Of a DNA stretch of 56,814 nucleotides, positions 1 to 56,814 are shown piece by piece. Made by a program: the position numbers and the translations under genes. The DNA is taken from positions 1-56,814 of the forward strand of contig JAKAAY010000011.1 in the NCBI GenBank assembly GCA_021802055.1. The letters run 5' to 3'. Source of the DNA: Thermoplasmata archaeon. GTDB lineage: Archaea; Thermoplasmatota; Thermoplasmata; Thermoplasmatales; Thermoplasmataceae. The stretch's first letter is position 1; each line of letters starts with the position of its first letter. A model generated the notes under the pieces. It was not told the DNA's origin. It ran no database searches and saw only the letters and a program-made list of their open reading frames with translations.

Positions 1-555
1 AAGTAAACTTATCCATCAGAGCCATGAAGACAAGGTTCCCAGTATTACCGCAATAAATGTCGGAATAAACGCGGAAGGTCCCCCGCCTGGAACAATCTCA
101 CCGTCGGAGGATGGCATTGAATGAAGTTCCTCAAGGTTATTACGTATTCTTCACTGGCTGTGCTGCGGCCTGTTGTATAGGATGATAACATTACGGCCAT
201 GGCCGCGAAGAAGAATTCAAAGGCGTTCGGGAGTCCTGTTATGTAATGGACATCGGTAGCGCCTTTGGAATTGCCCTTCATTTTTCTTCTCTTTTGTGGA
301 TGGAGAAATCAAGTATGCGCATATCTCCCCTGTTGCCGGAGATAAGGCAAGCCAGCATCCTTGCCATTGCAGTCTTCATTAATGCACCGGGCTTTCTTAA
401 GCTTCAGTACTTTGTTGGATAATTCATTGTAAGGCGTAACAATGGGATGATTTTTCTTTATATACTCATCAGATGCTGAAGGGATCCATAAGATCTGCAA
501 TAGCTTCATTTCAGGCGGCAAATCATTGCCCGGCAGAACCAATGTCAAGATTGAT
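1..555. other. Left-edge region without a supportable gene
   Basis: Two short reading frames lie on the minus strand (45-281 and 309-602 or 309-641). Neither has a recognisable domain. The second would overlap the start of the downstream surface-protein gene head to head. A TATA-like stretch sits at about 456-465. I see no RNA gene or repeat. The window edge may cut a gene here, so the region is left unassigned. Confidence 0.4.
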
Positions 556-3228
556 ATGAGCCATTTGATTATTATCGCAGTAAGAAAAATGCGTTTTGTC
601 ATCTTTGGCCTGGTCCTCCTCCTTCTTTTGCCCGGAGTCATTGTCGGTCATCATCAAACCAGTACCATGGTTGATATAAGCCACAAATTGGTCCAGTCAG
701 GCGACGCCAGTCCTGTTAAGATTCAATTTCTTGGATCTGGTGTCTCGTCTTACAGCAGCAGGTTGTGGAATACGTCGTTGAGTGCCACCCTCAAGCCAGA
801 CAGATATACAAACGTGACCGTGAGTACAAATGGCCCCACAGGAACCTATATCTTCCTTCCTGGCCAGAAAGTCACCAATACCACAAACATTTCAGGAACC
901 GAAAGTCTCTCAAACCTGTCGGGATGGTCTACCCAGGATGCACTTGGTTACCGGGTAAGTTCCGGATCATGGTTCTTTAACTTTCAAGTAAACGTATCTT
1001 TATCGCCATTATCCAGCGGGGGCAATGGGAATCTCGGAGCCGCTGTTTTCTTATATAACAGCACAAGTGAAAAGGGGTGCATGGTCTTTAAGGTGCAGAA
1101 TGGTTCAAACGTCTTCAGTCTTTCCAGCGGCGTATATCATGATCTGAATTTTTCTCTGGATGGGCCGCTGGTGAACTGGACCGGCAAGTATCTCATAGTG
1201 GAGCCATTCCTCAACGTCACAGCGTATCCCAGCCTTATCACCTCCCCCCTCGCCGCACAAATAACACTGGCAAATGATACCATATCCCTCGGCGTTGGAA
1301 TAGAAAATGGAAATGCTTCAAATTTTTCGTATCCGTTCTATGGGTCACTTTCGGGGACGATATCTCCATCATTCGCGAACTTGACCATAAATGGCACCAT
1401 TCAAAATACTGCTTCGGGAGTATTTAACATCTCTCTTTCTCCCGGTACATACACGGTGGATGCCTCTTACCCTTATTACAGGTCAAATTCTTCCGCAGTA
1501 TCCATAACCTCAGGACAGGTCGACAAAATTCATATTTCCCTCGCCAAATTGTACAATTTGAGCGTTAGCGAGACCGGGTTGCCCCGTGACACTTCGTGGA
1601 ATATATCGGTGAACGGAAAGACGGTCACAGTTACGAACAGCTCTTATACATCCCTGCAGAGCAACGGAACATACTATGTTAACGTGTCCTCAACAGTGAA
1701 CATTACAAGGGGGGTAAGGTTTGTAAACAATACAAACTCAACGAAAGTAAGCATTTCAGGGGGCAATAGACAGGTAAATTTCACATATTCCGAGGAAGAT
1801 TTTATCGCACTCAGCCCAAACAATTCAACCGAAGGCGGGACCAGTCCTGCTTCTGGCTGGTATTTGCATGGAAGCACCGTAAAGATTTCTGCTGTGGCAA
1901 ATCCGGGTTACCGCTTCTACTTCTGGGTTGGAAATGGCAATGGGAGCTATTCCGGCTCAAACTCAACGGCAAACGTGACGAGTGAGTCTCCCATCAATGA
2001 AACCGCCTGGTTCTATCCACTGGGGGTAAAGGTTTACAATGTAACATTTATCGAGACCGGTCTTTTGCAAGGCACTGAATGGTCGGTGATATTCAATGGA
2101 TCTGAGGAGACATCCAGCAATTCTCTCATCAATTTTGTAGCGAAAAATGGGAGTTATAACTTTACGATTTCACATGTAAAGGGATATTCGGCAAACATCA
2201 CCGCCGCCACCGTACTGGTGAACGGGGAAAACATCCTAGTCAATGTAAATTATGAGCTCATTAAATTCAAGGTTGAGTTTGTCGAAAACGGTCTGCCGAG
2301 ATCGAGGTTTCCCTGGGTTGTTAATCTCAGCAATTCAATTGAATCATCCTTCAACACAACCATAGAATTTTACGCTGTAAATGGCACGTATCACTTCATG
2401 GCATCCCGCGTTTCCGGATATGTGACTTCTCCTCTTTCCGGAAACCTCACAGTCAATGGAACCCCTATCATTATGCCAATAACGTTCAGCGAAATTCTTT
2501 ATAACGTTACATTTCTGTTCTACGGGTATCAGCATGGTACTCTGTGGGGGGTGAAAATAACCAATGATTCCATGCAATCATATTACGATACCAACACCTC
2601 AGGAACAATCACTGTGCCTCTACCCCAGGGCTCTTACAATTACACAACCTTTGCCGAGGGATATGCTGGAGCAACGAATATTACGTTCATAGTTCAATCC
2701 AGGAACCTTGTAATTAACCTTTCATTCAGGCCAAGCAGCAGCCCTTCCTCAGGTCAAAATGCCATCATGCTGCACTACGCGGAATATCTGCTTCTACCGG
2801 GTCTCCTTGCAGCCCTATCTATATTCTATCTTTACAGACGCAGGGTTTCTGGATCATGGAATGATATATTCATCATATACAAGGATGGAAGATTGATCCG
2901 CCACTATACCAGGAGAATGAATCCCGACATGGACCAGGACCTTATATCGGCAAGTCTGCTTGCGATTCAGAAAGCCATAAAGGAGGCCTCGGGGAGAAAA
3001 GAACTTCGGCACATAAATTTAAGCGGAGCCGGAATCTCAATAATCAGTGGAAAACTGATTTCCCTTGCTTTGATGGGTTCGGGTAAGCTCAGCAAAAGAC
3101 AACTTTCAAGGTTGGAGGACGTGATCAAGAGAATTGAAATCACTTATCAAAAGGAACTCGACGGGTGGAAGGGAGATCAGGGCAGTGTTGACTGGGTGGA
3201 CACGTTCAGGGATGAACTTTATCCTTAG
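556..3228 (+). CDS. Membrane-anchored surface protein with GLPxGTxW repeats and a cytosolic roadblock-like tail
   Basis: This is a large extracellular protein fixed in the membrane near its C terminus. A hydrophobic signal segment follows Met 589 (RFVIFGLVLLLLLPG). The long Asn/Ser/Thr-rich ectodomain has many N-x-S/T sites and four units of the pattern V-T-F-x-E-x-G-L-P-x-G-T-x-W, near nucleotides 1558, 2041, 2272 and 2506. A single membrane helix lies near 2790-2840 and is followed by basic YRRR. The last 130 or so residues are cytosolic (I-Y-K-D-G-R-L-I then a long helix). From memory these resemble small roadblock/longin-like modules of archaeal membrane proteins; that call is an inference. 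Possible starts are TTG 526, ATG 556 and ATG 589, none with a good ribosome site. The gene ends 22 bases from the end of a convergent Ras-like GTPase gene, which suggests a functional link. Confidence 0.75.
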   Translation: MSHLIIIAVRKMRFVIFGLVLLLLLPGVIVGHHQTSTMVDISHKLVQSGDASPVKIQFLGSGVSSYSSRLWNTSLSATLKPDRYTNVTVSTNGPTGTYIFLPGQKVTNTTNISGTESLSNLSGWSTQDALGYRVSSGSWFFNFQVNVSLSPLSSGGNGNLGAAVFLYNSTSEKGCMVFKVQNGSNVFSLSSGVYHDLNFSLDGPLVNWTGKYLIVEPFLNVTAYPSLITSPLAAQITLANDTISLGVGIENGNASNFSYPFYGSLSGTISPSFANLTINGTIQNTASGVFNISLSPGTYTVDASYPYYRSNSSAVSITSGQVDKIHISLAKLYNLSVSETGLPRDTSWNISVNGKTVTVTNSSYTSLQSNGTYYVNVSSTVNITRGVRFVNNTNSTKVSISGGNRQVNFTYSEEDFIALSPNNSTEGGTSPASGWYLHGSTVKISAVANPGYRFYFWVGNGNGSYSGSNSTANVTSESPINETAWFYPLGVKVYNVTFIETGLLQGTEWSVIFNGSEETSSNSLINFVAKNGSYNFTISHVKGYSANITAATVLVNGENILVNVNYELIKFKVEFVENGLPRSRFPWVVNLSNSIESSFNTTIEFYAVNGTYHFMASRVSGYVTSPLSGNLTVNGTPIIMPITFSEILYNVTFLFYGYQHGTLWGVKITNDSMQSYYDTNTSGTITVPLPQGSYNYTTFAEGYAGATNITFIVQSRNLVINLSFRPSSSPSSGQNAIMLHYAEYLLLPGLLAALSIFYLYRRRVSGSWNDIFIIYKDGRLIRHYTRRMNPDMDQDLISASLLAIQKAIKEASGRKELRHINLSGAGISIISGKLISLALMGSGKLSKRQLSRLEDVIKRIEITYQKELDGWKGDQGSVDWVDTFRDELYP

Positions 3229-3250
3229 TCGGTTGGGGTTGCACGAGGAT

Positions 3251-4111
3251 TCATCCCATTGCCCTGCTTTTTAAGTTTTTCCACTCACTTGAAAGCCTGA
3301 AAATGCTGGATGCTCTCATTCCCTCGTCAATCAACTTGTGCTGAACTATGTCAATGAACTCGTCCAGTTCCTCAGGAATGATATCCTCGCTGTTGAGGGT
3401 ACTCTGTTTGTAGGATTCCTGCAGTATATCCTGTGCTTTTGACTTGTCATCAAACAGTGCTATTACGTCCGTAACGATCCGGTCGAATACGGTTTCCAGA
3501 GTATTAGAATCGGAACTGCCAACTGCCATCAATTCCAGCTCGCCCTCGTAGTGGTCCATTGACGACCTGGTAAGTGCAACGTTTCTCGCAATGTACTCGA
3601 ATATCTCATGGATACCGGTCGCGTCTTTTGCGCTCGTCAGGAATACCCTTTTCTCGTCAAGGATGCCACTGCCGCTCTCCAGGGAAGATAAGAACGCAGC
3701 CTTCTTCCGGTTAAGTTGTGTTTCCTCTACCAGATCGGATTTGTTTAAAGCGAAATAAATGGAGGAAGTATTGGCGATCTCGGAAAGGGAGGGTAACCAG
3801 AATTCAATTGCCGAATTCAGGCTGCTCTCATTTGTAAGATCGGACACAATGATTACCGCATCAACATTCTCCAGGGCGAGCCGCCTGACCTCACCATGAA
3901 GATGGGAACCAAAGATATCCCAGACGAGCAGGGTAATGTCCCTTTCCGCCCCGTCCAGATGTATCTTTACGTCTTTTTTACCTATGTTCACGCCAATAGT
4001 CTCCTTATAATCATCGGAGAATGCATTTTTAAGGAACCTGAAAAAAAGGCTTGTCTTCCCGACCTTCACATCTCCGACAAGCGCTATCTTTTTAATGATC
4101 CTGCCTGGCAT
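3251..4111 (-). CDS. Ras-like small GTPase with C-terminal helical extension
   Basis: This is a GTP-binding switch protein of the Ras/Rab/MglA superfamily. The motifs are in order: P-loop GDVKVGKTS at residues 13-21, switch I Thr38, WDIFG at 64-68 (in place of WDTAG), NKSD at 123-126 and TSAK at 159-162. The position after WDxxG, normally the hydrolysis-assisting Gln, is Ser69, so hydrolysis may depend on a partner. About 100 acidic, helical residues follow the G domain and match nothing I recognise. An AGAGAGGG stretch precedes the ATG. The gene converges on the surface protein whose cytosolic tail looks roadblock-like, and roadblock proteins act on Ras-like GTPases in the MglA/MglB system. 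The GTPase call is secure; the pairing is inferred. Confidence 0.88.
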   Translation of the reverse strand: MPGRIIKKIALVGDVKVGKTSLFFRFLKNAFSDDYKETIGVNIGKKDVKIHLDGAERDITLLVWDIFGSHLHGEVRRLALENVDAVIIVSDLTNESSLNSAIEFWLPSLSEIANTSSIYFALNKSDLVEETQLNRKKAAFLSSLESGSGILDEKRVFLTSAKDATGIHEIFEYIARNVALTRSSMDHYEGELELMAVGSSDSNTLETVFDRIVTDVIALFDDKSKAQDILQESYKQSTLNSEDIIPEELDEFIDIVQHKLIDEGMRASSIFRLSSEWKNLKSRAMG

Positions 4112-4260
4112 GAACCCTCTCTTCGCAAGTGAATATTTTAAGAGGGTTATTTAACTCTTCTTAATGTAATTTTGAACAAACACATGAACCCGCGTGCAAA
4201 TTTCGATGACTCTACTTCGTATGCAATCCAGAGTAAAAACAATAATATATCGTATCGCCC

Positions 4261-5094
4261 TTGATTTTTGAATTGTCAGGCGGGTTTTCAGAGCCGGAGG
4301 AGATCAGGGAATACTTCAGCAAACTGGGATTGGGAGAAGACGCCATTCAGGTATACATCGCCCTGCTCAGATCCGGGAAAACCGGGGTAGGAAATCTTTC
4401 GCGAGCAACCACAACTGACAGGGCTAAAGTATACAGGATGTTGAAGATTCTGCAGGAATTTAAGCTCGTGGAACTTGTGGGAGGAAATCCCATGAAATTC
4501 CAGGCAATGAATTTCGAAGATGCGATCAATAGTCTCCTCCAGTTCAAGGAAGATCAGTTGAATCAGATGAAGGAGCAGAAGGAAAGCATCATAAGGAAAT
4601 ATGCGGACCGATTTAGATTTCCTGAGGACGCCGGCGACAGCCCACTGAGACTTCGCATCTCGGAAGGGATTGATCCGGTAATTTCAACAATTAACAGTGT
4701 GGTCCAGAAGGCCGGGCACAACATCAACTTAATGCTGGACAAGAGGAATATGCTCAGGATATACTCCAGGCACACAATTGTATACCTTTCAAGAAAGGCA
4801 AACGATGGCATAAAGATAAGAATGCTGCTGCCCAGGAATGGAAGCCTGATAGAAATTACCAAGGAAATTATCAAGAAATTCGAGATCAGGGTATCGGGCA
4901 TTGCCGATCCCTTTAGCTATATCACCAGTGACGGCAATTCTGTTTTCATTTTTTTGGAATCCAGGGCACCGGTGAAGGAAGGATTGATCAATACCAAGGT
5001 GTCAGGCTTCGAGATAGATGGCACGGATTCCGCCAATAAGCTGAATTCTCTATTCGACTTTGTTTGGGAAAACTCTGAGGATTTCGAACCGTAA
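4261..5094 (+). CDS. TrmB-family transcriptional regulator
   Basis: The N-terminal winged helix reads like TrmB proteins: LGLGEDAIQVYIALLRSG, then a recognition segment with DRAKVYRML and a wing with LVELVGGNPMKFQAMN. A coiled coil follows (QFKEDQLNQMKEQKE). The C-terminal domain is of the PLD-like/effector-binding type found in this family, where it senses sugars or other small molecules. The gene has no ATG near its start. The candidates are TTG 4261 and TTG 4273. A TATA-like AATAATATAT at about 4240-4250 lies 23-33 bases before TTG 4273, which fits a leaderless transcript from the later start. The target and ligand cannot be read from the sequence. The divergent neighbour is the GTPase gene. 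Confidence 0.85.
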   Translation: MIFELSGGFSEPEEIREYFSKLGLGEDAIQVYIALLRSGKTGVGNLSRATTTDRAKVYRMLKILQEFKLVELVGGNPMKFQAMNFEDAINSLLQFKEDQLNQMKEQKESIIRKYADRFRFPEDAGDSPLRLRISEGIDPVISTINSVVQKAGHNINLMLDKRNMLRIYSRHTIVYLSRKANDGIKIRMLLPRNGSLIEITKEIIKKFEIRVSGIADPFSYITSDGNSVFIFLESRAPVKEGLINTKVSGFEIDGTDSANKLNSLFDFVWENSEDFEP

Positions 5095-5187
5095 TATCTG
5101 ATTGTATCTCATGCGTTTTTGCGACCGGATCACTGCATCTGTACAGCTGCTGGAACCTGGTGTTCGTTCGTTTTAAACACACACGGC

Positions 5188-5196
5188 TATTTATTT
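5188..5196 (+). promoter_or_regulatory. TATA box of the S53 protease gene
   Basis: TATTTATTT lies 21-29 bases before the ATG at 5217. That is the spacing expected when transcription starts at, or a few bases before, the start codon. No ribosome-binding site precedes this ATG, so a leaderless mRNA is likely. Confidence 0.6.
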
Positions 5197-5216
5197 CCTA
5201 AACAGTTAATTAGTTA

Positions 5217-8200
5217 ATGAAATCAAACAGGTCGAGAGAGAGTGATCGAGCAGTCAAGACCATAAATGAAAGAATTTTTACCAGGGGAAGGAGTGCAAGA
5301 ATAGTAGTAAGCATACTCCTGTCTGCATTTATGGTATTTGGTTCGCTTGCAATTGTTTTTAATGCAGCTGGGCCAGACGGCAACGTATTCAGCGGCAACG
5401 CAAAGGAGACCGTCGTTGCGCCCTCAGCAATAGTCTCAAATTCACTGGTCCCCAATGTCACCATCTCAGGTACGCTTCCATACATACCTCAGGGAGCAGT
5501 GCAGGAGAGCACCATAAATCTCAGCCAGACCACGTCCGTTTTTGTGGGATTGAAGATCCAGAACAATTCAGCACTGAACAGCTATCTTGGCGAGGTTTCG
5601 AACCCCTCATCAATCCTGTACCGGCACTATATGTCCCACGAACAGTTTGTTCACTTCTTCGAGGTGAACGATAGTGTTTACAATGAAGTCGCATCCTATT
5701 ATTCATCAATGGGGCTTACAGTGGTACGGGGAAATGATCACGGATACCTGCAGGTTACAGGTACCCTTATGAATCTGCAGAAAGCATTCAACACAACATT
5801 TGCACTGTTCAAGACATCGCTTGGGGAATATTACTTCAATCTCCATAATATAAGTGTTCCAGGTTCACTGTTCCCCTATATAAACACCGCAATAGGTTTT
5901 ACCAATTATCCGTATTTTCTCCCAGCCATACAACTGAATCCAGCGCTGGGAACAAACGTGAGCACAGAACTATCTGCGCTTGAAAACGGGTCAGGGAACG
6001 GGGTCGGACTGGCAAACGCTCAACCCCCGTATACGCCTTATGCGACGGAGCTGGCGTATAATGAGTCTGGGCTCATATCCAGTGGAGTAAATGGCGCATA
6101 CATTACCATAGCTGTCACGGATGCATTTGGAGACCCAACCTCAACCGCAGATCTGCAGGCGTACGACGCGCTCTATAACATGCCGGCAACAAACTCATAC
6201 CAGACTGTTTATCCATATGGTCAGCCAGCACCCGTCTCGACGGTGGAAGGATCTGTCGTGGGTCTCTGGGAGGTTGAATCCGCTTTGGACTTCCAGATGG
6301 CGCATGCCACCTCTCCTGGAGCAAACATTGTGTCCGTCATATCTCCAGACGCCGATTATACACTCACTCAGTCGCTGGTCTACACCATAACTAACCAGCT
6401 TGCAAACGTCATATCAAACAGCTGGGGAGCTCCTGAACCAGAAATTGGAAACGAAGCGCAGTACTTCCATCCGTTTGCGAAGGAAGCGGCTGCAACAGGA
6501 ATAACGGTACTGGCGGCAAGCGGCGACCAGGGATCTGCTGGCTATGACACAAGCGTTCCAAGATCCGTTATGTGGCCATCGGATGATCCTTATGTTCTCG
6601 CCGTAGGGGGCACATCCCTGTTCATGAACGGTACAGTCAGTACAGGCACATCGAACCCGCTGAACGGTCCACCCTCGGTTCCCGAGGTGGTAAACCCAAC
6701 AGGATGGTCCAACGAAACTGCATGGGATGGATATACCGGAGGCGGCTACAGCATATTATTTGCGAAACCATCCTGGCAGACCGGCCAGGGAATACCCACA
6801 TCAGGCAAGTATGCCGACAGGAGAGGGGTTCCTGACGTTGCAGCCGATGCTATGTTTGCTGGCAATTTATTCGTTTTCAACGGAGTTGTAGCAGGTTCCT
6901 ATGCATTTGGTGGCACAAGCTTCGCCTCCCCACTTTGGTCCGGAGTAATAGCCACCGCAGATTCATATGAGCTTGATTATGGCAACGGCAATTTGCTTGG
7001 ATTCGTAACACCAACGCTGTATTCGATCTTCAACTCTCCGGTGTATCACAAAGCCTTCCATGACATTCTGTATGGATACAACGGACCAAACGGGTTATTC
7101 AACGCGGGACCGGGGTGGAGCCCTGTGACGGGGTTAGGTTCCCCGAACGTGGGATTCCTGACTCACCAGTTGACAATAATGACCTACTCTGCAGGAGTAA
7201 AGGGCGACTACACTTCGGCTCATGCAATGGGAATATCCGCAAACATCATGACGGTAATTCCACACACCCTCTACGGAACTGCCACTGATTATTCGTACAT
7301 CAACGTCACGCTTTCCGACGGTACACAGATAATGCTTGGATACACAGTGAGTGCTGCGAATCCGGACGGGTCCTGGTTCTATGCGATCATTCCTGCTTCA
7401 TCAGTCTTCGGAAGTGAGGGATATATCACCGGGCCACCGGGAAGCGCTGGAGTGAACGGAACAGTGAATACGTATTCAATTACGAGAACTTCCGCACAGG
7501 ATGTATGGGCAATTCAAATGGACGGGAAGACCCTGGCAGACTTTGGAAGCAATGCCAGGTCCACAGGATATAATCTTCCGACATTTTCAGCGGCCCTTGC
7601 AGGTGACTATAGCGGCCTGAACGAGCTTGGCCCTGCTGTCTTCAATGACCTTCAGTTCTACAAAAATGGTGCGTGGAACAACATTCCGTCTGTGATGTCA
7701 TATGAAAGTGCCATTCCACTTACAGGAATATTTGCTCCCTATACATATCCCAACCCGCTCGGCGTTTCCTACTCCGGTGTTTCCGGGAATATAACCATGG
7801 GGACGGGGATTGCCCAGAGCAACGGCGTCACGCTATTTGGAACATTTATACCGGTACCTCCACCAACAGTACTCCTGACAGAACCGGACTATGTGACCCT
7901 CTATGCGCAACATGTGGATTCTGTTGCAACGTCCGGCAGCACCTCATTTTCAATGACCACAGAATTTCCCGCTGGACAGCACAACTTCAATTCATACTAT
8001 CTGGTTCCGGTCGAGGGCCCCTCCTCATGGGCATTCGAGTCCTCACAGGCAATGAACACCCCGCTGTTTCTCTCTGAGGCAGTTCCGATAAATGCCCATT
8101 TCTTTGTTGCTTTGTCATCGCCTGCTTCCGGAAGCATAACGGGGGTCGTGCCGGTGACGGTCTCGGTGATTGTTTCTGCTGGGGGAGTGCTTATTGGAGC

Positions 8201-10055
8201 CAACTCGACAACCCATGACCTGAGTCTTTCCGGCAATATTCAGGAATATAACATCTCATTCTACTCCCTGCTCTCAGAAGTACCGCAGGGAAGCTATATT
8301 TCAATGATAGTCAGCTGGTATACTACCAGTGCGGACGGCACTAACATCGGGTATATGATCGCACCGCAGACAGGAGCCGAATATCCAATATCTCTCTCAA
8401 TGCCCACATTCAATCCGGTCTCCATAACGCCACCTGGAACTTACAGCTCAGGAGGAACCCATTATGTCTATTCGCAAATACAGAGCCCCTTCGGTGCATA
8501 CGATCTGAAGAGCGTTGATGGGACGGTAGGCAAAGTTGCGGTTCCATTTACAGTATCATCCAACAACAACTATACCTTTGCCGTGAGCAGCCAGGATCTC
8601 CCGAGCGGAACAGACCACTTCTACATTAATGGGACGGACCTTCAGGGAAACGTAAACACCGCAATCAGCACATTTTCTGTGCTTACAAGCAAGGGCAAGG
8701 TAACTTTCAGTGAGGAGGGTCTGCCTTCCGGAACCGCATGGTACATTAACCTGACCTCTTCCACTTCCGCATATTACCTGAACACGGGTTCATCATCCAT
8801 GACTGACTATCTGGCGGTTGGAGCGTATGAATACTCAGTAGCCACTGCCAACAAAATGTACCAGCCTTCCGTATATTCTGCAACAGTGGAGGTAACCACC
8901 GCGGGTGAGAGCATTTCGGTTCAATTCAAGCCCGTCACCTATTCAGTCTCATTCACTGAAAATGGCCTTCCTCAGGGTACTGCGTGGTACGCAAATATAA
9001 CCGGAATTCCTGCCAGTAGACCGGGATCGTCAGACCCTGCGCAGATCACTTACAGTCTTCAGAACGGGACATACGGATTCACAATTGCATCAGCGAACCC
9101 CAACTACGTGCCCAGCATAAGCAGCGGGAACCTGCAGGTCAAGGGTGCTTCCATAAGCACCCCCATTTCATTCATGCAGGTGAAATTCAGCGCCGTCTTC
9201 ACAGAATCCGGGCTGCCCACTGGAAGCATCTGGTATGTCAACCTGACAAACGGTGTTAAGAATTCAACCCAGGCACCATATTCCAATGTTTTCACCCTTT
9301 CGGACGGAAACTATGAGTTCACCGTAAGCACATCCAATCCTGCTTATGTCCCCTCCATAGACAGTGGAGTAGTGCAGATTGATAACGGCAATGCAAAGGA
9401 ATCAATCCAGTTCTACGCAAAATCATCCTCCAGTCAGGCAACGTTCAACGAGAACGGACTACCACAGGGAACACTCTGGACTCTAGCCCTGTCCAATGGA
9501 CAGACTTTTTCGTCGATCACTACAGCCATTACCACAACACTTCCTTATGGAATCTATGCGTACACTGTATCTACGCCAGATGGCAGCTACCACGGCACTT
9601 CCGGTCAGGTTAATATAATGTCTGAAGTCTCTACCGTGGACGTTTCCTTTTCGCCTGTGCTGTATAACGTGCAGATCGTAGAGCAGGGACTTGCACAGAA
9701 TGTGCCGTGGTCAGCTCAAATCAATGGTGTAGCTTACGCCTCGAGCACTTCAGTCATCTCCATGGAACTCGCTAACGGCACGTATACAGTAGAGGTGGGA
9801 AACATAGTTGGGTATAGTACATCGGCATCCCAGATGGTGATAACGGTCCACGGGCACGACACTCCGCAATTTGGAGTTACCTTTGAGCGGATGCATGTCT
9901 CCTCGTCAACATCCGGCACATCGGCCGTACCCGTGGGTGCTAGTTTATCCATCGCGGCAGGCGGATCGGCGGGGACCAGTGGAACCGCATACATCGTAGC
10001 AAAGAAATTCGGCACAAAAATTGTTCAGGGCCTGATGAAACTCTTCGGGCACTGA
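5217..10055 (+). CDS. Giant secreted S53 peptidase (sedolisin/kumamolisin type) with C-terminal repeats
   Basis: This is a serine-carboxyl peptidase of the sedolisin family, which works at low pH outside the cell. Residues 28-52 form a signal or anchor helix. A pro-kumamolisin activation domain follows (MSHEQFVHFF onward). The catalytic Glu354 and Asp358 lie in EVESALDFQMAHA, the oxyanion-hole Asp437 in AASGDQG, and the nucleophile Ser568 in GGTSFASP. All expected catalytic residues are present. At 1612 residues it is several times longer than a typical sedolisin. The extra length is a beta-rich region and then five units of about 80 residues starting T/V-x-F-x-E-x-G-L-P-x-G-T-x-W, near nucleotides 8700, 8943, 9192, 9441 and 9667. 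The unit matches those in the 556-3228 protein. The tail is Gly/Ser/Ala-rich with no clear membrane anchor. The role is probably protein scavenging. Confidence 0.93.
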   Translation: MKSNRSRESDRAVKTINERIFTRGRSARIVVSILLSAFMVFGSLAIVFNAAGPDGNVFSGNAKETVVAPSAIVSNSLVPNVTISGTLPYIPQGAVQESTINLSQTTSVFVGLKIQNNSALNSYLGEVSNPSSILYRHYMSHEQFVHFFEVNDSVYNEVASYYSSMGLTVVRGNDHGYLQVTGTLMNLQKAFNTTFALFKTSLGEYYFNLHNISVPGSLFPYINTAIGFTNYPYFLPAIQLNPALGTNVSTELSALENGSGNGVGLANAQPPYTPYATELAYNESGLISSGVNGAYITIAVTDAFGDPTSTADLQAYDALYNMPATNSYQTVYPYGQPAPVSTVEGSVVGLWEVESALDFQMAHATSPGANIVSVISPDADYTLTQSLVYTITNQLANVISNSWGAPEPEIGNEAQYFHPFAKEAAATGITVLAASGDQGSAGYDTSVPRSVMWPSDDPYVLAVGGTSLFMNGTVSTGTSNPLNGPPSVPEVVNPTGWSNETAWDGYTGGGYSILFAKPSWQTGQGIPTSGKYADRRGVPDVAADAMFAGNLFVFNGVVAGSYAFGGTSFASPLWSGVIATADSYELDYGNGNLLGFVTPTLYSIFNSPVYHKAFHDILYGYNGPNGLFNAGPGWSPVTGLGSPNVGFLTHQLTIMTYSAGVKGDYTSAHAMGISANIMTVIPHTLYGTATDYSYINVTLSDGTQIMLGYTVSAANPDGSWFYAIIPASSVFGSEGYITGPPGSAGVNGTVNTYSITRTSAQDVWAIQMDGKTLADFGSNARSTGYNLPTFSAALAGDYSGLNELGPAVFNDLQFYKNGAWNNIPSVMSYESAIPLTGIFAPYTYPNPLGVSYSGVSGNITMGTGIAQSNGVTLFGTFIPVPPPTVLLTEPDYVTLYAQHVDSVATSGSTSFSMTTEFPAGQHNFNSYYLVPVEGPSSWAFESSQAMNTPLFLSEAVPINAHFFVALSSPASGSITGVVPVTVSVIVSAGGVLIGANSTTHDLSLSGNIQEYNISFYSLLSEVPQGSYISMIVSWYTTSADGTNIGYMIAPQTGAEYPISLSMPTFNPVSITPPGTYSSGGTHYVYSQIQSPFGAYDLKSVDGTVGKVAVPFTVSSNNNYTFAVSSQDLPSGTDHFYINGTDLQGNVNTAISTFSVLTSKGKVTFSEEGLPSGTAWYINLTSSTSAYYLNTGSSSMTDYLAVGAYEYSVATANKMYQPSVYSATVEVTTAGESISVQFKPVTYSVSFTENGLPQGTAWYANITGIPASRPGSSDPAQITYSLQNGTYGFTIASANPNYVPSISSGNLQVKGASISTPISFMQVKFSAVFTESGLPTGSIWYVNLTNGVKNSTQAPYSNVFTLSDGNYEFTVSTSNPAYVPSIDSGVVQIDNGNAKESIQFYAKSSSSQATFNENGLPQGTLWTLALSNGQTFSSITTAITTTLPYGIYAYTVSTPDGSYHGTSGQVNIMSEVSTVDVSFSPVLYNVQIVEQGLAQNVPWSAQINGVAYASSTSVISMELANGTYTVEVGNIVGYSTSASQMVITVHGHDTPQFGVTFERMHVSSSTSGTSAVPVGASLSIAAGGSAGTSGTAYIVAKKFGTKIVQGLMKLFGH

Positions 10056-10062
10056 ACAAAAA

Positions 10063-10074
10063 ATATTTTTTTTA
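10063..10074 (+). terminator. T-rich terminator after the S53 protease gene
   Basis: A run of T with a single A interruption begins 8 bases after the protease stop codon. Archaeal RNA polymerase terminates at such T tracts without needing a hairpin. Confidence 0.5.
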
Positions 10075-10247
10075 TCATAGTGTCCATAGTTATGCTTAAG
10101 ATCGTGACTTTACACCTATTTTAAGATCACATGCTCATCCACGCCGTGTTTTCAATCATTTTTTTCATTATCCAGTGGAGGTGCTAAATCATCTTTTCCA
10201 GATCGAATCTTTCCATTATCCTCTGAGCCCTTTCATCCCATGAGGAT

Positions 10248-10455
10248 AATCTGACGCTTACACTCTTACACGCGCGTGCATAACACGGTGCCGTACCTGA
10301 AACATTACCATCAGAGGAGCAATTTAGAATCAGGATTTGCAGCAGACAAGAAGATGCTTGGGTGGAATGTGGCACAGAGAAGGGATGACGGGATCGATAA
10401 CGCTCTATTCTGCACAGGCGTGAGGTACAATCTGTTCAATATGGGCAGGTCATAG
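10248..10455 (+). pseudogene. C-terminal remnant of an IS transposase
   Basis: This short open stretch ends at TAG 10453-10455 and reads YLKHYHQRSNLESGF, then ADKKMLGWNVAQRRDDG and ALFCTGVRYNLFNMG. The pattern (YHQRSN-ES, then a basic segment and N-x-L-F at the end) is the tail of archaeal DDE transposases of the IS4/IS1634 type, as I remember them. There is no start codon and an in-frame TGA lies just upstream, so only the last 65 or so codons remain. The family call is tentative; that it is a broken transposase is fairly likely. Confidence 0.55.
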
Positions 10456-10538
10456 AATAGTGTCCCACGCTCGGTGACCGAGGGTATATGGCTAATAATA
10501 ATATCTGGAAAAGAGAAGTGAAGATCTTAGGCATAAGA

Positions 10539-10583
10539 TTTAAATATATTTTCGGTCATTAAATTTTATCTGCAATTGCAGAT
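10539..10583 (+). promoter_or_regulatory. Promoter with palindromic operator candidate
   Basis: TTTAAATATATT at 10539-10550 is a strong archaeal TATA box. About 18 bases further on, where transcription should begin, lies the perfect 16-base palindrome ATCTGCAATTGCAGAT (10568-10583). A dimeric regulator bound there would cover the start site and block the polymerase. The target is the two-gene unit starting at 10618. Confidence 0.55.
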
Positions 10584-10617
10584 TAAATGAACAGCAGGAT
10601 CAGGGTGGATTATATAT

Positions 10618-11169
10618 ATGGATAAGAGGGCAAGATACGTGGTAATTGTTGCCATTGTGTTGATTGTGGTTCTATCTATTTCTGTCGATCTTCTGATCAA
10701 TCATCCAGAAGCATCCAGTGGCGGTTCACTGAACGTGACGTTCTCGCCGAATGGGAATACTACGGGAACAGATTCAGTAACTGCAGGCTACAATTTAGTG
10801 GTTAACCCTGTCAATCCCACGTCAATGGATGAATATCACATCTCCATGTATGTGAATTCCACAGAAACCTCAGCAGTGACTGGTAGTTATTCAATATCCT
10901 GGGCCAGCAATCCGGGTGTGCAGACAAAGAGCTCTGGCCACTCTGTGGTTTGGGTTTCAAGTAATGCCGGGCCAGGTTACGTTGTATTTTTTGCAAATTC
11001 AGGAACAGAAACAGTCTCAACAGGTGCCTTTCTTGATGTGTTCTATGGGGATATCGTGATATCTGGGAGTAATGTTAGCGTAAATCCAGTTTCAACTTCC
11101 ACTTGGTCTGGCGTAACGATCGACCTATCGTATTCCGGATATTCAGGAATGGCAGGTGTCACCTTATGA
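10618..11169 (+). CDS. Small secreted or membrane-tethered protein, unknown function
   Basis: The protein has 183 residues. Residues 6-26 form one membrane helix (YVVIVAIVLIVVLSISVDLL). The rest is Ser/Thr/Gly/Val-rich and beta-like with several N-x-S/T sites, so it probably faces outward. It has no cysteines and no motif I recognise. The layout resembles a pilin-like or small surface subunit, but no prepilin peptidase site is evident. It has its own promoter and operator candidate just upstream. Its TGA overlaps the ATG of the next gene, so the two are probably translated together. Confidence 0.65.
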   Translation: MDKRARYVVIVAIVLIVVLSISVDLLINHPEASSGGSLNVTFSPNGNTTGTDSVTAGYNLVVNPVNPTSMDEYHISMYVNSTETSAVTGSYSISWASNPGVQTKSSGHSVVWVSSNAGPGYVVFFANSGTETVSTGAFLDVFYGDIVISGSNVSVNPVSTSTWSGVTIDLSYSGYSGMAGVTL

Positions 11170-11756
11170 ATGGTCTAATCAACGATGCTGAAAATCGTAA
11201 CAATTACATTCTCTTCGCTAACACCAACTTTCTATTGAAGTTGGGAATTGGGCTTGCGATCAGTCGTTTTAAGATTGGCGTCTCCTCCATTGGAAAGGCG
11301 TTAGGGTATACCTCAACGTTTATTGCGTGGGATGATGCCGCACAAAGTATGCAAAGCGATATTGGAAAATCCCTGATCCCTTCCAAGACAAAAAGCATCT
11401 TGAGCGGTGTTGCTACCCTTGTCGTGCCAGGTGGAGTGTATGCCTCACAGATGTTCGGGAACAGATGGAACTGGACAGGAGCCTGGAATTTTGATCGCTT
11501 CCGAGTTTTCACCTTCACCAGTTTGGTGGGGGGAGTGCTCAAGTACACATTTCATGTTTGGATAGTCTCCGAAGAAAGGAGTGCATTAGGATCCTCCAAG
11601 GAGCTTTTTAAGGCAATGCTTGCGCATTGTCCACTTGAACCGATCTCGAATGAGGAATTCGAAAGCAAGATTGTCAAACTGCGTTCAGGCATAAAAGAGA
11701 TGTTACAGGGAATTCCCCTGCAGGGGCTTGACAACAACAAATGGCACAGCCTGTGA
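11166..11756 (+). CDS. Conserved-looking protein of unknown function, second gene of a two-gene unit
   Basis: The start is taken at ATG 11166, whose ATG overlaps the TGA of the preceding gene (ATGA). A longer frame open from 11103 would run deep into that gene. The product has 196 residues and no recognised domain. It contains a moderately hydrophobic stretch (FLLKLGIGLAISRF) and a Trp/Phe-rich middle (NRWNWTGAWNFDRFRVF), and it ends in a charged helical segment. Its function is unknown. Tight coupling with the small secreted protein suggests a joint job. The neighbouring transposase remains on both sides raise the chance that the pair was acquired. Confidence 0.55.
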   Translation: MNGLINDAENRNNYILFANTNFLLKLGIGLAISRFKIGVSSIGKALGYTSTFIAWDDAAQSMQSDIGKSLIPSKTKSILSGVATLVVPGGVYASQMFGNRWNWTGAWNFDRFRVFTFTSLVGGVLKYTFHVWIVSEERSALGSSKELFKAMLAHCPLEPISNEEFESKIVKLRSGIKEMLQGIPLQGLDNNKWHSL

Positions 11757-12049
11757 TTAGTGGTGATTTGGTTTTGAATGCGGGTTATCCAAGAACTCCG
11801 TTTTCATTTTCTTTACCGTCTTTACTCAATTCCATCTAATCCACAATGTTACGGGAAGAATATGAAAAATTCTTTGGGAGCCTGTTTACCGCTGTTCAGA
11901 CTTCCGGGTAAATCCGACTACGGAAGTGTTAGGAATCCTTGACGAACGTTCAACTACGCAAACGCAGTTGTAACGTACAAAATGAAAACACCCCCCGATC
12001 ACTTGAAGAGATATGGAAAAAACAAGATAATTACCCTTGCAACGTGACA
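11757..12049. other. Non-coding stretch between the two-gene unit and transposase debris
   Basis: I see no convincing gene here. The frames on both strands are short and lack domains. Part of it (11890-12049) may be the badly decayed end of the minus-strand transposase annotated next, but the sequence cannot be read as protein without several frame changes. Confidence 0.3.
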
Positions 12050-12567
12050 TCATACAGGATGGAATTCCCGGCACTGATCCTGGATACGAGATCTGAGGAG
12101 AACCGCCTGTACAGCATTGATGAACCTATCCCGTCAAGGAGTTAGGACATTCTGCGGGATTCAAGATCAACACCCATGGATCGGGACAGTGAGGTTCCTT
12201 CGGACCATGTCTCCAGCGAACTGGCAGGCAAAGGCCTCACCACCTTTGATACTGGCCATTGCGATTATCTGTGTTGATTCATACGCTGTGAGATGCTTCC
12301 TCAGTATCTCATCAATGCCAAATGCATTGATTGTACTCATTATGGATATGAATAACCCATGGATGAGGCTGCTCCCTGGAGGAACGCTTCTAACCTTCCT
12401 TGTCCCGCCGTCATCATTCCTCCCACATACCTGTAGTGGTAGCTGGTGTTCCGTATCTTTGTATTGTAGTACGGTATCCGCTCATATACGCATGTTTTCC
12501 CTTTCACGACCTTCTCAACGGTCTGATCCCCTGATCTAATGGTGGGCACTACCACCATTATTGACAA
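12050..12567 (-). pseudogene. Frameshifted IS transposase remnant
   Basis: Read from 12567 leftward, one frame begins MSIMVVVPTIRSGDQTVEKVV and VKGKTCVYERIPYYN, like the first residues of IS1634/IS4-type transposases. After about 12345 a second frame continues with ISIMSTINAFGIDEILRKHL and IIAMASIKGGEAFACQF. A third short frame near 12120-12050 reads LYRRFSSDLVSRISAGNS and LYDVT. At least two frameshifts and internal stops break it. Its strand is opposite to the transposase tail at 10248-10455, so this was not one simple insertion. The exact IS family was not determined. Confidence 0.6.
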
Positions 12568-12699
12568 GTTTTGCCTTTATTCATGAGCCAATGAATTATG
12601 AATAAACGAGAAATTATCTGTGGTAACAATTGGGAGTTCAGGATATTGCAGGAAAATTATGCAGATCAGGTTAAAAATATACCTGAGGAATCCAATTCC

Positions 12700-14100
12700 T
12701 CAGTTTGTATGTTGCTTTCCCTTTACCCAATACTTTTCAGTTGCAGATTTTCCAAAGGTGTATGTTGTTATTATTATTGCTATTATCAGCAATGCCAATC
12801 CGATGGCCTCCACAATCCAGGATAGTGTTAAAACATACTCCAAGACACCAAAACCACCAATTATGGTTCCCGCTATTATGAAGTAGGTGATCATCCTCTT
12901 TTCCGTGTTAAATTCCTTGATGTAGTGCATGATCAGGAGTAATATTCCAGCCACCAATGGCATGAGGAAAAATGCGAACAGAAGGTGTCCGTCTGTGAAA
13001 GCCATATCATACTGGTAACCGGGCCCACCGTTTGGGGGAACTCCCGGAGATCCGAAACCATAATAGGTTTCGTTAAACTCCATCGCATATCCCACACCGA
13101 TCATGACAGCCATAGTGGCAATCCATGTCAGCATCTCAGAGATCTGAACCAGGCGATCCGCCCGGTTTCCGGACAGGAGGTAATAGAGCCCAATGATCGT
13201 GACAAGGGCCCCGATGCCTACTATGCCTGTCTGACTGTCGTCCAGAGCAAGCCCGTTCATCCCGCCCGTGCCGGATGTGAATATCGCAGGTATCACGTAA
13301 GTTCCAAATGATGAGATAAAATACAGATAGCTCATCGAAATTGTTCCAATCACTGCGATTACCAGTCCTGCATTCACGAAGTTTCTCTTTACTGAAGATA
13401 GTTTTTCATAGCCAAAGCTCACCGTTGCAAGACCAATGATTCCACCCATGACAGCAGGAAGCATCTGGTGTGAGTGCGACGTTATAAGATTACCAAGGAA
13501 TGTCTGCAGCCCTCCCCACGCTGTAACATCATTGTTAAAGGCCGGTAAGGAAGCATATCCGAACAGATTTCCATATTCATAGATCATTCCCATCACAGCT
13601 GCGATTCCAGCAGAAATAGTTGTGATGACTATGAGCGTGTATGCTCCCCATATGTTCTTGAATCTCTGCCTGTCCCTTAAAGGAAGCCCGAGCAGATAAA
13701 CCAAGAACATGAGCGCGAGTACAAGCATCCAGACGTCCCTCAGTGCCTGTAGCACATAATCCGCGGTCTGTGTGCTTGCCGGATAGAAGAAGACTGTTCC
13801 AAGAACCGTGAGGAACAAAACAGGGTATGTGCTCAGATTAACTGCCTTTCTTTCCTGCGCGCCTAAACCCAGAAGTTCTGATGCATACAGAATAAGCAGA
13901 AAGACAAAAGGTATCATTATAGTGTGGTAAAAATTAACCATATCAAGGCTGAAATCACCCAAACTGAACCAACTCACACCTGGAATGAATGGCCCTATCA
14001 CAAGCAAAATGCTTATGAAAGTCAGTACGGCAACGATGTTGTCCTTCGGACTCAGCAGTATTTCCTTCCACTTGGAATTTGAATTTCCTTCCGAGACCAT
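12700..14100 (-). CDS. 12-helix membrane protein with conserved-type histidines, possibly heme-copper oxidase-related
   Basis: This 466-residue protein has about 12 predicted membrane helices and almost no soluble domain. Histidines sit inside or at the edge of helices: FYHTIMIPF in helix 2, SHSHQMLPAVMGG in helix 6 and DGHLLFAFF in helix 10. That arrangement recalls subunit I of heme-copper oxidases or related quinol or nitric-oxide reductases. I could not match the full set of ligands, so this is a hypothesis. The gene is divergent from heme O synthase, whose product serves exactly such oxidases, and this supports the idea. The C terminus is a basic cytosolic tail. It could instead be a transporter of unknown type. 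Confidence 0.6.
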   Translation of the reverse strand: MVSEGNSNSKWKEILLSPKDNIVAVLTFISILLVIGPFIPGVSWFSLGDFSLDMVNFYHTIMIPFVFLLILYASELLGLGAQERKAVNLSTYPVLFLTVLGTVFFYPASTQTADYVLQALRDVWMLVLALMFLVYLLGLPLRDRQRFKNIWGAYTLIVITTISAGIAAVMGMIYEYGNLFGYASLPAFNNDVTAWGGLQTFLGNLITSHSHQMLPAVMGGIIGLATVSFGYEKLSSVKRNFVNAGLVIAVIGTISMSYLYFISSFGTYVIPAIFTSGTGGMNGLALDDSQTGIVGIGALVTIIGLYYLLSGNRADRLVQISEMLTWIATMAVMIGVGYAMEFNETYYGFGSPGVPPNGGPGYQYDMAFTDGHLLFAFFLMPLVAGILLLIMHYIKEFNTEKRMITYFIIAGTIIGGFGVLEYVLTLSWIVEAIGLALLIIAIIITTYTFGKSATEKYWVKGKQHTN

Positions 14101-14193
14101 TTGAGCTCACCCTTTAATACGCAGTTTTTATTAAAAGGTCCAACCTAATGTAATAGGATCGAAAATTAATTATTTCCCAACCATAGCTCAAAT

Positions 14194-14200
14194 GGTGATC
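14194..14200 (+). promoter_or_regulatory. Ribosome-binding site that favours a TTG start for heme O synthase
   Basis: GGTGATC is an exact seven-base match to the Shine-Dalgarno consensus GGAGGTGATC. It lies 5 bases before TTG 14206 but 17 before the first ATG (14218), so TTG is the better start. Confidence 0.6.
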
Positions 14201-14205
14201 TGCAT

Positions 14206-15084
14206 TTGGTCAGCGGCATGAAAAAAAAGATTCCCCTTTATTTCAAGTACACCAAGCCAAAGGTGTGGTCACTCCTTGTGTTTGTGGGCGCTGCTGGTGC
14301 AATGCTTGCAATTGACCGGTCTTCCCCTTCTGACTGGTTTTTTGTGCTACTGGCTGTGATTTCACTTTCCGCCGGAGCTGCAGGGTCAGAATCTGTCACC
14401 AATGTCATAGATCGTGATATAGATGCTAAAATGGCCAGGACCAGAAACAGACCTCTTGTGACAGGTAATATTTTACCAAGGAATGGTCTTCTCTTAGGCT
14501 TATCCCTGATCATTCTGTCCGTATTTCTTCTCACACTCTTCGGGAAATTTCTCGCAGCATCGCTCATCTCCCTTGGAATTGCAGACAACGTGGTCGTTTA
14601 CAGCCTATTGCTCAAGAGAAGGACTCCATGGAGTGTCATATTAGGAGGTTTCTCCGGCGGTGTACCTGTACTTGTCGGGTGGTACACTGTCACTTCCTCA
14701 TTTTCTGTTCTTCCCTGGCTCCTCTTTACCCTCGTCGTCGTATGGATTCCCGTGCATATATGGAGCCTTGCCTATCGTTACAGGGATGATTATGAGAAGG
14801 CAGGCGTACCTATGCTGCCGGTTGTATACTCGGAGAAAATTTCTTCGGCCTGCATTTCGTTTTCTGCGATCCTTCTTGTCGCATTTTCAATAATTCCCTA
14901 CTTTCTCGGGGAAAATTCCACGGCCTATATTTTAGTCGTTGCAGTCCTGTCAGCCCCTTTGCTGATATTCGCTGCTTTGTTCGTGAAGGAGCACAACCAG
15001 AAAAGTTCCTTCAATCTCTTCAAGTATTCCAGCCCCTACCTTGCCATGGTATTTACTCTTTTCTTGATTTTGAAATTTGTGTGA
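14206..15084 (+). CDS. ctaB: Protoheme IX farnesyltransferase (heme O synthase)
   Basis: This is a UbiA-family prenyltransferase in the membrane that adds farnesyl to protoheme to give heme O for terminal oxidases. The first Asp-rich motif NVIDRDIDAKMARTRNRP (residues 67-83) is exactly that of CtaB. The second region has LLKRRTPWSVILGGFSGG and later WIPVHIWSLAYRYRDDYEK followed by AGVPMLP, all diagnostic of the family. About nine membrane helices are visible. At 292 residues it is full length. It is divergent from a putative oxidase-like membrane protein, which suggests joint function in aerobic respiration. A T-rich stretch after the stop (15093-15121) probably terminates transcription. Confidence 0.95.
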   Translation: MVSGMKKKIPLYFKYTKPKVWSLLVFVGAAGAMLAIDRSSPSDWFFVLLAVISLSAGAAGSESVTNVIDRDIDAKMARTRNRPLVTGNILPRNGLLLGLSLIILSVFLLTLFGKFLAASLISLGIADNVVVYSLLLKRRTPWSVILGGFSGGVPVLVGWYTVTSSFSVLPWLLFTLVVVWIPVHIWSLAYRYRDDYEKAGVPMLPVVYSEKISSACISFSAILLVAFSIIPYFLGENSTAYILVVAVLSAPLLIFAALFVKEHNQKSSFNLFKYSSPYLAMVFTLFLILKFV

Positions 15085-15092
15085 TATCCTGA

Positions 15093-15121
15093 TTTTTGTT
15101 CATTTTTATAATGTTTCTTTC
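15093..15121 (+). terminator. T-rich terminator after ctaB
   Basis: Three T tracts (ATTTTTG, CATTTTTA, GTTTCTTTCC) lie just after the ctaB stop, the usual form of archaeal termination signals. Confidence 0.4.
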
Positions 15122-15289
15122 CGACTCTCTTCATTCCTCATCTTCTCCTGAAATGCCATTGCTGGCGTAACAACCGGCTGTCTACAGAGTCAGATAATCA
15201 ATTTCATTTAAAATTTTTCCACACAATGCAGTTGGATAGTGGCGAAAAACGAACGTCTTTCCTGATAGGGATATGGAATTTTATCATGA

Positions 15290-15363
15290 CGCCCGAGCCG
15301 GGATTTGAACCCGGATCTGAGGCTCCGCAGGCCTCTAGGATATCCAACTTACCCCACTCGGGC
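15290..15363 (-). tRNA. tRNA-Arg, anticodon GCG
   Basis: The minus strand folds as a cloverleaf. The acceptor stem GCCCGAG pairs with CTCGGGC over 7 bp. The anticodon stem GAGGC/GCCTC holds the loop CTGCGGA with anticodon GCG. The T arm is CCGGG-TTCAAAT-CCCGG. The discriminator is G and no CCA is encoded. Codons read are CGC and CGU. There is no intron. A TATA-like AAATATAATA at 15391-15400 lies 28-37 bases upstream. The gene sits at the left border of the molybdenum island. Confidence 0.95.
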
Positions 15364-15390
15364 TGGGGACACATGGGGAAGTGGGGATGC

Positions 15391-15400
15391 TATTATATTT
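15391..15400 (-). promoter_or_regulatory. TATA box of tRNA-Arg
   Basis: On the minus strand this reads AAATATAATA, 28-37 bases before the tRNA 5' end, as expected for an archaeal tRNA promoter. Confidence 0.5.
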
Positions 15401-15490
15401 GTTCCATTTCATACGACTGGTTATCACAGCACCGTGCGACATTTGCCGCTGAGAAGATTGATCTTGGGTTTGACGCACCAGCATTAAGGT

Positions 15491-15979
15491 CTATTTGGAA
15501 AGCTCGTAGGTAATATGGTTGATTTCCGGGATAATCAGATCACGAAGGCCCAGCAGTGCACCGTCCGGTGAACCTGGCAGGCAAAATACGGGCTTGCCAT
15601 CCACAACAAACGCGGATGCCGACGATAGCATCGCTGCCGTTCCAGCAGTCCTGTGCGACAGTATCTGGAACTGCACTGCGAAGCCTCTGATTTCTTTCTG
15701 GGCAATGGCGGATACTGCCTGCACCGTAACGTCATATTTCGAGATGCCTGTGCCCCCGGTTAAAACAACGGCATCGCTAATCGCTACACACTTCCTGACC
15801 GCGCCCCTGATTTCCTTCAGATCGTCCTTGACAACCATGTATTCGGTCACAGGCATGCCCATTTTTCCAAGATATTCCTTTAGAGACTTTCCGGAATCGT
15901 CATTTTCCGGTGTCCGTGTACTGCTGCAGGTTACTATGGAAAAGCTGATACGGAAACTATGTACCTTGTGATCTATCAT
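15491..15979 (-). CDS. moaB: MoaB/MogA family molybdopterin adenylyltransferase
   Basis: The enzyme activates molybdopterin by adenylylation before molybdate is inserted by MoeA. The family signature VVLTGGTGISKYDVT is present, and later PVFCLPGSPDGALLGL. The start is taken at ATG 15979 (MIDHKVHSF), which has GGAG a few bases upstream. The frame is open further, but that region belongs to moaC, whose end this start overlaps by 23 bases. The overlap indicates co-translation in a minus-strand operon with moaC. At 162 residues it has the normal MoaB length. Archaea generally use MoaB where bacteria use MogA. Confidence 0.93.
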   Translation of the reverse strand: MIDHKVHSFRISFSIVTCSSTRTPENDDSGKSLKEYLGKMGMPVTEYMVVKDDLKEIRGAVRKCVAISDAVVLTGGTGISKYDVTVQAVSAIAQKEIRGFAVQFQILSHRTAGTAAMLSSASAFVVDGKPVFCLPGSPDGALLGLRDLIIPEINHITYELSK

Positions 15980-16403
15980 CACTTTTCTCCTTAAGCTCCA
16001 CCACAATATCTGACATCCTCGTTGACGGATAGTTTCCTGTGTCGTCCTTCTCAAGGTATTTTGTCATGTCCCAGATGGTAAGCAATGCCACGCTAACTCC
16101 GTTCAGGGCTTCCATTTCCACGCCCGTGCGATAGTGTGCAGACACCCTGCATCTTGCCTCTATTCCATCGTCTTTTTCCACGAAATCGATCCTGACAGAT
16201 TCAATGGGAATATTATGGCAATGGGGAATGGTCTCCGGCGTCCTTTTCACTGCAAACATACCTGCCGTCCTCGCCACCTCGAGCACATCTCCTTTCTTCA
16301 CTGAGTGATCCCGTATCGCGCTCATCGTGGAACCCTTAAGACGGATGAAGCCCGATGCTACGGCAGTCCTTAGTACAACCTCCTTTCCCGAGATGTCAAT
16401 CAA
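15957..16403 (-). CDS. moaC: Cyclic pyranopterin monophosphate synthase
   Basis: MoaC acts with MoaA in the first step from GTP to the molybdenum cofactor. The motifs IPHCHNIPIE and GVEMEALNGVSVALLTIWDM are the family's active-site segments, with Lys and Asp in the second (WDMTK). It has 148 residues, the normal length. The start is TTG 16403, preceded at a short distance by GGTGAG. It overlaps moaB downstream. Upstream is the MocA-like gene after a gap of about 107 bases. Confidence 0.95.
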   Translation of the reverse strand: MIDISGKEVVLRTAVASGFIRLKGSTMSAIRDHSVKKGDVLEVARTAGMFAVKRTPETIPHCHNIPIESVRIDFVEKDDGIEARCRVSAHYRTGVEMEALNGVSVALLTIWDMTKYLEKDDTGNYPSTRMSDIVVELKEKSDDRSQGT

Positions 16404-16510
16404 CGTCTCACCAATTCTGAATCAGTATTTAACCAGTAGACAAATTCTCTGCAGAATTATTCTCTTTGGTTCTCTCAATCATCACAAATGAAATGCAGGG
16501 GCTCCAGCAC

Positions 16511-17122
16511 TCAGGACGTGCCTGAGCCTCGCTCCAGCATAGAGCGAATATTCTCAGCCTCTGCCATGGATTCATGGGTATCGATATCGAACAGAAATTC
16601 TGGCCTTGGGGGTTCGATCAAAAAAGCGTCATTTTCATGTTCCTTAATCAGGGATTTTGCCCCCCGGTCTCCTTTAATGGAAAGCAACTCATGGAAATAA
16701 CGCCTTTTGAATAGAGCCGGATTCCTGGGATCCGCTCCTATGCTATAAGAAACTATGCCTGCAGAAGATTTCTCAGCGGTATCTATGAGGCGGTGCAACA
16801 TAGAAGCACTCACAAATGGCTGGTCTGCCAGGGTAAAGAGTATCGCGTCCGTTCTGCCGGAAATGCCGTTAAATGACAGGCGCACCGAGCCAGAAATCCC
16901 TGCCTCAGGTTCAGGGTTGTACACGATGTTTGCAGTTTCGGGGATATACCGGGCAAGCTTTGATCCGGTTTGAAGAACGATCACCAAATCCGAGGAGCCT
17001 GCATTCCTGGCTGCATTCAGTGCTCTCTCCATAAGCGGGATGCCTCCCAATCTTGCGGAAAGCTTGTCCGCCCCAAATCGTGAGGAGATGCCTGCTGCCA
17101 GTAGAACAATCGTTGTCCTCAC
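16511..17122 (-). CDS. mocA: MocA-like molybdenum cofactor nucleotidyltransferase
   Basis: This nucleotidyltransferase probably makes molybdopterin cytosine dinucleotide, the cofactor form used by bacterial xanthine oxidase-family enzymes. The glycine-rich nucleotide loop LLAAGISSRFGADKL is canonical, followed by LFTLADQPFVS (the catalytic Asp region) and NPALFKRRYF. It has 203 residues. It starts at GTG 17122, which overlaps the stop of the coxG-like gene (GTGA), so it is the second gene of that minus-strand operon. Its place beside coxG and the oxidoreductase genes supports the cytidylyl role over MobA. A separate MobA-like gene lies at 31849. Confidence 0.85.
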   Translation of the reverse strand: MRTTIVLLAAGISSRFGADKLSARLGGIPLMERALNAARNAGSSDLVIVLQTGSKLARYIPETANIVYNPEPEAGISGSVRLSFNGISGRTDAILFTLADQPFVSASMLHRLIDTAEKSSAGIVSYSIGADPRNPALFKRRYFHELLSIKGDRGAKSLIKEHENDAFLIEPPRPEFLFDIDTHESMAEAENIRSMLERGSGTS

Positions 17123-17559
17123 GGTTCACCAAGCGATTTCCTGAACGACTCTATGAGCCTGTCCACGTAGTTTCTGGCTGCCTTGTCTATCATTCTCTGA
17201 CCCAGGGTTGCCGCAGACCCTGAAATGTTGATCTCAGCATCCCAGTTTACCAAAGTCCCCGAAACGTCATCAGCCAGAGATATATTTACCAGGAAGTCCA
17301 TCGAACTCCCGGATCCGTTACCTGATCCCTTTACCGTCAGGGCCGTATCATCCACCTCATTTTTCAGGATTATGCTGGTCCTGAATTTGCCCTTAATGAA
17401 CGAAAGGCCAGCCTTTATCACAGCGTGAATGGTGTGCTGATCAATTTTAGCAGCCTCAACGACGTCAGGGATTATGGTGATGAGAAATTCGGGGTCGCTC
17501 ATTCTTTCGAATGCGACATGCCTTTGGGTGGTCACAGCAAAACTACCGTTGAACTTCAT
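17119..17559 (-). CDS. coxG: CoxG-like SRPBCC-domain protein
   Basis: This is a small START/SRPBCC-fold protein that begins MKFNGSFAVTTQRHVAFERM and continues DPEFLITIIPDV, the usual opening of CoxG proteins. In aerobic CO dehydrogenase operons CoxG is linked to membrane attachment or maturation of the enzyme. The C-terminal amphipathic helix (LGQRMIDKAARNYVDRLIES) is typical. The start is ATG 17559; ATG 17565 would overlap the GGGGATG ribosome-site candidate. It is the first gene of the operon coxG-mocA-moaC-moaB and is divergent from xdhC. Confidence 0.85.
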   Translation of the reverse strand: MKFNGSFAVTTQRHVAFERMSDPEFLITIIPDVVEAAKIDQHTIHAVIKAGLSFIKGKFRTSIILKNEVDDTALTVKGSGNGSGSSMDFLVNISLADDVSGTLVNWDAEINISGSAATLGQRMIDKAARNYVDRLIESFRKSLGEP

Positions 17560-17701
17560 GGTCATCCCCTGGAATATCAATGGCAGCAATAAATCACCTT
17601 CCACTCACTGATTATACATGCCTTGATCCTCGCGTGATTTCATTTCCATTGCAGGTTCCCTGTTTCCTGCTTCAGTGCCGGTTCAGACAGCATGATAAAT
17701 G

Positions 17702-17709
17702 TTTTAACG
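17702..17709 (+). promoter_or_regulatory. TATA-like box of xdhC
   Basis: TTTTAACG lies 22-29 bases before ATG 17731, consistent with a leaderless transcript. The region is shared with the divergent coxG operon. Confidence 0.4.
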
Positions 17710-17730
17710 TAGCGGCATATCGCATATTCA

Positions 17731-18561
17731 ATGACCCCGGATGACTTCTTTTCCGTGGCTGCCGATCTTATGCGCAATGGTAAACCATTTGTTTCAGCCA
17801 CAGTCATTCGAACTGAGGGTTCAACACTTGCCAGGCCTGGGTTCAGGGTTCTCGTTTCTGCCGATGGGAAATTGTTGCATGGAACGTTGGGGGGAGCATG
17901 CCCGGAAAGTGTCATCAGCCAGGTTGCACAGGAGGTTTTGGACTCAGGAAAGCCAAGAATATTCAAGATTCATCTGGAAGAGGCCGAAAAGGCGGTCAGG
18001 GGAAGCATAAGTCAGAGGAACAGGGATGAGATATTCGTGGAAACGTTCTGCGGAGGGAACATGGAGCTCTTTGTCGAGCCCTTCACTGTACCGGACAGGA
18101 TAGTGGTTATCACGCCCGGCGGTAAGGATGAGATATCAGACTATATTACGAGCTTTGCAGGACCCCTGGGGATGAGGGTCGAGGTTCTAGATCTCTCCAG
18201 GTTTTCGGAAGCAGGGAAGAACAATGTCCAGGATCCGCTTGAATCGTTCCTGTTCTCGAACCATGACCACGTCGTTATCCTTACAAGGGGAGAGGAAGAC
18301 ATCAAGGTCCTCAGGAGACTTTACCGGGAAAAGGTCTCCTACATAGGGCTTCTGGCCAGCAGGAAGAGATCCTCCCATGATTTCCTTGTACTGAGGAAGG
18401 AGGGCGTTGCCGAGGACTTCATAAACTCCATTCACACTCCAGTCGGGCTGGACATAGGTGCGGTGCTCCCCTCTGAAATAGGGCTGAGCATATTGGCCGA
18501 GATAATCTCGGTGAAAAGAATCAGGGCAAACATGGCTCCGGCTGGCACTTCAAAGGATTAA
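17731..18561 (+). CDS. xdhC: XdhC/CoxF family maturation factor
   Basis: XdhC proteins bind molybdenum cofactor, help add its terminal sulfido ligand, and insert it into xanthine oxidase-family enzymes. The N-terminal XdhC domain shows ATVIRTEGSTLARPGFRVLV, GTLGGACPES and an FCGGNMELFVEPF segment. The C-terminal Rossmann-like part shows HVVILTRGEEDIKVL, YIGLLASRKR and HTPVGLDIGAVLPSEIGLSI, all standard. At 276 residues it is full length. It leads the xdhC-coxM-coxS-coxL cluster, with 23 bases to the next gene, which has its own TATA box. Confidence 0.93.
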   Translation: MTPDDFFSVAADLMRNGKPFVSATVIRTEGSTLARPGFRVLVSADGKLLHGTLGGACPESVISQVAQEVLDSGKPRIFKIHLEEAEKAVRGSISQRNRDEIFVETFCGGNMELFVEPFTVPDRIVVITPGGKDEISDYITSFAGPLGMRVEVLDLSRFSEAGKNNVQDPLESFLFSNHDHVVILTRGEEDIKVLRRLYREKVSYIGLLASRKRSSHDFLVLRKEGVAEDFINSIHTPVGLDIGAVLPSEIGLSILAEIISVKRIRANMAPAGTSKD

Positions 18562-18565
18562 ATAC
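18557..18565 (+). promoter_or_regulatory. TATA box of the coxM-coxS-coxL operon
   Basis: ATTAAATAC overlaps the stop codon of xdhC and lies 20-28 bases before ATG 18585. The oxidoreductase genes may therefore be transcribed independently of xdhC, as leaderless mRNA. Confidence 0.5.
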
Positions 18566-18584
18566 GATCTTTTACTCCTACCTT

Positions 18585-19478
18585 ATGTATCCTTCTGCCT
18601 TTGAATATTTCTCGCCAGAGAGCGTTGAGGATGCCATTGAACTCCTTGAAAAATATTCGGGAGATGCAAAGGTGCTCGCGGGTGGCCAGAGCCTGATCCC
18701 AATAATGAAACTGCGCCTTGCTTCCTTCCCATATCTGATCGATATAACCCGTATTGAAGGCCTTAGGTACATAAAAGAATCCGGAAACGGCCTATCAATG
18801 GGCTCCTTGGTAAACACGGGGGAACTTACTGAATCAGAACTGGTGAAAAGGCACCTTCCCATTCTCGCAGAGACCGCCTCCCAGATAGCCGATCTGCAGG
18901 TCAGAAACATGGGGACAGTGGGAGGAAACATCGTCCATGGAGATCCTGGAAACGATCTCCCTGCAACAATGATGGCCCTGGATGCGCGATTCATCATAGC
19001 AGGTAGGGGCGCAACGAGAAAGGTGAGCGCCTCGGATTTCTTTGTGGACTCGTACCAGACAGCCATAGAGCAGAACGAGATATTGACCCATATCGAGATC
19101 CCCTATCCCGCCGCTCCATGGGGAGGCGCCTACGTGAAATACAAACGGCGTTCAGGCGATTTTTCGCTTGCCGCTGTGGCATGCGTTGTTGGGATCGACG
19201 GGTCAGGATCTATCTTAAGCGCGAAAATTGGGCTCACTTCAGTTGCTCCAGCGCCGATGAGATGCAGAGATGCAGAAAATTACCTGAAGGGCAGGAAGCT
19301 CGGCGATACAGAATCAGAAGCTGCTGAGGAGATTATCGGGGCCGCTGCAGATAAAATTGCGGCATCTGTGGACCCACCATCTGATAACTATGCCACTTCG
19401 GACTTTAAAAGGACGATACTCAGAATAATTGCTGCGGAAGCCATAGAAAAAGCCTATTTGAGGGCGAGGGGTGTTTAA
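18585..19478 (+). CDS. coxM: FAD-binding (medium) subunit of a CO dehydrogenase/xanthine oxidase-family enzyme
   Basis: This is the flavin subunit that takes electrons from the iron-sulfur subunit. FAD-contact motifs are AGGQSLIPIMKLRL near residue 32 and RNMGTVGGNIVHGDPGND near residue 107. The C-terminal CO_deh_flav domain ends with SDFKRTILRIIAAEAI. It has 297 residues, normal for CoxM/CutM. The next gene starts 2 bases after its stop, so the subunits are co-translated in the order M-S-L seen in cox operons. The physiological substrate is not set by this subunit. Confidence 0.93.
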   Translation: MYPSAFEYFSPESVEDAIELLEKYSGDAKVLAGGQSLIPIMKLRLASFPYLIDITRIEGLRYIKESGNGLSMGSLVNTGELTESELVKRHLPILAETASQIADLQVRNMGTVGGNIVHGDPGNDLPATMMALDARFIIAGRGATRKVSASDFFVDSYQTAIEQNEILTHIEIPYPAAPWGGAYVKYKRRSGDFSLAAVACVVGIDGSGSILSAKIGLTSVAPAPMRCRDAENYLKGRKLGDTESEAAEEIIGAAADKIAASVDPPSDNYATSDFKRTILRIIAAEAIEKAYLRARGV

Positions 19479-19480
19479 AC

Positions 19481-20002
19481 ATGGGAAGTTCCAATGTAAG
19501 GATAACAATAAACGGGAAGATCTACGAGGAAAGCATAGACCAGAGGATGCTTTTAGTGGATTTCATAAGGGAAAGGGCCGGCCTGACCGGAACCCATGTG
19601 GGATGTGATACCACTAACTGCGGGGCGTGCACAGTGCACCTTGATGGCAGGCCCGTAAAGTCTTGCACAGTCCTGGCAGTTCAGGCTGACGGAAAGTCCG
19701 TTCTGACAGTGGAAGGGCTGTCAAGAGGAGAAAAATTGCATCCCCTGCAGCAGGCATTCCTGGATAAAAATGGCCTGCAGTGTGGTTATTGCACATCGGG
19801 AATGATCATGACGGCACTCTGGCTCCTGAAGAAAAACCCCGGTGCAACAAGGGAGGAAATCAGGGAGGCACTATCTGGGAATATCTGCCGCTGTACCGGG
19901 TACAGCTCTATTGTAGACTCAATACAGCAGGCCAGCGGGATGTCCAAGGACCAGGCAGAGGAAGAGGAGATGGTGACCAGGAATCCTCAGGCCTGGAGGT
20001 GA
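19481..20002 (+). CDS. coxS: [2Fe-2S] (small) subunit of a CO dehydrogenase/xanthine oxidase-family enzyme
   Basis: This subunit carries two [2Fe-2S] clusters. The plant-ferredoxin-like N-terminal cluster is bound by Cys in GCDTTNCGACTVHLDG and by the later KSC. The helical C-terminal cluster is bound by CGYCTSGMIM and NICRCTGYSSIVD. It has 173 residues, normal for CoxS. GAGGGGTG precedes the ATG. Its stop TGA lies inside the ribosome-binding site of coxL. It passes electrons from the molybdenum site in the large subunit to FAD in the medium subunit. Confidence 0.95.
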   Translation: MGSSNVRITINGKIYEESIDQRMLLVDFIRERAGLTGTHVGCDTTNCGACTVHLDGRPVKSCTVLAVQADGKSVLTVEGLSRGEKLHPLQQAFLDKNGLQCGYCTSGMIMTALWLLKKNPGATREEIREALSGNICRCTGYSSIVDSIQQASGMSKDQAEEEEMVTRNPQAWR

Positions 20003-20004
20003 TC
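19995..20004 (+). promoter_or_regulatory. Full-consensus ribosome-binding site of coxL
   Basis: GGAGGTGATC is a full 10-base complement to the 3' end of archaeal 16S rRNA. It lies 5 bases before ATG 20010 and contains the stop codon of coxS. It fixes the coxL start and shows that this organism uses Shine-Dalgarno pairing for internal operon genes alongside leaderless first genes. Confidence 0.75.
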
Positions 20005-20009
20005 ATGCC

Positions 20010-22022
20010 ATGGGCACAGTGGAGGACATGGTGAGAGGCCGGGCGAAATATATCGACGACATTGTCCTGCCTGAAATGCTGCACATGGCGGTTGTCAGGA
20101 GCACTTATCCCCGGGCCAGAATTTTGGGTGTCAAGGGCGGCCCGACTCACAGGGACTTTCCCGCAGTGATGACCTCTGAAGGCGAAACGGCAACTGATTC
20201 CATGGCAGGACCGTTTGAGCCTGTCCTGGCAGGAGATTATGCGAACTATTACGGGCAGCCGATTTCCGCTGTCCTCGGGAAGAACAGGTATGAAGCAGAG
20301 GATCTTCTGGATTCCGTGGACATAGACTATGAACCTCTAACCCCGGTAACTGATCCGGTCAGGGCACTCACAGCACCGCCCATACACCCGGAGAGAAAGG
20401 ACAACGTCCTCGTTAATGTCCAGTTTGGAAACGCATTCAAGCCATCAGACTACGAGGTGGAGGTTAGCAACAGGGTTATCAATCAGAGAATTTCAAACAA
20501 CCCCATAGAGACCAGGGGGATCATTGCACACTACCAGAGCGACTTCCTCACGGTTTATTCTTCGACCCAGTCTGTTCACAGCATGCGCGAAGGTCTGTCC
20601 GAGATCCTCAAGCTTCCTGCGGAGAAGATCAGGGTTATACAGGCAGACACCGGCGGAGGTTTCGGCCTCAAGGGTGGAGTCTACCCGGAATATGTGCTCG
20701 CTGCTTATTTTTCCATGAAGACAGGGAAGCCTGTAAAGTGGATCGAGACCAGGAGCGAGATGCTCAAGGCCAGCAAGGCTGGAAGAGGTGTCGTGGGTGA
20801 ACTCACCATGTACGGAAAGAAGAACGGCACCATAACCGGCATCAGGGGAAAGGTCATCGTCGACTCCGGGGCATATGCTGGAGGGGGCGAATTTTCAACA
20901 GCTTTTATAGCAAGGCAGATTGCCGGCCCCTACAACATAAAACATGCATATGTGGAGGGGTTGGGGGTATTCACCAACAAGCCCACCATAGGGCCATACA
21001 GGGGGGCAGGAAGACCCGAGGCGCACTTCATAATTGAGAGGACCATAGACATGCTTGCTGACGAGATCGGCATGGACCCCGTGGACGTAAGGCTCATGAA
21101 TGTTTCAGATACCGGGATAACCACGCCTCTCGGGATAAAGGTTCCCCCGGCCAGAAAGTTTCTGGAGGATGGAATAAGGAAACTCCAGTACCGGGAGATG
21201 AAGAAGCAGAAGCCCGGTTTCGCCTTTTTCGTCCTGATACCTGCATTTTCCCCAGGCGAGAGCGCAAGAGTAATTGTCAGCGAGGGACGTGCAAGGGTGT
21301 GGCTGGGCGGAAATGTCCATGGACAGCGCCATGAACTGTTTGTGAAGAGAATAGTGCACGAGGAGCTGGGGATCGCAGAGGACCATGTAATGCTTGAACT
21401 GGGCGACACCAGGATGACACCGGAGGGCGTTGGCTCATGGGGAAGCCGCAGTGCAATGGTTGGCGGTCTTGCAGTTTACGAGGCATGCCAGGATATAAAG
21501 CGCAACATCAGGGAAAAGCATGGCAAATTCACGACCGAGGTCCTGCTGAAGGAGGGTGCAGACAGCTTCGTCTTCAAGCATGTGAAAGGTTCCCTCAACA
21601 GTCTGGGATGCAACCTTGCCACTGCCGCTGTCGATCATAAGGGACAGGTGCGTGTCACAAGCCTGAAATCTTACTATGACGTGGGAGTGCCTCTGAGCCG
21701 CGATACCGTGATGGGACAGGTGGCTGGCGGCGCTGCCCAGGGAATAGGGCAGACACTCTTCGAGGAACTGGCCTATTCACCTGACGGGCAGCTGCTCACA
21801 TCCTCCATTGCAGATGCGGGAGTTCCGCTGGCAAATCAGCTACCCGAGTTTGAAACGTACCTGGCAGATACGCGGTCCGATCTTCCTCATGGGGCCAAGG
21901 GTGTTGGTGAATCACCGACCATAGGCGTTCCCATAGCGCTGGCGAGGGCGATAGAGAACGCGACGGGCGTGCCCATAAGGGAGACCCCCATAAGGCAGGA
22001 GCTGCTCGTCAGGAAACAGTGA
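20010..22022 (+). CDS. coxL: Molybdenum-binding (large) subunit of a xanthine oxidase-family enzyme, compact form
   Basis: This is the catalytic subunit with the molybdopterin site. Visible motifs are GGGFGLKGGVYPEYVLAAYF in the middle, the active-site loop PYRGAGRPE at residues 329-335, and GAKGVGES near the end with the catalytic Glu634. The loop is the YRGAGR type (form II and relatives). The CO-specific form I loop, with its Cys that carries the selanyl-copper centre (AYxCSFR), is absent. Aldehyde or another substrate, such as glyceraldehyde in acidophilic archaea, is therefore at least as likely as CO. At 670 residues it is about 100 shorter than usual. The shortening is mostly after DVRLMN and around the VHGQRHELF segment. 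Its start is fixed by a full-consensus ribosome site. It is the last gene of the operon. Confidence 0.9.
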   Translation: MGTVEDMVRGRAKYIDDIVLPEMLHMAVVRSTYPRARILGVKGGPTHRDFPAVMTSEGETATDSMAGPFEPVLAGDYANYYGQPISAVLGKNRYEAEDLLDSVDIDYEPLTPVTDPVRALTAPPIHPERKDNVLVNVQFGNAFKPSDYEVEVSNRVINQRISNNPIETRGIIAHYQSDFLTVYSSTQSVHSMREGLSEILKLPAEKIRVIQADTGGGFGLKGGVYPEYVLAAYFSMKTGKPVKWIETRSEMLKASKAGRGVVGELTMYGKKNGTITGIRGKVIVDSGAYAGGGEFSTAFIARQIAGPYNIKHAYVEGLGVFTNKPTIGPYRGAGRPEAHFIIERTIDMLADEIGMDPVDVRLMNVSDTGITTPLGIKVPPARKFLEDGIRKLQYREMKKQKPGFAFFVLIPAFSPGESARVIVSEGRARVWLGGNVHGQRHELFVKRIVHEELGIAEDHVMLELGDTRMTPEGVGSWGSRSAMVGGLAVYEACQDIKRNIREKHGKFTTEVLLKEGADSFVFKHVKGSLNSLGCNLATAAVDHKGQVRVTSLKSYYDVGVPLSRDTVMGQVAGGAAQGIGQTLFEELAYSPDGQLLTSSIADAGVPLANQLPEFETYLADTRSDLPHGAKGVGESPTIGVPIALARAIENATGVPIRETPIRQELLVRKQ

Positions 22023-22091
22023 TATCATCCAGGGGTCAGCCCGCTTTTACCGGCACGGGTCCTGGTACCGGGCAGCATAGTCTGTACAGGA

Positions 22092-22877
22092 CTAGAGCAT
22101 TGGCCTCTGTCCCAGGTTGGAATACCGCCCAGTGAGGTATGAAAGATTGTGCCGCTGACATGATCTGCAATCAGCGTTTCTGGCTATGGCAACCCGCTGG
22201 AATTCCATGTTCCAGCCGTCCAGGAAGTACAGCATTTCACCCGACTCCTTGCCCATGATGACCTTCACGGCCAGCGAGAATGCAAGCGAAGAGATCATGG
22301 AGGGAACCGAGGAAAGGACCCCCAGATCGGCGCAAGTTGGGAAACCTGACAGATCACTGTCCATGAAGCAGGCAAGACATGCCGACTTTCCGGGCACGAT
22401 CGCCTTCACCTCGCCATACGTATCGATGGCGGAGGTGAATATCCAGGGTATTCCCAGCTTCACGCAGGCGTCGTTGATGATCATCCTGGTGGTCATGTTG
22501 TCCGTACCGTCGATCACGATGTCTGCGCTACCCACAAGATCAAGCGCATTGTGGGAGTCAAATGTGTCCACCATACCATCCACCAGGCAGTCAGAGTTTA
22601 CTCCCTTAAGCCTTAAGGCAGCAACATCCGCTTTATTGCGGTTAACGTCGTCTGCAGTGTAGAGGGTTTGCCTGTGCAGGTTGGTCAGCGAGACAGTATC
22701 CCGGTCTATGATGATGAGGCGCCTCACCCCAGCCCTGCATAACAGGTCTGCAACAAGGGAGCCTGTACCGCCTGCACCCACCAGGAGAACGGAGGAATCC
22801 CTTATTCTACTGAGCCCATCTTTACCCAGCCGTGAAAGTGATTCAAGCCTGGAGTAACGGTTTTCCATCAGATTCAT
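22092..22877 (-). CDS. moeB: MoeB/ThiF/HesA family adenylyltransferase
   Basis: This E1-like enzyme adenylates the C-terminal Gly-Gly of MoaD (or ThiS) before sulfur transfer. Motifs are the nucleotide loop LLVGAGGTGS, DRDTVSLTNLHRQTLY with the catalytic Arg, and VIDGTDNMTTR. Two Cys pairs (CLACF and CRSC) form the usual zinc site. It has 261 residues with no rhodanese domain, so sulfur must come from another protein. A MoaD with a Gly-Gly end is encoded at 34226, which supports the MoeB role. It lies between coxL and a formate dehydrogenase gene and is read toward coxL. ATG 22868 is an alternative start. Confidence 0.9.
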   Translation of the reverse strand: MNLMENRYSRLESLSRLGKDGLSRIRDSSVLLVGAGGTGSLVADLLCRAGVRRLIIIDRDTVSLTNLHRQTLYTADDVNRNKADVAALRLKGVNSDCLVDGMVDTFDSHNALDLVGSADIVIDGTDNMTTRMIINDACVKLGIPWIFTSAIDTYGEVKAIVPGKSACLACFMDSDLSGFPTCADLGVLSSVPSMISSLAFSLAVKVIMGKESGEMLYFLDGWNMEFQRVAIARNADCRSCQRHNLSYLTGRYSNLGQRPML

Positions 22878-23008
22878 TTCCCTGCAGAGTGCATCAGTTC
22901 ATGTTTCTATATATGCGTTGACCTGGCTGTATCACGGCAGGTGGCTGCACACGGAAATGTGCCATGTGCAGATGAGCGTATCCGGGCGGTTCATCTCACG
23001 CCATGGTT

Positions 23009-25729
23009 TCAGCGCTCTTCCTTCAGGATCCTGATCCTCGTATCCTTGTATGCAGGAGTCCTGGTGACAGGATCCAGTGTGTGGGGTGTCAGGACGTTGG
23101 CCCGCAGCTCCGGAAAATGAAAGGTTGTGAACGCAACTCCTCTCTGGAGGTTTCCCGATCCCCTGACCCTGCATGTGATCTTTCCGGATCCGGACTCTAC
23201 TCCGACCAGATCATTGTCCTTCAGGCCTTCCGATCGCATGTCCTCCGGGTTCATCTCCATAAAAGGACCATCCGTGATCCGGGAAATGACCTCAGACCGC
23301 GAAGTCATGGTTGCCGTATGGTATTGCTCGCGCATGCGTCCTGTGATGAGAAGGTAGGGAAATTCCCCCGGATCCCTGTCATTCCAGTGAACCGGCCTCA
23401 ACCTTGCCATGCCTCTCATGGGATGGTCAACGTGGAGTATCCCTGTACCTGAGGAGTTTCTGTCCGGCACAGGCCATGAGAGACCACCGCCCTCTAGCCT
23501 CTTGTGGCTTACCCCGGCCCATGCAGGGACAAGGGACGATATTTCCTCCATGATTTCTGAGGAATTCTTAAATCCCAGTCCATGGCCCAGGTGCTCTGCA
23601 AGCTCCGCATAGATTGCCCAGTCTTCCCTTGCATCGCCCGGGGGGTCGAATATCCTCCGAACCATCTGAATCCTGCGCTCGGTGTTTGTGAACGTGCCGT
23701 ATTTCTCGAACGCAGAAGCTGCAGGAAGTACCAGGTCTGCGAACTCGGCCGTCTCCGTCATGAAGATATCCTGGACAGCGAGAAAATCCAAGTTTTCAAG
23801 GGCACGCTCAGCCTCCTTTGAATCCGGATGGCTTCTTACGGAATTCTCGCCTGAGATGTACATGAGCCTGAGCTTCCCATGAAGCGCTTCAGTTATCATG
23901 TCCGTGCTCTTCAGGCCCGGCTCATCCGGAAGTTGTGATTGCCAGGCCTCCTGGAATTTGGCCCTGGTCTTACCATCCAAGAGGCTCTGGTACCCTGGAA
24001 GGGATCCGGACGTACCGCCCATATCGGCACCGCCCTGGACATTATTCTGGCCCCGAATGGGGTTCAATCCGCCGCCTTCGATACCCAGGTTTCCCGTGAT
24101 AATGGCCAGGTTTACCAGCGAGGACACGTTGTCAGACCCGTTCTCGTGTTCGGTTATTCCAAGTGTCCAGTATATTGACGAGGGCTTCTCCGTCGCATAC
24201 AGGGTGGCAACATGTGCTATCACATCCCCGGGTATCCCCGTCAACCTTTCAGCCGTTACCAGATCAAAGGGACTCAGGCTCCTTCTATACTCATCCAGGC
24301 CTTCGGCATGATCCCTGACATACCTGGCATCGTAAAGGTCATTCTCGAGTATGTACCTGGCCATGGCGGAAAACAGGAAGGTATCACTTCCCGGTTTGAG
24401 CTGGAGAAAAATATCGGCGCGACCGGCAAGCTCAACCCTTCTGGGATCCACCACGATGAGGGTTGAGCCGAGCCTGGAAGCCTTCTTTATGTAGCTGCTC
24501 ACCACGGGGTGGGCCCTGTCCGTGTTTGATCCCACCACCATTATGGTCCTGGACTTCAACACGTCGTGAACCGGGTTGGTTGATGCCCCTGTACCGAGGG
24601 CATACGATAACATGGCTGCCGATGGGGCATGACACAGGGTTGCAGACTGGTCGATATTGTCTGATCCAACGGCAACCCTCATGAGCTTCTGGAAGGCGTA
24701 GACGTCCTCGTTGGTACCTCTGTCGCATGCTATTCCGCCTATGGCCCGGGGCCCATATTTATCCCTGGTCACAAGGATCATGCGGGTCAACAGTTCCATG
24801 GCCTCTTCCCAGGTGGCCTCCCTGAACACCTCGTATGGATCTCTGCCCATGAGCGGGCCACGTTTCATTCCTTTCCTACGGATCAGCGGACGGGTAAGCC
24901 TGTCCCCGCTGGACTCAAATTCCCAGCCAAACTTGCCCTTAACGCAGAGCTTGCCTTCATTGACCGTGTTTTCATTCACCCCGCGGGCCCAGATGATCCT
25001 GTCACCCCTGACTCCGTATTCCACCGTGCACCCTACACCGCAGTAAGGGCAGGTGGATATCACCGTTCTGTCTGCAGGAGCCCATGTTCTCTCAATGAGG
25101 GCCCCCGTGGGGCAAACGTCCACACATGCGCCGCATGACACGCAGCCTGAAGACCCCATGGGCTCCAACACATCGAAGGTTATTCCCACGGACATTCCCC
25201 TGCCTGTCATTGCAATCACGTTATTTCCCTGCTCATCGTTACATGCTATGACGCATTTCCTGCATGCGATGCAGAGACCGGGATCAAAGTCTATGGCTGC
25301 GTGGCTCCTGTCCGGTGGCTGGAAGTCGGCGCGATGACCATGATGGTCCAGGGAATAATTCTCTGTGTATTTCTCCAGTTCACACTTTGCGCCCGTGTTT
25401 CCCGTATGCTCAGCATGATGTTCCTTTACCATGGAAAGCAGTGTGCGCCGATAGCTGCTGATCTCCTGAGAGTCCGTTATGATCTCATCCCCCTCACGGG
25501 CCAGTGTGGAACACGAAGGGACGAGTTTCTGGGAACTGCTGGTTCTAACCAGGCAAAGCCTGCAGACCCCGTTCTGATGGCCCTCATATCTGCACAGGGC
25601 AGGAATGGCTATACCGACTTCGCCAGCTATGTCCGCAATATACCTTTCTCCACGGACGTCCAGCAATTTTCCGTCTATATTTATCCTCAATTTCAGTGCC
25701 CTCCGAACCCGCATGTACCGGCATTGCAT
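23009..25729 (-). CDS. fdhA: NAD-linked formate dehydrogenase alpha subunit, Cys type
   Basis: This is the catalytic subunit of a cytosolic formate dehydrogenase. The N terminus is a NuoG-like electron-wire region: a [2Fe-2S] domain (CRYEGHQNGVCRLCLV), a His/Cys cluster segment (KEHHAEHTGNTGAKC) and two ferredoxin clusters (CIACRKCVIACNDEQG, CVSCGACVDVCPTGAL). Next come the [4Fe-4S] motif CPYCGVGCTVEY, NEGKLCVKGKFGW and the bis-MGD oxidoreductase domains. The active site is LCHAPS with Cys366, where some relatives have selenocysteine. The C-terminal molybdopterin-binding domain ends with THTLDPV-type residues. It has 906 residues from ATG 25729; ATG 25714 is possible. It overlaps the upstream NuoE-NuoF fusion gene by up to 37 bases, so the two form an FdsBA-like enzyme. 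Confidence 0.93.
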   Translation of the reverse strand: MQCRYMRVRRALKLRINIDGKLLDVRGERYIADIAGEVGIAIPALCRYEGHQNGVCRLCLVRTSSSQKLVPSCSTLAREGDEIITDSQEISSYRRTLLSMVKEHHAEHTGNTGAKCELEKYTENYSLDHHGHRADFQPPDRSHAAIDFDPGLCIACRKCVIACNDEQGNNVIAMTGRGMSVGITFDVLEPMGSSGCVSCGACVDVCPTGALIERTWAPADRTVISTCPYCGVGCTVEYGVRGDRIIWARGVNENTVNEGKLCVKGKFGWEFESSGDRLTRPLIRRKGMKRGPLMGRDPYEVFREATWEEAMELLTRMILVTRDKYGPRAIGGIACDRGTNEDVYAFQKLMRVAVGSDNIDQSATLCHAPSAAMLSYALGTGASTNPVHDVLKSRTIMVVGSNTDRAHPVVSSYIKKASRLGSTLIVVDPRRVELAGRADIFLQLKPGSDTFLFSAMARYILENDLYDARYVRDHAEGLDEYRRSLSPFDLVTAERLTGIPGDVIAHVATLYATEKPSSIYWTLGITEHENGSDNVSSLVNLAIITGNLGIEGGGLNPIRGQNNVQGGADMGGTSGSLPGYQSLLDGKTRAKFQEAWQSQLPDEPGLKSTDMITEALHGKLRLMYISGENSVRSHPDSKEAERALENLDFLAVQDIFMTETAEFADLVLPAASAFEKYGTFTNTERRIQMVRRIFDPPGDAREDWAIYAELAEHLGHGLGFKNSSEIMEEISSLVPAWAGVSHKRLEGGGLSWPVPDRNSSGTGILHVDHPMRGMARLRPVHWNDRDPGEFPYLLITGRMREQYHTATMTSRSEVISRITDGPFMEMNPEDMRSEGLKDNDLVGVESGSGKITCRVRGSGNLQRGVAFTTFHFPELRANVLTPHTLDPVTRTPAYKDTRIRILKEER

Positions 25730-27231
25730 TTCTTACCCAGGTGCTGAGAGAACTCATCAGAGAATCTGCTTACTGAATCGAGGAAGACCTTTCCTGCCGC
25801 CTGGCCCAGTGCGCAAATGGATCCGTCCATCATGACCTGCGCTATCATCTTCCCCCTGTCCATATCGCCAGCTTTCACCTGTCCATTTTTCAGCCTTTGG
25901 AGCAGGTCTGAAAGTTCAAACGTGCCGTACCTGCAGGGGAAACACTTTCCACAGGATTCCCTCCTGAAAAATTCTGCAACCGCTGCCACAGTATCCACCA
26001 TGCATCTCTCCCCGGAAATCGCTATGACCGCACCTGTGCCCAATCCTGCACCTGTCTTCCTGACCTGGTCATAATCAAGCGGTGTGTCAAGCATGCTTAT
26101 GGGAAGAATTCCGCCTGAAAGGCCTCCTGGCATGAATGCCTTAAGGCTCGATGGATCGGTACCGCCATAGTTACGGATCAGCTCTCCAGCCCTTATTCCC
26201 ATGGGTAAACGGTAAACTCCAGGTTTTTTGACATCGCCGGTCAGACAGTAGCTCTTCCTGAAACTACCACCATTGGCTATTTCCGAGATAGCAACCAGTG
26301 TCTCCGCGTTATGTACAAGCGTGGGTAGATTGTAAAGACCGGTCTCCGTAGGGAATGGAGGGCGCAGCCTTGGCTCCCCTCTGTTTCCCTCGATGGCTTC
26401 CATCAGTGCAGTTTCCTCTCCGGTCACGTAAGGCCCCGGAACCAGCATGATCTCTATGGTATCCGGCAGCTTTTCCCGGGATTTCACTCCAAATTCTTCG
26501 TAGAATTCCCTCAACGCCATGCTCATGCTCATTCTGGCGTTATCATAGTCACTCCTGATCCCAATGATTACTTTCCTTATCCCGTTTGATGCCGCTGCCA
26601 GGAGGGCACCGTCCAGGACTGAATGTGGAAACAGCTCCAGAAGGCGCCTGTCCTTGAACGTCCCAGGCTCTCCTTCATGTGCGTTTACGAGAAGCATCCC
26701 TCTTTCGCTTCCGCTCTTCCGGAAAGAATCCCATTTCAGTGACACGGGGAAGCCTGCACCTCCCATCCCCTTAAGGTGAGAGCGTTCGATGACGCCCCTC
26801 AGGTCATGTATCTCTATCTGTAAATTGCTGTAACCGCCGGCGGCCATATAGGCGTCAATGGATTGCCTCTTTTCCAGAACATAGTCCGCGAGGCCCTCTT
26901 CGATCTCCTGTTCGACGCCTCCTTTGGTGGAATAGAACACATTCCCCCTCTGCACAACCGGTGCATGGTCACAGTAACCGGGGCAGGAATCCCCGGAAAG
27001 AGACGAAGCAGTATCCCTGCTCGAACCTCCGAGATAACATGGCAGTCCGCTGCACTTCCTTTCTGGTTGTATCCCCTTTTCGAAGAACGAGGTAACGGAC
27101 TGGATTGCGGAGGGCGATAACCCAAGTTTTCTGGATATCTCATACTTCCGTTCCCTGTCTGCTCTCTGGTCTGTTCCCGCGATACCGTATTCTTCCATGA
27201 TCCCCTTCTTTGGGACGACTTTCAAATCCAA
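25693..27231 (-). CDS. NuoE-NuoF fusion: diaphorase subunit of formate dehydrogenase
   Basis: This subunit should pass electrons from the formate dehydrogenase alpha subunit to NAD+ through FMN. A shortened NuoE-like domain comes first, with thioredoxin-like [2Fe-2S] ligands Cys60, Cys65, Cys83 and Cys87 (CSGLPC, CPGYC). The NuoF part has the FMN loop KGMGGAGFPVSLKW, NAHEGEPGTFKDR, GPYVTGEETALMEAIEG for NADH binding, and the [4Fe-4S] motif ESCGKCFPCRYGT with a further Cys in GSICALGQ. The family's usual VCGEE reads VTGEE here. It has 512 residues. The start is TTG 27231 or ATG 27198 (MEEYGIAG), the latter with AAGGGGATC just upstream. The fusion of the FdsG-like and FdsB-like parts into one chain is notable. 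Confidence 0.9.
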   Translation of the reverse strand: MDLKVVPKKGIMEEYGIAGTDQRADRERKYEISRKLGLSPSAIQSVTSFFEKGIQPERKCSGLPCYLGGSSRDTASSLSGDSCPGYCDHAPVVQRGNVFYSTKGGVEQEIEEGLADYVLEKRQSIDAYMAAGGYSNLQIEIHDLRGVIERSHLKGMGGAGFPVSLKWDSFRKSGSERGMLLVNAHEGEPGTFKDRRLLELFPHSVLDGALLAAASNGIRKVIIGIRSDYDNARMSMSMALREFYEEFGVKSREKLPDTIEIMLVPGPYVTGEETALMEAIEGNRGEPRLRPPFPTETGLYNLPTLVHNAETLVAISEIANGGSFRKSYCLTGDVKKPGVYRLPMGIRAGELIRNYGGTDPSSLKAFMPGGLSGGILPISMLDTPLDYDQVRKTGAGLGTGAVIAISGERCMVDTVAAVAEFFRRESCGKCFPCRYGTFELSDLLQRLKNGQVKAGDMDRGKMIAQVMMDGSICALGQAAGKVFLDSVSRFSDEFSQHLGKKCNAGTCGFGGH

Positions 27232-27657
27232 ACATCCCCCGGTTCATGATGACAGGTTCCTGGAAAGCCCCACTTATGGAGGTCAACGACAGCATCCTGC
27301 GCCTCGTCTGTAATCGGCGTGCCTGAGAAGGTCATTCTATAGTTACCAGCCATAAGCTGCTTAAGAAAGATACACCTAAAATGATTGGTCACGCAATGGA
27401 TGGGGGCTTGACTCAGGGTTCATTCCTAAAGAACCTTGGCAGACCACCTGGGATCCGTGATGGAATGTGCGTCCGTCAGCAAAGATCCGCCATGCCACAA
27501 CAACGACACGCATGCCCCGTCATGCATCTCTTCAGCGGCGGAAATCATCACACAATGGTAAGACTATCACGTAATAGTTAATTAACACTGTAGGCTTTGA
27601 CGGTCAAACCTCATGTGGACTGTGTCCCATGAACTGCAATACCGGGAGTGAGAGTAT
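27232..27657. other. Divergent control region between the two formate dehydrogenase loci
   Basis: I see no gene in these 426 bases. It must hold the promoters of the NuoEF-fdhA operon (leftward) and the second fdhA (rightward). GTTAATTAAC, a 10-base palindrome at 27577-27586, lies about 70 bases before the second fdhA and is a weak operator or TATA candidate. GGGAGTGAG at about 27643-27651 is the likely ribosome site of the rightward gene. Confidence 0.4.
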
Positions 27658-30606
27658 ATGCTGGAGCACAATGTAAAGGTTGGAGGCAGGGACCTCCGTG
27701 CGTCCCATGGGAAAACCGTCCTGGATTTTCTCCTGGAAAATCATATGGGTATCCCTCATATTTGCTATCACCCCAGTCTTGGGTCCATCAGAACCTGCGA
27801 CACCTGCATAGTGGAACTTGGAAACGAGAGTTTCGTCAGGTCCTGTGAATACAGGATTAAGTCCGATCTCAGCATTGATATCCATAGTGTGGAAGCTGCG
27901 AAGAGGCGCGAAGAGGCCATTCAGAGGATACTACGCAACCATGAGCTTTACTGCACAGTGTGCGAAAACAACAACGGGGATTGCCAGCTTCATAGTGCAG
28001 TGAGGGAATCTCGCATTGCGGTACAAAAGTATCCATTCGAACCCAAACCGTACCTGGTCGACGACAGCAACTCTTTCTATACCTACGATCCAAACCAGTG
28101 CATATTGTGCGGAAGATGTGTGGAAGCATGCCAGGATGTCCAGGTGAATGAGACGCTGCACATAGACTGGTCTCTTGAGAGACCAAGGGTCATATGGGAC
28201 AACGGCGCCAGCGCGGGAGACTCCTCATGTGTGTCGTGTGGGCACTGCGTGACAGTATGTCCGGTTAATGCACTTATGGAGAAGGAGATGCTTGGGAAGG
28301 CAGGGCTGCTGACTGCAATCAAGAGTTCCACAAAGAGGAAAATGATAGACCTGGTCAAGAAGACTGAGCCCTTCCTCGGCATGAGACCCGTAATGGCCGT
28401 TAGTGAGATGGAGTCAAGGCTCAGGAGGCTCACCATACGGAAGACCAAGACTGTGTGCACCTACTGCGGCGTTGGCTGCTCCTTTGACATGTGGACCATG
28501 GGCAGGGACATTCTCAAGGTCCAGCCACGGCCTGAATCGCCTGCCAACGGAATATCGACATGCGTGAAGGGAAAATTCGGCTGGGGTTTTGTGAACAGCC
28601 CGGACAGGTTGAAAACCCCTCTCGTAAGGAAAGGGGACGGCTTCGTTCCCGCAAATTGGGAGGACGCCATAAGAGTCGTTGCTGACAAACTCAAGGATCT
28701 AAAGGATAAGTACGGGCCTGACTCCATCATGGTTATTTCCTCCTCCAAGGGGACCAACGAGGAATCCTACCTGTTCCAGAAACTGGCACGGCAGGTCATA
28801 GGAACAAACAATGTCGATAACAGCTCGCGTTTCTGCCAGGCACCAGCCACAACCGGTTTGTGGAGAACAGTGGGATATGGCGGAGACTCCGGCTCAATCG
28901 GTGACATTTACAATGCGGATCTGGTCATCATAGTGGGGAGCAACACCGCTGAATCACACCCTGTCCTGGCCACGAGGGTCAAAAGGGCCCACAAGTTGAA
29001 CGGGCAGAAGCTGATAGTGGCCGACCTCAGGGAACATGAGATGGCCAGGAGAGCTGACATGTTCATACATCCAAAACCCGGGACGGATCTCATCTGGATA
29101 TCTGCAGTTACAAGGTACATCATTGATAAAGGATGGGAAGCAGCTGATTTTCTGAGCAAACGGGTGAACGGATATGAGGAGTATGCCTCGAGTCTTGAAA
29201 TCTTCACACTTGAATATGCAGAGGAGATGGCAGGAGTCAGCAGTGATGTCCTGATCCGGGTGGCAGAGATGATACACGAATCCAGAAGTACATGTATCCT
29301 GTGGGCAATGGGCGTAACCCAGAGCATCCAGGGAAGTGACACCTCCACTGCTATCTCTAATCTTCTCCTGGTGACAGGAAACTACGGTAGAACCGGAACA
29401 GGCGCCTATCCCCTCAGGGGACATAATAATGTCCAGGGAACGAGTGATTTTGGTTCCATGAACACTTTCCTGCCTGGTTACCAGCGTATTGAAGACCCGC
29501 AGGTCAGGGAGAAGTTTGAGAAAGCCTGGAACTGCAGCCTGCCCAATAACCCCGGCATGACCAATAACGGCTGCCTTGAGGGAATCATGGAAGGGAAGAT
29601 CAGGGGCTTACTCGTGGTGGGGGAAGATCTCGTCCTCACGGGGTCGGACACGGGCTTCATTTCCAGAGGACTGGAAAAACTTGACTTTCTTGCAGTCATA
29701 GATCCATTTCTCACCGAGACTGCGAAGTTTGCAGATGTTGTTCTTCCGGCTGCCGTGTCAGTGGAGAAGGAGGGCACGTATGTCAATACGGAGAGAAGGA
29801 TTCAGCGAATTTACCGGGTAATGGAGCCTCTAGCCGGTTCAAGGCCGGACTGGCAGATCGCAATAAGCATAGCAAGAGAGATGGGATATAACTGGAATTA
29901 CAGTCATCCGTCAGAAATTATGGATGAGGTGGCCGCACTGACACCCATGTTCGCCGGTGTGAACTACAGACGCCTTGAGGGCTATGCCAGCCTCCAGTGG
30001 CCTGTCGAGACGGGCGGCAGGGATACGCCTCTGCTTTACACAGAGCGTTTCCATTTCCCCGACGGCAAGGCCGTGCTGACCCCTGTGTCCTGGAAGGGGA
30101 GACTGGATGTGGACCAGGAATTTGACCTCTGCCTCAACAGCGGCAGGATGCTGGAGCATTTCCACGAAGGAAACGAAACATTCAGGACAGAGGGAATCAG
30201 AAAGATGGCACCGTCCACATTCCTTGAAATATCTCCGGATCTTGCAGCCAGGCGGGGCATAGGGAGCGGTGACACCGTCAGGATAACTTCACGATGGGGG
30301 TCGCTCAGGATCAAGGCACTGGTCACAGACAGAGTTTCCGGCAACGAGCTCTACATGCCCATGAACGATACAGGCGATCAGGCGGTTAACATCCTCACGG
30401 GAAGAATATGGGATCCTGATGCCGGTACGCCTTCATACAAGGACGTACCCGTAAGACTGGAAAAGATGCCAGACCGCAGATCCGATCCACCGCTGCCCGG
30501 GAATAATTTCAGGTGGCGAACGGCTGTGCCACAGAAAGGGGTCAATGTCGGGGAGAAGTGGACCAGGAGAGATTATTCCCCGCTCACTCAGGAAGGAAAC
30601 GGATAG
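27658..30606 (+). CDS. fdhA: Second formate dehydrogenase catalytic subunit, Cys type (YjgC/YrhE-like)
   Basis: This is a large molybdopterin oxidoreductase with its own electron wire. It opens with a [2Fe-2S] domain (CDTCIVE), a His/Cys segment (NHELYCTVCENNNGDCQLH) and two ferredoxin clusters (CILCGRCVEACQDVQ, CVSCGHCVTVCPVNAL). Then follow CTYCGVGCSFDMW, STCVKGKFGWGF and the active-site RFCQAPATTG with Cys393. The CQAPAT loop and 982-residue length match the Bacillus YrhE/YjgC group rather than the first fdhA (CHAPS), so this is a distinct paralog. No diaphorase partner lies beside it, and its electron acceptor is unknown. FdhD and a MobA-like gene follow on the same strand. The start is ATG 27658 with GGGAGTGAG upstream. 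Confidence 0.92.
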   Translation: MLEHNVKVGGRDLRASHGKTVLDFLLENHMGIPHICYHPSLGSIRTCDTCIVELGNESFVRSCEYRIKSDLSIDIHSVEAAKRREEAIQRILRNHELYCTVCENNNGDCQLHSAVRESRIAVQKYPFEPKPYLVDDSNSFYTYDPNQCILCGRCVEACQDVQVNETLHIDWSLERPRVIWDNGASAGDSSCVSCGHCVTVCPVNALMEKEMLGKAGLLTAIKSSTKRKMIDLVKKTEPFLGMRPVMAVSEMESRLRRLTIRKTKTVCTYCGVGCSFDMWTMGRDILKVQPRPESPANGISTCVKGKFGWGFVNSPDRLKTPLVRKGDGFVPANWEDAIRVVADKLKDLKDKYGPDSIMVISSSKGTNEESYLFQKLARQVIGTNNVDNSSRFCQAPATTGLWRTVGYGGDSGSIGDIYNADLVIIVGSNTAESHPVLATRVKRAHKLNGQKLIVADLREHEMARRADMFIHPKPGTDLIWISAVTRYIIDKGWEAADFLSKRVNGYEEYASSLEIFTLEYAEEMAGVSSDVLIRVAEMIHESRSTCILWAMGVTQSIQGSDTSTAISNLLLVTGNYGRTGTGAYPLRGHNNVQGTSDFGSMNTFLPGYQRIEDPQVREKFEKAWNCSLPNNPGMTNNGCLEGIMEGKIRGLLVVGEDLVLTGSDTGFISRGLEKLDFLAVIDPFLTETAKFADVVLPAAVSVEKEGTYVNTERRIQRIYRVMEPLAGSRPDWQIAISIAREMGYNWNYSHPSEIMDEVAALTPMFAGVNYRRLEGYASLQWPVETGGRDTPLLYTERFHFPDGKAVLTPVSWKGRLDVDQEFDLCLNSGRMLEHFHEGNETFRTEGIRKMAPSTFLEISPDLAARRGIGSGDTVRITSRWGSLRIKALVTDRVSGNELYMPMNDTGDQAVNILTGRIWDPDAGTPSYKDVPVRLEKMPDRRSDPPLPGNNFRWRTAVPQKGVNVGEKWTRRDYSPLTQEGNG

Positions 30607-30972
30607 CCGCGATGTGCTGACCGTCTACAGGGATCATGGTTTCCACAATTTTTCACCCTCAACATGACATACCATCGCACGAGACGCTCACCGGAAAGGT
30701 GCGCTCAGGTCATATTTCCGGAGAATGCCAGGACGTCAGCTATTATCCAGCTCCAAATGGGAACATGAGGTTTGCCCGCGAAGGGCCTGGCGAAACGAAC
30801 ATGAAATCCAGCCCCCTCACAATATATGGCCTGCACGCCGCTAAGGAAAATCTGTGGGGCCGTACCCGGCAGCGCTGAGCTATCTTTTCAACCTGGTGTA
30901 AGGAACCCTGAAAACCCTCGGAAGCATGCGAAATGTATTCAAGCTGCAGGGGATCATTCCCGGAGGTCGGCG
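30607..30972. other. Leader region before fdhD without a recognised gene
   Basis: Short frames exist (for example 30636-30878), but the encoded residues show no domain and no membrane segment. The stretch may be the 5' leader or read-through region between fdhA and fdhD. I see no known riboswitch fold. Confidence 0.35.
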
Positions 30973-31815
30973 ATGGAAGGGACCAATAACGAATCTGGCA
31001 AGGCTGGAGTCAGCATGGATGTCGTGGTCTCTGCCGGTGGAAAACCAGTTCACAGGGTTGATTGGATAACCCCGGAGGAGCCATTGCAGCTTGTTTTGGA
31101 GCAAGGAGGAAAAAGAATGGATCTGGCAGTGATTATGCGTACTCCTCTTATGGACACTGAACTTGCTGCAGGCTTTCTTTTTACGGAAGGACTGATCGCA
31201 TCCAGGGATGAAATACAGTCCATTGAGCTGGAAGGCTCAGGGCAGGGTGAGGAGGGAAACGTCATCAGGGTTAAACTGTCAGGGGATGTCAGAAAGGATG
31301 TTGAGGAAAGAAGGTTCAGCGTCAGTTCCAGCTGCGGAATTTGCGGCAAAAGCTCCATCAACGAACTCTACGTGAGAGGTTATCCCATAATCAGGTCCAC
31401 CGGAAAGGTGGATCGATCCGTGATCATTTCACTCCCAGACCGTATGAGATCGGGGCAGAAGGTTTTCCTGAGCACTGGAGGGATTCACGCAGCTGGCCTC
31501 TTCCGTTATGACGGTTCCATGGTGGCTGTCTGCGAGGACATCGGCAGACACAACGCCGTGGACAAGATAGCAGGATTCATGCTGCTCAGCGGGCACATGA
31601 AGCGGGAGGATTATGTGCTGCAGGTAAGTGGAAGGGCCGGGTTTGAGATCGTCCAGAAGGCTGTAGCCATGGGGATACCTGTGGTATCATCAATTTCAGC
31701 CCCGTCTTCTCTAGCCATTGAGACTGCAGATGCATTCGGTATCACGCTTGCCTGCTTTGTCAGGGACGGAAAATTCAACGTTTATTCGCATGCTGAACGC
31801 CTTAACTGGGATTGA
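30973..31815 (+). CDS. fdhD: Formate dehydrogenase sulfurtransferase
   Basis: FdhD moves sulfur from a cysteine desulfurase to the bis-MGD cofactor of formate dehydrogenase, which is inactive without it. Family motifs are the ELAAGFLFTEGLI segment, the essential Cys pair in SSSCGICGKSS, and the later FLSTGGIHAAGLF and CEDIGRHNAVDKI. The start is ATG 30973 (MEGTNN), with GGAGGT five bases upstream. An open frame from 30826 has no such site. It has 280 residues, normal length. It lies downstream of the second fdhA and probably serves both formate dehydrogenases. Confidence 0.94.
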   Translation: MEGTNNESGKAGVSMDVVVSAGGKPVHRVDWITPEEPLQLVLEQGGKRMDLAVIMRTPLMDTELAAGFLFTEGLIASRDEIQSIELEGSGQGEEGNVIRVKLSGDVRKDVEERRFSVSSSCGICGKSSINELYVRGYPIIRSTGKVDRSVIISLPDRMRSGQKVFLSTGGIHAAGLFRYDGSMVAVCEDIGRHNAVDKIAGFMLLSGHMKREDYVLQVSGRAGFEIVQKAVAMGIPVVSSISAPSSLAIETADAFGITLACFVRDGKFNVYSHAERLNWD

Positions 31816-31848
31816 AGTGCCGCACGGTTACGACTCAGTCTGTGCACC

Positions 31849-32436
31849 ATGGCTGTGGGACGGGAGAACCATTTGGGGCAACTGACTGCTGTTGTCTTCG
31901 TCAAGAGAAGCGTCAGATTCCCCGGCAAGCACTCCGCGCTTGTACAAGGGACTCCCATGATTGATGTTGTGATCTCCAGGTTAAGGAAAGCGACCTGTCT
32001 GAGTGATGTTATAGTCTACTCAAAGGATCCGGATGTGCGGCCTGCCTGTTGTAACGTGCATATGGACACGACCACCGGGACCATCGCCGATTCCTTGCTC
32101 TCGGCCCTTCAAATATACGGGGACATTTTCGCCGTGGGAGGAGACATGCCATGTCTGTCCGGCAGCATAATAGATGCCATGGCAAAGTTGTTTGATGGCA
32201 CATCTGTGATACCAATCCTTGAGAACGGATGGATAGAGCCTCTCCACGCATTCTATGCATCTGATACGGCTCCCATGCTGAAGCGCAGTATCGATGATGG
32301 CAAATTCAGCCTTAGGGAATACATAGATCACATACCACACAGGTTCTTCAGGGTCTCAGGCCAGGATGTGAAGCATTTCCTCAATGTGAATAATCCCCAG
32401 GATTTGTCCACAATACCCGAAGATTGCCGGATATGA
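31849..32436 (+). CDS. mobA: MobA-like nucleotidyltransferase with unusual nucleotide loop
   Basis: This is probably the enzyme that adds GMP to molybdopterin to give the guanine dinucleotide needed by formate dehydrogenase. FAVGGDMPCLSG carries the catalytic-type GDMP motif of MobA, and IEPLHAFYA matches its later conserved segment. The glycine-rich loop near the N terminus should read LAGGxSxRMG. Here it is VVFVKRSVRFPGKHSALVQG, more like the (K)RFPGKN loop of CMP-sugar synthetases such as NeuA. It has 195 residues. It follows fdhD by 33 bases on the same strand, which supports the cofactor role. The substrate call is inferred from context. Confidence 0.75.
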   Translation: MAVGRENHLGQLTAVVFVKRSVRFPGKHSALVQGTPMIDVVISRLRKATCLSDVIVYSKDPDVRPACCNVHMDTTTGTIADSLLSALQIYGDIFAVGGDMPCLSGSIIDAMAKLFDGTSVIPILENGWIEPLHAFYASDTAPMLKRSIDDGKFSLREYIDHIPHRFFRVSGQDVKHFLNVNNPQDLSTIPEDCRI

Positions 32437-32445
32437 ACCGGTAAA

Positions 32446-33684
32446 TTAAGGGGAAACCCATTTCAGTGGTTTGACGGATATCATAGTACCTTCAGGGACT
32501 GCACGGTCGTCACCCTCACAGGTAAAGTACCCGGTGGATCCTGAAAGCCTGGCAACAGATGACGACGAACCCTGTACCGGAAAAGCTCTGATGGGATTTT
32601 TACCCCAGTCTACCCTGACGGGCACAACATTGAATTTACCGGGCGTGACCATGGTCTCCTGCGCCAGTTCCATGCGCCAGGTCATGTCTGTCTGCACGGC
32701 CCCCAGTTTTTCCATCATTACTGGAAGAAACAGTTCCCTCATGACAATGTAGGAAGATACCGGGGTCCCGGGCAAACCCAGCACGAAATGCCGACCATCC
32801 GTCATAAACATTGTCGGAGCGCCCGGTTTCATCCTGATCCCGTGAAACCCGGATGCACCTTTCAATATGCGGGAGATCGCGCCTTCCACCAGGTCACGGG
32901 TTCCGGCAGATGAACCCCCTGTGGTCACCACAACCGTATTTTCGGAAACCATATGGCCGAGCGATCCGGAAATGCCTGAGGTTTCATCCCTCGCTATGCC
33001 ATAATCAGTAACGCTGAAACTTCCAGCCTCCTGAAGCAATGCGCCCACGGCATAGGAGTTTGAATTGAAAGTCTTCCACCCCTTCTCGCTGCTTCCCGGT
33101 TCCACCAGCTCGTTTCCCGTGGCCAGGATCCCTGTACGAACCTTCCTGACCACCTTAATCCGGGCCAGGCCTTCAGAGGATAGAACCGCTATATCGCTGG
33201 AGGAGATGATCTTTCCGCTTCTGACAAGCAAACTGCCAGCTCTGTGGTAGCTGCCGGGGACATCAACGTTGCTTCCTTCTGGGAAATGGTTCTTGATGAT
33301 CACGTTGCCTGAATTTTCTGAAGTATATTCCACCGGGATCACTGTGTCAAACGGTTCTGGAATGTGACCGCCAGTTGGTACCCTGACGCATATGCCATTC
33401 CCTGAGTAGCTTCTGATCCCTTCGCCCAAGACGACCTCTCCAGAAACATGGAGGGAGACTGTGTCACCATGCCCGGTCTGGGCAATGTCCGCATGCCTGA
33501 CGGCATATCCGTCCATCGCGGATCTGGGCCACTCCGGTGAGTCATGTTGTGCATGCACATCAGTTGCATTGATTCTGCTCATTGAGGACATAACAGGCAC
33601 CATCTCCCATTCAACAGGCAGCGTAATGCCCAGGCGCAGTGTTTCTCTTGCCTCCACGATCGAAATGTTTTTACCTGACGTCAT
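32446..33684 (-). CDS. moeA: Molybdopterin molybdenumtransferase
   Basis: MoeA inserts molybdate into adenylylated molybdopterin. Motifs are SPEWPRSAMDGYAVR, ILATGNELVEPG, VVTTGGSSAGTRDLV, and MKPGAPTMF followed by VLGLPGTPVSSY. It has 412 residues, full length for the long archaeal/bacterial form. ATG 33684 is preceded by GGAGGTCAG at a good distance. It converges on the MobA-like gene with a 9-base gap and is divergent from moaE. Confidence 0.96.
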   Translation of the reverse strand: MTSGKNISIVEARETLRLGITLPVEWEMVPVMSSMSRINATDVHAQHDSPEWPRSAMDGYAVRHADIAQTGHGDTVSLHVSGEVVLGEGIRSYSGNGICVRVPTGGHIPEPFDTVIPVEYTSENSGNVIIKNHFPEGSNVDVPGSYHRAGSLLVRSGKIISSSDIAVLSSEGLARIKVVRKVRTGILATGNELVEPGSSEKGWKTFNSNSYAVGALLQEAGSFSVTDYGIARDETSGISGSLGHMVSENTVVVTTGGSSAGTRDLVEGAISRILKGASGFHGIRMKPGAPTMFMTDGRHFVLGLPGTPVSSYIVMRELFLPVMMEKLGAVQTDMTWRMELAQETMVTPGKFNVVPVRVDWGKNPIRAFPVQGSSSSVARLSGSTGYFTCEGDDRAVPEGTMISVKPLKWVSP

Positions 33685-33815
33685 TGGAACTGACCTCCTG
33701 ACATGTGAATGCTTTGTTATTGATTAATTCCGGCGGTGCATGCCTCGTGCAGCCACATGAGAAGACTCCTATCATTCCGGAGAGAATGTAATAAGCAAAT
33801 GATGAATTCATATCT

Positions 33816-34220
33816 ATGCTCATCAGGCTCCAGGAAACCCCCATAGACGTGGGAGAGGTGCATGCATTGATTTCGGGAACTGACTCCGGCGCGGAAGTGG
33901 TTTTTTCAGGCTTGGTAAGGAGGACCTCCGAATACGGGGTGATTGAAGCTCTGTTCTATGAGGCATATGCTGAGATGGCATTAAGCGTCATCACAAAAAT
34001 AGCCCATGAGGCCATGGAAAAACACAGTCTGAGAAGCGTGGCTGTCATACACAGGATTGGAAGAATGCTTCCCGGAGAGGCATCGGTTGTGGTTGGCGTG
34101 AGCTCCATGCACAGACACGATGCATTTGCAGGATGCAGCGAGATCATGGATCGTGTGAAGGCCGAGGCCCCAATATGGAAAAAGGACGTCTTTCCCGACG
34201 GTGAGAAGTGGAGAGACTAG
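33816..34220 (+). CDS. moaE: Molybdopterin synthase large subunit
   Basis: MoaE forms molybdopterin from cyclic pyranopterin monophosphate, using sulfur carried on MoaD. The conserved features are VVFSGLVRRTSEYG, LFYEAYAEMA, VIHRIGRMLPGEASVVVGVS, HRHDAFAGC and the C-terminal IWKKDVF with the catalytic Lys. It has 134 residues, normal length. A TATA-like GTAATAAG about 25 bases before the ATG fits a leaderless transcript. It ends 5 bases from the end of the convergent moaD. Confidence 0.95.
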   Translation: MLIRLQETPIDVGEVHALISGTDSGAEVVFSGLVRRTSEYGVIEALFYEAYAEMALSVITKIAHEAMEKHSLRSVAVIHRIGRMLPGEASVVVGVSSMHRHDAFAGCSEIMDRVKAEAPIWKKDVFPDGEKWRD

Positions 34221-34225
34221 CCTGC

Positions 34226-34462
34226 TCACCCGCCGCTGACCTGGGGCAGGACAGCCAGTTCATCCCCGTCGCTGACTGCATCTTCCGGCCCCGCATATTT
34301 TTCGTTGATGGCAGTGAGTATGTTTCGTTCATTGTCCATCATAGGGTGTTTTCTCCTGATGATGTCAAGAACGTCGGAGACTCTGCACCCGTCCCCTATC
34401 TCAATGGTTTCTCTTTCAGTTCCCGTCACTTCTCGGAACCTGGCAAAGTATTTCACTATCAA
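34226..34462 (-). CDS. moaD: Molybdopterin synthase small subunit (sulfur carrier)
   Basis: This is a ubiquitin-fold sulfur carrier that begins IVKYFARFREVTG and ends VLPQVSGG, with the Gly-Gly that is adenylylated by MoeB and thiocarboxylated. The start is chosen at TTG 34462 because GGAGGATT lies about 5 bases upstream. An open frame extends to 34540, but its extra residues come from the overlapping end of moaA. It has 78 residues, the typical length. It overlaps moaA by 47 bases, so the two form one operon. Confidence 0.92.
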   Translation of the reverse strand: MIVKYFARFREVTGTERETIEIGDGCRVSDVLDIIRRKHPMMDNERNILTAINEKYAGPEDAVSDGDELAVLPQVSGG

Positions 34463-35399
34463 TGGAATCCTCCTGCTTCCAGTACGGTTCCCTGGTGCCC
34501 ACGGCCTTCCTGAACATGGCATCGAGGGCACTATCTCCACGCTTATTCCGGATAACGTCTACGAAACGCGTATAGTTGTCACTCCTCATTAAACAGGGCT
34601 TGAAGTAGCCCGTGGAAGTAACCCGCATCCTGGTGCAGTTCTGGCAGAAATTGTGGTTACGCATGGGCTGGACGACCTCCACTCTGGCTGTACCCCCTGC
34701 CCTCTTGAGATAGTACTGCGGCCTGTCATGAAGAGAGTTTCTAGTGGTTTTGAAACTTTCCGAGGAGAGCTGCCTGACCATATCTTCCAGTGGATAGTGG
34801 TATTCCACGTAATCCGCTGAATGCTCCTGTTCCCTGGGCACCTCGTATTCTATGAGCTGGAGGATTACGTCTTCCGCTGCAGATATGTCCATCATCCTGT
34901 CGATCTGATCCACGTTTACCCCTTTCAGCACCACAAAATTCAGCTTTATGGGACCCAGTCCCGCCTCCTGGGCAGCCCTGATTCCGTCAATGACCTGATC
35001 CAGGGAGTCAGTGCCGGTGATATAGGAGAATTTCTCCCTGTCAACGGAATGCAGGGATATGTTTATCCTGTCGAGGCCCGCATTCTTCAGATCCATGGCA
35101 ATGGCCCTGAGTCTTGTTCCGTTGGTGGTCATGGAGATCTCCCCGTTAATACATTCTCTGGTGACCCTGACAATGTCTATTATATCACGGCGAAGGGTAG
35201 GCTCTCCCCCGGTGAACTTCACCTTCTGTATCCCGAACCGAGCTGCCATGCTGAAAAGCGCCTCAAGCTCCTCCAGACCCATGGTGGCAGAATTTATGCC
35301 GGTCCCCTCCATATGGCAGAAAAAACAGCTGAAGTTGCATACGGTGTTGAGCTGAACCCTGAGGCTGGTTACAGGTCTGCCGTATGCGTCTGAGATCAT
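34416..35399 (-). CDS. moaA: GTP 3',8-cyclase (radical SAM)
   Basis: MoaA starts cofactor synthesis by rearranging GTP with radical SAM chemistry. The radical SAM cluster is bound by Cys21, Cys25 and Cys28 (CNFSCFFCH). KVKFTGGEPTLRRD is the SAM-binding GGEP. The second [4Fe-4S] cluster, which holds the substrate, is bound by CQNCTRMRVTS and the Cys of GYFKPCLM. It has 327 residues, normal. The C-terminal GlyGly seen in bacterial MoaA is absent; the end is SDGN. It is first in the moaA-moaD unit and marks the right border of the molybdenum island. Confidence 0.96.
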   Translation of the reverse strand: MISDAYGRPVTSLRVQLNTVCNFSCFFCHMEGTGINSATMGLEELEALFSMAARFGIQKVKFTGGEPTLRRDIIDIVRVTRECINGEISMTTNGTRLRAIAMDLKNAGLDRINISLHSVDREKFSYITGTDSLDQVIDGIRAAQEAGLGPIKLNFVVLKGVNVDQIDRMMDISAAEDVILQLIEYEVPREQEHSADYVEYHYPLEDMVRQLSSESFKTTRNSLHDRPQYYLKRAGGTARVEVVQPMRNHNFCQNCTRMRVTSTGYFKPCLMRSDNYTRFVDVIRNKRGDSALDAMFRKAVGTREPYWKQEDSIDSEILCQVPRSDGN

Positions 35400-35479
35400 T
35401 GATCTGCACAGAAGTTTTTCTCTAATAAACGTTTGCAGAAGCTTGCTCGCAAGGTTTTATTCTTTTGTGAGCGGGAAGA

Positions 35480-35498
35480 CCCCTTGACCTGGCAGGGG
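35480..35498 (+). repeat. Hairpin just upstream of the intact tnpB
   Basis: CCCCT pairs with AGGGG around a 9-base loop, one base before the tnpB start codon. Its place matches the left-end hairpins found before other TnpB elements in the window, but its loop (TGACCTGGC) differs from their TTCA type. It may be the transposase recognition hairpin of this element's left end. Confidence 0.45.
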
Positions 35499-35499
35499 G

Positions 35500-36702
35500 A
35501 TGAAAGCGAACAGAAATTCAATATATTATACGGTGATCCATCAAACAATGTTCAGAACTATTAAATTGAGGCTCCCCTACGATTCCTCCCTTCTTGAGAC
35601 GGGGAGGCAGTTCAGGGAAGCTTGCCAGATGGTTCTGGACTATGGTTTTGCAGAGAAGACGTATAACAAGAACAAGCTCAACAGGGCAACGTATGAAGAT
35701 GTCAGGAAGAAGATACCCGCACTGCCTTCTGCCCTGGTGCAGACGGCAAGGGATACGGCATCGGAATCATTGAAACAGACCGATCTTGGGAAGGAAATAC
35801 GCAGGAAATCCCTGACCATAAGGTATGACAGGAGAACATTCAGGTTCTATCCTGATGCCCGTACCATATCACTGACAACCGTCCATGGGAGGCTTGTGTT
35901 TCCCATTGCAAATTCTCCACTCATAGAGAAATACAGGGGAGAATATACCAATGCACAGGTTGCCGTTGATGCGAAGCAAAGAAAGATGTTCGTGATGATT
36001 CAGGTGGAGGTGGATAAGGAGATAGAAAGAAAGGTGGATGGTGAGGAAAAGGTAATAGGAATAGACAGGGGCATGAAGAATGTAGCTGTATTGTCGAATA
36101 ACAGGTTCTTCAATTCAAAGGCATTGAAAAGTGTAAAAGGAAGGTACAGATACAAAAAGAAGAAATTGCAGCACGCAGGCACTCGTTCCGCTCATCGTAA
36201 ATTAAGGGAGTTAAGCGGAAGAGAGAGACGGTTCGTGCTTGACACAAATCATGTGATATCAAAACAGATAGTGAATCTTCCTTTCAATATCTTTGCACTT
36301 GAGTGTTTGGAATCGGCAGGAATGAGGAAAAAGAAGAAAGGGAGGAGATTCAACCATGAACTCGGATCATGGTCTCCCTTCCAGCTTGAGCGATTCATCA
36401 GGTACAAGGCCGAAGATATGGGCAAGGCTGTGGTCTGTGTGAATCCAAAATATACATCACAGAAATGTTCCAGATGTGGATTCATTGACAGGAATAACCG
36501 TAAAGGATCAATATTCCACTGCAGGAATTGCAATTTCCAACTTCATGCGGATCTGAATGCCTCAAGAAACATTGAGGTACTCGGCAAGTCTGAGTACTTC
36601 AGGCTGCCGTCAACCAGCCAATCGTTGCGGTTCGATGAATCCATGCCTACGGGTATGGTGGAGACCAGCAGCAAGCCCCTTCCGTCAGGGAGGGGCAGTT
36701 GA
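35500..36702 (+). CDS. tnpB: IS200/IS605-family TnpB, RNA-guided endonuclease, intact
   Basis: This is a TnpB nuclease, the ancestor-type relative of Cas12. The RuvC triad is complete: Asp189 in GIDRGMKN, Glu268 in ALECLES and Asp351 in HADLNASRN. The zinc finger has Cys323, Cys326, Cys341 and Cys344 (CSRCG, CRNC). It has 400 residues from ATG 35500. ATG 35548 (MFRTIKLRL) fits the family start better. There is no tnpA beside it, so it cannot move by itself. The last codons overlap a hairpin that resembles the 3' end of an omega RNA (see 36673-36700). It lies directly after the molybdenum island and 24 bases before an MFS gene. Confidence 0.93.
   Translation: MKANRNSIYYTVIHQTMFRTIKLRLPYDSSLLETGRQFREACQMVLDYGFAEKTYNKNKLNRATYEDVRKKIPALPSALVQTARDTASESLKQTDLGKEIRRKSLTIRYDRRTFRFYPDARTISLTTVHGRLVFPIANSPLIEKYRGEYTNAQVAVDAKQRKMFVMIQVEVDKEIERKVDGEEKVIGIDRGMKNVAVLSNNRFFNSKALKSVKGRYRYKKKKLQHAGTRSAHRKLRELSGRERRFVLDTNHVISKQIVNLPFNIFALECLESAGMRKKKKGRRFNHELGSWSPFQLERFIRYKAEDMGKAVVCVNPKYTSQKCSRCGFIDRNNRKGSIFHCRNCNFQLHADLNASRNIEVLGKSEYFRLPSTSQSLRFDESMPTGMVETSSKPLPSGRGS
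36673..36700 (+). ncRNA. Probable omega-RNA 3' hairpin / right end of the TnpB element
   Basis: AAGCCCCTTCCGTCAGGGAG then GGGCAGTTGAC forms a strong hairpin at the very end of the tnpB frame. In known systems the guide (omega) RNA derives from the 3' end of tnpB and the element's right end, with the guide copied from the flanking DNA. By analogy the guide would begin at about 36700-36705. The position is inferred from the hairpin only. Confidence 0.45.
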
Positions 36703-36725
36703 CTAGATACGCGGCATGAGGAGCA

Positions 36726-37976
36726 TTGACCTCTTCCGAGCTAGAAGTGCATCCTGCAGGAATGAAATATCTCGCATCCACCTCCATTGCTCATTTTGTA
36801 AATGACGGCAATTTTCTTCTCATCACTCTTCTCATCGTATATTACAAAGCACTTCCTGATGTAAACTATCTGGTTCTGGGCTATGGGGCAGTTATAGTCA
36901 ACATCCTTTCCGGGCTGCTCAGCACACCGATCGGGAGGTGGGCTGACCGGACCGGGGCGGACGCGCCCATCATGGTATTCGGTCTTGTGATCCAGGGGTT
37001 TGCAGTTACTATGTTTGCGCTTCCCTTTCTCTATCCTGCTGCCTGGTTCGTGCTCATATTCTTGGCCGCTTCACTGCTTGGCATAGGGCAGGCTTTCTAT
37101 CATCCACTGGGAGCTTCGATCCTGAGGTCTGTATACTCAGGGAAGGCACCCAGCTACCTTGGGATCAATGGTTCTGTGGGAAGCATAGGCAGAGCCGCAA
37201 CGCCTGCGATTTTCGGTTATCTGGTGATCCTTGGCGATATCTACACGGCATTTCTCTATCTCGTCATTTCCATTTTTGGATTTTCCCTGCTTATCTACCT
37301 GTCCATAGGCAGTTACCGTAGAGAGGGCATTTCTGCTCCCGGCAGGCACAGGACAGGGAAAATGCCTGGCACGGGCAGCCAGAAGCTGGGGGCGTTTGTG
37401 ATATTGCTTACCGTTTCGGTTTTCCTCAGATCCATGGTTATTTCTGGAGTTACCATTTTCACGGGCAAGTACATTGATGCACTGGTGGACTCTCCAACCC
37501 TCACTTCCGAGATTCTCACGTTATCATTCATCCCACCGGTGGCAGGACAACTGGTGTTCGGCAGGGCAACCTCATCCCATGGGGGAAAATCCATCACCCT
37601 TCTGACCGGGATCCTTACTGTGGCATTCCTTGTCCTGTTCCTGGCGACACAGTCTGTGATACTTGTGGTGGCGTTCTACTCGCTTTTCAACCTGGTTGCG
37701 TTCACGGGATTTCCTGTGTTGCTGGGTTATGCGTCCCAGCAGGTCGCACCCTCGATGGCCAGCAGGGCCAATGCGTTCATATGGGGAATAGGAAGCACCC
37801 TGGGCGGCGCTGCCGGAATTTCAATCCTGACCTTTCTGTCTGGCCTGTATTCGATATATTTCTCTTTCTGGGTGGCCGTTGTATTTGGTACCCTGTCCAT
37901 ACCGTTCATCCTCCTCATCCCTGATAAGGACAGGAAAAAGCGGGATAACAGCAACACTGGCTCATCTTCCTCATAG
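36726..37976 (+). CDS. Major facilitator superfamily transporter
   Basis: This 416-residue protein has about 12 membrane helices. The signature between helices 2 and 3 is GRWADRTGADAP. The helix 4-5 region reads GQAFYHPLGASILRSVYSG, like the fosmidomycin-resistance (Fsr) group of drug exporters. The substrate is not known. The start may be TTG 36726 with GAGGAGC just upstream, or ATG 36762 (MKYLAS). It lies between tnpB and a cyclase-family hydrolase on the same strand. A charged, Ser-rich tail ends the protein. Confidence 0.85.
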   Translation: MTSSELEVHPAGMKYLASTSIAHFVNDGNFLLITLLIVYYKALPDVNYLVLGYGAVIVNILSGLLSTPIGRWADRTGADAPIMVFGLVIQGFAVTMFALPFLYPAAWFVLIFLAASLLGIGQAFYHPLGASILRSVYSGKAPSYLGINGSVGSIGRAATPAIFGYLVILGDIYTAFLYLVISIFGFSLLIYLSIGSYRREGISAPGRHRTGKMPGTGSQKLGAFVILLTVSVFLRSMVISGVTIFTGKYIDALVDSPTLTSEILTLSFIPPVAGQLVFGRATSSHGGKSITLLTGILTVAFLVLFLATQSVILVVAFYSLFNLVAFTGFPVLLGYASQQVAPSMASRANAFIWGIGSTLGGAAGISILTFLSGLYSIYFSFWVAVVFGTLSIPFILLIPDKDRKKRDNSNTGSSSS

Positions 37977-37987
37977 ACAGCCAAAAT

Positions 37988-37996
37988 AACTTATTG
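37988..37996 (+). promoter_or_regulatory. TATA-like box of the cyclase-family gene
   Basis: AACTTATTG lies 21-29 bases before ATG 38017, consistent with a leaderless transcript separate from the MFS gene. Confidence 0.35.
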
Positions 37997-38016
37997 CACC
38001 CCCTCATTCAACATCC

Positions 38017-38607
38017 ATGATTGATATATCCTTGCCCCTCAGGAACGGAATGGTAACTTATCCCGGTGACGCTCCCTATGAAGAGTATGCATACAGAACC
38101 CATGAGAGAGACGGGCTACACATTACGCGCGTGCTGATGGAAACCCATACGGGTACACACTTTGACGCACCGTTCCACATGATACCCAATGGCAAGAAGG
38201 TATCAGACTATCCCCTAAGCAGGTTCATGGGAAGGGCCACCGTGGTTGAGTGTGATACGAGCCCCATTGGCCCGCAAAATATTCCTGAAAGGCACCAGGA
38301 TTTCATTCTGTTCAAAACGCTGAATTCCAGGAGATATGATACTTTTCACACTGACTTCGCCCATCTTTCGCCTGAAGCTGCAGGGAAACTGGTCGATGAT
38401 GGTACCAAGCTGGTAGGAGTCGATTACCTGTCCGTGGATGCTTTCAGATCACCCGGTTTTGAAGTGCACAGGATTCTCATGAAAGCGGACATACTCATAA
38501 TTGAGGGGCTCGTATTAGACCAGGTGAATCCCGGGGAATATGACCTGGTCTGCTTTCCACTTAACATGTCCCAGGATGCTGCTCCCTGCAGGGCAGCCCT
38601 TCTTTGA
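38017..38607 (+). CDS. Cyclase-family metal-dependent hydrolase (kynurenine formamidase-like)
   Basis: The signature H-x-G-T-H-x-D-x-P-x-H is exact: HTGTHFDAPFH at residues 44-54, the zinc or manganese site. It starts MIDISLPLRNGMVTYPGD, the family's usual opening, and has VGVDYLSVDAF and the later IIEGLVLDQV. It has 196 residues, normal. Members hydrolyse N-formylkynurenine, isatin or similar amides. With formate dehydrogenases nearby, a formate-releasing role is tempting, but this is only a guess. Confidence 0.88.
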   Translation: MIDISLPLRNGMVTYPGDAPYEEYAYRTHERDGLHITRVLMETHTGTHFDAPFHMIPNGKKVSDYPLSRFMGRATVVECDTSPIGPQNIPERHQDFILFKTLNSRRYDTFHTDFAHLSPEAAGKLVDDGTKLVGVDYLSVDAFRSPGFEVHRILMKADILIIEGLVLDQVNPGEYDLVCFPLNMSQDAAPCRAALL

Positions 38608-38745
38608 GAGGGGTTTATGTATATCATATCCCCCCGTTCCCGGGGCAGACGCTCACCTTGATTCACAATGATCCGAGCAGGATGGCCATTCAACCTGCGA
38701 CGTGGATGAACCGAGAAATGCCTGACACGACAGGAAGCATATACA

Positions 38746-38889
38746 ATCGGTACCGCCGGGCATGCGGCATTTGTATCCAGTTAACCTCCCAAACAGGATA
38801 GTGTAAGACGGAGCAAGACCTTCGGATCACATGATCGGGGTCTTTCTAAGAAGCAGAAAACTCTGATCGCCTGAATGGAGAGAATGTCA
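38746..38889 (+). mobile_element. Decayed right end of a TnpB element (copy A)
   Basis: This stretch aligns by eye with 49447-49589. Shared segments are TACCGCxGGGCATGCGGxATT at the start, GxAAGACC and CGGA in the middle, and GAAGCAGxAA followed by ATGGxGAGxATGTCAG at the end. It covers the last codons of a lost tnpB and its right-end/omega-RNA region. The hairpin in the terminal part is degenerate here. Another element's left end follows 26 bases later. Confidence 0.6.
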
Positions 38890-38915
38890 GCATCTGACCA
38901 AAAACCGAGCGCAAG

Positions 38916-38936
38916 CCCACAGACTTCAGTCGTGGG
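38916..38936 (+). repeat. TTCA-loop hairpin (TnpB left end, copy 1)
   Basis: CCCAC-A-GAC-TTCA-GTC-GTGGG forms a hairpin with a bulged A. AAG precedes it, and TAGCGAGGCAACCTGTAATAA follows. It lies 45 bases before a truncated tnpB start at 38982, the same arrangement as at 56591. Confidence 0.65.
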
Positions 38937-38981
38937 TTAGCGAGGCAACCTGTAATAATATCTACTATGTTTCTATTGGTG

Positions 38982-39086
38982 ATGACTAAGGCTTTAAAAG
39001 TGCGTTTATATCCGAATGGACAACAGAAGTTGTCCCCACTCCTCGCGATCCGGATGATTTTGCTGGAACCCGCTAACAATACCTGA
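38982..39086 (+). pseudogene. Truncated tnpB (N-terminal fragment)
   Basis: ATG 38982 reads MTKALKVRLYPNGQQKL, a typical first segment of TnpB proteins. Similarity is lost after about 20 codons, and the frame closes at 39084-39086. It follows a left-end hairpin, so it is the remaining left end of a second element inserted next to the right end of copy A. Confidence 0.65.
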
Positions 39087-39735
39087 AATCATTGCTGTCC
39101 TGAAGGTTGCACCTGTGTATACATGCAGTCTGGCTGCATCTGAAACACATTCCCCTGCCCAGACAGCGGAACAGAGATACAATCAGCCTTGTACGGGAGT
39201 TCACCCGGAACATTGGTTGAAGGGGTATTTTCATGCACAACTTTCTCCTGACGTTTTGCTGGAGAACTCTCGTACTGAATCCAGGGGGGTTTTGAGGCGT
39301 GGCTGTTCCACGGTTCATCTCCGTGCCGAAGATGAGAATTTTCCCGCTTATCATATTGTAAAGAACATGGCACGGAAACATGTTTTCCTGATCTTGTCCG
39401 GTAATTCGCGTCCGGGCCATAGACGGGATAAGCGGAAGGGTGGTGCAATGCGATAACTATTCTTTATTTACAAATTCTACGACAGAAATTATATCAACTA
39501 CTATTTAGATTCAATTCAAATTACTAAGCGTTCCGGGTCCGTCCATGCTATTATTCGGGAGTATATATGTACACAAATTTCTGTGGAGGATGCGTAGCTT
39601 ACTTTATGAACCCGTATTTTAGCATATCCGCACCTGGTATACCAACGAATTCATATATCAATATTTTAATATGATGAACATTTTTGTTTATAAATGTTTT
39701 CATAACATTTAAATAGCTAATAGTTATTCTAATTG
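39087..39735. other. Long stretch without an assignable gene before gar1
   Basis: From 39087 to about 39455 three overlapping frames stay open (two minus, one plus), but none has a domain or good start, so I do not call any. From 39455 to 39735 the DNA is very AT-rich, with several TATA-like sites. The last of these, at 39708, drives gar1. Confidence 0.4.
39708..39715 (+). promoter_or_regulatory. TATA box of the gar1-tfb operon
   Basis: TTTAAATA lies 21-28 bases before ATG 39736 and is preceded by an A/C-rich BRE-like ATAACA. It fits a leaderless gar1 mRNA. Confidence 0.6.
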
Positions 39736-39951
39736 ATGGTGCTTGACAAATTGGAAATAATCAGCAGGAAGGGTAACGAACTGGTGGTCAAGCTGGTTGA
39801 CTGCATGAGTATGGATTCAAGGATTGTCGATGGAACCGGGACGAACGTAGGGAAACTGGTACGAGTGATGGGCCCGGTTTCAGCTCCTTATGGACTCGTG
39901 CGATTGCAACAGAACGATTTCAGGGGAACAGAACTCTTTATAAGATGTTAG
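39736..39951 (+). CDS. gar1: H/ACA RNA-protein complex component Gar1
   Basis: Gar1 is a small protein of the H/ACA complex that guides pseudouridine formation in rRNA. The core GTNVGKLVRVMGPVSAPYGL matches the Gar1 beta barrel, whose consensus is G-x-V-x-D-V-F-G-P-V-x-x-P-Y. It has 71 residues, normal for archaeal Gar1. It lies 12 bases before tfb, and gar1-tfb linkage is common in archaea. ATG 39736 is preferred over TTG 39733 because of the TATA spacing. Confidence 0.88.
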   Translation: MVLDKLEIISRKGNELVVKLVDCMSMDSRIVDGTGTNVGKLVRVMGPVSAPYGLVRLQQNDFRGTELFIRC

Positions 39952-39963
39952 AGGTGAAAAGAT

Positions 39964-40899
39964 ATGGAAGGAAAACAGAAGAGGAATATTGACGAGATTA
40001 CCAAATGTCCTGAGTGCGGATCCACCCAGTTAGTCCGGGATTATGAACGCGGCGAACTTATTTGCAACAGCTGCGGCATTGTGATAGACGAGAGTTATTT
40101 TGACCAGGGACCAGAGTGGAGGGCGTTCGATTCTGAACAGAGCGAGTCCCGCTCAAGAACAGGGTCTCCAATGACATTTACCATTCATGATAAGGGACTT
40201 TCCACGGACATATCATGGAAGAACAAGGACTCATACGGCAAATCCATTCCGACGAGGAACAGGGCCCAGCTTTACAGGCTGAGGAAGTGGCAGAAGAGGA
40301 TCAAGGTCTCAAACGCTGCAGAGAGAAATCTTTCTCAGGCACTGCAGGAGCTGGAGAGAATGGCATCAAATCTCAGTATCCCCAATGACGTGAGGGAGAG
40401 TGCCGCAGTCATATACAGGAAAGCCGTGAAGCAGAACATGATCAGGGGAAGGAGCATCGAGGGAGTGGTGGCCGGCTCTATATATGCTGCCTGCAGGATC
40501 ACAAACGTTCCCAGGACGCTGGACGAAATAGCTTCAGTCACGAGGGTGAAGAAAAAGGAAATCGGCAGGACGTACAGAATAATGAGCAGGTACCTCAAGC
40601 TCAACATAATGCCTTCAAAGCCGGATGACTATGTCAACAGATTCTGCAGCAAGCTAAAACTTTCGCAGGAGACCAGGAAAAAGGCGAACGACATCCTCAA
40701 ACTTGCCAGGGATCATGAGCTGACCTCTGGAAAGGGACCGACAGGTGTGGCCGCAGCTGCCATATACATTGCTTCGCTGATGAACAACGAAAGGAGAACC
40801 CAGAGATCCGTATCAGAGGTTGCAGGAGTGACGGAGGTTACCATCAGGAACCGCTATAAGGAACTCACAGAGAAGCTTGCTCTTGACATTCAGGAGTGA
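39964..40899 (+). CDS. tfb: Transcription initiation factor B (TFB)
   Basis: TFB is the archaeal TFIIB and recruits RNA polymerase to TBP-bound promoters. The zinc ribbon is bound by Cys15, Cys18, Cys34 and Cys37 (CPECGS, CNSCGI). The B-reader/linker region (GPEWRAFD) and two cyclin-fold repeats follow, the second containing [18 protein letters not shown]. The C terminus has the BRE-contacting helix ([20 protein letters not shown]). It has 311 residues, normal. GAGGTGA lies 6 bases before the ATG and overlaps the gar1 stop. Confidence 0.97.
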
Positions 40900-40901
40900 A
40901 C

Positions 40902-41174
40902 TTACTCGAATTTTTTCCTGATTTCTTCCAACAACTGAATCTGGGACATAATTTCATTTGGTACGCTGAAGAGTGACGTAACACTCTTTAGCACCATTTT
41001 CACGATTAGTTTTCCGCCAAGGCATTCAGCAGTCACGGATGCGTCGTTGTCCGGAGAGATAAGACTCAGGGCCTTCTCGCAGCTGCCATCCGGCAGGTCA
41101 AATTCCATGGTGATTCGAATGGGGGTGTCTCCACTGCTTTCCCTGGTTTTCTCCGCTGCCAACATGCCAGGCAT
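40902..41174 (-). CDS. pcc1: Pcc1-like KEOPS complex subunit
   Basis: This small dimerising subunit belongs to the KEOPS complex that makes t6A in tRNA. The sequence ITMEFDLPDGSCEKALSLIS-PD and GGKLIVKMVLKSVTSLFSVP then NEIMSQIQLLEE follows the Pcc1 pattern of strand, helix, P-D, strands and a final helix. The start is ATG 41174 or 41165. An open frame upstream belongs to the overlapping ABC gene end. It has 90 residues. It converges on tfb with only 2 bases between the stops. Confidence 0.7.
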   Translation of the reverse strand: MPGMLAAEKTRESSGDTPIRITMEFDLPDGSCEKALSLISPDNDASVTAECLGGKLIVKMVLKSVTSLFSVPNEIMSQIQLLEEIRKKFE

Positions 41175-41220
41175 GATAAGCCCGTTATTATTCTGTCTGA
41201 TCGCCTGAATCAGCGTGAGC

Positions 41221-43059
41221 TTAGCGATCCGTGCCGCCCTGTAACCGATAGAGATGGGAAAATTTATTGTTGTTCCTCTTGAGTTCTTCCGCGCTGCCTG
41301 ACTCAACGATCCTGCCGTGATCGAGCACTACGAGCCTGTCTGCCAGGGAAATCATGGAAAGCCTGTGTGTTATCAGGATCAGTGTCCTTCCCTGGAGGAA
41401 CTTCTCAAGTGCGTCCATGATCTGCCTTTCTGAGTCGACGTCGATCTGTGACGTGGGTTCATCCATCACCATCACAGGGGAATCACGCACCATGGCTCTC
41501 ATAACAGATACGGCCTGCTTTTGCCCTTCTGAGAGGTTTTTACCTCCTTCCCCAACTTCCGAATCCAGCCCAGCGGGGAGCGTGTCAAATATCTCCTTGA
41601 GGCCGAATTTCTCTGCGAGCTCCATGATATGATCACGGGAAATCCCCGGCTGTGAATAGAGTATGTTATCCGTTACGGTGCCCCTGAACAGGAATAGGTC
41701 CTGCAGCACGGGTGTTACAAGCTTCCTGTAAGCGGCCGTATCAATGTTCAAGAGATCGGTTCCATCAAGGGTGATGCTTCCGGCAGACGGTCGATAGTAC
41801 TTCAGGATAAGGTTGCTAAGTGTTGTCTTCCCTGCTCCCGTCTCACCCACTATGCCTATGCGCTCACCCTTGCCCACGTCCAGGTTGATGTCCCTGAGCA
41901 CGTAGTCCCCGCCATAGGAGAAGGAAACATCCCTGAGGCTGATCTCTCCGTTTATGGTTTGAGGGACCAGACTTCCGGGGAGAACGGGGTCCTTCTCGCT
42001 GTCGATGATTCCATAGATCCTGTTTACGCCAACAATGGATGACTGGTACGAGTTGTACAGTTGTGACAGCTGGGTTACTGGATCAAAGAACTCCTGCACG
42101 TACAGGATGAACGAGACCAGTATGCCTACGCTGATTCCTCCGGCCAGCAGCTGGAATCCCCCTTCAATTATCACTATTGCAATCCCTGCGGCCTCTATTA
42201 TTCTCAGAGCAGCGCCATAGAATGAAGACAGGAGCGAGGCCTTCATGTTGGCGTTGTAATTATCCCTGTTAAGCGAATCGAAGCGTGTCTCTGTCACTTC
42301 TTCGGCAGCAAAGGACTTTATGGCCCTGATAGCGTTGATATTCTCGCTCAGGTTCCCTGTTATGGCAGCTATGGTTCTCCTGGTCTTAAGGTAGTTCCTC
42401 CATACCCTCTTCTGGATCAGGAAGGTAAAGGTGACAAGCACAGGTATGGTGATCAGGGCATATGGTGTCAGGCTTGCATCCAGATATGACATCACCACAA
42501 TGGAAAATACCACCGTTACAATACCGGCAACAACCTGAGGAAGCTGGAACGTAAGGAATTCGCTGAGGCTTTCTGCGTCGTTGGAGATCCTGCTGATAAG
42601 GTATCCGGTCTTGACAGTGCTGTAGAAGGATATGGGAACAGACTGAAGGCTCTCGAATGCCCTGTTTCTAAGACTCCTGACCTCTGTCTGCGCCAGCCTC
42701 GTGGATGAAATGGTTCTGGTCCTGTTGGCAACGAACTGAATGAGGTAAATTACGAGGAAGGTTCCTACAAAGAAATAAAGGCCAAAAAAGTTGCCCGAGA
42801 GTACGTTGTTGATGGCCAATCCCAGCGCAAGGGGATAGAGCATGCCTGCAATTGCAGTCGTAAGAACAGAGGCCAGCACAAGGGCTGCATCCCTGCGGTT
42901 TGAAAGCATCTCTCCCAGAAGCCTTCTGAAGGCCTTCGAGGACTTTGCGGATTTCAGCAGCAGGTCTTCGGCTTCCTCATAGGTTCCCGGCAGTAAAATC
43001 ACCTCCCGATGCGCCACCATCTTCTCCAGGAGCTTCCGCGGAATCATCCGGCACAGCAA
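41221..43059 (-). CDS. ABC exporter subunit with the catalytic Walker site
   Basis: This half transporter has six membrane helices followed by one ATPase domain, type IV exporter fold. Walker A is GETGAGKTT (about residue 404), the signature is LSEGQ (about 507, altered from LSGGQ), Walker B is VMVMDEPTS with the catalytic Glu, and the switch His is present in ITHRLSM. It pairs with the upstream gene, which it overlaps. Starts further in (ATG 43047 or 43020) are possible, since the first codons lie in the partner gene's end. The substrate is unknown; lipids or drugs are usual. Confidence 0.92.
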   Translation of the reverse strand: MLCRMIPRKLLEKMVAHREVILLPGTYEEAEDLLLKSAKSSKAFRRLLGEMLSNRRDAALVLASVLTTAIAGMLYPLALGLAINNVLSGNFFGLYFFVGTFLVIYLIQFVANRTRTISSTRLAQTEVRSLRNRAFESLQSVPISFYSTVKTGYLISRISNDAESLSEFLTFQLPQVVAGIVTVVFSIVVMSYLDASLTPYALITIPVLVTFTFLIQKRVWRNYLKTRRTIAAITGNLSENINAIRAIKSFAAEEVTETRFDSLNRDNYNANMKASLLSSFYGAALRIIEAAGIAIVIIEGGFQLLAGGISVGILVSFILYVQEFFDPVTQLSQLYNSYQSSIVGVNRIYGIIDSEKDPVLPGSLVPQTINGEISLRDVSFSYGGDYVLRDINLDVGKGERIGIVGETGAGKTTLSNLILKYYRPSAGSITLDGTDLLNIDTAAYRKLVTPVLQDLFLFRGTVTDNILYSQPGISRDHIMELAEKFGLKEIFDTLPAGLDSEVGEGGKNLSEGQKQAVSVMRAMVRDSPVMVMDEPTSQIDVDSERQIMDALEKFLQGRTLILITHRLSMISLADRLVVLDHGRIVESGSAEELKRNNNKFSHLYRLQGGTDR

Positions 43060-44731
43060 CTCGACGCGTTAGTTTTCCTGAACTCAGGTCATACACAGTG
43101 TCCGCAAAACTCAGGAGGGAATTTCTGAGGGTAACAAAAATTACCGCAGTTCTTCCCATTTCTCTCCTTATATTCTGGACTATTTTGAGCTCGGTCTCGG
43201 TGTCCACACTGGATGTTGCATCGTCCAGGATGAGAACTGATGGTGATCCCAGAACGGCCCTGGCTATTCCCACCCTCTGTTTCTGCCCTCCTGAAAGGGT
43301 TATGCCTCTCTCTCCAACCATCGTATCATAACCGTCAGGGAGGCTGCCAATGAAGTCCGATATCCCGGCTATGGCCGCAGCACGCCTTACTTCATCCTCG
43401 CTTACGTTTTCTGCACCCAGCACAATGTTCTCCCTCAGCGTGCCCGAAAGTATGTTGATCTCCTGTGGGACCACGGAAAGTGTCCGCCTGAGAACTGTGA
43501 GCGGCATATCCCGGATATCCTTACCGTCAATGGAAATGGATCCTGAGTCAGGTTCATAGAGTCTCTGCATCAGGCCCAGGAGAGTGGACTTACCGGAGGC
43601 TGTCTTTCCAGTAATCGCAGCGAACTCACCCGCAAAAATCTCCATGTTTACGCCTGAAAGAATTTTCCTTCCTCCCTTGGAATAGTGGATATCCTGCAGG
43701 GCGAGGACCTTGATCCCGAGCCCCTCGCGCTTGCCACCCAGATCCTCAAGATCACTTGCAGAGGTTATGAGGCCTATTCTCTCTATTCCAGCATTGGCAT
43801 TTTCTGAGAATACTATGAGCCTGCCAATTGAGCTGATGGGCACAGCGATGAGTCCGAATATGGTCACCACGGAAACCAGTGCGCCAACGTCGTGGGTGGT
43901 TCCAGTAATGGTATATCCTCCGTATAGAATTATTGCAGCCGTGGCAAAGCTAACCACGAGAGGCATCAGGTTGTTGTAAACCCCCCTGATTCTGGCTGTC
44001 TCCTCGTATTCATTGAAGTAATGGCCGGTGGTTTCACGGAACTTGTCTATTTCCTTTGGCTCCAGGGAGAACCCTCTGACTACGCGCTGGCCCACTATAT
44101 TTTCCTGAAGGTTTTCATTCATATCGCCATAATACTTTCGGATGCTCCTCCAGTGTGGACGCTGAAGCCTCTGCACCCTTATCCCAAGGATTACCAGCAC
44201 AGGGACAGTGGCAAGAAATATCAGGGCAAAAGAGAGGTTCAGCGTAAACAGGAGATAGAAGCTGATACCGATCATCATAAATGTTGGAATCATCTGTGAT
44301 AGAGTCGCAACCACAAAGTTCCTTGAGGCCTCGATGTCCATTGTGGATCTTGATAGCAGATCTCCAGAGGTCTGGGACTCGTAAAACGAGAATTTTTTGG
44401 ATATGAGGTAAGAAAAAACCTTTCTCCTGAGATTGTAAGCGTAAGTCTGGCTTACATACTGCGAGCCATAGTTTACAGAGAACTGGAGAAATCCGGAGAT
44501 TACAGACACGAACAATATCAAAATCGCATAAGACGTAAGATCAGTCATGCTGTATGCCTGGACTGCATCGACTGCAAGGCCGATATATATGGGTACAAGG
44601 AGCCTCGTAGCCATTGAACCTGCCGATGCTGCCACGATGAGGTATATCACCCAGGACTTGCCATGCAGATAATTGCGGCTGAAAATCAGCGGTCCTAGAA
44701 ATCCGTTCTTTTGCCTCTCTTCAGACATCAT
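42977..44731 (-). CDS. ABC exporter subunit with degenerate ATP site
   Basis: This half transporter of 584 residues has six helices and one ATPase domain. Walker A is GKTASGKST and the signature is canonical LSGGQKQRV. Walker B, however, is VLILDDATS (Asp instead of the catalytic Glu), and the switch His is replaced by Leu (VTLRNS). Its own ATP site is therefore likely inactive. Its intact signature completes the good site of the partner at 41221. This matches known heterodimeric exporters such as TM287/288. The gene ends inside the start of its partner, so the two are translated together. Confidence 0.92.
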   Translation of the reverse strand: MMSEERQKNGFLGPLIFSRNYLHGKSWVIYLIVAASAGSMATRLLVPIYIGLAVDAVQAYSMTDLTSYAILILFVSVISGFLQFSVNYGSQYVSQTYAYNLRRKVFSYLISKKFSFYESQTSGDLLSRSTMDIEASRNFVVATLSQMIPTFMMIGISFYLLFTLNLSFALIFLATVPVLVILGIRVQRLQRPHWRSIRKYYGDMNENLQENIVGQRVVRGFSLEPKEIDKFRETTGHYFNEYEETARIRGVYNNLMPLVVSFATAAIILYGGYTITGTTHDVGALVSVVTIFGLIAVPISSIGRLIVFSENANAGIERIGLITSASDLEDLGGKREGLGIKVLALQDIHYSKGGRKILSGVNMEIFAGEFAAITGKTASGKSTLLGLMQRLYEPDSGSISIDGKDIRDMPLTVLRRTLSVVPQEINILSGTLRENIVLGAENVSEDEVRRAAAIAGISDFIGSLPDGYDTMVGERGITLSGGQKQRVGIARAVLGSPSVLILDDATSSVDTETELKIVQNIRREMGRTAVIFVTLRNSLLSFADTVYDLSSGKLTRRVAVPDDSAEAPGEDGGASGGDFTAGNL

Positions 44732-45005
44732 TGCCTATCGCCGAACCGTGAAGGTTCGTTTCCTCCTGAATAACCCATTAATCCTGGAAGATTAATTCAC
44801 GATAAATCAACTTAGTGACTTTGCCCGTGACGTGAACCATAACCTCCACCCGCCCTCAAGCAAGATCCACATCTAACGGTACAAAATTTTCCGAGTACAC
44901 GGTAATTGGGCTCAATGGTATTGCATAGCATGTCTATGGATTGGCCAGAGGTTAATTTAAGCCCATGGAAAACTATGATATGCACATTCTCAATTCCACG
45001 GCGTT

Positions 45006-45090
45006 GCGGAGGTTGCAGAGCCTGGTCAAATGCGACAGACTCAAGATCTGTTTCCGCAGGGATTCGCCGGTTCGAATCCGGCCCTCCGCA
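45006..45090 (+). tRNA. tRNA-Leu, anticodon CAA
   Basis: The acceptor stem is GCGGAGG/CCTCCGC. The anticodon stem ACAGA/TCTGT carries the loop CTCAAGA with anticodon CAA, reading UUG. The variable arm is long, as expected for a class II tRNA-Leu, and the T arm is GCCGG-TTCGAAT-CCGGC. The discriminator is A and no CCA is encoded. There is no intron. A TATA-like TTAATTTAA lies at 44952-44960. Confidence 0.96.
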
Positions 45091-45114
45091 CATTTATATT
45101 GAATTGCTTAAATC

Positions 45115-45441
45115 TCATTCCCAGATTACATCAAGACCGTGTACTTTTCCAAATACAGGATCGCTGGAAATAAGCGATAAACTTCGAGTCAGTGCCTCAG
45201 CGGCTATTAACCTGTCATGTAGTTCGGGAATATCGAGGGAGAGAAAAATATCCCATCCCGCCTCTGGAAAATTGGATTGGAATATAAAAGAGGTCCCTCT
45301 TAGTTCATCCAGGACTCGTTTGACAGCACCCCTCGGATCGGCCAATCTTAGTCTCCATTTCATAGCCATAGAAATGAATTCCCCCATCACTATCTGCGGT
45401 ACCAGAATCGAAGAAAGTGTTCCAAATTCTTCTGGAGCAGA
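45115..45441 (-). pseudogene. Broken PIN-domain (VapC-like) gene
   Basis: The C-terminal half of a PIN-domain RNase is clear: MGEFISMAMKWRLRL, then DIPELHDRLIAAEALTRSL and LISSDPVF near the end. These carry the acidic D-H-D-x-x-I-A-A and S-D motifs. The frame continues upstream (SILVPQI) to an in-frame TGA at 45442-45444. The first catalytic Asp region is not recognisable beyond it. No antitoxin is evident. Either the gene is decayed or a 92-residue fragment from GTG 45390 is made. It lies just after tRNA-Leu. Confidence 0.6.
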
Positions 45442-45899
45442 TCAATATGTCGTTTCATATACAATAAGTACTTCACTGGCTCTAATTCCCTCTCTTGTGA
45501 AATGGAAATTCCCGCCAGCGTATGTTAAATGGCACTTATGGGTTAATTCGAGGGAGTTCTGGTACATATGAGTATAGAGTCCAAGAACTTATTTCACCAG
45601 ACATCCTTTATATGTCACAGGCATCCTGTCTTCATTGACATACAATGATTGTGAGGTGGATAGCGACGATGCACCCAGTAGTGCCTTGCATTTTTCCAAT
45701 GAAGATCGCTCTTCCTTTCATTGTCTGCCATCCTGAAAGGATTTTTCTTTTTGCTGCACTTTTTGCCTGGTGCCATATATTGTCCGTCCACTGGCACAAC
45801 CCTTGCCTGACAAAAAACATGGAGGTCATATAAATATCTTCATGGAGGAAACATGTTACGGAGCATTCGAAAATTGATATAGAGAAGCAACTAAACTCA
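45442..45899. other. Region before the Nramp-related gene
   Basis: A 62-residue frame at 45645-45833 encodes a hydrophobic, Cys/His-rich peptide, but there is no good ribosome site and I do not call it a gene. A strong TATA box lies at 45829-45837. The rest shows no feature. Confidence 0.35.
45829..45837 (+). promoter_or_regulatory. TATA box of the Nramp-related gene
   Basis: TATAAATAT would start transcription near 45858, giving a leader of about 40 bases before TTG 45900. Confidence 0.5.
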
Positions 45900-47234
45900 T
45901 TGCCTGTGGACCTTAAATACAGGACGGAAGACAGACTTCATATCGAGTTTCACAGAGAGAAACATACTCATCTTTCAAAACTGGAACTTTTTTTCATGTT
46001 AATTGGTCCAGGCGTACTCGTGATGATTGCGGACAATGATGCTGGAGGTGTCATCACCTACGCCCAAACGGGTGCCATTTTTGGAATTGGTTTCTTCATT
46101 CCTTTCATGATCCTGATGCTCCCGGTGGCGTATTTTGTTCAGGAGATGACTGTACGACTGGGGGCTGTTACCCATAGGGGGCACGCAGAACTTATCTGGA
46201 AACGTTACGGCAAGTTCTGGGGATCATTTTCTCTGGGGGATCTGGTAATCGCCAATTTTCTTACTCTTATAACGGAATTTATAGGAATAACTGTAGGGAT
46301 GTCCATATTCGGGATTCCGCGGGTTATATCCGCCATAGCCTTTGTACTAATGGTGATGGCAATACAACTGTTCTTAAGATACTACACATGGGAGAGGATT
46401 TCCCTATTCATTGCTGCTTTCAATCTGGTATTTGTTCCGCTACTGTTTTTCCTCCCCCATCCATCACTGGGACTGGTCCTGGACAGTTTCGCAACATGGA
46501 GGATAAGCGGTGGTATAAGTTCACTGTTCATTTATGTCCTGCTCGCCAACCTCGGCACTACTATTGCACCCTGGATGCTGTTCTTCCAACAATCCTCCGT
46601 CGTGGATAAAGGGTTGACAAAAGATGATATAAAATTTGGGCAACGAGATACGTTGATCGGATCAACTGTTATGGTGATAGTGGCTATTGCCATAATAATC
46701 CTGACTGGAACCACAGTATTTGGCCTAGATCCCAGCGGGACCCTGGGGGTTGATAACATTTTACAAATATTTGCTGCGAGGGTTGGCATGTTTCCCATGG
46801 AACTCTTCGCAGTGGGTCTTATTGAAGCTGGCTTCATAGCGGCAATTGCAATATCAGCCAGTACTTCGTGGGCTATGAGCGAAGCGTTCGGATGGAAGAA
46901 AAGCATAAATCTTCGGGCGCGCGAGGGTGTCATGTTTTATCTACCGAGTTTTGCTGCACTTGCAGTTGCCGCGTCTATAACTCTTATTCCAAATGCTCCC
47001 CTTGGTTATCTCAACCTGACGGTGCAGGTTATAGCTACAATATTCATGCCAGCTGCAATGCTGTTCCTTCTGTTGCTGCTGAATGACAGGGGGATCATGG
47101 GCAGCATGGTCAACAAGAAATGGCAGAACGCAATCGGTCTCTCAATAATTGGATTCCTGATACTGATGAACAGCCTTTATGGATTATCGGTAGCGCTTCC
47201 TTCAGTATTTGACCGTCTTATGGTGATGTTGTGA
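45900..47234 (+). CDS. Nramp-related divalent metal transporter with altered metal-site motifs
   Basis: This 444-residue protein has about 11 membrane helices in the LeuT-type Nramp order. Helix 1 (GPGVLVMIADNDAGG then VITYAQTGA) aligns with the Nramp segment whose DPGN motif becomes DAGG: Asp47 is kept and Asn becomes Gly. Helix 6 reads TTIAPWMLFFQQS where classical Nramps have VMPHNLYLHS, so the metal-selecting Met is missing. Both changes recall Nramp-related magnesium transporters, so Mg2+ or Mn2+ rather than Fe2+ may be moved. The start is TTG 45900; GTG 45906 is possible. A small membrane protein gene follows. Confidence 0.85.
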   Translation: MPVDLKYRTEDRLHIEFHREKHTHLSKLELFFMLIGPGVLVMIADNDAGGVITYAQTGAIFGIGFFIPFMILMLPVAYFVQEMTVRLGAVTHRGHAELIWKRYGKFWGSFSLGDLVIANFLTLITEFIGITVGMSIFGIPRVISAIAFVLMVMAIQLFLRYYTWERISLFIAAFNLVFVPLLFFLPHPSLGLVLDSFATWRISGGISSLFIYVLLANLGTTIAPWMLFFQQSSVVDKGLTKDDIKFGQRDTLIGSTVMVIVAIAIIILTGTTVFGLDPSGTLGVDNILQIFAARVGMFPMELFAVGLIEAGFIAAIAISASTSWAMSEAFGWKKSINLRAREGVMFYLPSFAALAVAASITLIPNAPLGYLNLTVQVIATIFMPAAMLFLLLLLNDRGIMGSMVNKKWQNAIGLSIIGFLILMNSLYGLSVALPSVFDRLMVML

Positions 47235-47306
47235 ATGAAGGTGATATAGACGTCCACAAAAGGTAGAGAAATAAGAATTGAAAACGAGAAAGAACTCCAG
47301 GAATTC

Positions 47307-47456
47307 ATGGTTTCAGAGGGACTGGGAGACTACAGCAAAGTACCAGTTGAAAGAGTTACATTCAGCAGGGGGGTCAAAATGGCTTTTTGGTTCCTGAGGA
47401 TCTACATAATTCTGATGGTATCACTGGTGATCGTGGGTTTTTCATACATTGTTTAA
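47307..47456 (+). CDS. Small single-helix membrane protein after the Nramp-related gene
   Basis: ATG 47307 opens a frame of 49 codons with a hydrophilic first half (MVSEGLGDYSKVPVERVTF) and one strong membrane helix (FWFLRIYIILMVSLVIVGFS). The frame is open for another 20 codons upstream without a better start. The gene lies 72 bases after the transporter on the same strand and could be a regulatory or stabilising subunit. No family is recognised. Confidence 0.5.
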   Translation: MVSEGLGDYSKVPVERVTFSRGVKMAFWFLRIYIILMVSLVIVGFSYIV

Positions 47457-47474
47457 CATCCGTGGGCGAGAAAT

Positions 47475-47725
47475 CCCACGTACTTCAGGTGTGGCGGAAT
47501 AAGATTTTATTATCTTTCTCAATGTATTGAGCTCGCAGCTGGCAGGCAGAGATGAAACAGATTGGTTTACCTATTGCTTCATGCGTGCCTGCATCCGTAA
47601 GGTCAGATGGCTTGGCACGAACGACGGAGCACCTTCGGGTCGAAGGGAATTCAACCCCATGGAGATTCCGCCCGCAACCTTCGCGGTGGGACCTCCCTGC
47701 GAAAGCTGGGAGAGGAGGTCACTCC
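47475..47725 (+). mobile_element. Probable remnant of a TnpB element
   Basis: The left side has CCCAC-GTACTTCAGGT-GTGG (47475-47494), with the TTCA core, followed by GGAATAAG. This is like the left-end hairpins at 38916 and 49385. To the right, 47610-47725 encodes a Pro/Gly/Arg-rich segment (EFNPMEIPPATF) and the paired ACCTCC/GGAGGT of a right-end-like hairpin. No tnpB body remains. The right part is less certain. Confidence 0.4.
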
Positions 47726-47734
47726 AATCGCTCT

Positions 47735-49207
47735 TCAGAACAGGTCTTCTCTGATGCTTTCAACATGAAGTTCGGCGCCTGAGTAGTCAACGTACACGTT
47801 CTTCAGCTTGAGGTACTCCTCAACACCGTGCCTGCTGCCTTCACCGGCCTGACCGGTCAGCCTGAACCCTGTATGATAACCCTGCGATGCCTCAGGGCCA
47901 GGCATGTTTACGTAAAGTTCCCCAAATCTTATCTTCTCTGAAGCCTTGAATATCAGCTCATGATCCCGGGTGAACAGGTATGATGCCAGCCCGTACCGGG
48001 AACTGTTTGCCTCTCTTATGAGGTCATCGGGGTCCGATACCTTTGCCGCTCCTATCACGGGCCCAAAAATCTCATCCGTGAATAACCTGGAGCCTGAACC
48101 AGCGTCCGCGATGATCGTGGGCTCATAAAAGTAGCCGTCTTTGAAGGGATCATCAAGTTTCGGCCTCTTTCCACCGTAAAGAACTTTCATGCCTTCGGAA
48201 CGTGCTCCTTCAACAAATGACTCTGTTGTCTCGAGGGCATTTCTGTTTATGAGTGGTCCCATATCCGATTTCGACGGGTCTCCCACCTTGAGCCTCTTTG
48301 TGACTTCAACAAATCTCTTCATGAAACTGTCATAGATTTCCTCGTGCACATAGAGTCTTTCGGCCGCGATGCATGACTGCCCGGAATTCCAGAACTTTGC
48401 CCAGACAAGTGATTTGATGGCATTCCCCAGGTCTGCATCTTTCCAGATCATAAAAGGCGCCTTGCCTCCCAGCTCCAGTATCAGTTTGCTCATGTTCCTG
48501 GATGCATGCTCCATGATGCGCTGCCCGGTCTCTGTGGAACCGGTCATCGTTATTAGGGAGACTTTGGGATGAGACACCATATAGTCGCCAATTTCCGAAC
48601 CTCTTCCCGTTATGAGGTTAAGCACTCCTTTGGGAACGCCGGCATCCAGGAATTTTCTTACGATCCACTCGGCGCTCAGGGGCGTGTCCGAACTGGGCTT
48701 CAGAATTACAGAATTCCCGGTAAGCAGAGCCGGAGCAAGTTTTCTTGCCACCATGCCTGCAGGAAAATTCCACGGGGTCATGGCCACCACGACGCCATAT
48801 GGAACCTTGTACTGGAATATCTTCCTCTCGAAGGAATCTCCCTCCACGATCTCTCCGTATATCTTCCTTGCGAATTCCGCATAATACTGGATCTGGTCTA
48901 TAACACCATCCACCTCCTCCGCTGCCTGAACGGGCACCTTCCCGTTTTCCGTGACAAGTATCTTCTCCAGTTCCTTTCTGCTCCCTGCTATGAGCTCGAT
49001 GGCCCTATAGAGAATCCTTGACCTCTTAACAGAACCGAGCTCATACCACTTTTCCCAGGACTCCTCGGCTGAGTCCATTGCCCTGTCCACGTCCTGCCTG
49101 GTTGCGGAAGGAAATTTTTCAATGACCCTTCCCGTGCTGGGATCATGCTTTTCGATTAACTCTCCGCTGGAAGAGTCGACCCATTCACCACCAATGTACA
49201 TCTTCAT
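47735..49207 (-). CDS. NAD(P)-dependent aldehyde dehydrogenase
   Basis: The protein belongs to the ALDH superfamily. MTPWNFPAGMVARKLAPAL and ILKPSSDTPLS form the coenzyme site, the catalytic Glu245 lies in LELGGKAP and Cys279 in NSGQSCIAAER. EIFGPVIGA follows. It has 490 residues, full length. Thermoplasma and relatives use an NADP glyceraldehyde dehydrogenase of this family in the non-phosphorylative Entner-Doudoroff path, which is a reasonable but unproven guess. Succinate-semialdehyde or lactaldehyde dehydrogenase are alternatives. Confidence 0.92.
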   Translation of the reverse strand: MKMYIGGEWVDSSSGELIEKHDPSTGRVIEKFPSATRQDVDRAMDSAEESWEKWYELGSVKRSRILYRAIELIAGSRKELEKILVTENGKVPVQAAEEVDGVIDQIQYYAEFARKIYGEIVEGDSFERKIFQYKVPYGVVVAMTPWNFPAGMVARKLAPALLTGNSVILKPSSDTPLSAEWIVRKFLDAGVPKGVLNLITGRGSEIGDYMVSHPKVSLITMTGSTETGQRIMEHASRNMSKLILELGGKAPFMIWKDADLGNAIKSLVWAKFWNSGQSCIAAERLYVHEEIYDSFMKRFVEVTKRLKVGDPSKSDMGPLINRNALETTESFVEGARSEGMKVLYGGKRPKLDDPFKDGYFYEPTIIADAGSGSRLFTDEIFGPVIGAAKVSDPDDLIREANSSRYGLASYLFTRDHELIFKASEKIRFGELYVNMPGPEASQGYHTGFRLTGQAGEGSRHGVEEYLKLKNVYVDYSGAELHVESIREDLF

Positions 49208-49384
49208 GCGTTTAACATTGGTTTATCTTATAAATGGGTTGGCAGACCAACTGCTCCGAGCTGAAGCATCGGAGCTTGCAACTGGGGGGAGAGTGTCGGA
49301 ATTCCTCTCCATCTTGAGGAATTGGAGTTAGCTTGTAACTGGACTTGTGAACAGCAACCACTTTACGATCATCTGGGCAGAAAG

Positions 49385-49589
49385 CCCATGACTTGAGTCG
49401 TGGGATGAATGCGAAACCCCTAATAAGCAGGAAAGTATATTTAATCTAGTACCGCAGGGCATGCGGGATTTGAAGCCTGATAAACCATCGAAAAAGGATG
49501 GCGGGAGATGGAGTAAGACCCCCGGAACGAATGAAGGAGGCACTGTCGATGAAGCAGGAACCCCACAAGCTTTAGCTATGGGAGGATGT
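49385..49589 (+). mobile_element. MITE-like short element with both TnpB ends (copy B)
   Basis: The left hairpin CCCA-T-GAC-TTGA-GTC-G-TGGG (49385-49404) is followed by GCGAAACCCCTAATAA. From 49447 to 49589 comes the right-end region homologous to copy A, ending in a hairpin (CCCCACAAGCTTTAGCTATG then GGAGGATGTCAG). The tnpB body is missing. The result is a roughly 205-base element with both ends, the layout of a non-autonomous IS605-derived element. It lies between the aldehyde dehydrogenase and hyf operons. Confidence 0.6.
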
Positions 49590-49600
49590 CAGCGAATCTC

Positions 49601-51484
49601 TCATGGCTGGATTATGATGTAAATCATCACCGCAAAGAAAGCCAGCATGATATACATCACATAAGCCATGAGGCTGCTGTTCATGATCTTAACTCCAAGT
49701 ATCCGGGAAAAACTCACTGTTTTCCTCGCAAGGAAAATTATCACGAGCCAGAAGGCATCAAAGGTTCTTTCGGAGTATTTAGTGCCCCTGCTCTCTTCGG
49801 TGGTAAGGTAGAACCTCCTCATGGTGAGCCGGAGAGAATTGGCATAAGCGAAGGAATGCAGTTTATCCTCTTCGCCCAGTCCTCCATTCCAGTTGGTCAC
49901 GCTCCTTGTTCTGGCATTTCTGAACAGTAGCAGAGGAATACCTGCAAAGGCGAAAATAAAGAGTGCAGTGAAAAACGGAGAGATACCTCCAAAGGGTCCA
50001 TTGCTGCTGAACGAAGATATCAAAAACCCATATGGTACAACAAGTGCTCCGCCAACGAAAGCCCCTGCATTGATCCCCGTGTATTCCATTATCATTTTGC
50101 CAATTGCGTCCAGGTAAACAGTGGACAGGAGCCCAACCAGGAGAACTGATGCCCCCATGGCAAGAAGCGAAATTCTCATGTACCCCTCTTTGCCCTTCCT
50201 CGCGTGGGCTCCGCGCGAACCGAAACCGTAGATCTTTGTCATGGATATTATTGATATTCCGCCTCCGAGAGCGGCTGTCGCACCGACTATGACAGACACC
50301 AGGCTGGTCAAGAGACTGCCGAGTATAGACATCACGAAGAGAGTCTCAAGGAGCATCCATTCACCCACACCGCCGCCAAGGGGTAGCATTCCTGCCAGAG
50401 ATATGGAGGCAAGAAAGCCGCCTGCACCATAGAAGGTGGAATTGCTCCCACCCTTGTAACTCTTGATTTCGGTTGAACCGCTGCTCCGCTCCATTACACC
50501 GGCAAACATGAACAGACCTCCCTTGGACAGTGCGTGAGAAAATGCAAAAATCATGAGCCCAGCGAAGGCAAATGCGGCAATATGCATCTGCCCAAGAGAC
50601 TCCAGCACGATGATTGAACCAACAAAGATGAGCATTGCACCACTGTTCTCTATGGTGCTGTACGCAGGCAGCATCTTGACGTGTTCCGCGGAGGCAGAAT
50701 AAATGGAGCCGAAAAGCAGTGAGAATGCACCAATGCCCATGATGAGCAGACCAAAGACATTCCCCGGTTCTGATATGGTTATGAACCTCATTATGGAGTA
50801 CAGGGCCACCGTGGTCATTGCTGCACTGAAAAGAATTGAGCCATTGGAGCTTGCGTTCCCATGAGCGATGGGCAGCCACTCGGTAATCTGAAATGGCATT
50901 ACTCCCATCTTGATGAAAAAACCCATGATACCAAGGAAAAGTATGACCTGGTCAAAGGGGCCGGTGCTGAATATCATGCTTCCTGACTCGAAGTACATGC
51001 CTATTCCCATCACCATTACGAGGAGCGTGCTGAGTTCCCCGTATACGAGGAAGACGTAGGGAGGGATGTTGTTCATGCCCTTCCTGTATCCGATGAGCAG
51101 GTAACCGGAGATGGTCATACCCTCCCATCCGAAAAGGAAGAGAGGGAAAGAACCTGAGACCATTACAACCATCATGGAAAGTACCGCAAGATGGAATGAA
51201 ACGGCATTGGACCGTGAATTCCGGTCATATTCTATGGAGAAGAACGAGGTCAAGGCCCAGACTGTTGATACCACCATGAGGAATGCCGAGCTCAGTGGAT
51301 CGATCGTGAGCGCAAGATAATCTCCAGCAACCATGCGGACTGAAGTCCCCGCGAGAAGAAGATAAAGGGATGCAACAGCGATGGATCCATAGAGGAAGGA
51401 GCCGGCCCTGTATGAACTGGTTACGGAGAAGGCAGATATGAGGACCGGTACAACCGCCGCACCCAGCAGAATCGGTATTATCAT
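49601..51484 (-). CDS. hyfB: HyfB-like (NuoL/Mrp-type) proton-pumping membrane subunit
   Basis: This is an antiporter-like subunit of a Hyf/complex I-type membrane complex. From ATG 51484 it has 627 residues and about 15-16 membrane helices. The ion-path residues are in place: Glu121 in FGWEGMTISG (helix 5) and Lys192 in FIKMGVMPFQITEWLPIAHG (helix 7), with His208. The start is chosen at 51484 because its ATG overlaps the TGA of the upstream gene; the frame is open to 51616. It is the last gene of the operon. It should convert redox-driven movement into ion transport. Confidence 0.92.
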   Translation of the reverse strand: MIIPILLGAAVVPVLISAFSVTSSYRAGSFLYGSIAVASLYLLLAGTSVRMVAGDYLALTIDPLSSAFLMVVSTVWALTSFFSIEYDRNSRSNAVSFHLAVLSMMVVMVSGSFPLFLFGWEGMTISGYLLIGYRKGMNNIPPYVFLVYGELSTLLVMVMGIGMYFESGSMIFSTGPFDQVILFLGIMGFFIKMGVMPFQITEWLPIAHGNASSNGSILFSAAMTTVALYSIMRFITISEPGNVFGLLIMGIGAFSLLFGSIYSASAEHVKMLPAYSTIENSGAMLIFVGSIIVLESLGQMHIAAFAFAGLMIFAFSHALSKGGLFMFAGVMERSSGSTEIKSYKGGSNSTFYGAGGFLASISLAGMLPLGGGVGEWMLLETLFVMSILGSLLTSLVSVIVGATAALGGGISIISMTKIYGFGSRGAHARKGKEGYMRISLLAMGASVLLVGLLSTVYLDAIGKMIMEYTGINAGAFVGGALVVPYGFLISSFSSNGPFGGISPFFTALFIFAFAGIPLLLFRNARTRSVTNWNGGLGEEDKLHSFAYANSLRLTMRRFYLTTEESRGTKYSERTFDAFWLVIIFLARKTVSFSRILGVKIMNSSLMAYVMYIMLAFFAVMIYIIIQP

Positions 51485-52113
51485 GATCTGCCCTCCCTGG
51501 ATCTCTGGAGCGCATGGAGTATGGTAAACGGGTTTGGGGGGCAACCCGGGATCATAACATCCGCCTCCACCACTTCCTTTATGGACTTGCCCAGAATGCC
51601 GCCTGAAATGGCACATACCCCCACAGCGAAAACAAGTCTCGGAGAAGGGAGCGCCTCAATGGCCTTTATGAGCGGTTCCCTCATCCCCAAAGCCAGAACC
51701 CCCACCACAAGAATTGCGTCTGCATGCTTTGGAGTGGCACAGAAGGAAATTCCCAGCCTGCTGAGATCATAATACGGATTTTCCAGCGCCTTAACCTCAA
51801 GGTTGCAGGAGCCGCATGACCCCGCGTCGAAGAGATAGATGTGGAAAGACCTCCTGAATTTTCTCTCCGTTGAACGTACCACAGACGTTTTTGGGTTTCC
51901 GTCGGGAAGGAATGCAGGGGCACAGTAGCCACATGAGATGCATTTTCCCATATCCACACTGGTCCCGGAAATTGCCTCTGCAGGACAGTCTGCGTTTCCT
52001 TTGCCTGTGCTCATGGGGGTTGTGGACCATAAGGGTACTTCATCAGGTTCCCTGCCAGGGTAACGTGTGGTAAGACGCCTGTGAAGGATGCCGTAGGCGA
52101 GCCAGGATTTCAC
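51481..52113 (-). CDS. hyfI: NuoB-like small subunit fused to a half ferredoxin
   Basis: This is the electron-entry subunit of the complex. The C-terminal domain is NuoB/hydrogenase small subunit-like, with the proximal [4Fe-4S] ligands Cys100 and Cys103 (GSCGSCN), Cys167 (GVCAISGG) and Cys191 (GCPPNP). The N-terminal 70 residues hold CP (Cys43) and CISCGYC (Cys58, 61, 64), exactly the ligands of one cluster of a two-cluster ferredoxin; the rest of the HyfH-like ferredoxin is lost. It has 210 residues. It overlaps both neighbours by 3-4 bases. Confidence 0.85.
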   Translation of the reverse strand: MKSWLAYGILHRRLTTRYPGREPDEVPLWSTTPMSTGKGNADCPAEAISGTSVDMGKCISCGYCAPAFLPDGNPKTSVVRSTERKFRRSFHIYLFDAGSCGSCNLEVKALENPYYDLSRLGISFCATPKHADAILVVGVLALGMREPLIKAIEALPSPRLVFAVGVCAISGGILGKSIKEVVEADVMIPGCPPNPFTILHALQRSREGRS

Positions 52114-53333
52114 AGAACTCCCCCCAGTTCTGACATCTGAATTCCAAGCCCCTCGTACCCGAATGTGAAATCCGTCAGGAGGTTCCCGCGGATTGAGTGG
52201 GAGAAAACAGCAAGATTCTGGATCGAAGAGGGTCTTATGTATATTCTCTTGATCATGCCGTTGGTTACAGAGACCCGCATCAGGGAATCGCCTCCCGGCG
52301 TTTCTGCCCTGACAGATATTTCACCGCTAAGATCAGTTATCTTTCTGCCGCTGGCGAGCGGGATATCATGAATCATTTTTCCCGCGTTTTCGATTATGGC
52401 CGCTGATGCAAAGATTTCATCCTTCCTCACCAGAGCCCTTGAAAGTGTATCTGCACCAGAAGATACCGCAACCTTGAACCCCAGATCATCATACTCCAGG
52501 TACGAGGCTGCTTTTCTTGTGTCTGCATCAAGACCCGCTGCCCTGGCGGACGGTCCCACCATCCAGGACTTCTTGCAGGTAGCTGTTCCCTGTAACCTGT
52601 CAATGAATATCCCTGAATTTTCCAGCCTCAACCATATTTGGCTGAACTCGCTGGCAATCTGCCCGATCTCCGCGGCAATTGCACTGAAATCTGCAGCTCT
52701 TGCCAGCCCGCCGATGTGGTTTATGCCAAAGAAATACCTGTGACCAAATCTCTTTGACACGATCCTGAGCAACTTCTCCCTCAGAGCAAAGATCAGGTTA
52801 TACGCCACGTTCTGAGAAGCCCCTTCTGCAAGCCTTGCGATTACATTCAGGTGATCAGCAATCCTGGCGATCTCATTCATTATGATGCGTGCAAGTCTCA
52901 GATCATTATCCTGGTCACAATCCAGCATGGACTCCACTGCGGCACAGAACATGCCGGAATAGAATGCGCTCAAAGGGCCGCAATAGCGCTCCAGCATTAA
53001 ATTCGCCATATCCAGGGATGACCCTGAAATTTGCAACTGCCTGTCCTTGTACCGGGGTTCCGGCCTGAGCGACAGAATGCGTTCCCCATAGGTGTAAATG
53101 TTGAACCTGCATGACTCCAGGAGCCCGCCAGTAGAGGGCCCGTAGGAGAAATTGAGAACGTCAGCCCCCTCTGCTTCCTCTTCAAATATGCCTGTGCAGA
53201 CCCTGAAGTCCTCACGGTTCCTGATCTGTTCCACAGGGAAGGTTTTCCATGATGGTGTGCCAAAGCCCTGGGTTACCTCGTACATGTCTTTCTCCTGCGA
53301 GACGGCGCCTGTGATCACGTCATCATGCGGCAT
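52110..53333 (-). CDS. NuoD/HyfG-like large subunit lacking the NiFe cysteines
   Basis: This subunit is homologous to group 4 [NiFe]-hydrogenase large subunits and to NuoD. The hydrogenase L1 motif R-x-C-G-x-C-x-x-x-H is RYCGPLSAFY at residues 116-125, so the second Cys is Leu121 and the His is Tyr125. The C-terminal D-P-C-x-x-C motif is missing; the protein ends EGLGIQMSELGGVL. It cannot bind a NiFe site and is not a hydrogenase. HyfG/HycE landmarks such as NEIARIADHLN and NHIGGLARAADF are kept. It therefore fits the Ehr group or a complex I-like quinone site. It has 407 residues. ATGA overlap joins it to the HyfF-like gene. Confidence 0.88.
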   Translation of the reverse strand: MPHDDVITGAVSQEKDMYEVTQGFGTPSWKTFPVEQIRNREDFRVCTGIFEEEAEGADVLNFSYGPSTGGLLESCRFNIYTYGERILSLRPEPRYKDRQLQISGSSLDMANLMLERYCGPLSAFYSGMFCAAVESMLDCDQDNDLRLARIIMNEIARIADHLNVIARLAEGASQNVAYNLIFALREKLLRIVSKRFGHRYFFGINHIGGLARAADFSAIAAEIGQIASEFSQIWLRLENSGIFIDRLQGTATCKKSWMVGPSARAAGLDADTRKAASYLEYDDLGFKVAVSSGADTLSRALVRKDEIFASAAIIENAGKMIHDIPLASGRKITDLSGEISVRAETPGGDSLMRVSVTNGMIKRIYIRPSSIQNLAVFSHSIRGNLLTDFTFGYEGLGIQMSELGGVL

Positions 53334-54676
53334 CAGATCACCCCGTAAATTAGAAACAAGAAAGGGATCAGGAGGGTTATGGAAGACGCGGAAAGCGCCA
53401 CGGCCACCTGGGAACCCGAAGGCTCTGAAATCTTCCCTTCATTACCTGAAAACACCATTCTTGAAACATGGAAATTTATGCTGGCAAACGCGACGAGAAG
53501 CGAAGCCACCACCAGAGCAACTATTAGCAGGTAACCGCCGGCATATAACCCGGCCAGTATGAGGAACTCCCCAAGAAATGTGCCAAAGGGAGGCGCCCCG
53601 GTTACTGCAAGAGATGACATAATCAGGGCGACCGATGTATATGGCATCCTCTCCTTGAGGCCATGGATGTCAGCGATTTTCTTTGATTCGTACTTTTCAA
53701 GGATGTTGCCCGATGAGTAAAATGCGGCTCCCTTACCAAACGCATGCGTGACAAGGAGAATCATTGCCCCAGTTAGCGCTATACCCCCAATGGTGAAGCC
53801 CAGCAGGATGAGGCCCATATTCTCCATTGTGGAATATGCGAACATTCTCTTGTAGTATCGCTGGGAAGGCAGCATAAGGGCAGAGTATATTATGGTGGTA
53901 ATCCCGAAGAAGATGAAGAGATTCGTTATTGCGGGCGACGCGGTTACCTCATACACCCGGTAAAGTGCATAAATTGCAACGGGCAGCAGGACTCCCGAGA
54001 ACATGGCGCTTATCTCAGAAGGGGCTTCGCTGTGGGCATCTGGGAGCCATGTGTGCATTGGAAACAGACCTATTTTTGTCCCGTAGCCTACCAGCGCAGT
54101 TCCTGCAGCAATCGCTGTGAGTTCTGAATAGGCAACGTGACTGGATAGCAGACTGCTTATGGTAAGGGTGTGGAAATTATAATACATCACCACAACGGAG
54201 AGCAGGCTTATGGTCAACCCTGCGGAGACGATTATCACATACCTCCAGGCCACCTCTATTTTCAATGGCTCCCTTTCAATCACAAGAAGAAGAGTGCTCG
54301 AAACGGTTGTCGCTTCAATTCCAAACCACAGGAGCCCAAAGTTATTCACCGTGATTGAAAAGAACATGCTTGATGCAAATAGATCCATGAGGGACAGGTG
54401 GAGTCTCATATTCCTTGACTCTCCCATCCTGTGATGATATCCTAGACCAAATACCACTGAAAGAAGGTAAATGGAAGCAATTGCTATGATGAAAAAACGG
54501 GACAGGTAGTCCACAAGAAAATCACCAGAAAGTTCCAGCCCGGATACCAGTATATACACGGAGAGGGCGAGGCTGATGGATGCAGATATGACTGCGATCT
54601 GCCTGAATTGTTTCAAGAAGTAGCCCAGCGACAGGAAAGAAGGTACTGATATTAGCAGTAAAATTATGAAATTCAT
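53333..54676 (-). CDS. hyfF: HyfF-like (NuoN/NuoM-type) proton-pumping membrane subunit
   Basis: This is the second antiporter-like subunit, 447 residues, about 14 helices. Ion-path residues are Glu121 in WFGIEATT and Lys201 in GYGTKIGLFPMHTWLPDAH, with His208, Asp213 and His215. The MHTWLPDAHSEAPS segment is the hallmark of the family. Later, THAFGKGAAF holds another conserved His and Lys. The start ATG overlaps the hyfE stop, and its own stop overlaps the large-subunit start, so the operon is tightly coupled. Confidence 0.94.
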   Translation of the reverse strand: MNFIILLLISVPSFLSLGYFLKQFRQIAVISASISLALSVYILVSGLELSGDFLVDYLSRFFIIAIASIYLLSVVFGLGYHHRMGESRNMRLHLSLMDLFASSMFFSITVNNFGLLWFGIEATTVSSTLLLVIEREPLKIEVAWRYVIIVSAGLTISLLSVVVMYYNFHTLTISSLLSSHVAYSELTAIAAGTALVGYGTKIGLFPMHTWLPDAHSEAPSEISAMFSGVLLPVAIYALYRVYEVTASPAITNLFIFFGITTIIYSALMLPSQRYYKRMFAYSTMENMGLILLGFTIGGIALTGAMILLVTHAFGKGAAFYSSGNILEKYESKKIADIHGLKERMPYTSVALIMSSLAVTGAPPFGTFLGEFLILAGLYAGGYLLIVALVVASLLVAFASINFHVSRMVFSGNEGKISEPSGSQVAVALSASSITLLIPFLFLIYGVI

Positions 54677-55293
54677 CCCATCAGCTCCTCGATCCGCGGG
54701 TGCTCAACGTTTTCTGTCACAAGGCCGGTTCCAACGATTATGAGGGCGAGTACGTCAAGGAGGACGCTGATCTCCACGATAAATGGCAGTGGAATAATAG
54801 TCAGGCTCATGAAAATGATGCCGTTTTCCTCTTCAACATAACCGATGAAATGTGCAAAGCTGTTACGCCTTGTGGCGATGAGGAGAAGACCCTGCACAAC
54901 CATGGAAAACCCTATGGCACCAAGCGGAGCCTGTGTTATCTGAAAGAAAAGGTACCTGTACAGGAGAAATGAGAAGATCAGCACTATCACGCTATATATG
55001 CTCACGGATGCCACGCCGTGGGAAGACTCCTTGACGAACATTTTTGACTTGGGGAGTTTCAGGTCGAGAAAGTGCCGTATGAGTATACCTCTGAGAACCA
55101 CGATGAGCGCAGCAAGCACTATGAGATCCGGGGCGTCAGTGGTGACTCCGATGACAGTCGCAGTGACGGCCAGAAGGACTGACTGTGTGACGACGGTGTT
55201 AATCATGGGGCGTATATAGGAACGTGTCTGCACAACGAGGGTGGATCCAAGGATCAGTGCTCCAAGTATGGCTTCTATCTCCAGGTAGATCAT
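54673..55293 (-). CDS. hyfE: HyfE-like membrane subunit
   Basis: This 206-residue protein has about 6-7 membrane helices. It begins MIYLEIEAILGALILGSTLV and ends with a cytosolic tail (VTENVEHPRIEELMG), as HyfE proteins do. Its NuoK-like second half has EEENGIIFM with a conserved Glu within or near the membrane. It overlaps hyfC upstream and hyfF downstream by 4 bases each. Confidence 0.88.
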   Translation of the reverse strand: MIYLEIEAILGALILGSTLVVQTRSYIRPMINTVVTQSVLLAVTATVIGVTTDAPDLIVLAALIVVLRGILIRHFLDLKLPKSKMFVKESSHGVASVSIYSVIVLIFSFLLYRYLFFQITQAPLGAIGFSMVVQGLLLIATRRNSFAHFIGYVEEENGIIFMSLTIIPLPFIVEISVLLDVLALIIVGTGLVTENVEHPRIEELMG

Positions 55294-56237
55294 GCTATCC
55301 CCCCAAGAGTCAGGGTTATGACGGAGAAGATGGAAAGAGCAAATGAAATGGAGAGGAAATCCTGGATCTTGAAAAGTCGTACTTTTCCAAGGCTCTCATT
55401 CACCACCACAAGCATCGCAATGAGCACGAGCCATTTGCCAAACATTATGGGGATGTCAGCCAGGGATCCAATGAGGCCGTCCTGCATAAACCACGGGAAG
55501 GCAAATACGTTGAGGAAAACTGAGCCCAGAAGATATAGCTTGATCATCGAAGAGTACTTTATCATGAAGAGATGGGGGCCAGAGTATTCGTAAACGCGGG
55601 CCTCGTCAATCATACCCAGTTCCATATTTGAACTGCTTTCCAGGGGCAGCTGACCTGTTTCAAACAGAAGCAGCATAAAGAATGCGACCGTGGCGAACAG
55701 ATGGTAAAGACCAAGATATGCCGTTACCGATGTCGACAGTACTGCATTGGTGACATAAGGGTTATTGGTCCCTGAAATCAGCGCTACTGCGAAGAAAACC
55801 AATATAAGCGTAGGCTCAGCATACGCAGAGAACGTTGCAGAACGGCTAGCTCCTATCGCGGATATGTTGCTTCCTGAATTCAGGGCGCCTAGCACAAGCA
55901 ATACGGATGTTAGGGCGAATAGAAGGCCACCTCCAAGGAAGTCGACCGAGACAGAAAGATAATTCGGAAACGGCAAAATGACTGGAATCACGAAGGAGAT
56001 GAGGATATAGATTCCAAAAACAAAGAAGGGGACAAGGAAGAAAATTCTTGTGGAATTCGGAGGCAGAAGAAGCTCCTTCTTAAGAAACTTGGCCAGATCA
56101 TAATAGGGCTGCAATATGGGGGGGCCCCGCCTAGCCTCAAAGAGGGCCTTCGTCCTGTTGAGGATTCCGGTCACTAGGGGTGACAGGATCATTACTCCGA
56201 CTATCTGGACTATTGTCTCAACCCATAACAGCGTCAT
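55290..56237 (-). CDS. hyfC: HyfC-like (NuoH/HycD-type) membrane anchor subunit
   Basis: This subunit joins the soluble arm to the membrane arm and lines the quinone or proton chamber. The loop ARRGPPILQPYYDLAKFLKK (residues 35-54) is the family's hallmark. The acidic loop FETGQLPLESSSNMELGM then DEA matches NuoH loop 3. It has 315 residues and about 8 helices. It is the first gene of the operon; the control region upstream has a pair of direct repeats. Confidence 0.94.
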   Translation of the reverse strand: MTLLWVETIVQIVGVMILSPLVTGILNRTKALFEARRGPPILQPYYDLAKFLKKELLLPPNSTRIFFLVPFFVFGIYILISFVIPVILPFPNYLSVSVDFLGGGLLFALTSVLLVLGALNSGSNISAIGASRSATFSAYAEPTLILVFFAVALISGTNNPYVTNAVLSTSVTAYLGLYHLFATVAFFMLLLFETGQLPLESSSNMELGMIDEARVYEYSGPHLFMIKYSSMIKLYLLGSVFLNVFAFPWFMQDGLIGSLADIPIMFGKWLVLIAMLVVVNESLGKVRLFKIQDFLSISFALSIFSVITLTLGGIA

Positions 56238-56590
56238 ACTCTCACTATGAAGCAGACGTCATCAGCCTTTGAGGCAGTTATGGGTGGACGTCATCACCGG
56301 GAATCTGCATTTTTAAGGATTACTTAAACCTCTCCATCACGTCGTAAAATCATTGTCACAGACTTAGAGGAACTGGCGCAACACCGTGATACCGAATATC
56401 CGGAATTCTCATGGTGTTTCCACCCTCCATTGATTTCAAGATCCGCAAACACGAGGGCCCGGTTACCACGATATGATGTTGGGGCAGTCAACCAGGTGCT
56501 GTATAGAACTGTCTCTATCCATGCACCACGGTCTCCGGCATGAGTCTGTGTCGCTGCTGTACCAGACGCTTACGATCAGTCGCAAGGAAG
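56238..56590. promoter_or_regulatory. Control region of the hyf-like operon
   Basis: On the minus strand, TATA-like boxes lie at about 56313-56320 (CCTTAAAA) and 56325-56333 (TTTAAG). Between them and the hyfC ATG are two copies of GACGTCATCA (56255-56264 and 56287-56296), 32 bases apart, or about three helical turns. They lie in the same face-on register across the probable transcription start. I see no gene from 56340 to 56590. Confidence 0.5.
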
Positions 56591-56610
56591 CCCACCTCTT
56601 CAGGGGTGGG
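56591..56610 (+). repeat. TTCA-loop hairpin (TnpB left end, copy 4)
   Basis: CCCACCTC-TTCA-GGGGTGGG is an 8-bp hairpin (one T-G pair) with the TTCA loop. AAG precedes it and AGGAATTGCG follows. It is 45 bases before the tnpB start at 56655, which shows that this hairpin type belongs to the left ends of TnpB elements. Confidence 0.7.
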
Positions 56611-56654
56611 AGGAATTGCGACACCATTATACAATGAATTGTCGTATCAATATT

Positions 56655-56814
56655 ATGCTTAAAACCCTCCAGATAAAGTTGCTTCCAGATGATAAACAGC
56701 GGGAAGCGTTGACCAATACCTTCATCAAATTCAATGGTGCCTGCAATTTTGTTTCCAGAGTGGCGTTTGAAAGGAAGCTTTACAACAAAGTTTTCCTCCA
56801 GAAAATCGTGTACA
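56655..56814 (+). CDS. tnpB: TnpB, N-terminal part, cut by the window edge
   Basis: ATG 56655 opens MLKTLQIKLLPDDKQREALT and continues KFNGACNFVSRVAFERKLYN, the standard N-terminal segment of TnpB. All 53 visible codons are open. Whether the gene is intact, and whether a tnpA is present, cannot be seen. It differs in sequence from the TnpB at 35500. Confidence 0.85.
   Translation, partial: MLKTLQIKLLPDDKQREALTNTFIKFNGACNFVSRVAFERKLYNKVFLQKIVY

Follow-up and report, generated by a model that had tools for sequence, protein, structure and literature searches.

Energy-converting hydrogenase-related (Ehr) complexes are discussed as relatives on the path from hydrogenase to complex I, and their function has been described as unknown (PMC4378227). 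The bacterial Ehr loci of Riflemargulisbacteria (PMC6349859) and Sulfobacillus (PMC4378227) resemble the locus described here in encoding a group 4-like large subunit in which the NiFe motifs are absent, a HyfB/C/E-type membrane arm and a similar gene set. In the Thermoplasmatales, a 'putative group 4 hydrogenase' operon missing both nickel-binding motifs was reported by Yelton 2013 (PMC3750248), where another function was suggested. The loss of the nickel motifs in these relatives is, therefore, already published. That report did not include the subunit anatomy, the half-ferredoxin fusion or a test of formate dehydrogenase linkage, and we found no biochemistry of an archaeal six-subunit Ehr complex in the literature. 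The new elements of our analysis are the retention of six-gene order without a conserved neighbour, the half-ferredoxin fusion, an invariant glutamate, the conserved pump residue pairs and the lack of support for a link to formate.

The Escherichia coli formate hydrogenlyase and hydrogenase-4 (HycB-G, HyfA-J) have six core subunits in common with the operon and, among the matches listed, provided the best solved-structure match for the small subunit and the best query-normalised TM-score for the large subunit. However, the archaeal complex lacks their NiFe ligands, catalytic Arg, HycB/HyfA, FdhF and full two-cluster HycF. The Pyrococcus sulfane sulfur reductase MBS (formerly Mbx) is, like the complex described here, NiFe-less and without the quinone residues of complex I. 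The MBS mechanism involves a proximal cluster with three Cys, following a shortening by three residues, and the loop Glu equivalent to HycE E193 and MbhL E21 is absent (PMC7684303).

Organization of the operon

The window is the whole 56,814 nt stretch of DNA that was analysed, from an acid-loving Thermoplasmata archaeon. Positions 49601-56237 contain a compact six-gene operon on the minus strand, hyfC-E-F-G-I-B. ORF analysis and family searches confirmed the six overlapping genes and the Hyf-type subunit families named in a preliminary description of this DNA:

55290-56237, minus strand: HyfC/NuoH-like membrane anchor, 315 aa; PF00146 (NADHdh), E=4.4e-29
54673-55293, minus strand: HyfE-like membrane subunit, 206 aa; NF008556 (hydrogenase 4 membrane subunit), E=8.4e-8, position matched in related loci
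53333-54676, minus strand: HyfF-like antiporter-like subunit, 447 aa; NF005042 (hydrogenase 4 subunit F), 474.8 bits, above the curated cut-off of 437; Proton_antipo_M
52110-53333, minus strand: large HyfG/HycE/NuoD-like subunit, 407 aa; Complex1_49kDa, NiFe ligands absent
51481-52113, minus strand: small HyfI/HycG/NuoB-like subunit, 210 aa; PF01058 (Oxidored_q6), E=2.4e-20
49601-51484, minus strand: HyfB-like antiporter-like subunit with a C-terminal extension, ~627 aa; NF005046 (hydrogenase 4 subunit B), 435.5 bits, slightly below the curated cut-off of 460; Proton_antipo_M

The listed hyfB ORF starts at 51616, but an ATG at 51484 gives a 4-base overlap with the hyfI stop, an arrangement also seen in relatives. 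The same operon was found in 20 related loci from whole genomes, and the full six-gene order in approximately 60 of the 71 loci of an independent scan queried with an alignment, most of the remainder ending at contig edges. This recurrence indicates that the arrangement is not due to chance. The loci reported by Yelton in Ferroplasma Fer1, E-plasma and G-plasma are of the same operon kind, and two of them were recovered in our analysis (E-plasma, L102; Fer1, L126).

The combination of a group 4-like large subunit without NiFe cysteines and a Hyf membrane arm (HyfB, HyfF, HyfE and HyfC) agrees with the Ehr-type assignment first proposed. Judged by its sequence, the operon product is an Ehr complex, not a hydrogenase.

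Loss of the NiFe site from the large subunit

The RxCGxC...H and DPCxxC motifs of group 4 [NiFe] hydrogenases are absent from the large subunit. The L1 motif reads ERYCGPLSAFY, and HycE C241, C244 and H248 align with C118, L121 and Y125, matching the changes of the second Cys to Leu and of His to Tyr noted in the preliminary description. Because the C-terminal tail can be aligned with DPCxxC in registers that differ by a few residues, the loss of this motif is claimed from the absence of Cys: there are none past residue 254, so the C-terminal CxxC is missing in every alignment register. Two true group 4 NiFe hydrogenases of the same class (L169 and L170) display RVCGIC and DPCxxC in the same alignment. 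As alignment with these controls did not reveal the four-cysteine set, the earlier statement that no NiFe site can form stands. The ligands are lost throughout the Ehr clade (79 rows of the alignment), and the equivalent of the hydrogenase Arg, HycE R478, is Gly347.

Cys118 was considered as a relic NiFe ligand and rejected on the tree. The residue is confined to the window and its three nearest relatives (4/79 Ehr rows), with Asn in 62/79, and is most likely a later change on this sequence evidence.

Glu73, which corresponds to HycE E193 and MbhL E21, is invariant in all 79 Ehr rows. In the alignment, the large subunit has none of the residues that contact the quinone head group in complex I (Nqo4 H38, Y87 and D139), so that any quinone binding would need a different construction. 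The AlphaFold models, which are of single chains, had a pLDDT of 90.6 for this subunit, and the top query-normalised TM-score among the matches listed was to HycE (7z0s_E, 0.80).

The preliminary description had suggested a search for hydrogenase maturation genes. No hypD (PF01924) was found in the genome itself or in any of the 37 genomes searched of the host family, whilst nine other genomes of the host order and the control genomes were positive.

A half-ferredoxin fused to the small subunit

The small subunit consists of two fused parts: an N-terminal half-ferredoxin of the NuoI/HycF kind (C43-P ... C58xxC61xxC64) and a NuoB-type domain that retains all four proximal-cluster cysteines (C100, C103, C167 and C191). 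C43, C58, C61, C64, C100, C103 and C167 are invariant in 45/45 sequences, and C191 is found in at least 90% of alignment A2. Comparison of the N-terminal domain with NuoI/HyfH/HycF gave an hhalign probability of 97.1% (E=5.8e-11), over a stretch covering the TxxYP segment and four ligand positions, Cys IV from motif 1 together with Cys I-III from motif 2, which form the N6b ligand set. The fused half-ferredoxin is consequently predicted to retain one [4Fe-4S] site, N6b-like and neighbouring N2. The AlphaFold pLDDT for the small subunit was 92. The preliminary description had missed this domain.

The adjacent CC of complex I NuoB is absent, with CGSC at 100-103 instead. The same genome encodes a separate complex I without NuoF (G000:C20), whose core is homologous and whose donor may be similar. 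In this complex I the CC motif and the H38/Y87-type residues are intact, and NuoC and a NuoI with both clusters are present, whereas the operon has none of these and the half-ferredoxin only.

The forms of the input arm can be arranged in a putative series. In the Thermoplasmata NiFe hydrogenases L169 and L170 the two-cluster ferredoxin is a separate subunit; in the Thermoplasmata outgroup Ehr L168 (and nearly so in L167) a complete two-cluster ferredoxin is fused to the small subunit; the half-ferredoxin of the operon comes next, and in the Micrarchaeota Ehr small subunit the entry cluster is wholly absent.

Conservation of the membrane arm

Alignment with NuoH, HyfC and HycD showed that HyfC E141, E193, E206 and E217 are conserved in relatives, and that the TMH5-6 loop is altered (ESxxxxE[LM]GMI versus DxAEAEQE). 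Glu (TMH5), Lys (TMH7), His, Lys and Glu (TMH12) of HyfF are invariant in 21/21 sequences, as are Glu (TMH5), Lys (TMH7) and another His and Lys of HyfB. The Glu/Lys pump pairs are, therefore, kept in both antiporter-like subunits, making the ion pumping envisaged in the preliminary description plausible.

Proposed function

Our best explanation, which we hold tentatively, is that the complex is a ferredoxin-fed ion pump with an acceptor other than protons, probably menaquinone. A soluble low-potential one-electron carrier would donate, most likely ferredoxin reduced by 2-oxoacid:ferredoxin oxidoreductases, of which the genome has four POR-type genes. The half-ferredoxin, with its single [4Fe-4S] site, would be the entry point for electrons, which would move on to the N2-like proximal [4Fe-4S] site, and the acceptor would be reduced in the former NiFe pocket. 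As Glu73 is invariant, unlike in MBS, protonation in the pocket is expected, with this loop residue providing the protons. The chain of membrane Glu residues in HyfC would then couple the energy to pumping of an ion, probably H+, by HyfF and HyfB. The donor, acceptor, direction, ion and stoichiometry are what we infer.

Matches to the futalosine pathway (menaquinone) are present in the genome and, like its separate complex I without NuoF, are in keeping with this proposal. The PF02621 and menB profiles did not separate genomes with Ehr from those without and so cannot decide the acceptor. Several observations were counted against a ferredoxin-fed pump reducing menaquinone: the missing Nqo4 residues; Ehr homologues in a DHVE2-type branch with no PF02621 or menB-like matches; the absence of PF02621 from four Ehr-containing genomes of the host family (G008, G015, G026 and G031); the lack of a donor-revealing neighbour; and the Micrarchaeota complexes without an entry cluster.

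A broader proposal, possible but doubtful, is that these complexes are a distinct archaeal complex I-type class concentrated in thermoacidophiles, with a minimal two-cluster wire (half-ferredoxin and N2) and a proton-coupled NiFe-free pocket, running from ferredoxin to menaquinone or, driven by the large pH gradient, in reverse to yield reduced ferredoxin. If true, the class would stand functionally between hydrogenase and complex I, and would be unlike MBS because the proton-donating Glu is kept.

We consider it unlikely that the complex is a ferredoxin-driven, ion-pumping reductase of sulfane sulfur (polysulfide/S0) resembling Pyrococcus MBS. Thermoacidophiles inhabit sulfur-rich settings and Thermoplasma respires S0, and MBS is likewise a NiFe-less group 4 relative without H38 and Y87. 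However, the complex keeps all four proximal cysteines, including the hydrogenase-type CxxC, rather than a three-Cys cluster, as well as the loop Glu that MBS lacks, and its membrane arm is Hyf-type. In addition, the operon occurs in Metallosphaera (L128 and L135), which are aerobes.

Reverse operation, in which the large pH gradient of an acidophile would push electrons from menaquinol up to ferredoxin, appears distinctly unlikely. Complex I-type machines are reversible, close homologues occur in several acidophile lineages (Thermoplasmatales, Metallosphaera, Marsarchaeota and Micrarchaeota) and the genome has its separate complex I, but the genome possesses its own ferredoxin-reducing enzymes.

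Relationship to formate dehydrogenase

The preliminary description proposed formate- or ferredoxin-driven ion pumping without H2 production. Of these two options we prefer ferredoxin; in the formate version, formate dehydrogenase (FDH) would feed the complex directly. The two FDH genes that share the window are genuine (27658-30606; 23009-25729, FDH1), and a similar partnership has been proposed for Riflemargulisbacteria and Saganbacteria, where nuoE/nuoF-like genes likewise accompany fdhA (PMC6349859). The FDH genes of the window lie ~19 kb from the operon, in a molybdopterin cluster with FdhD, MobA, MoeA and MoaA. No linkage was seen in 20 related loci, and in complete relatives FDH is either missing or separated from the operon by tens to hundreds of kb. 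Co-occurrence was no more than expected by chance (FDH in 33/39 genomes with Ehr and 19/22 without; Fisher p = 1.0): six genomes (completeness at least 93%) have Ehr without an FDH alpha subunit above the cut-off, and eight (at least 90%) have FDH without Ehr. FDH and molybdenum cofactor are reportedly absent from Cuniculiplasma, yet a Cuniculiplasma bin (L095) has the operon. FDH1 has its own NuoF-like subunit (25693-27231), so its electron partner is probably NAD(P). No HycB/HyfA-type electron-transfer subunit was found in the operon or related loci and the HycF-like domain is halved, meaning that the docking partners of formate hydrogenlyase are missing. The formate link was, therefore, not borne out; these data suggest that the complex is not dedicated to formate, and direct feeding by FDH is quite improbable.

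Finally, a degenerate, redox-dead remnant acting solely as an Mrp-like ion antiporter would fit the lost NiFe site and halved electron-input module, but is highly improbable given the strong conservation of the cluster cysteines, pocket Glu and six-gene order in divergent genomes.

The operon offers a clean six-gene system, separate from FDH and hydrogenases, in the culturable genera Ferroplasma, Acidiplasma, Cuniculiplasma and Metallosphaera. Because electron entry can be assigned to a defined domain and the residues to mutate are few, the question of what Ehr complexes reduce becomes directly testable. Annotations of 'formate hydrogenlyase' or 'hydrogenase-4' in these archaea should not be taken as H2 metabolism.

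Genomic neighbours and phylogeny

No conserved neighbour of the operon was found among the related loci, and no adjacent gene points to a donor. The recurrent neighbours (KaiC-like ATPase, MR/MLE enzyme, aconitase, deaminase, amino acid permease, UbiD, ABC transporter, S17e, radical SAM and Usp) were rejected as partners because each is housekeeping-like and present in just two to five related loci. A quick tree (LG+G4, SH-aLRT) with some long branches at most suggests transfer between phyla. The clade that includes the window has its own L1 variant, RYCGPL.

Composition of the Ehr operon

The operon (49601-56237) belongs to a 1.48 Mb archaeal genome that is 96% complete, in which the window is the entire contig C35. 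Six ORFs, overlapping successively by 1-4 bases, are arranged on the minus strand in the order hyfC, hyfE, hyfF, hyfG, hyfI and hyfB:

hyfC, minus strand: NADHdh (Pfam)
hyfE, minus strand: hydrogenase-4 membrane subunit (NCBIfam)
hyfF, minus strand: hydrogenase 4 subunit F, exceeding the curated cut-off (NCBIfam)
hyfG, large subunit, minus strand: Complex1_49kDa (Pfam)
hyfI, small subunit, minus strand: Oxidored_q6 (Pfam)
hyfB, minus strand: hydrogenase 4 subunit B (NCBIfam)

The predicted structures of the large and small subunits agree with these family assignments: HycE gave the top query-normalised TM-score among the matches listed for the large-subunit model (pLDDT 90.6), and HycG was the best match of the small-subunit model (pLDDT 92). 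The genome also encodes a separate, NuoF-less complex I with NuoI and the CC motif intact; Ehr (energy-converting hydrogenase-related complex) is therefore a second machine and no substitute for complex I. Ehr is a recognized kind of complex, with its function described as unknown (PMC6349859, PMC4378227), and the lack of nickel motifs in Thermoplasmatales relatives was published in 2013 (PMC3750248). What this analysis adds is the half-ferredoxin fusion, the invariant glutamate, the finding that the operon stands alone, and a test for association with formate dehydrogenase (FDH).

Loss of the NiFe site and residues retained

The preliminary description held that the large subunit has lost its nickel ligands, and alignment with HycE bore this out. 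The ligand positions and histidine of the N-terminal motif correspond to C118, L121 and Y125; no cysteine is aligned in the C-terminal motif, and none occurs anywhere past residue 254. As positive controls, two group 4 NiFe hydrogenases encoded elsewhere in the class (L169 and L170) showed both motifs intact. Of 79 Ehr large subunits, 62 have Asn at the first ligand position; only four have Cys, namely that of the window and those of its three closest relatives, so Cys118 most likely arose secondarily. In 77/79 sequences another residue takes the place of the active-site Arg that hydrogenases carry (HycE R478, treated in PMC9474812). A search for hydrogenase maturation genes had also been suggested; HypD was found neither in the genome itself nor in any of the 37 family genomes searched, and was detected in nine other genomes of the order.

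Glu73, in a loop of the large subunit, is in exact register with HycE E193 and MbhL E21, through which group 4 hydrogenases transfer protons (PMC9474812). It is invariant in Ehr (79/79), whereas the loop Glu is missing from the Pyrococcus sulfane sulfur reductase MBS (PMC7684303). The small subunit has all four proximal-cluster cysteines, with hydrogenase-type CxxC spacing. In HyfF and HyfB, the Glu of TMH5, the Lys of TMH7 and another His and Lys are invariant in relatives; HyfC retains its membrane glutamates, and its TMH5-6 loop is altered in shape.

A half-ferredoxin domain on the small subunit

Residues 1-85 of the small subunit hold C43-P and C58xxC61xxC64, identical in 45/45 aligned relatives. 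In profile comparisons, this domain matched NuoI/HyfH/HycF (97.1%, E = 5.8e-11), beginning at the TxxYP segment, and HyfA/HycB more weakly. The cysteines retained are Cys IV of ferredoxin motif 1 and Cys I-III of motif 2, leaving one cluster of two, which we take to be N6b of complex I, the neighbour of N2. No description of the fusion was found in the literature searched, most of it outside subscription journals.

Within the Thermoplasmata, the ferredoxin input arm can be arranged as a series: separate, fused complete, half domain (the operon described here), loss. The two-cluster protein is separate, near the NiFe hydrogenases, in L169 and L170; the small subunit of L168, an outgroup Ehr locus, is fused to a complete two-cluster domain, nearly complete in L167. 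Micrarchaeota have lost the half-ferredoxin domain, and DHVE2/Aciduliprofundum-type Ehr loci (L149-L151, L153, L163-L166) carry a different cysteine pattern at the small-subunit N-terminus. L167 and L168, from other Thermoplasmata families, encode a second NiFe-less group 4-like complex (RVSGDTCVAN / KSFNLSYSG) with the catalytic Arg kept.

Formate dehydrogenase and the proposed working

A link to formate, through the FDHs of the window, had been proposed and was not supported. These genes lie 19 kb from the operon, inside a molybdopterin cluster of a kind already described for Thermoplasmatales (PMC3197636):

17731-35399: molybdenum-enzyme island with XdhC, a CODH/xanthine-dehydrogenase-type enzyme, two FDHs, FdhD, MobA, MoeA and MoaA

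One FDH is accompanied by a NuoF-like diaphorase subunit, the sole NuoF of the genome, and the other has a NuoG-like N-terminus. FDH was present in 33/39 genomes with Ehr versus 19/22 without (61 genomes; p = 1.0, a guide only, the genomes not being independent); Ehr was called at E < 1e-30, and FDH where a match either reached the curated cut-off or was long but broken. Six genomes (each at least 93% complete) have Ehr without FDH, and eight (each at least 90% complete) have FDH without Ehr. Recurrent genes beside the operon in related loci were annotated, and none was related to it. Given the distance, the chance-level co-occurrence and the unrelated neighbours, FDH is not an obligate partner of Ehr.

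Electrons would most likely enter at the half-ferredoxin and pass to the N2-like cluster; in the pocket that once held the NiFe site they would reduce an acceptor that is not H+, Glu73 supplying the protons, and HyfF and HyfB would pump ions. Ferredoxin is preferred as putative donor, since four POR-type oxidoreductase genes are present in the genome and the entry module resembles a ferredoxin and lacks flavin. Menaquinone would be the favoured acceptor, since futalosine-pathway matches were found in the genome and a proton donor is kept in the pocket. However, complex I quinone residues are absent from the large subunit, and no futalosine or menB-like quinone genes were found in DHVE2-type genomes with Ehr.

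Distribution of the operon and other genes of the window

The C-E-F-G-I-B order is identical in the related genomes examined and was recovered from about 60 of the 71 loci fetched independently, where contig ends interrupt most of the others; in Metallosphaera and Marsarchaeota the order is F-G-I-B-C. Carriers include E-plasma, Ferroplasma acidarmanus, Acidiplasma aeolicum, a Cuniculiplasma bin, Ca. Sysuiplasma, Metallosphaera, one Marsarchaeota bin and two Micrarchaeota bins. Sulfolobales, Marsarchaeota and Micrarchaeota sequences fall among Thermoplasmatales in a quick tree, which suggests transfer between acidophiles, although its long branches preclude a firm conclusion. Some genomes have two Ehr copies from different clades; in a second copy in genome G004 (L043, 6301-12918), the large-subunit gene is split into two ORFs of 280 and 89 aa.

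Palindromic stretches resembling IS200/IS605 ends flank the operon (49400-49600 and 56570-56625, with a 21-nt inverted repeat at 56579-56622), and may be remains of IS200/IS605-like elements on both sides. A TnpB/OrfB gene lies away from the operon, at 35500-36702. Elsewhere, the 1612-aa product of 5217-10055 has a pro-kumamolisin activation domain and is likely a large secreted acid protease, and at 3251-4111 this archaeal genome encodes a protein with a Ras-like small GTPase domain (PF00071, E=2.4e-25).
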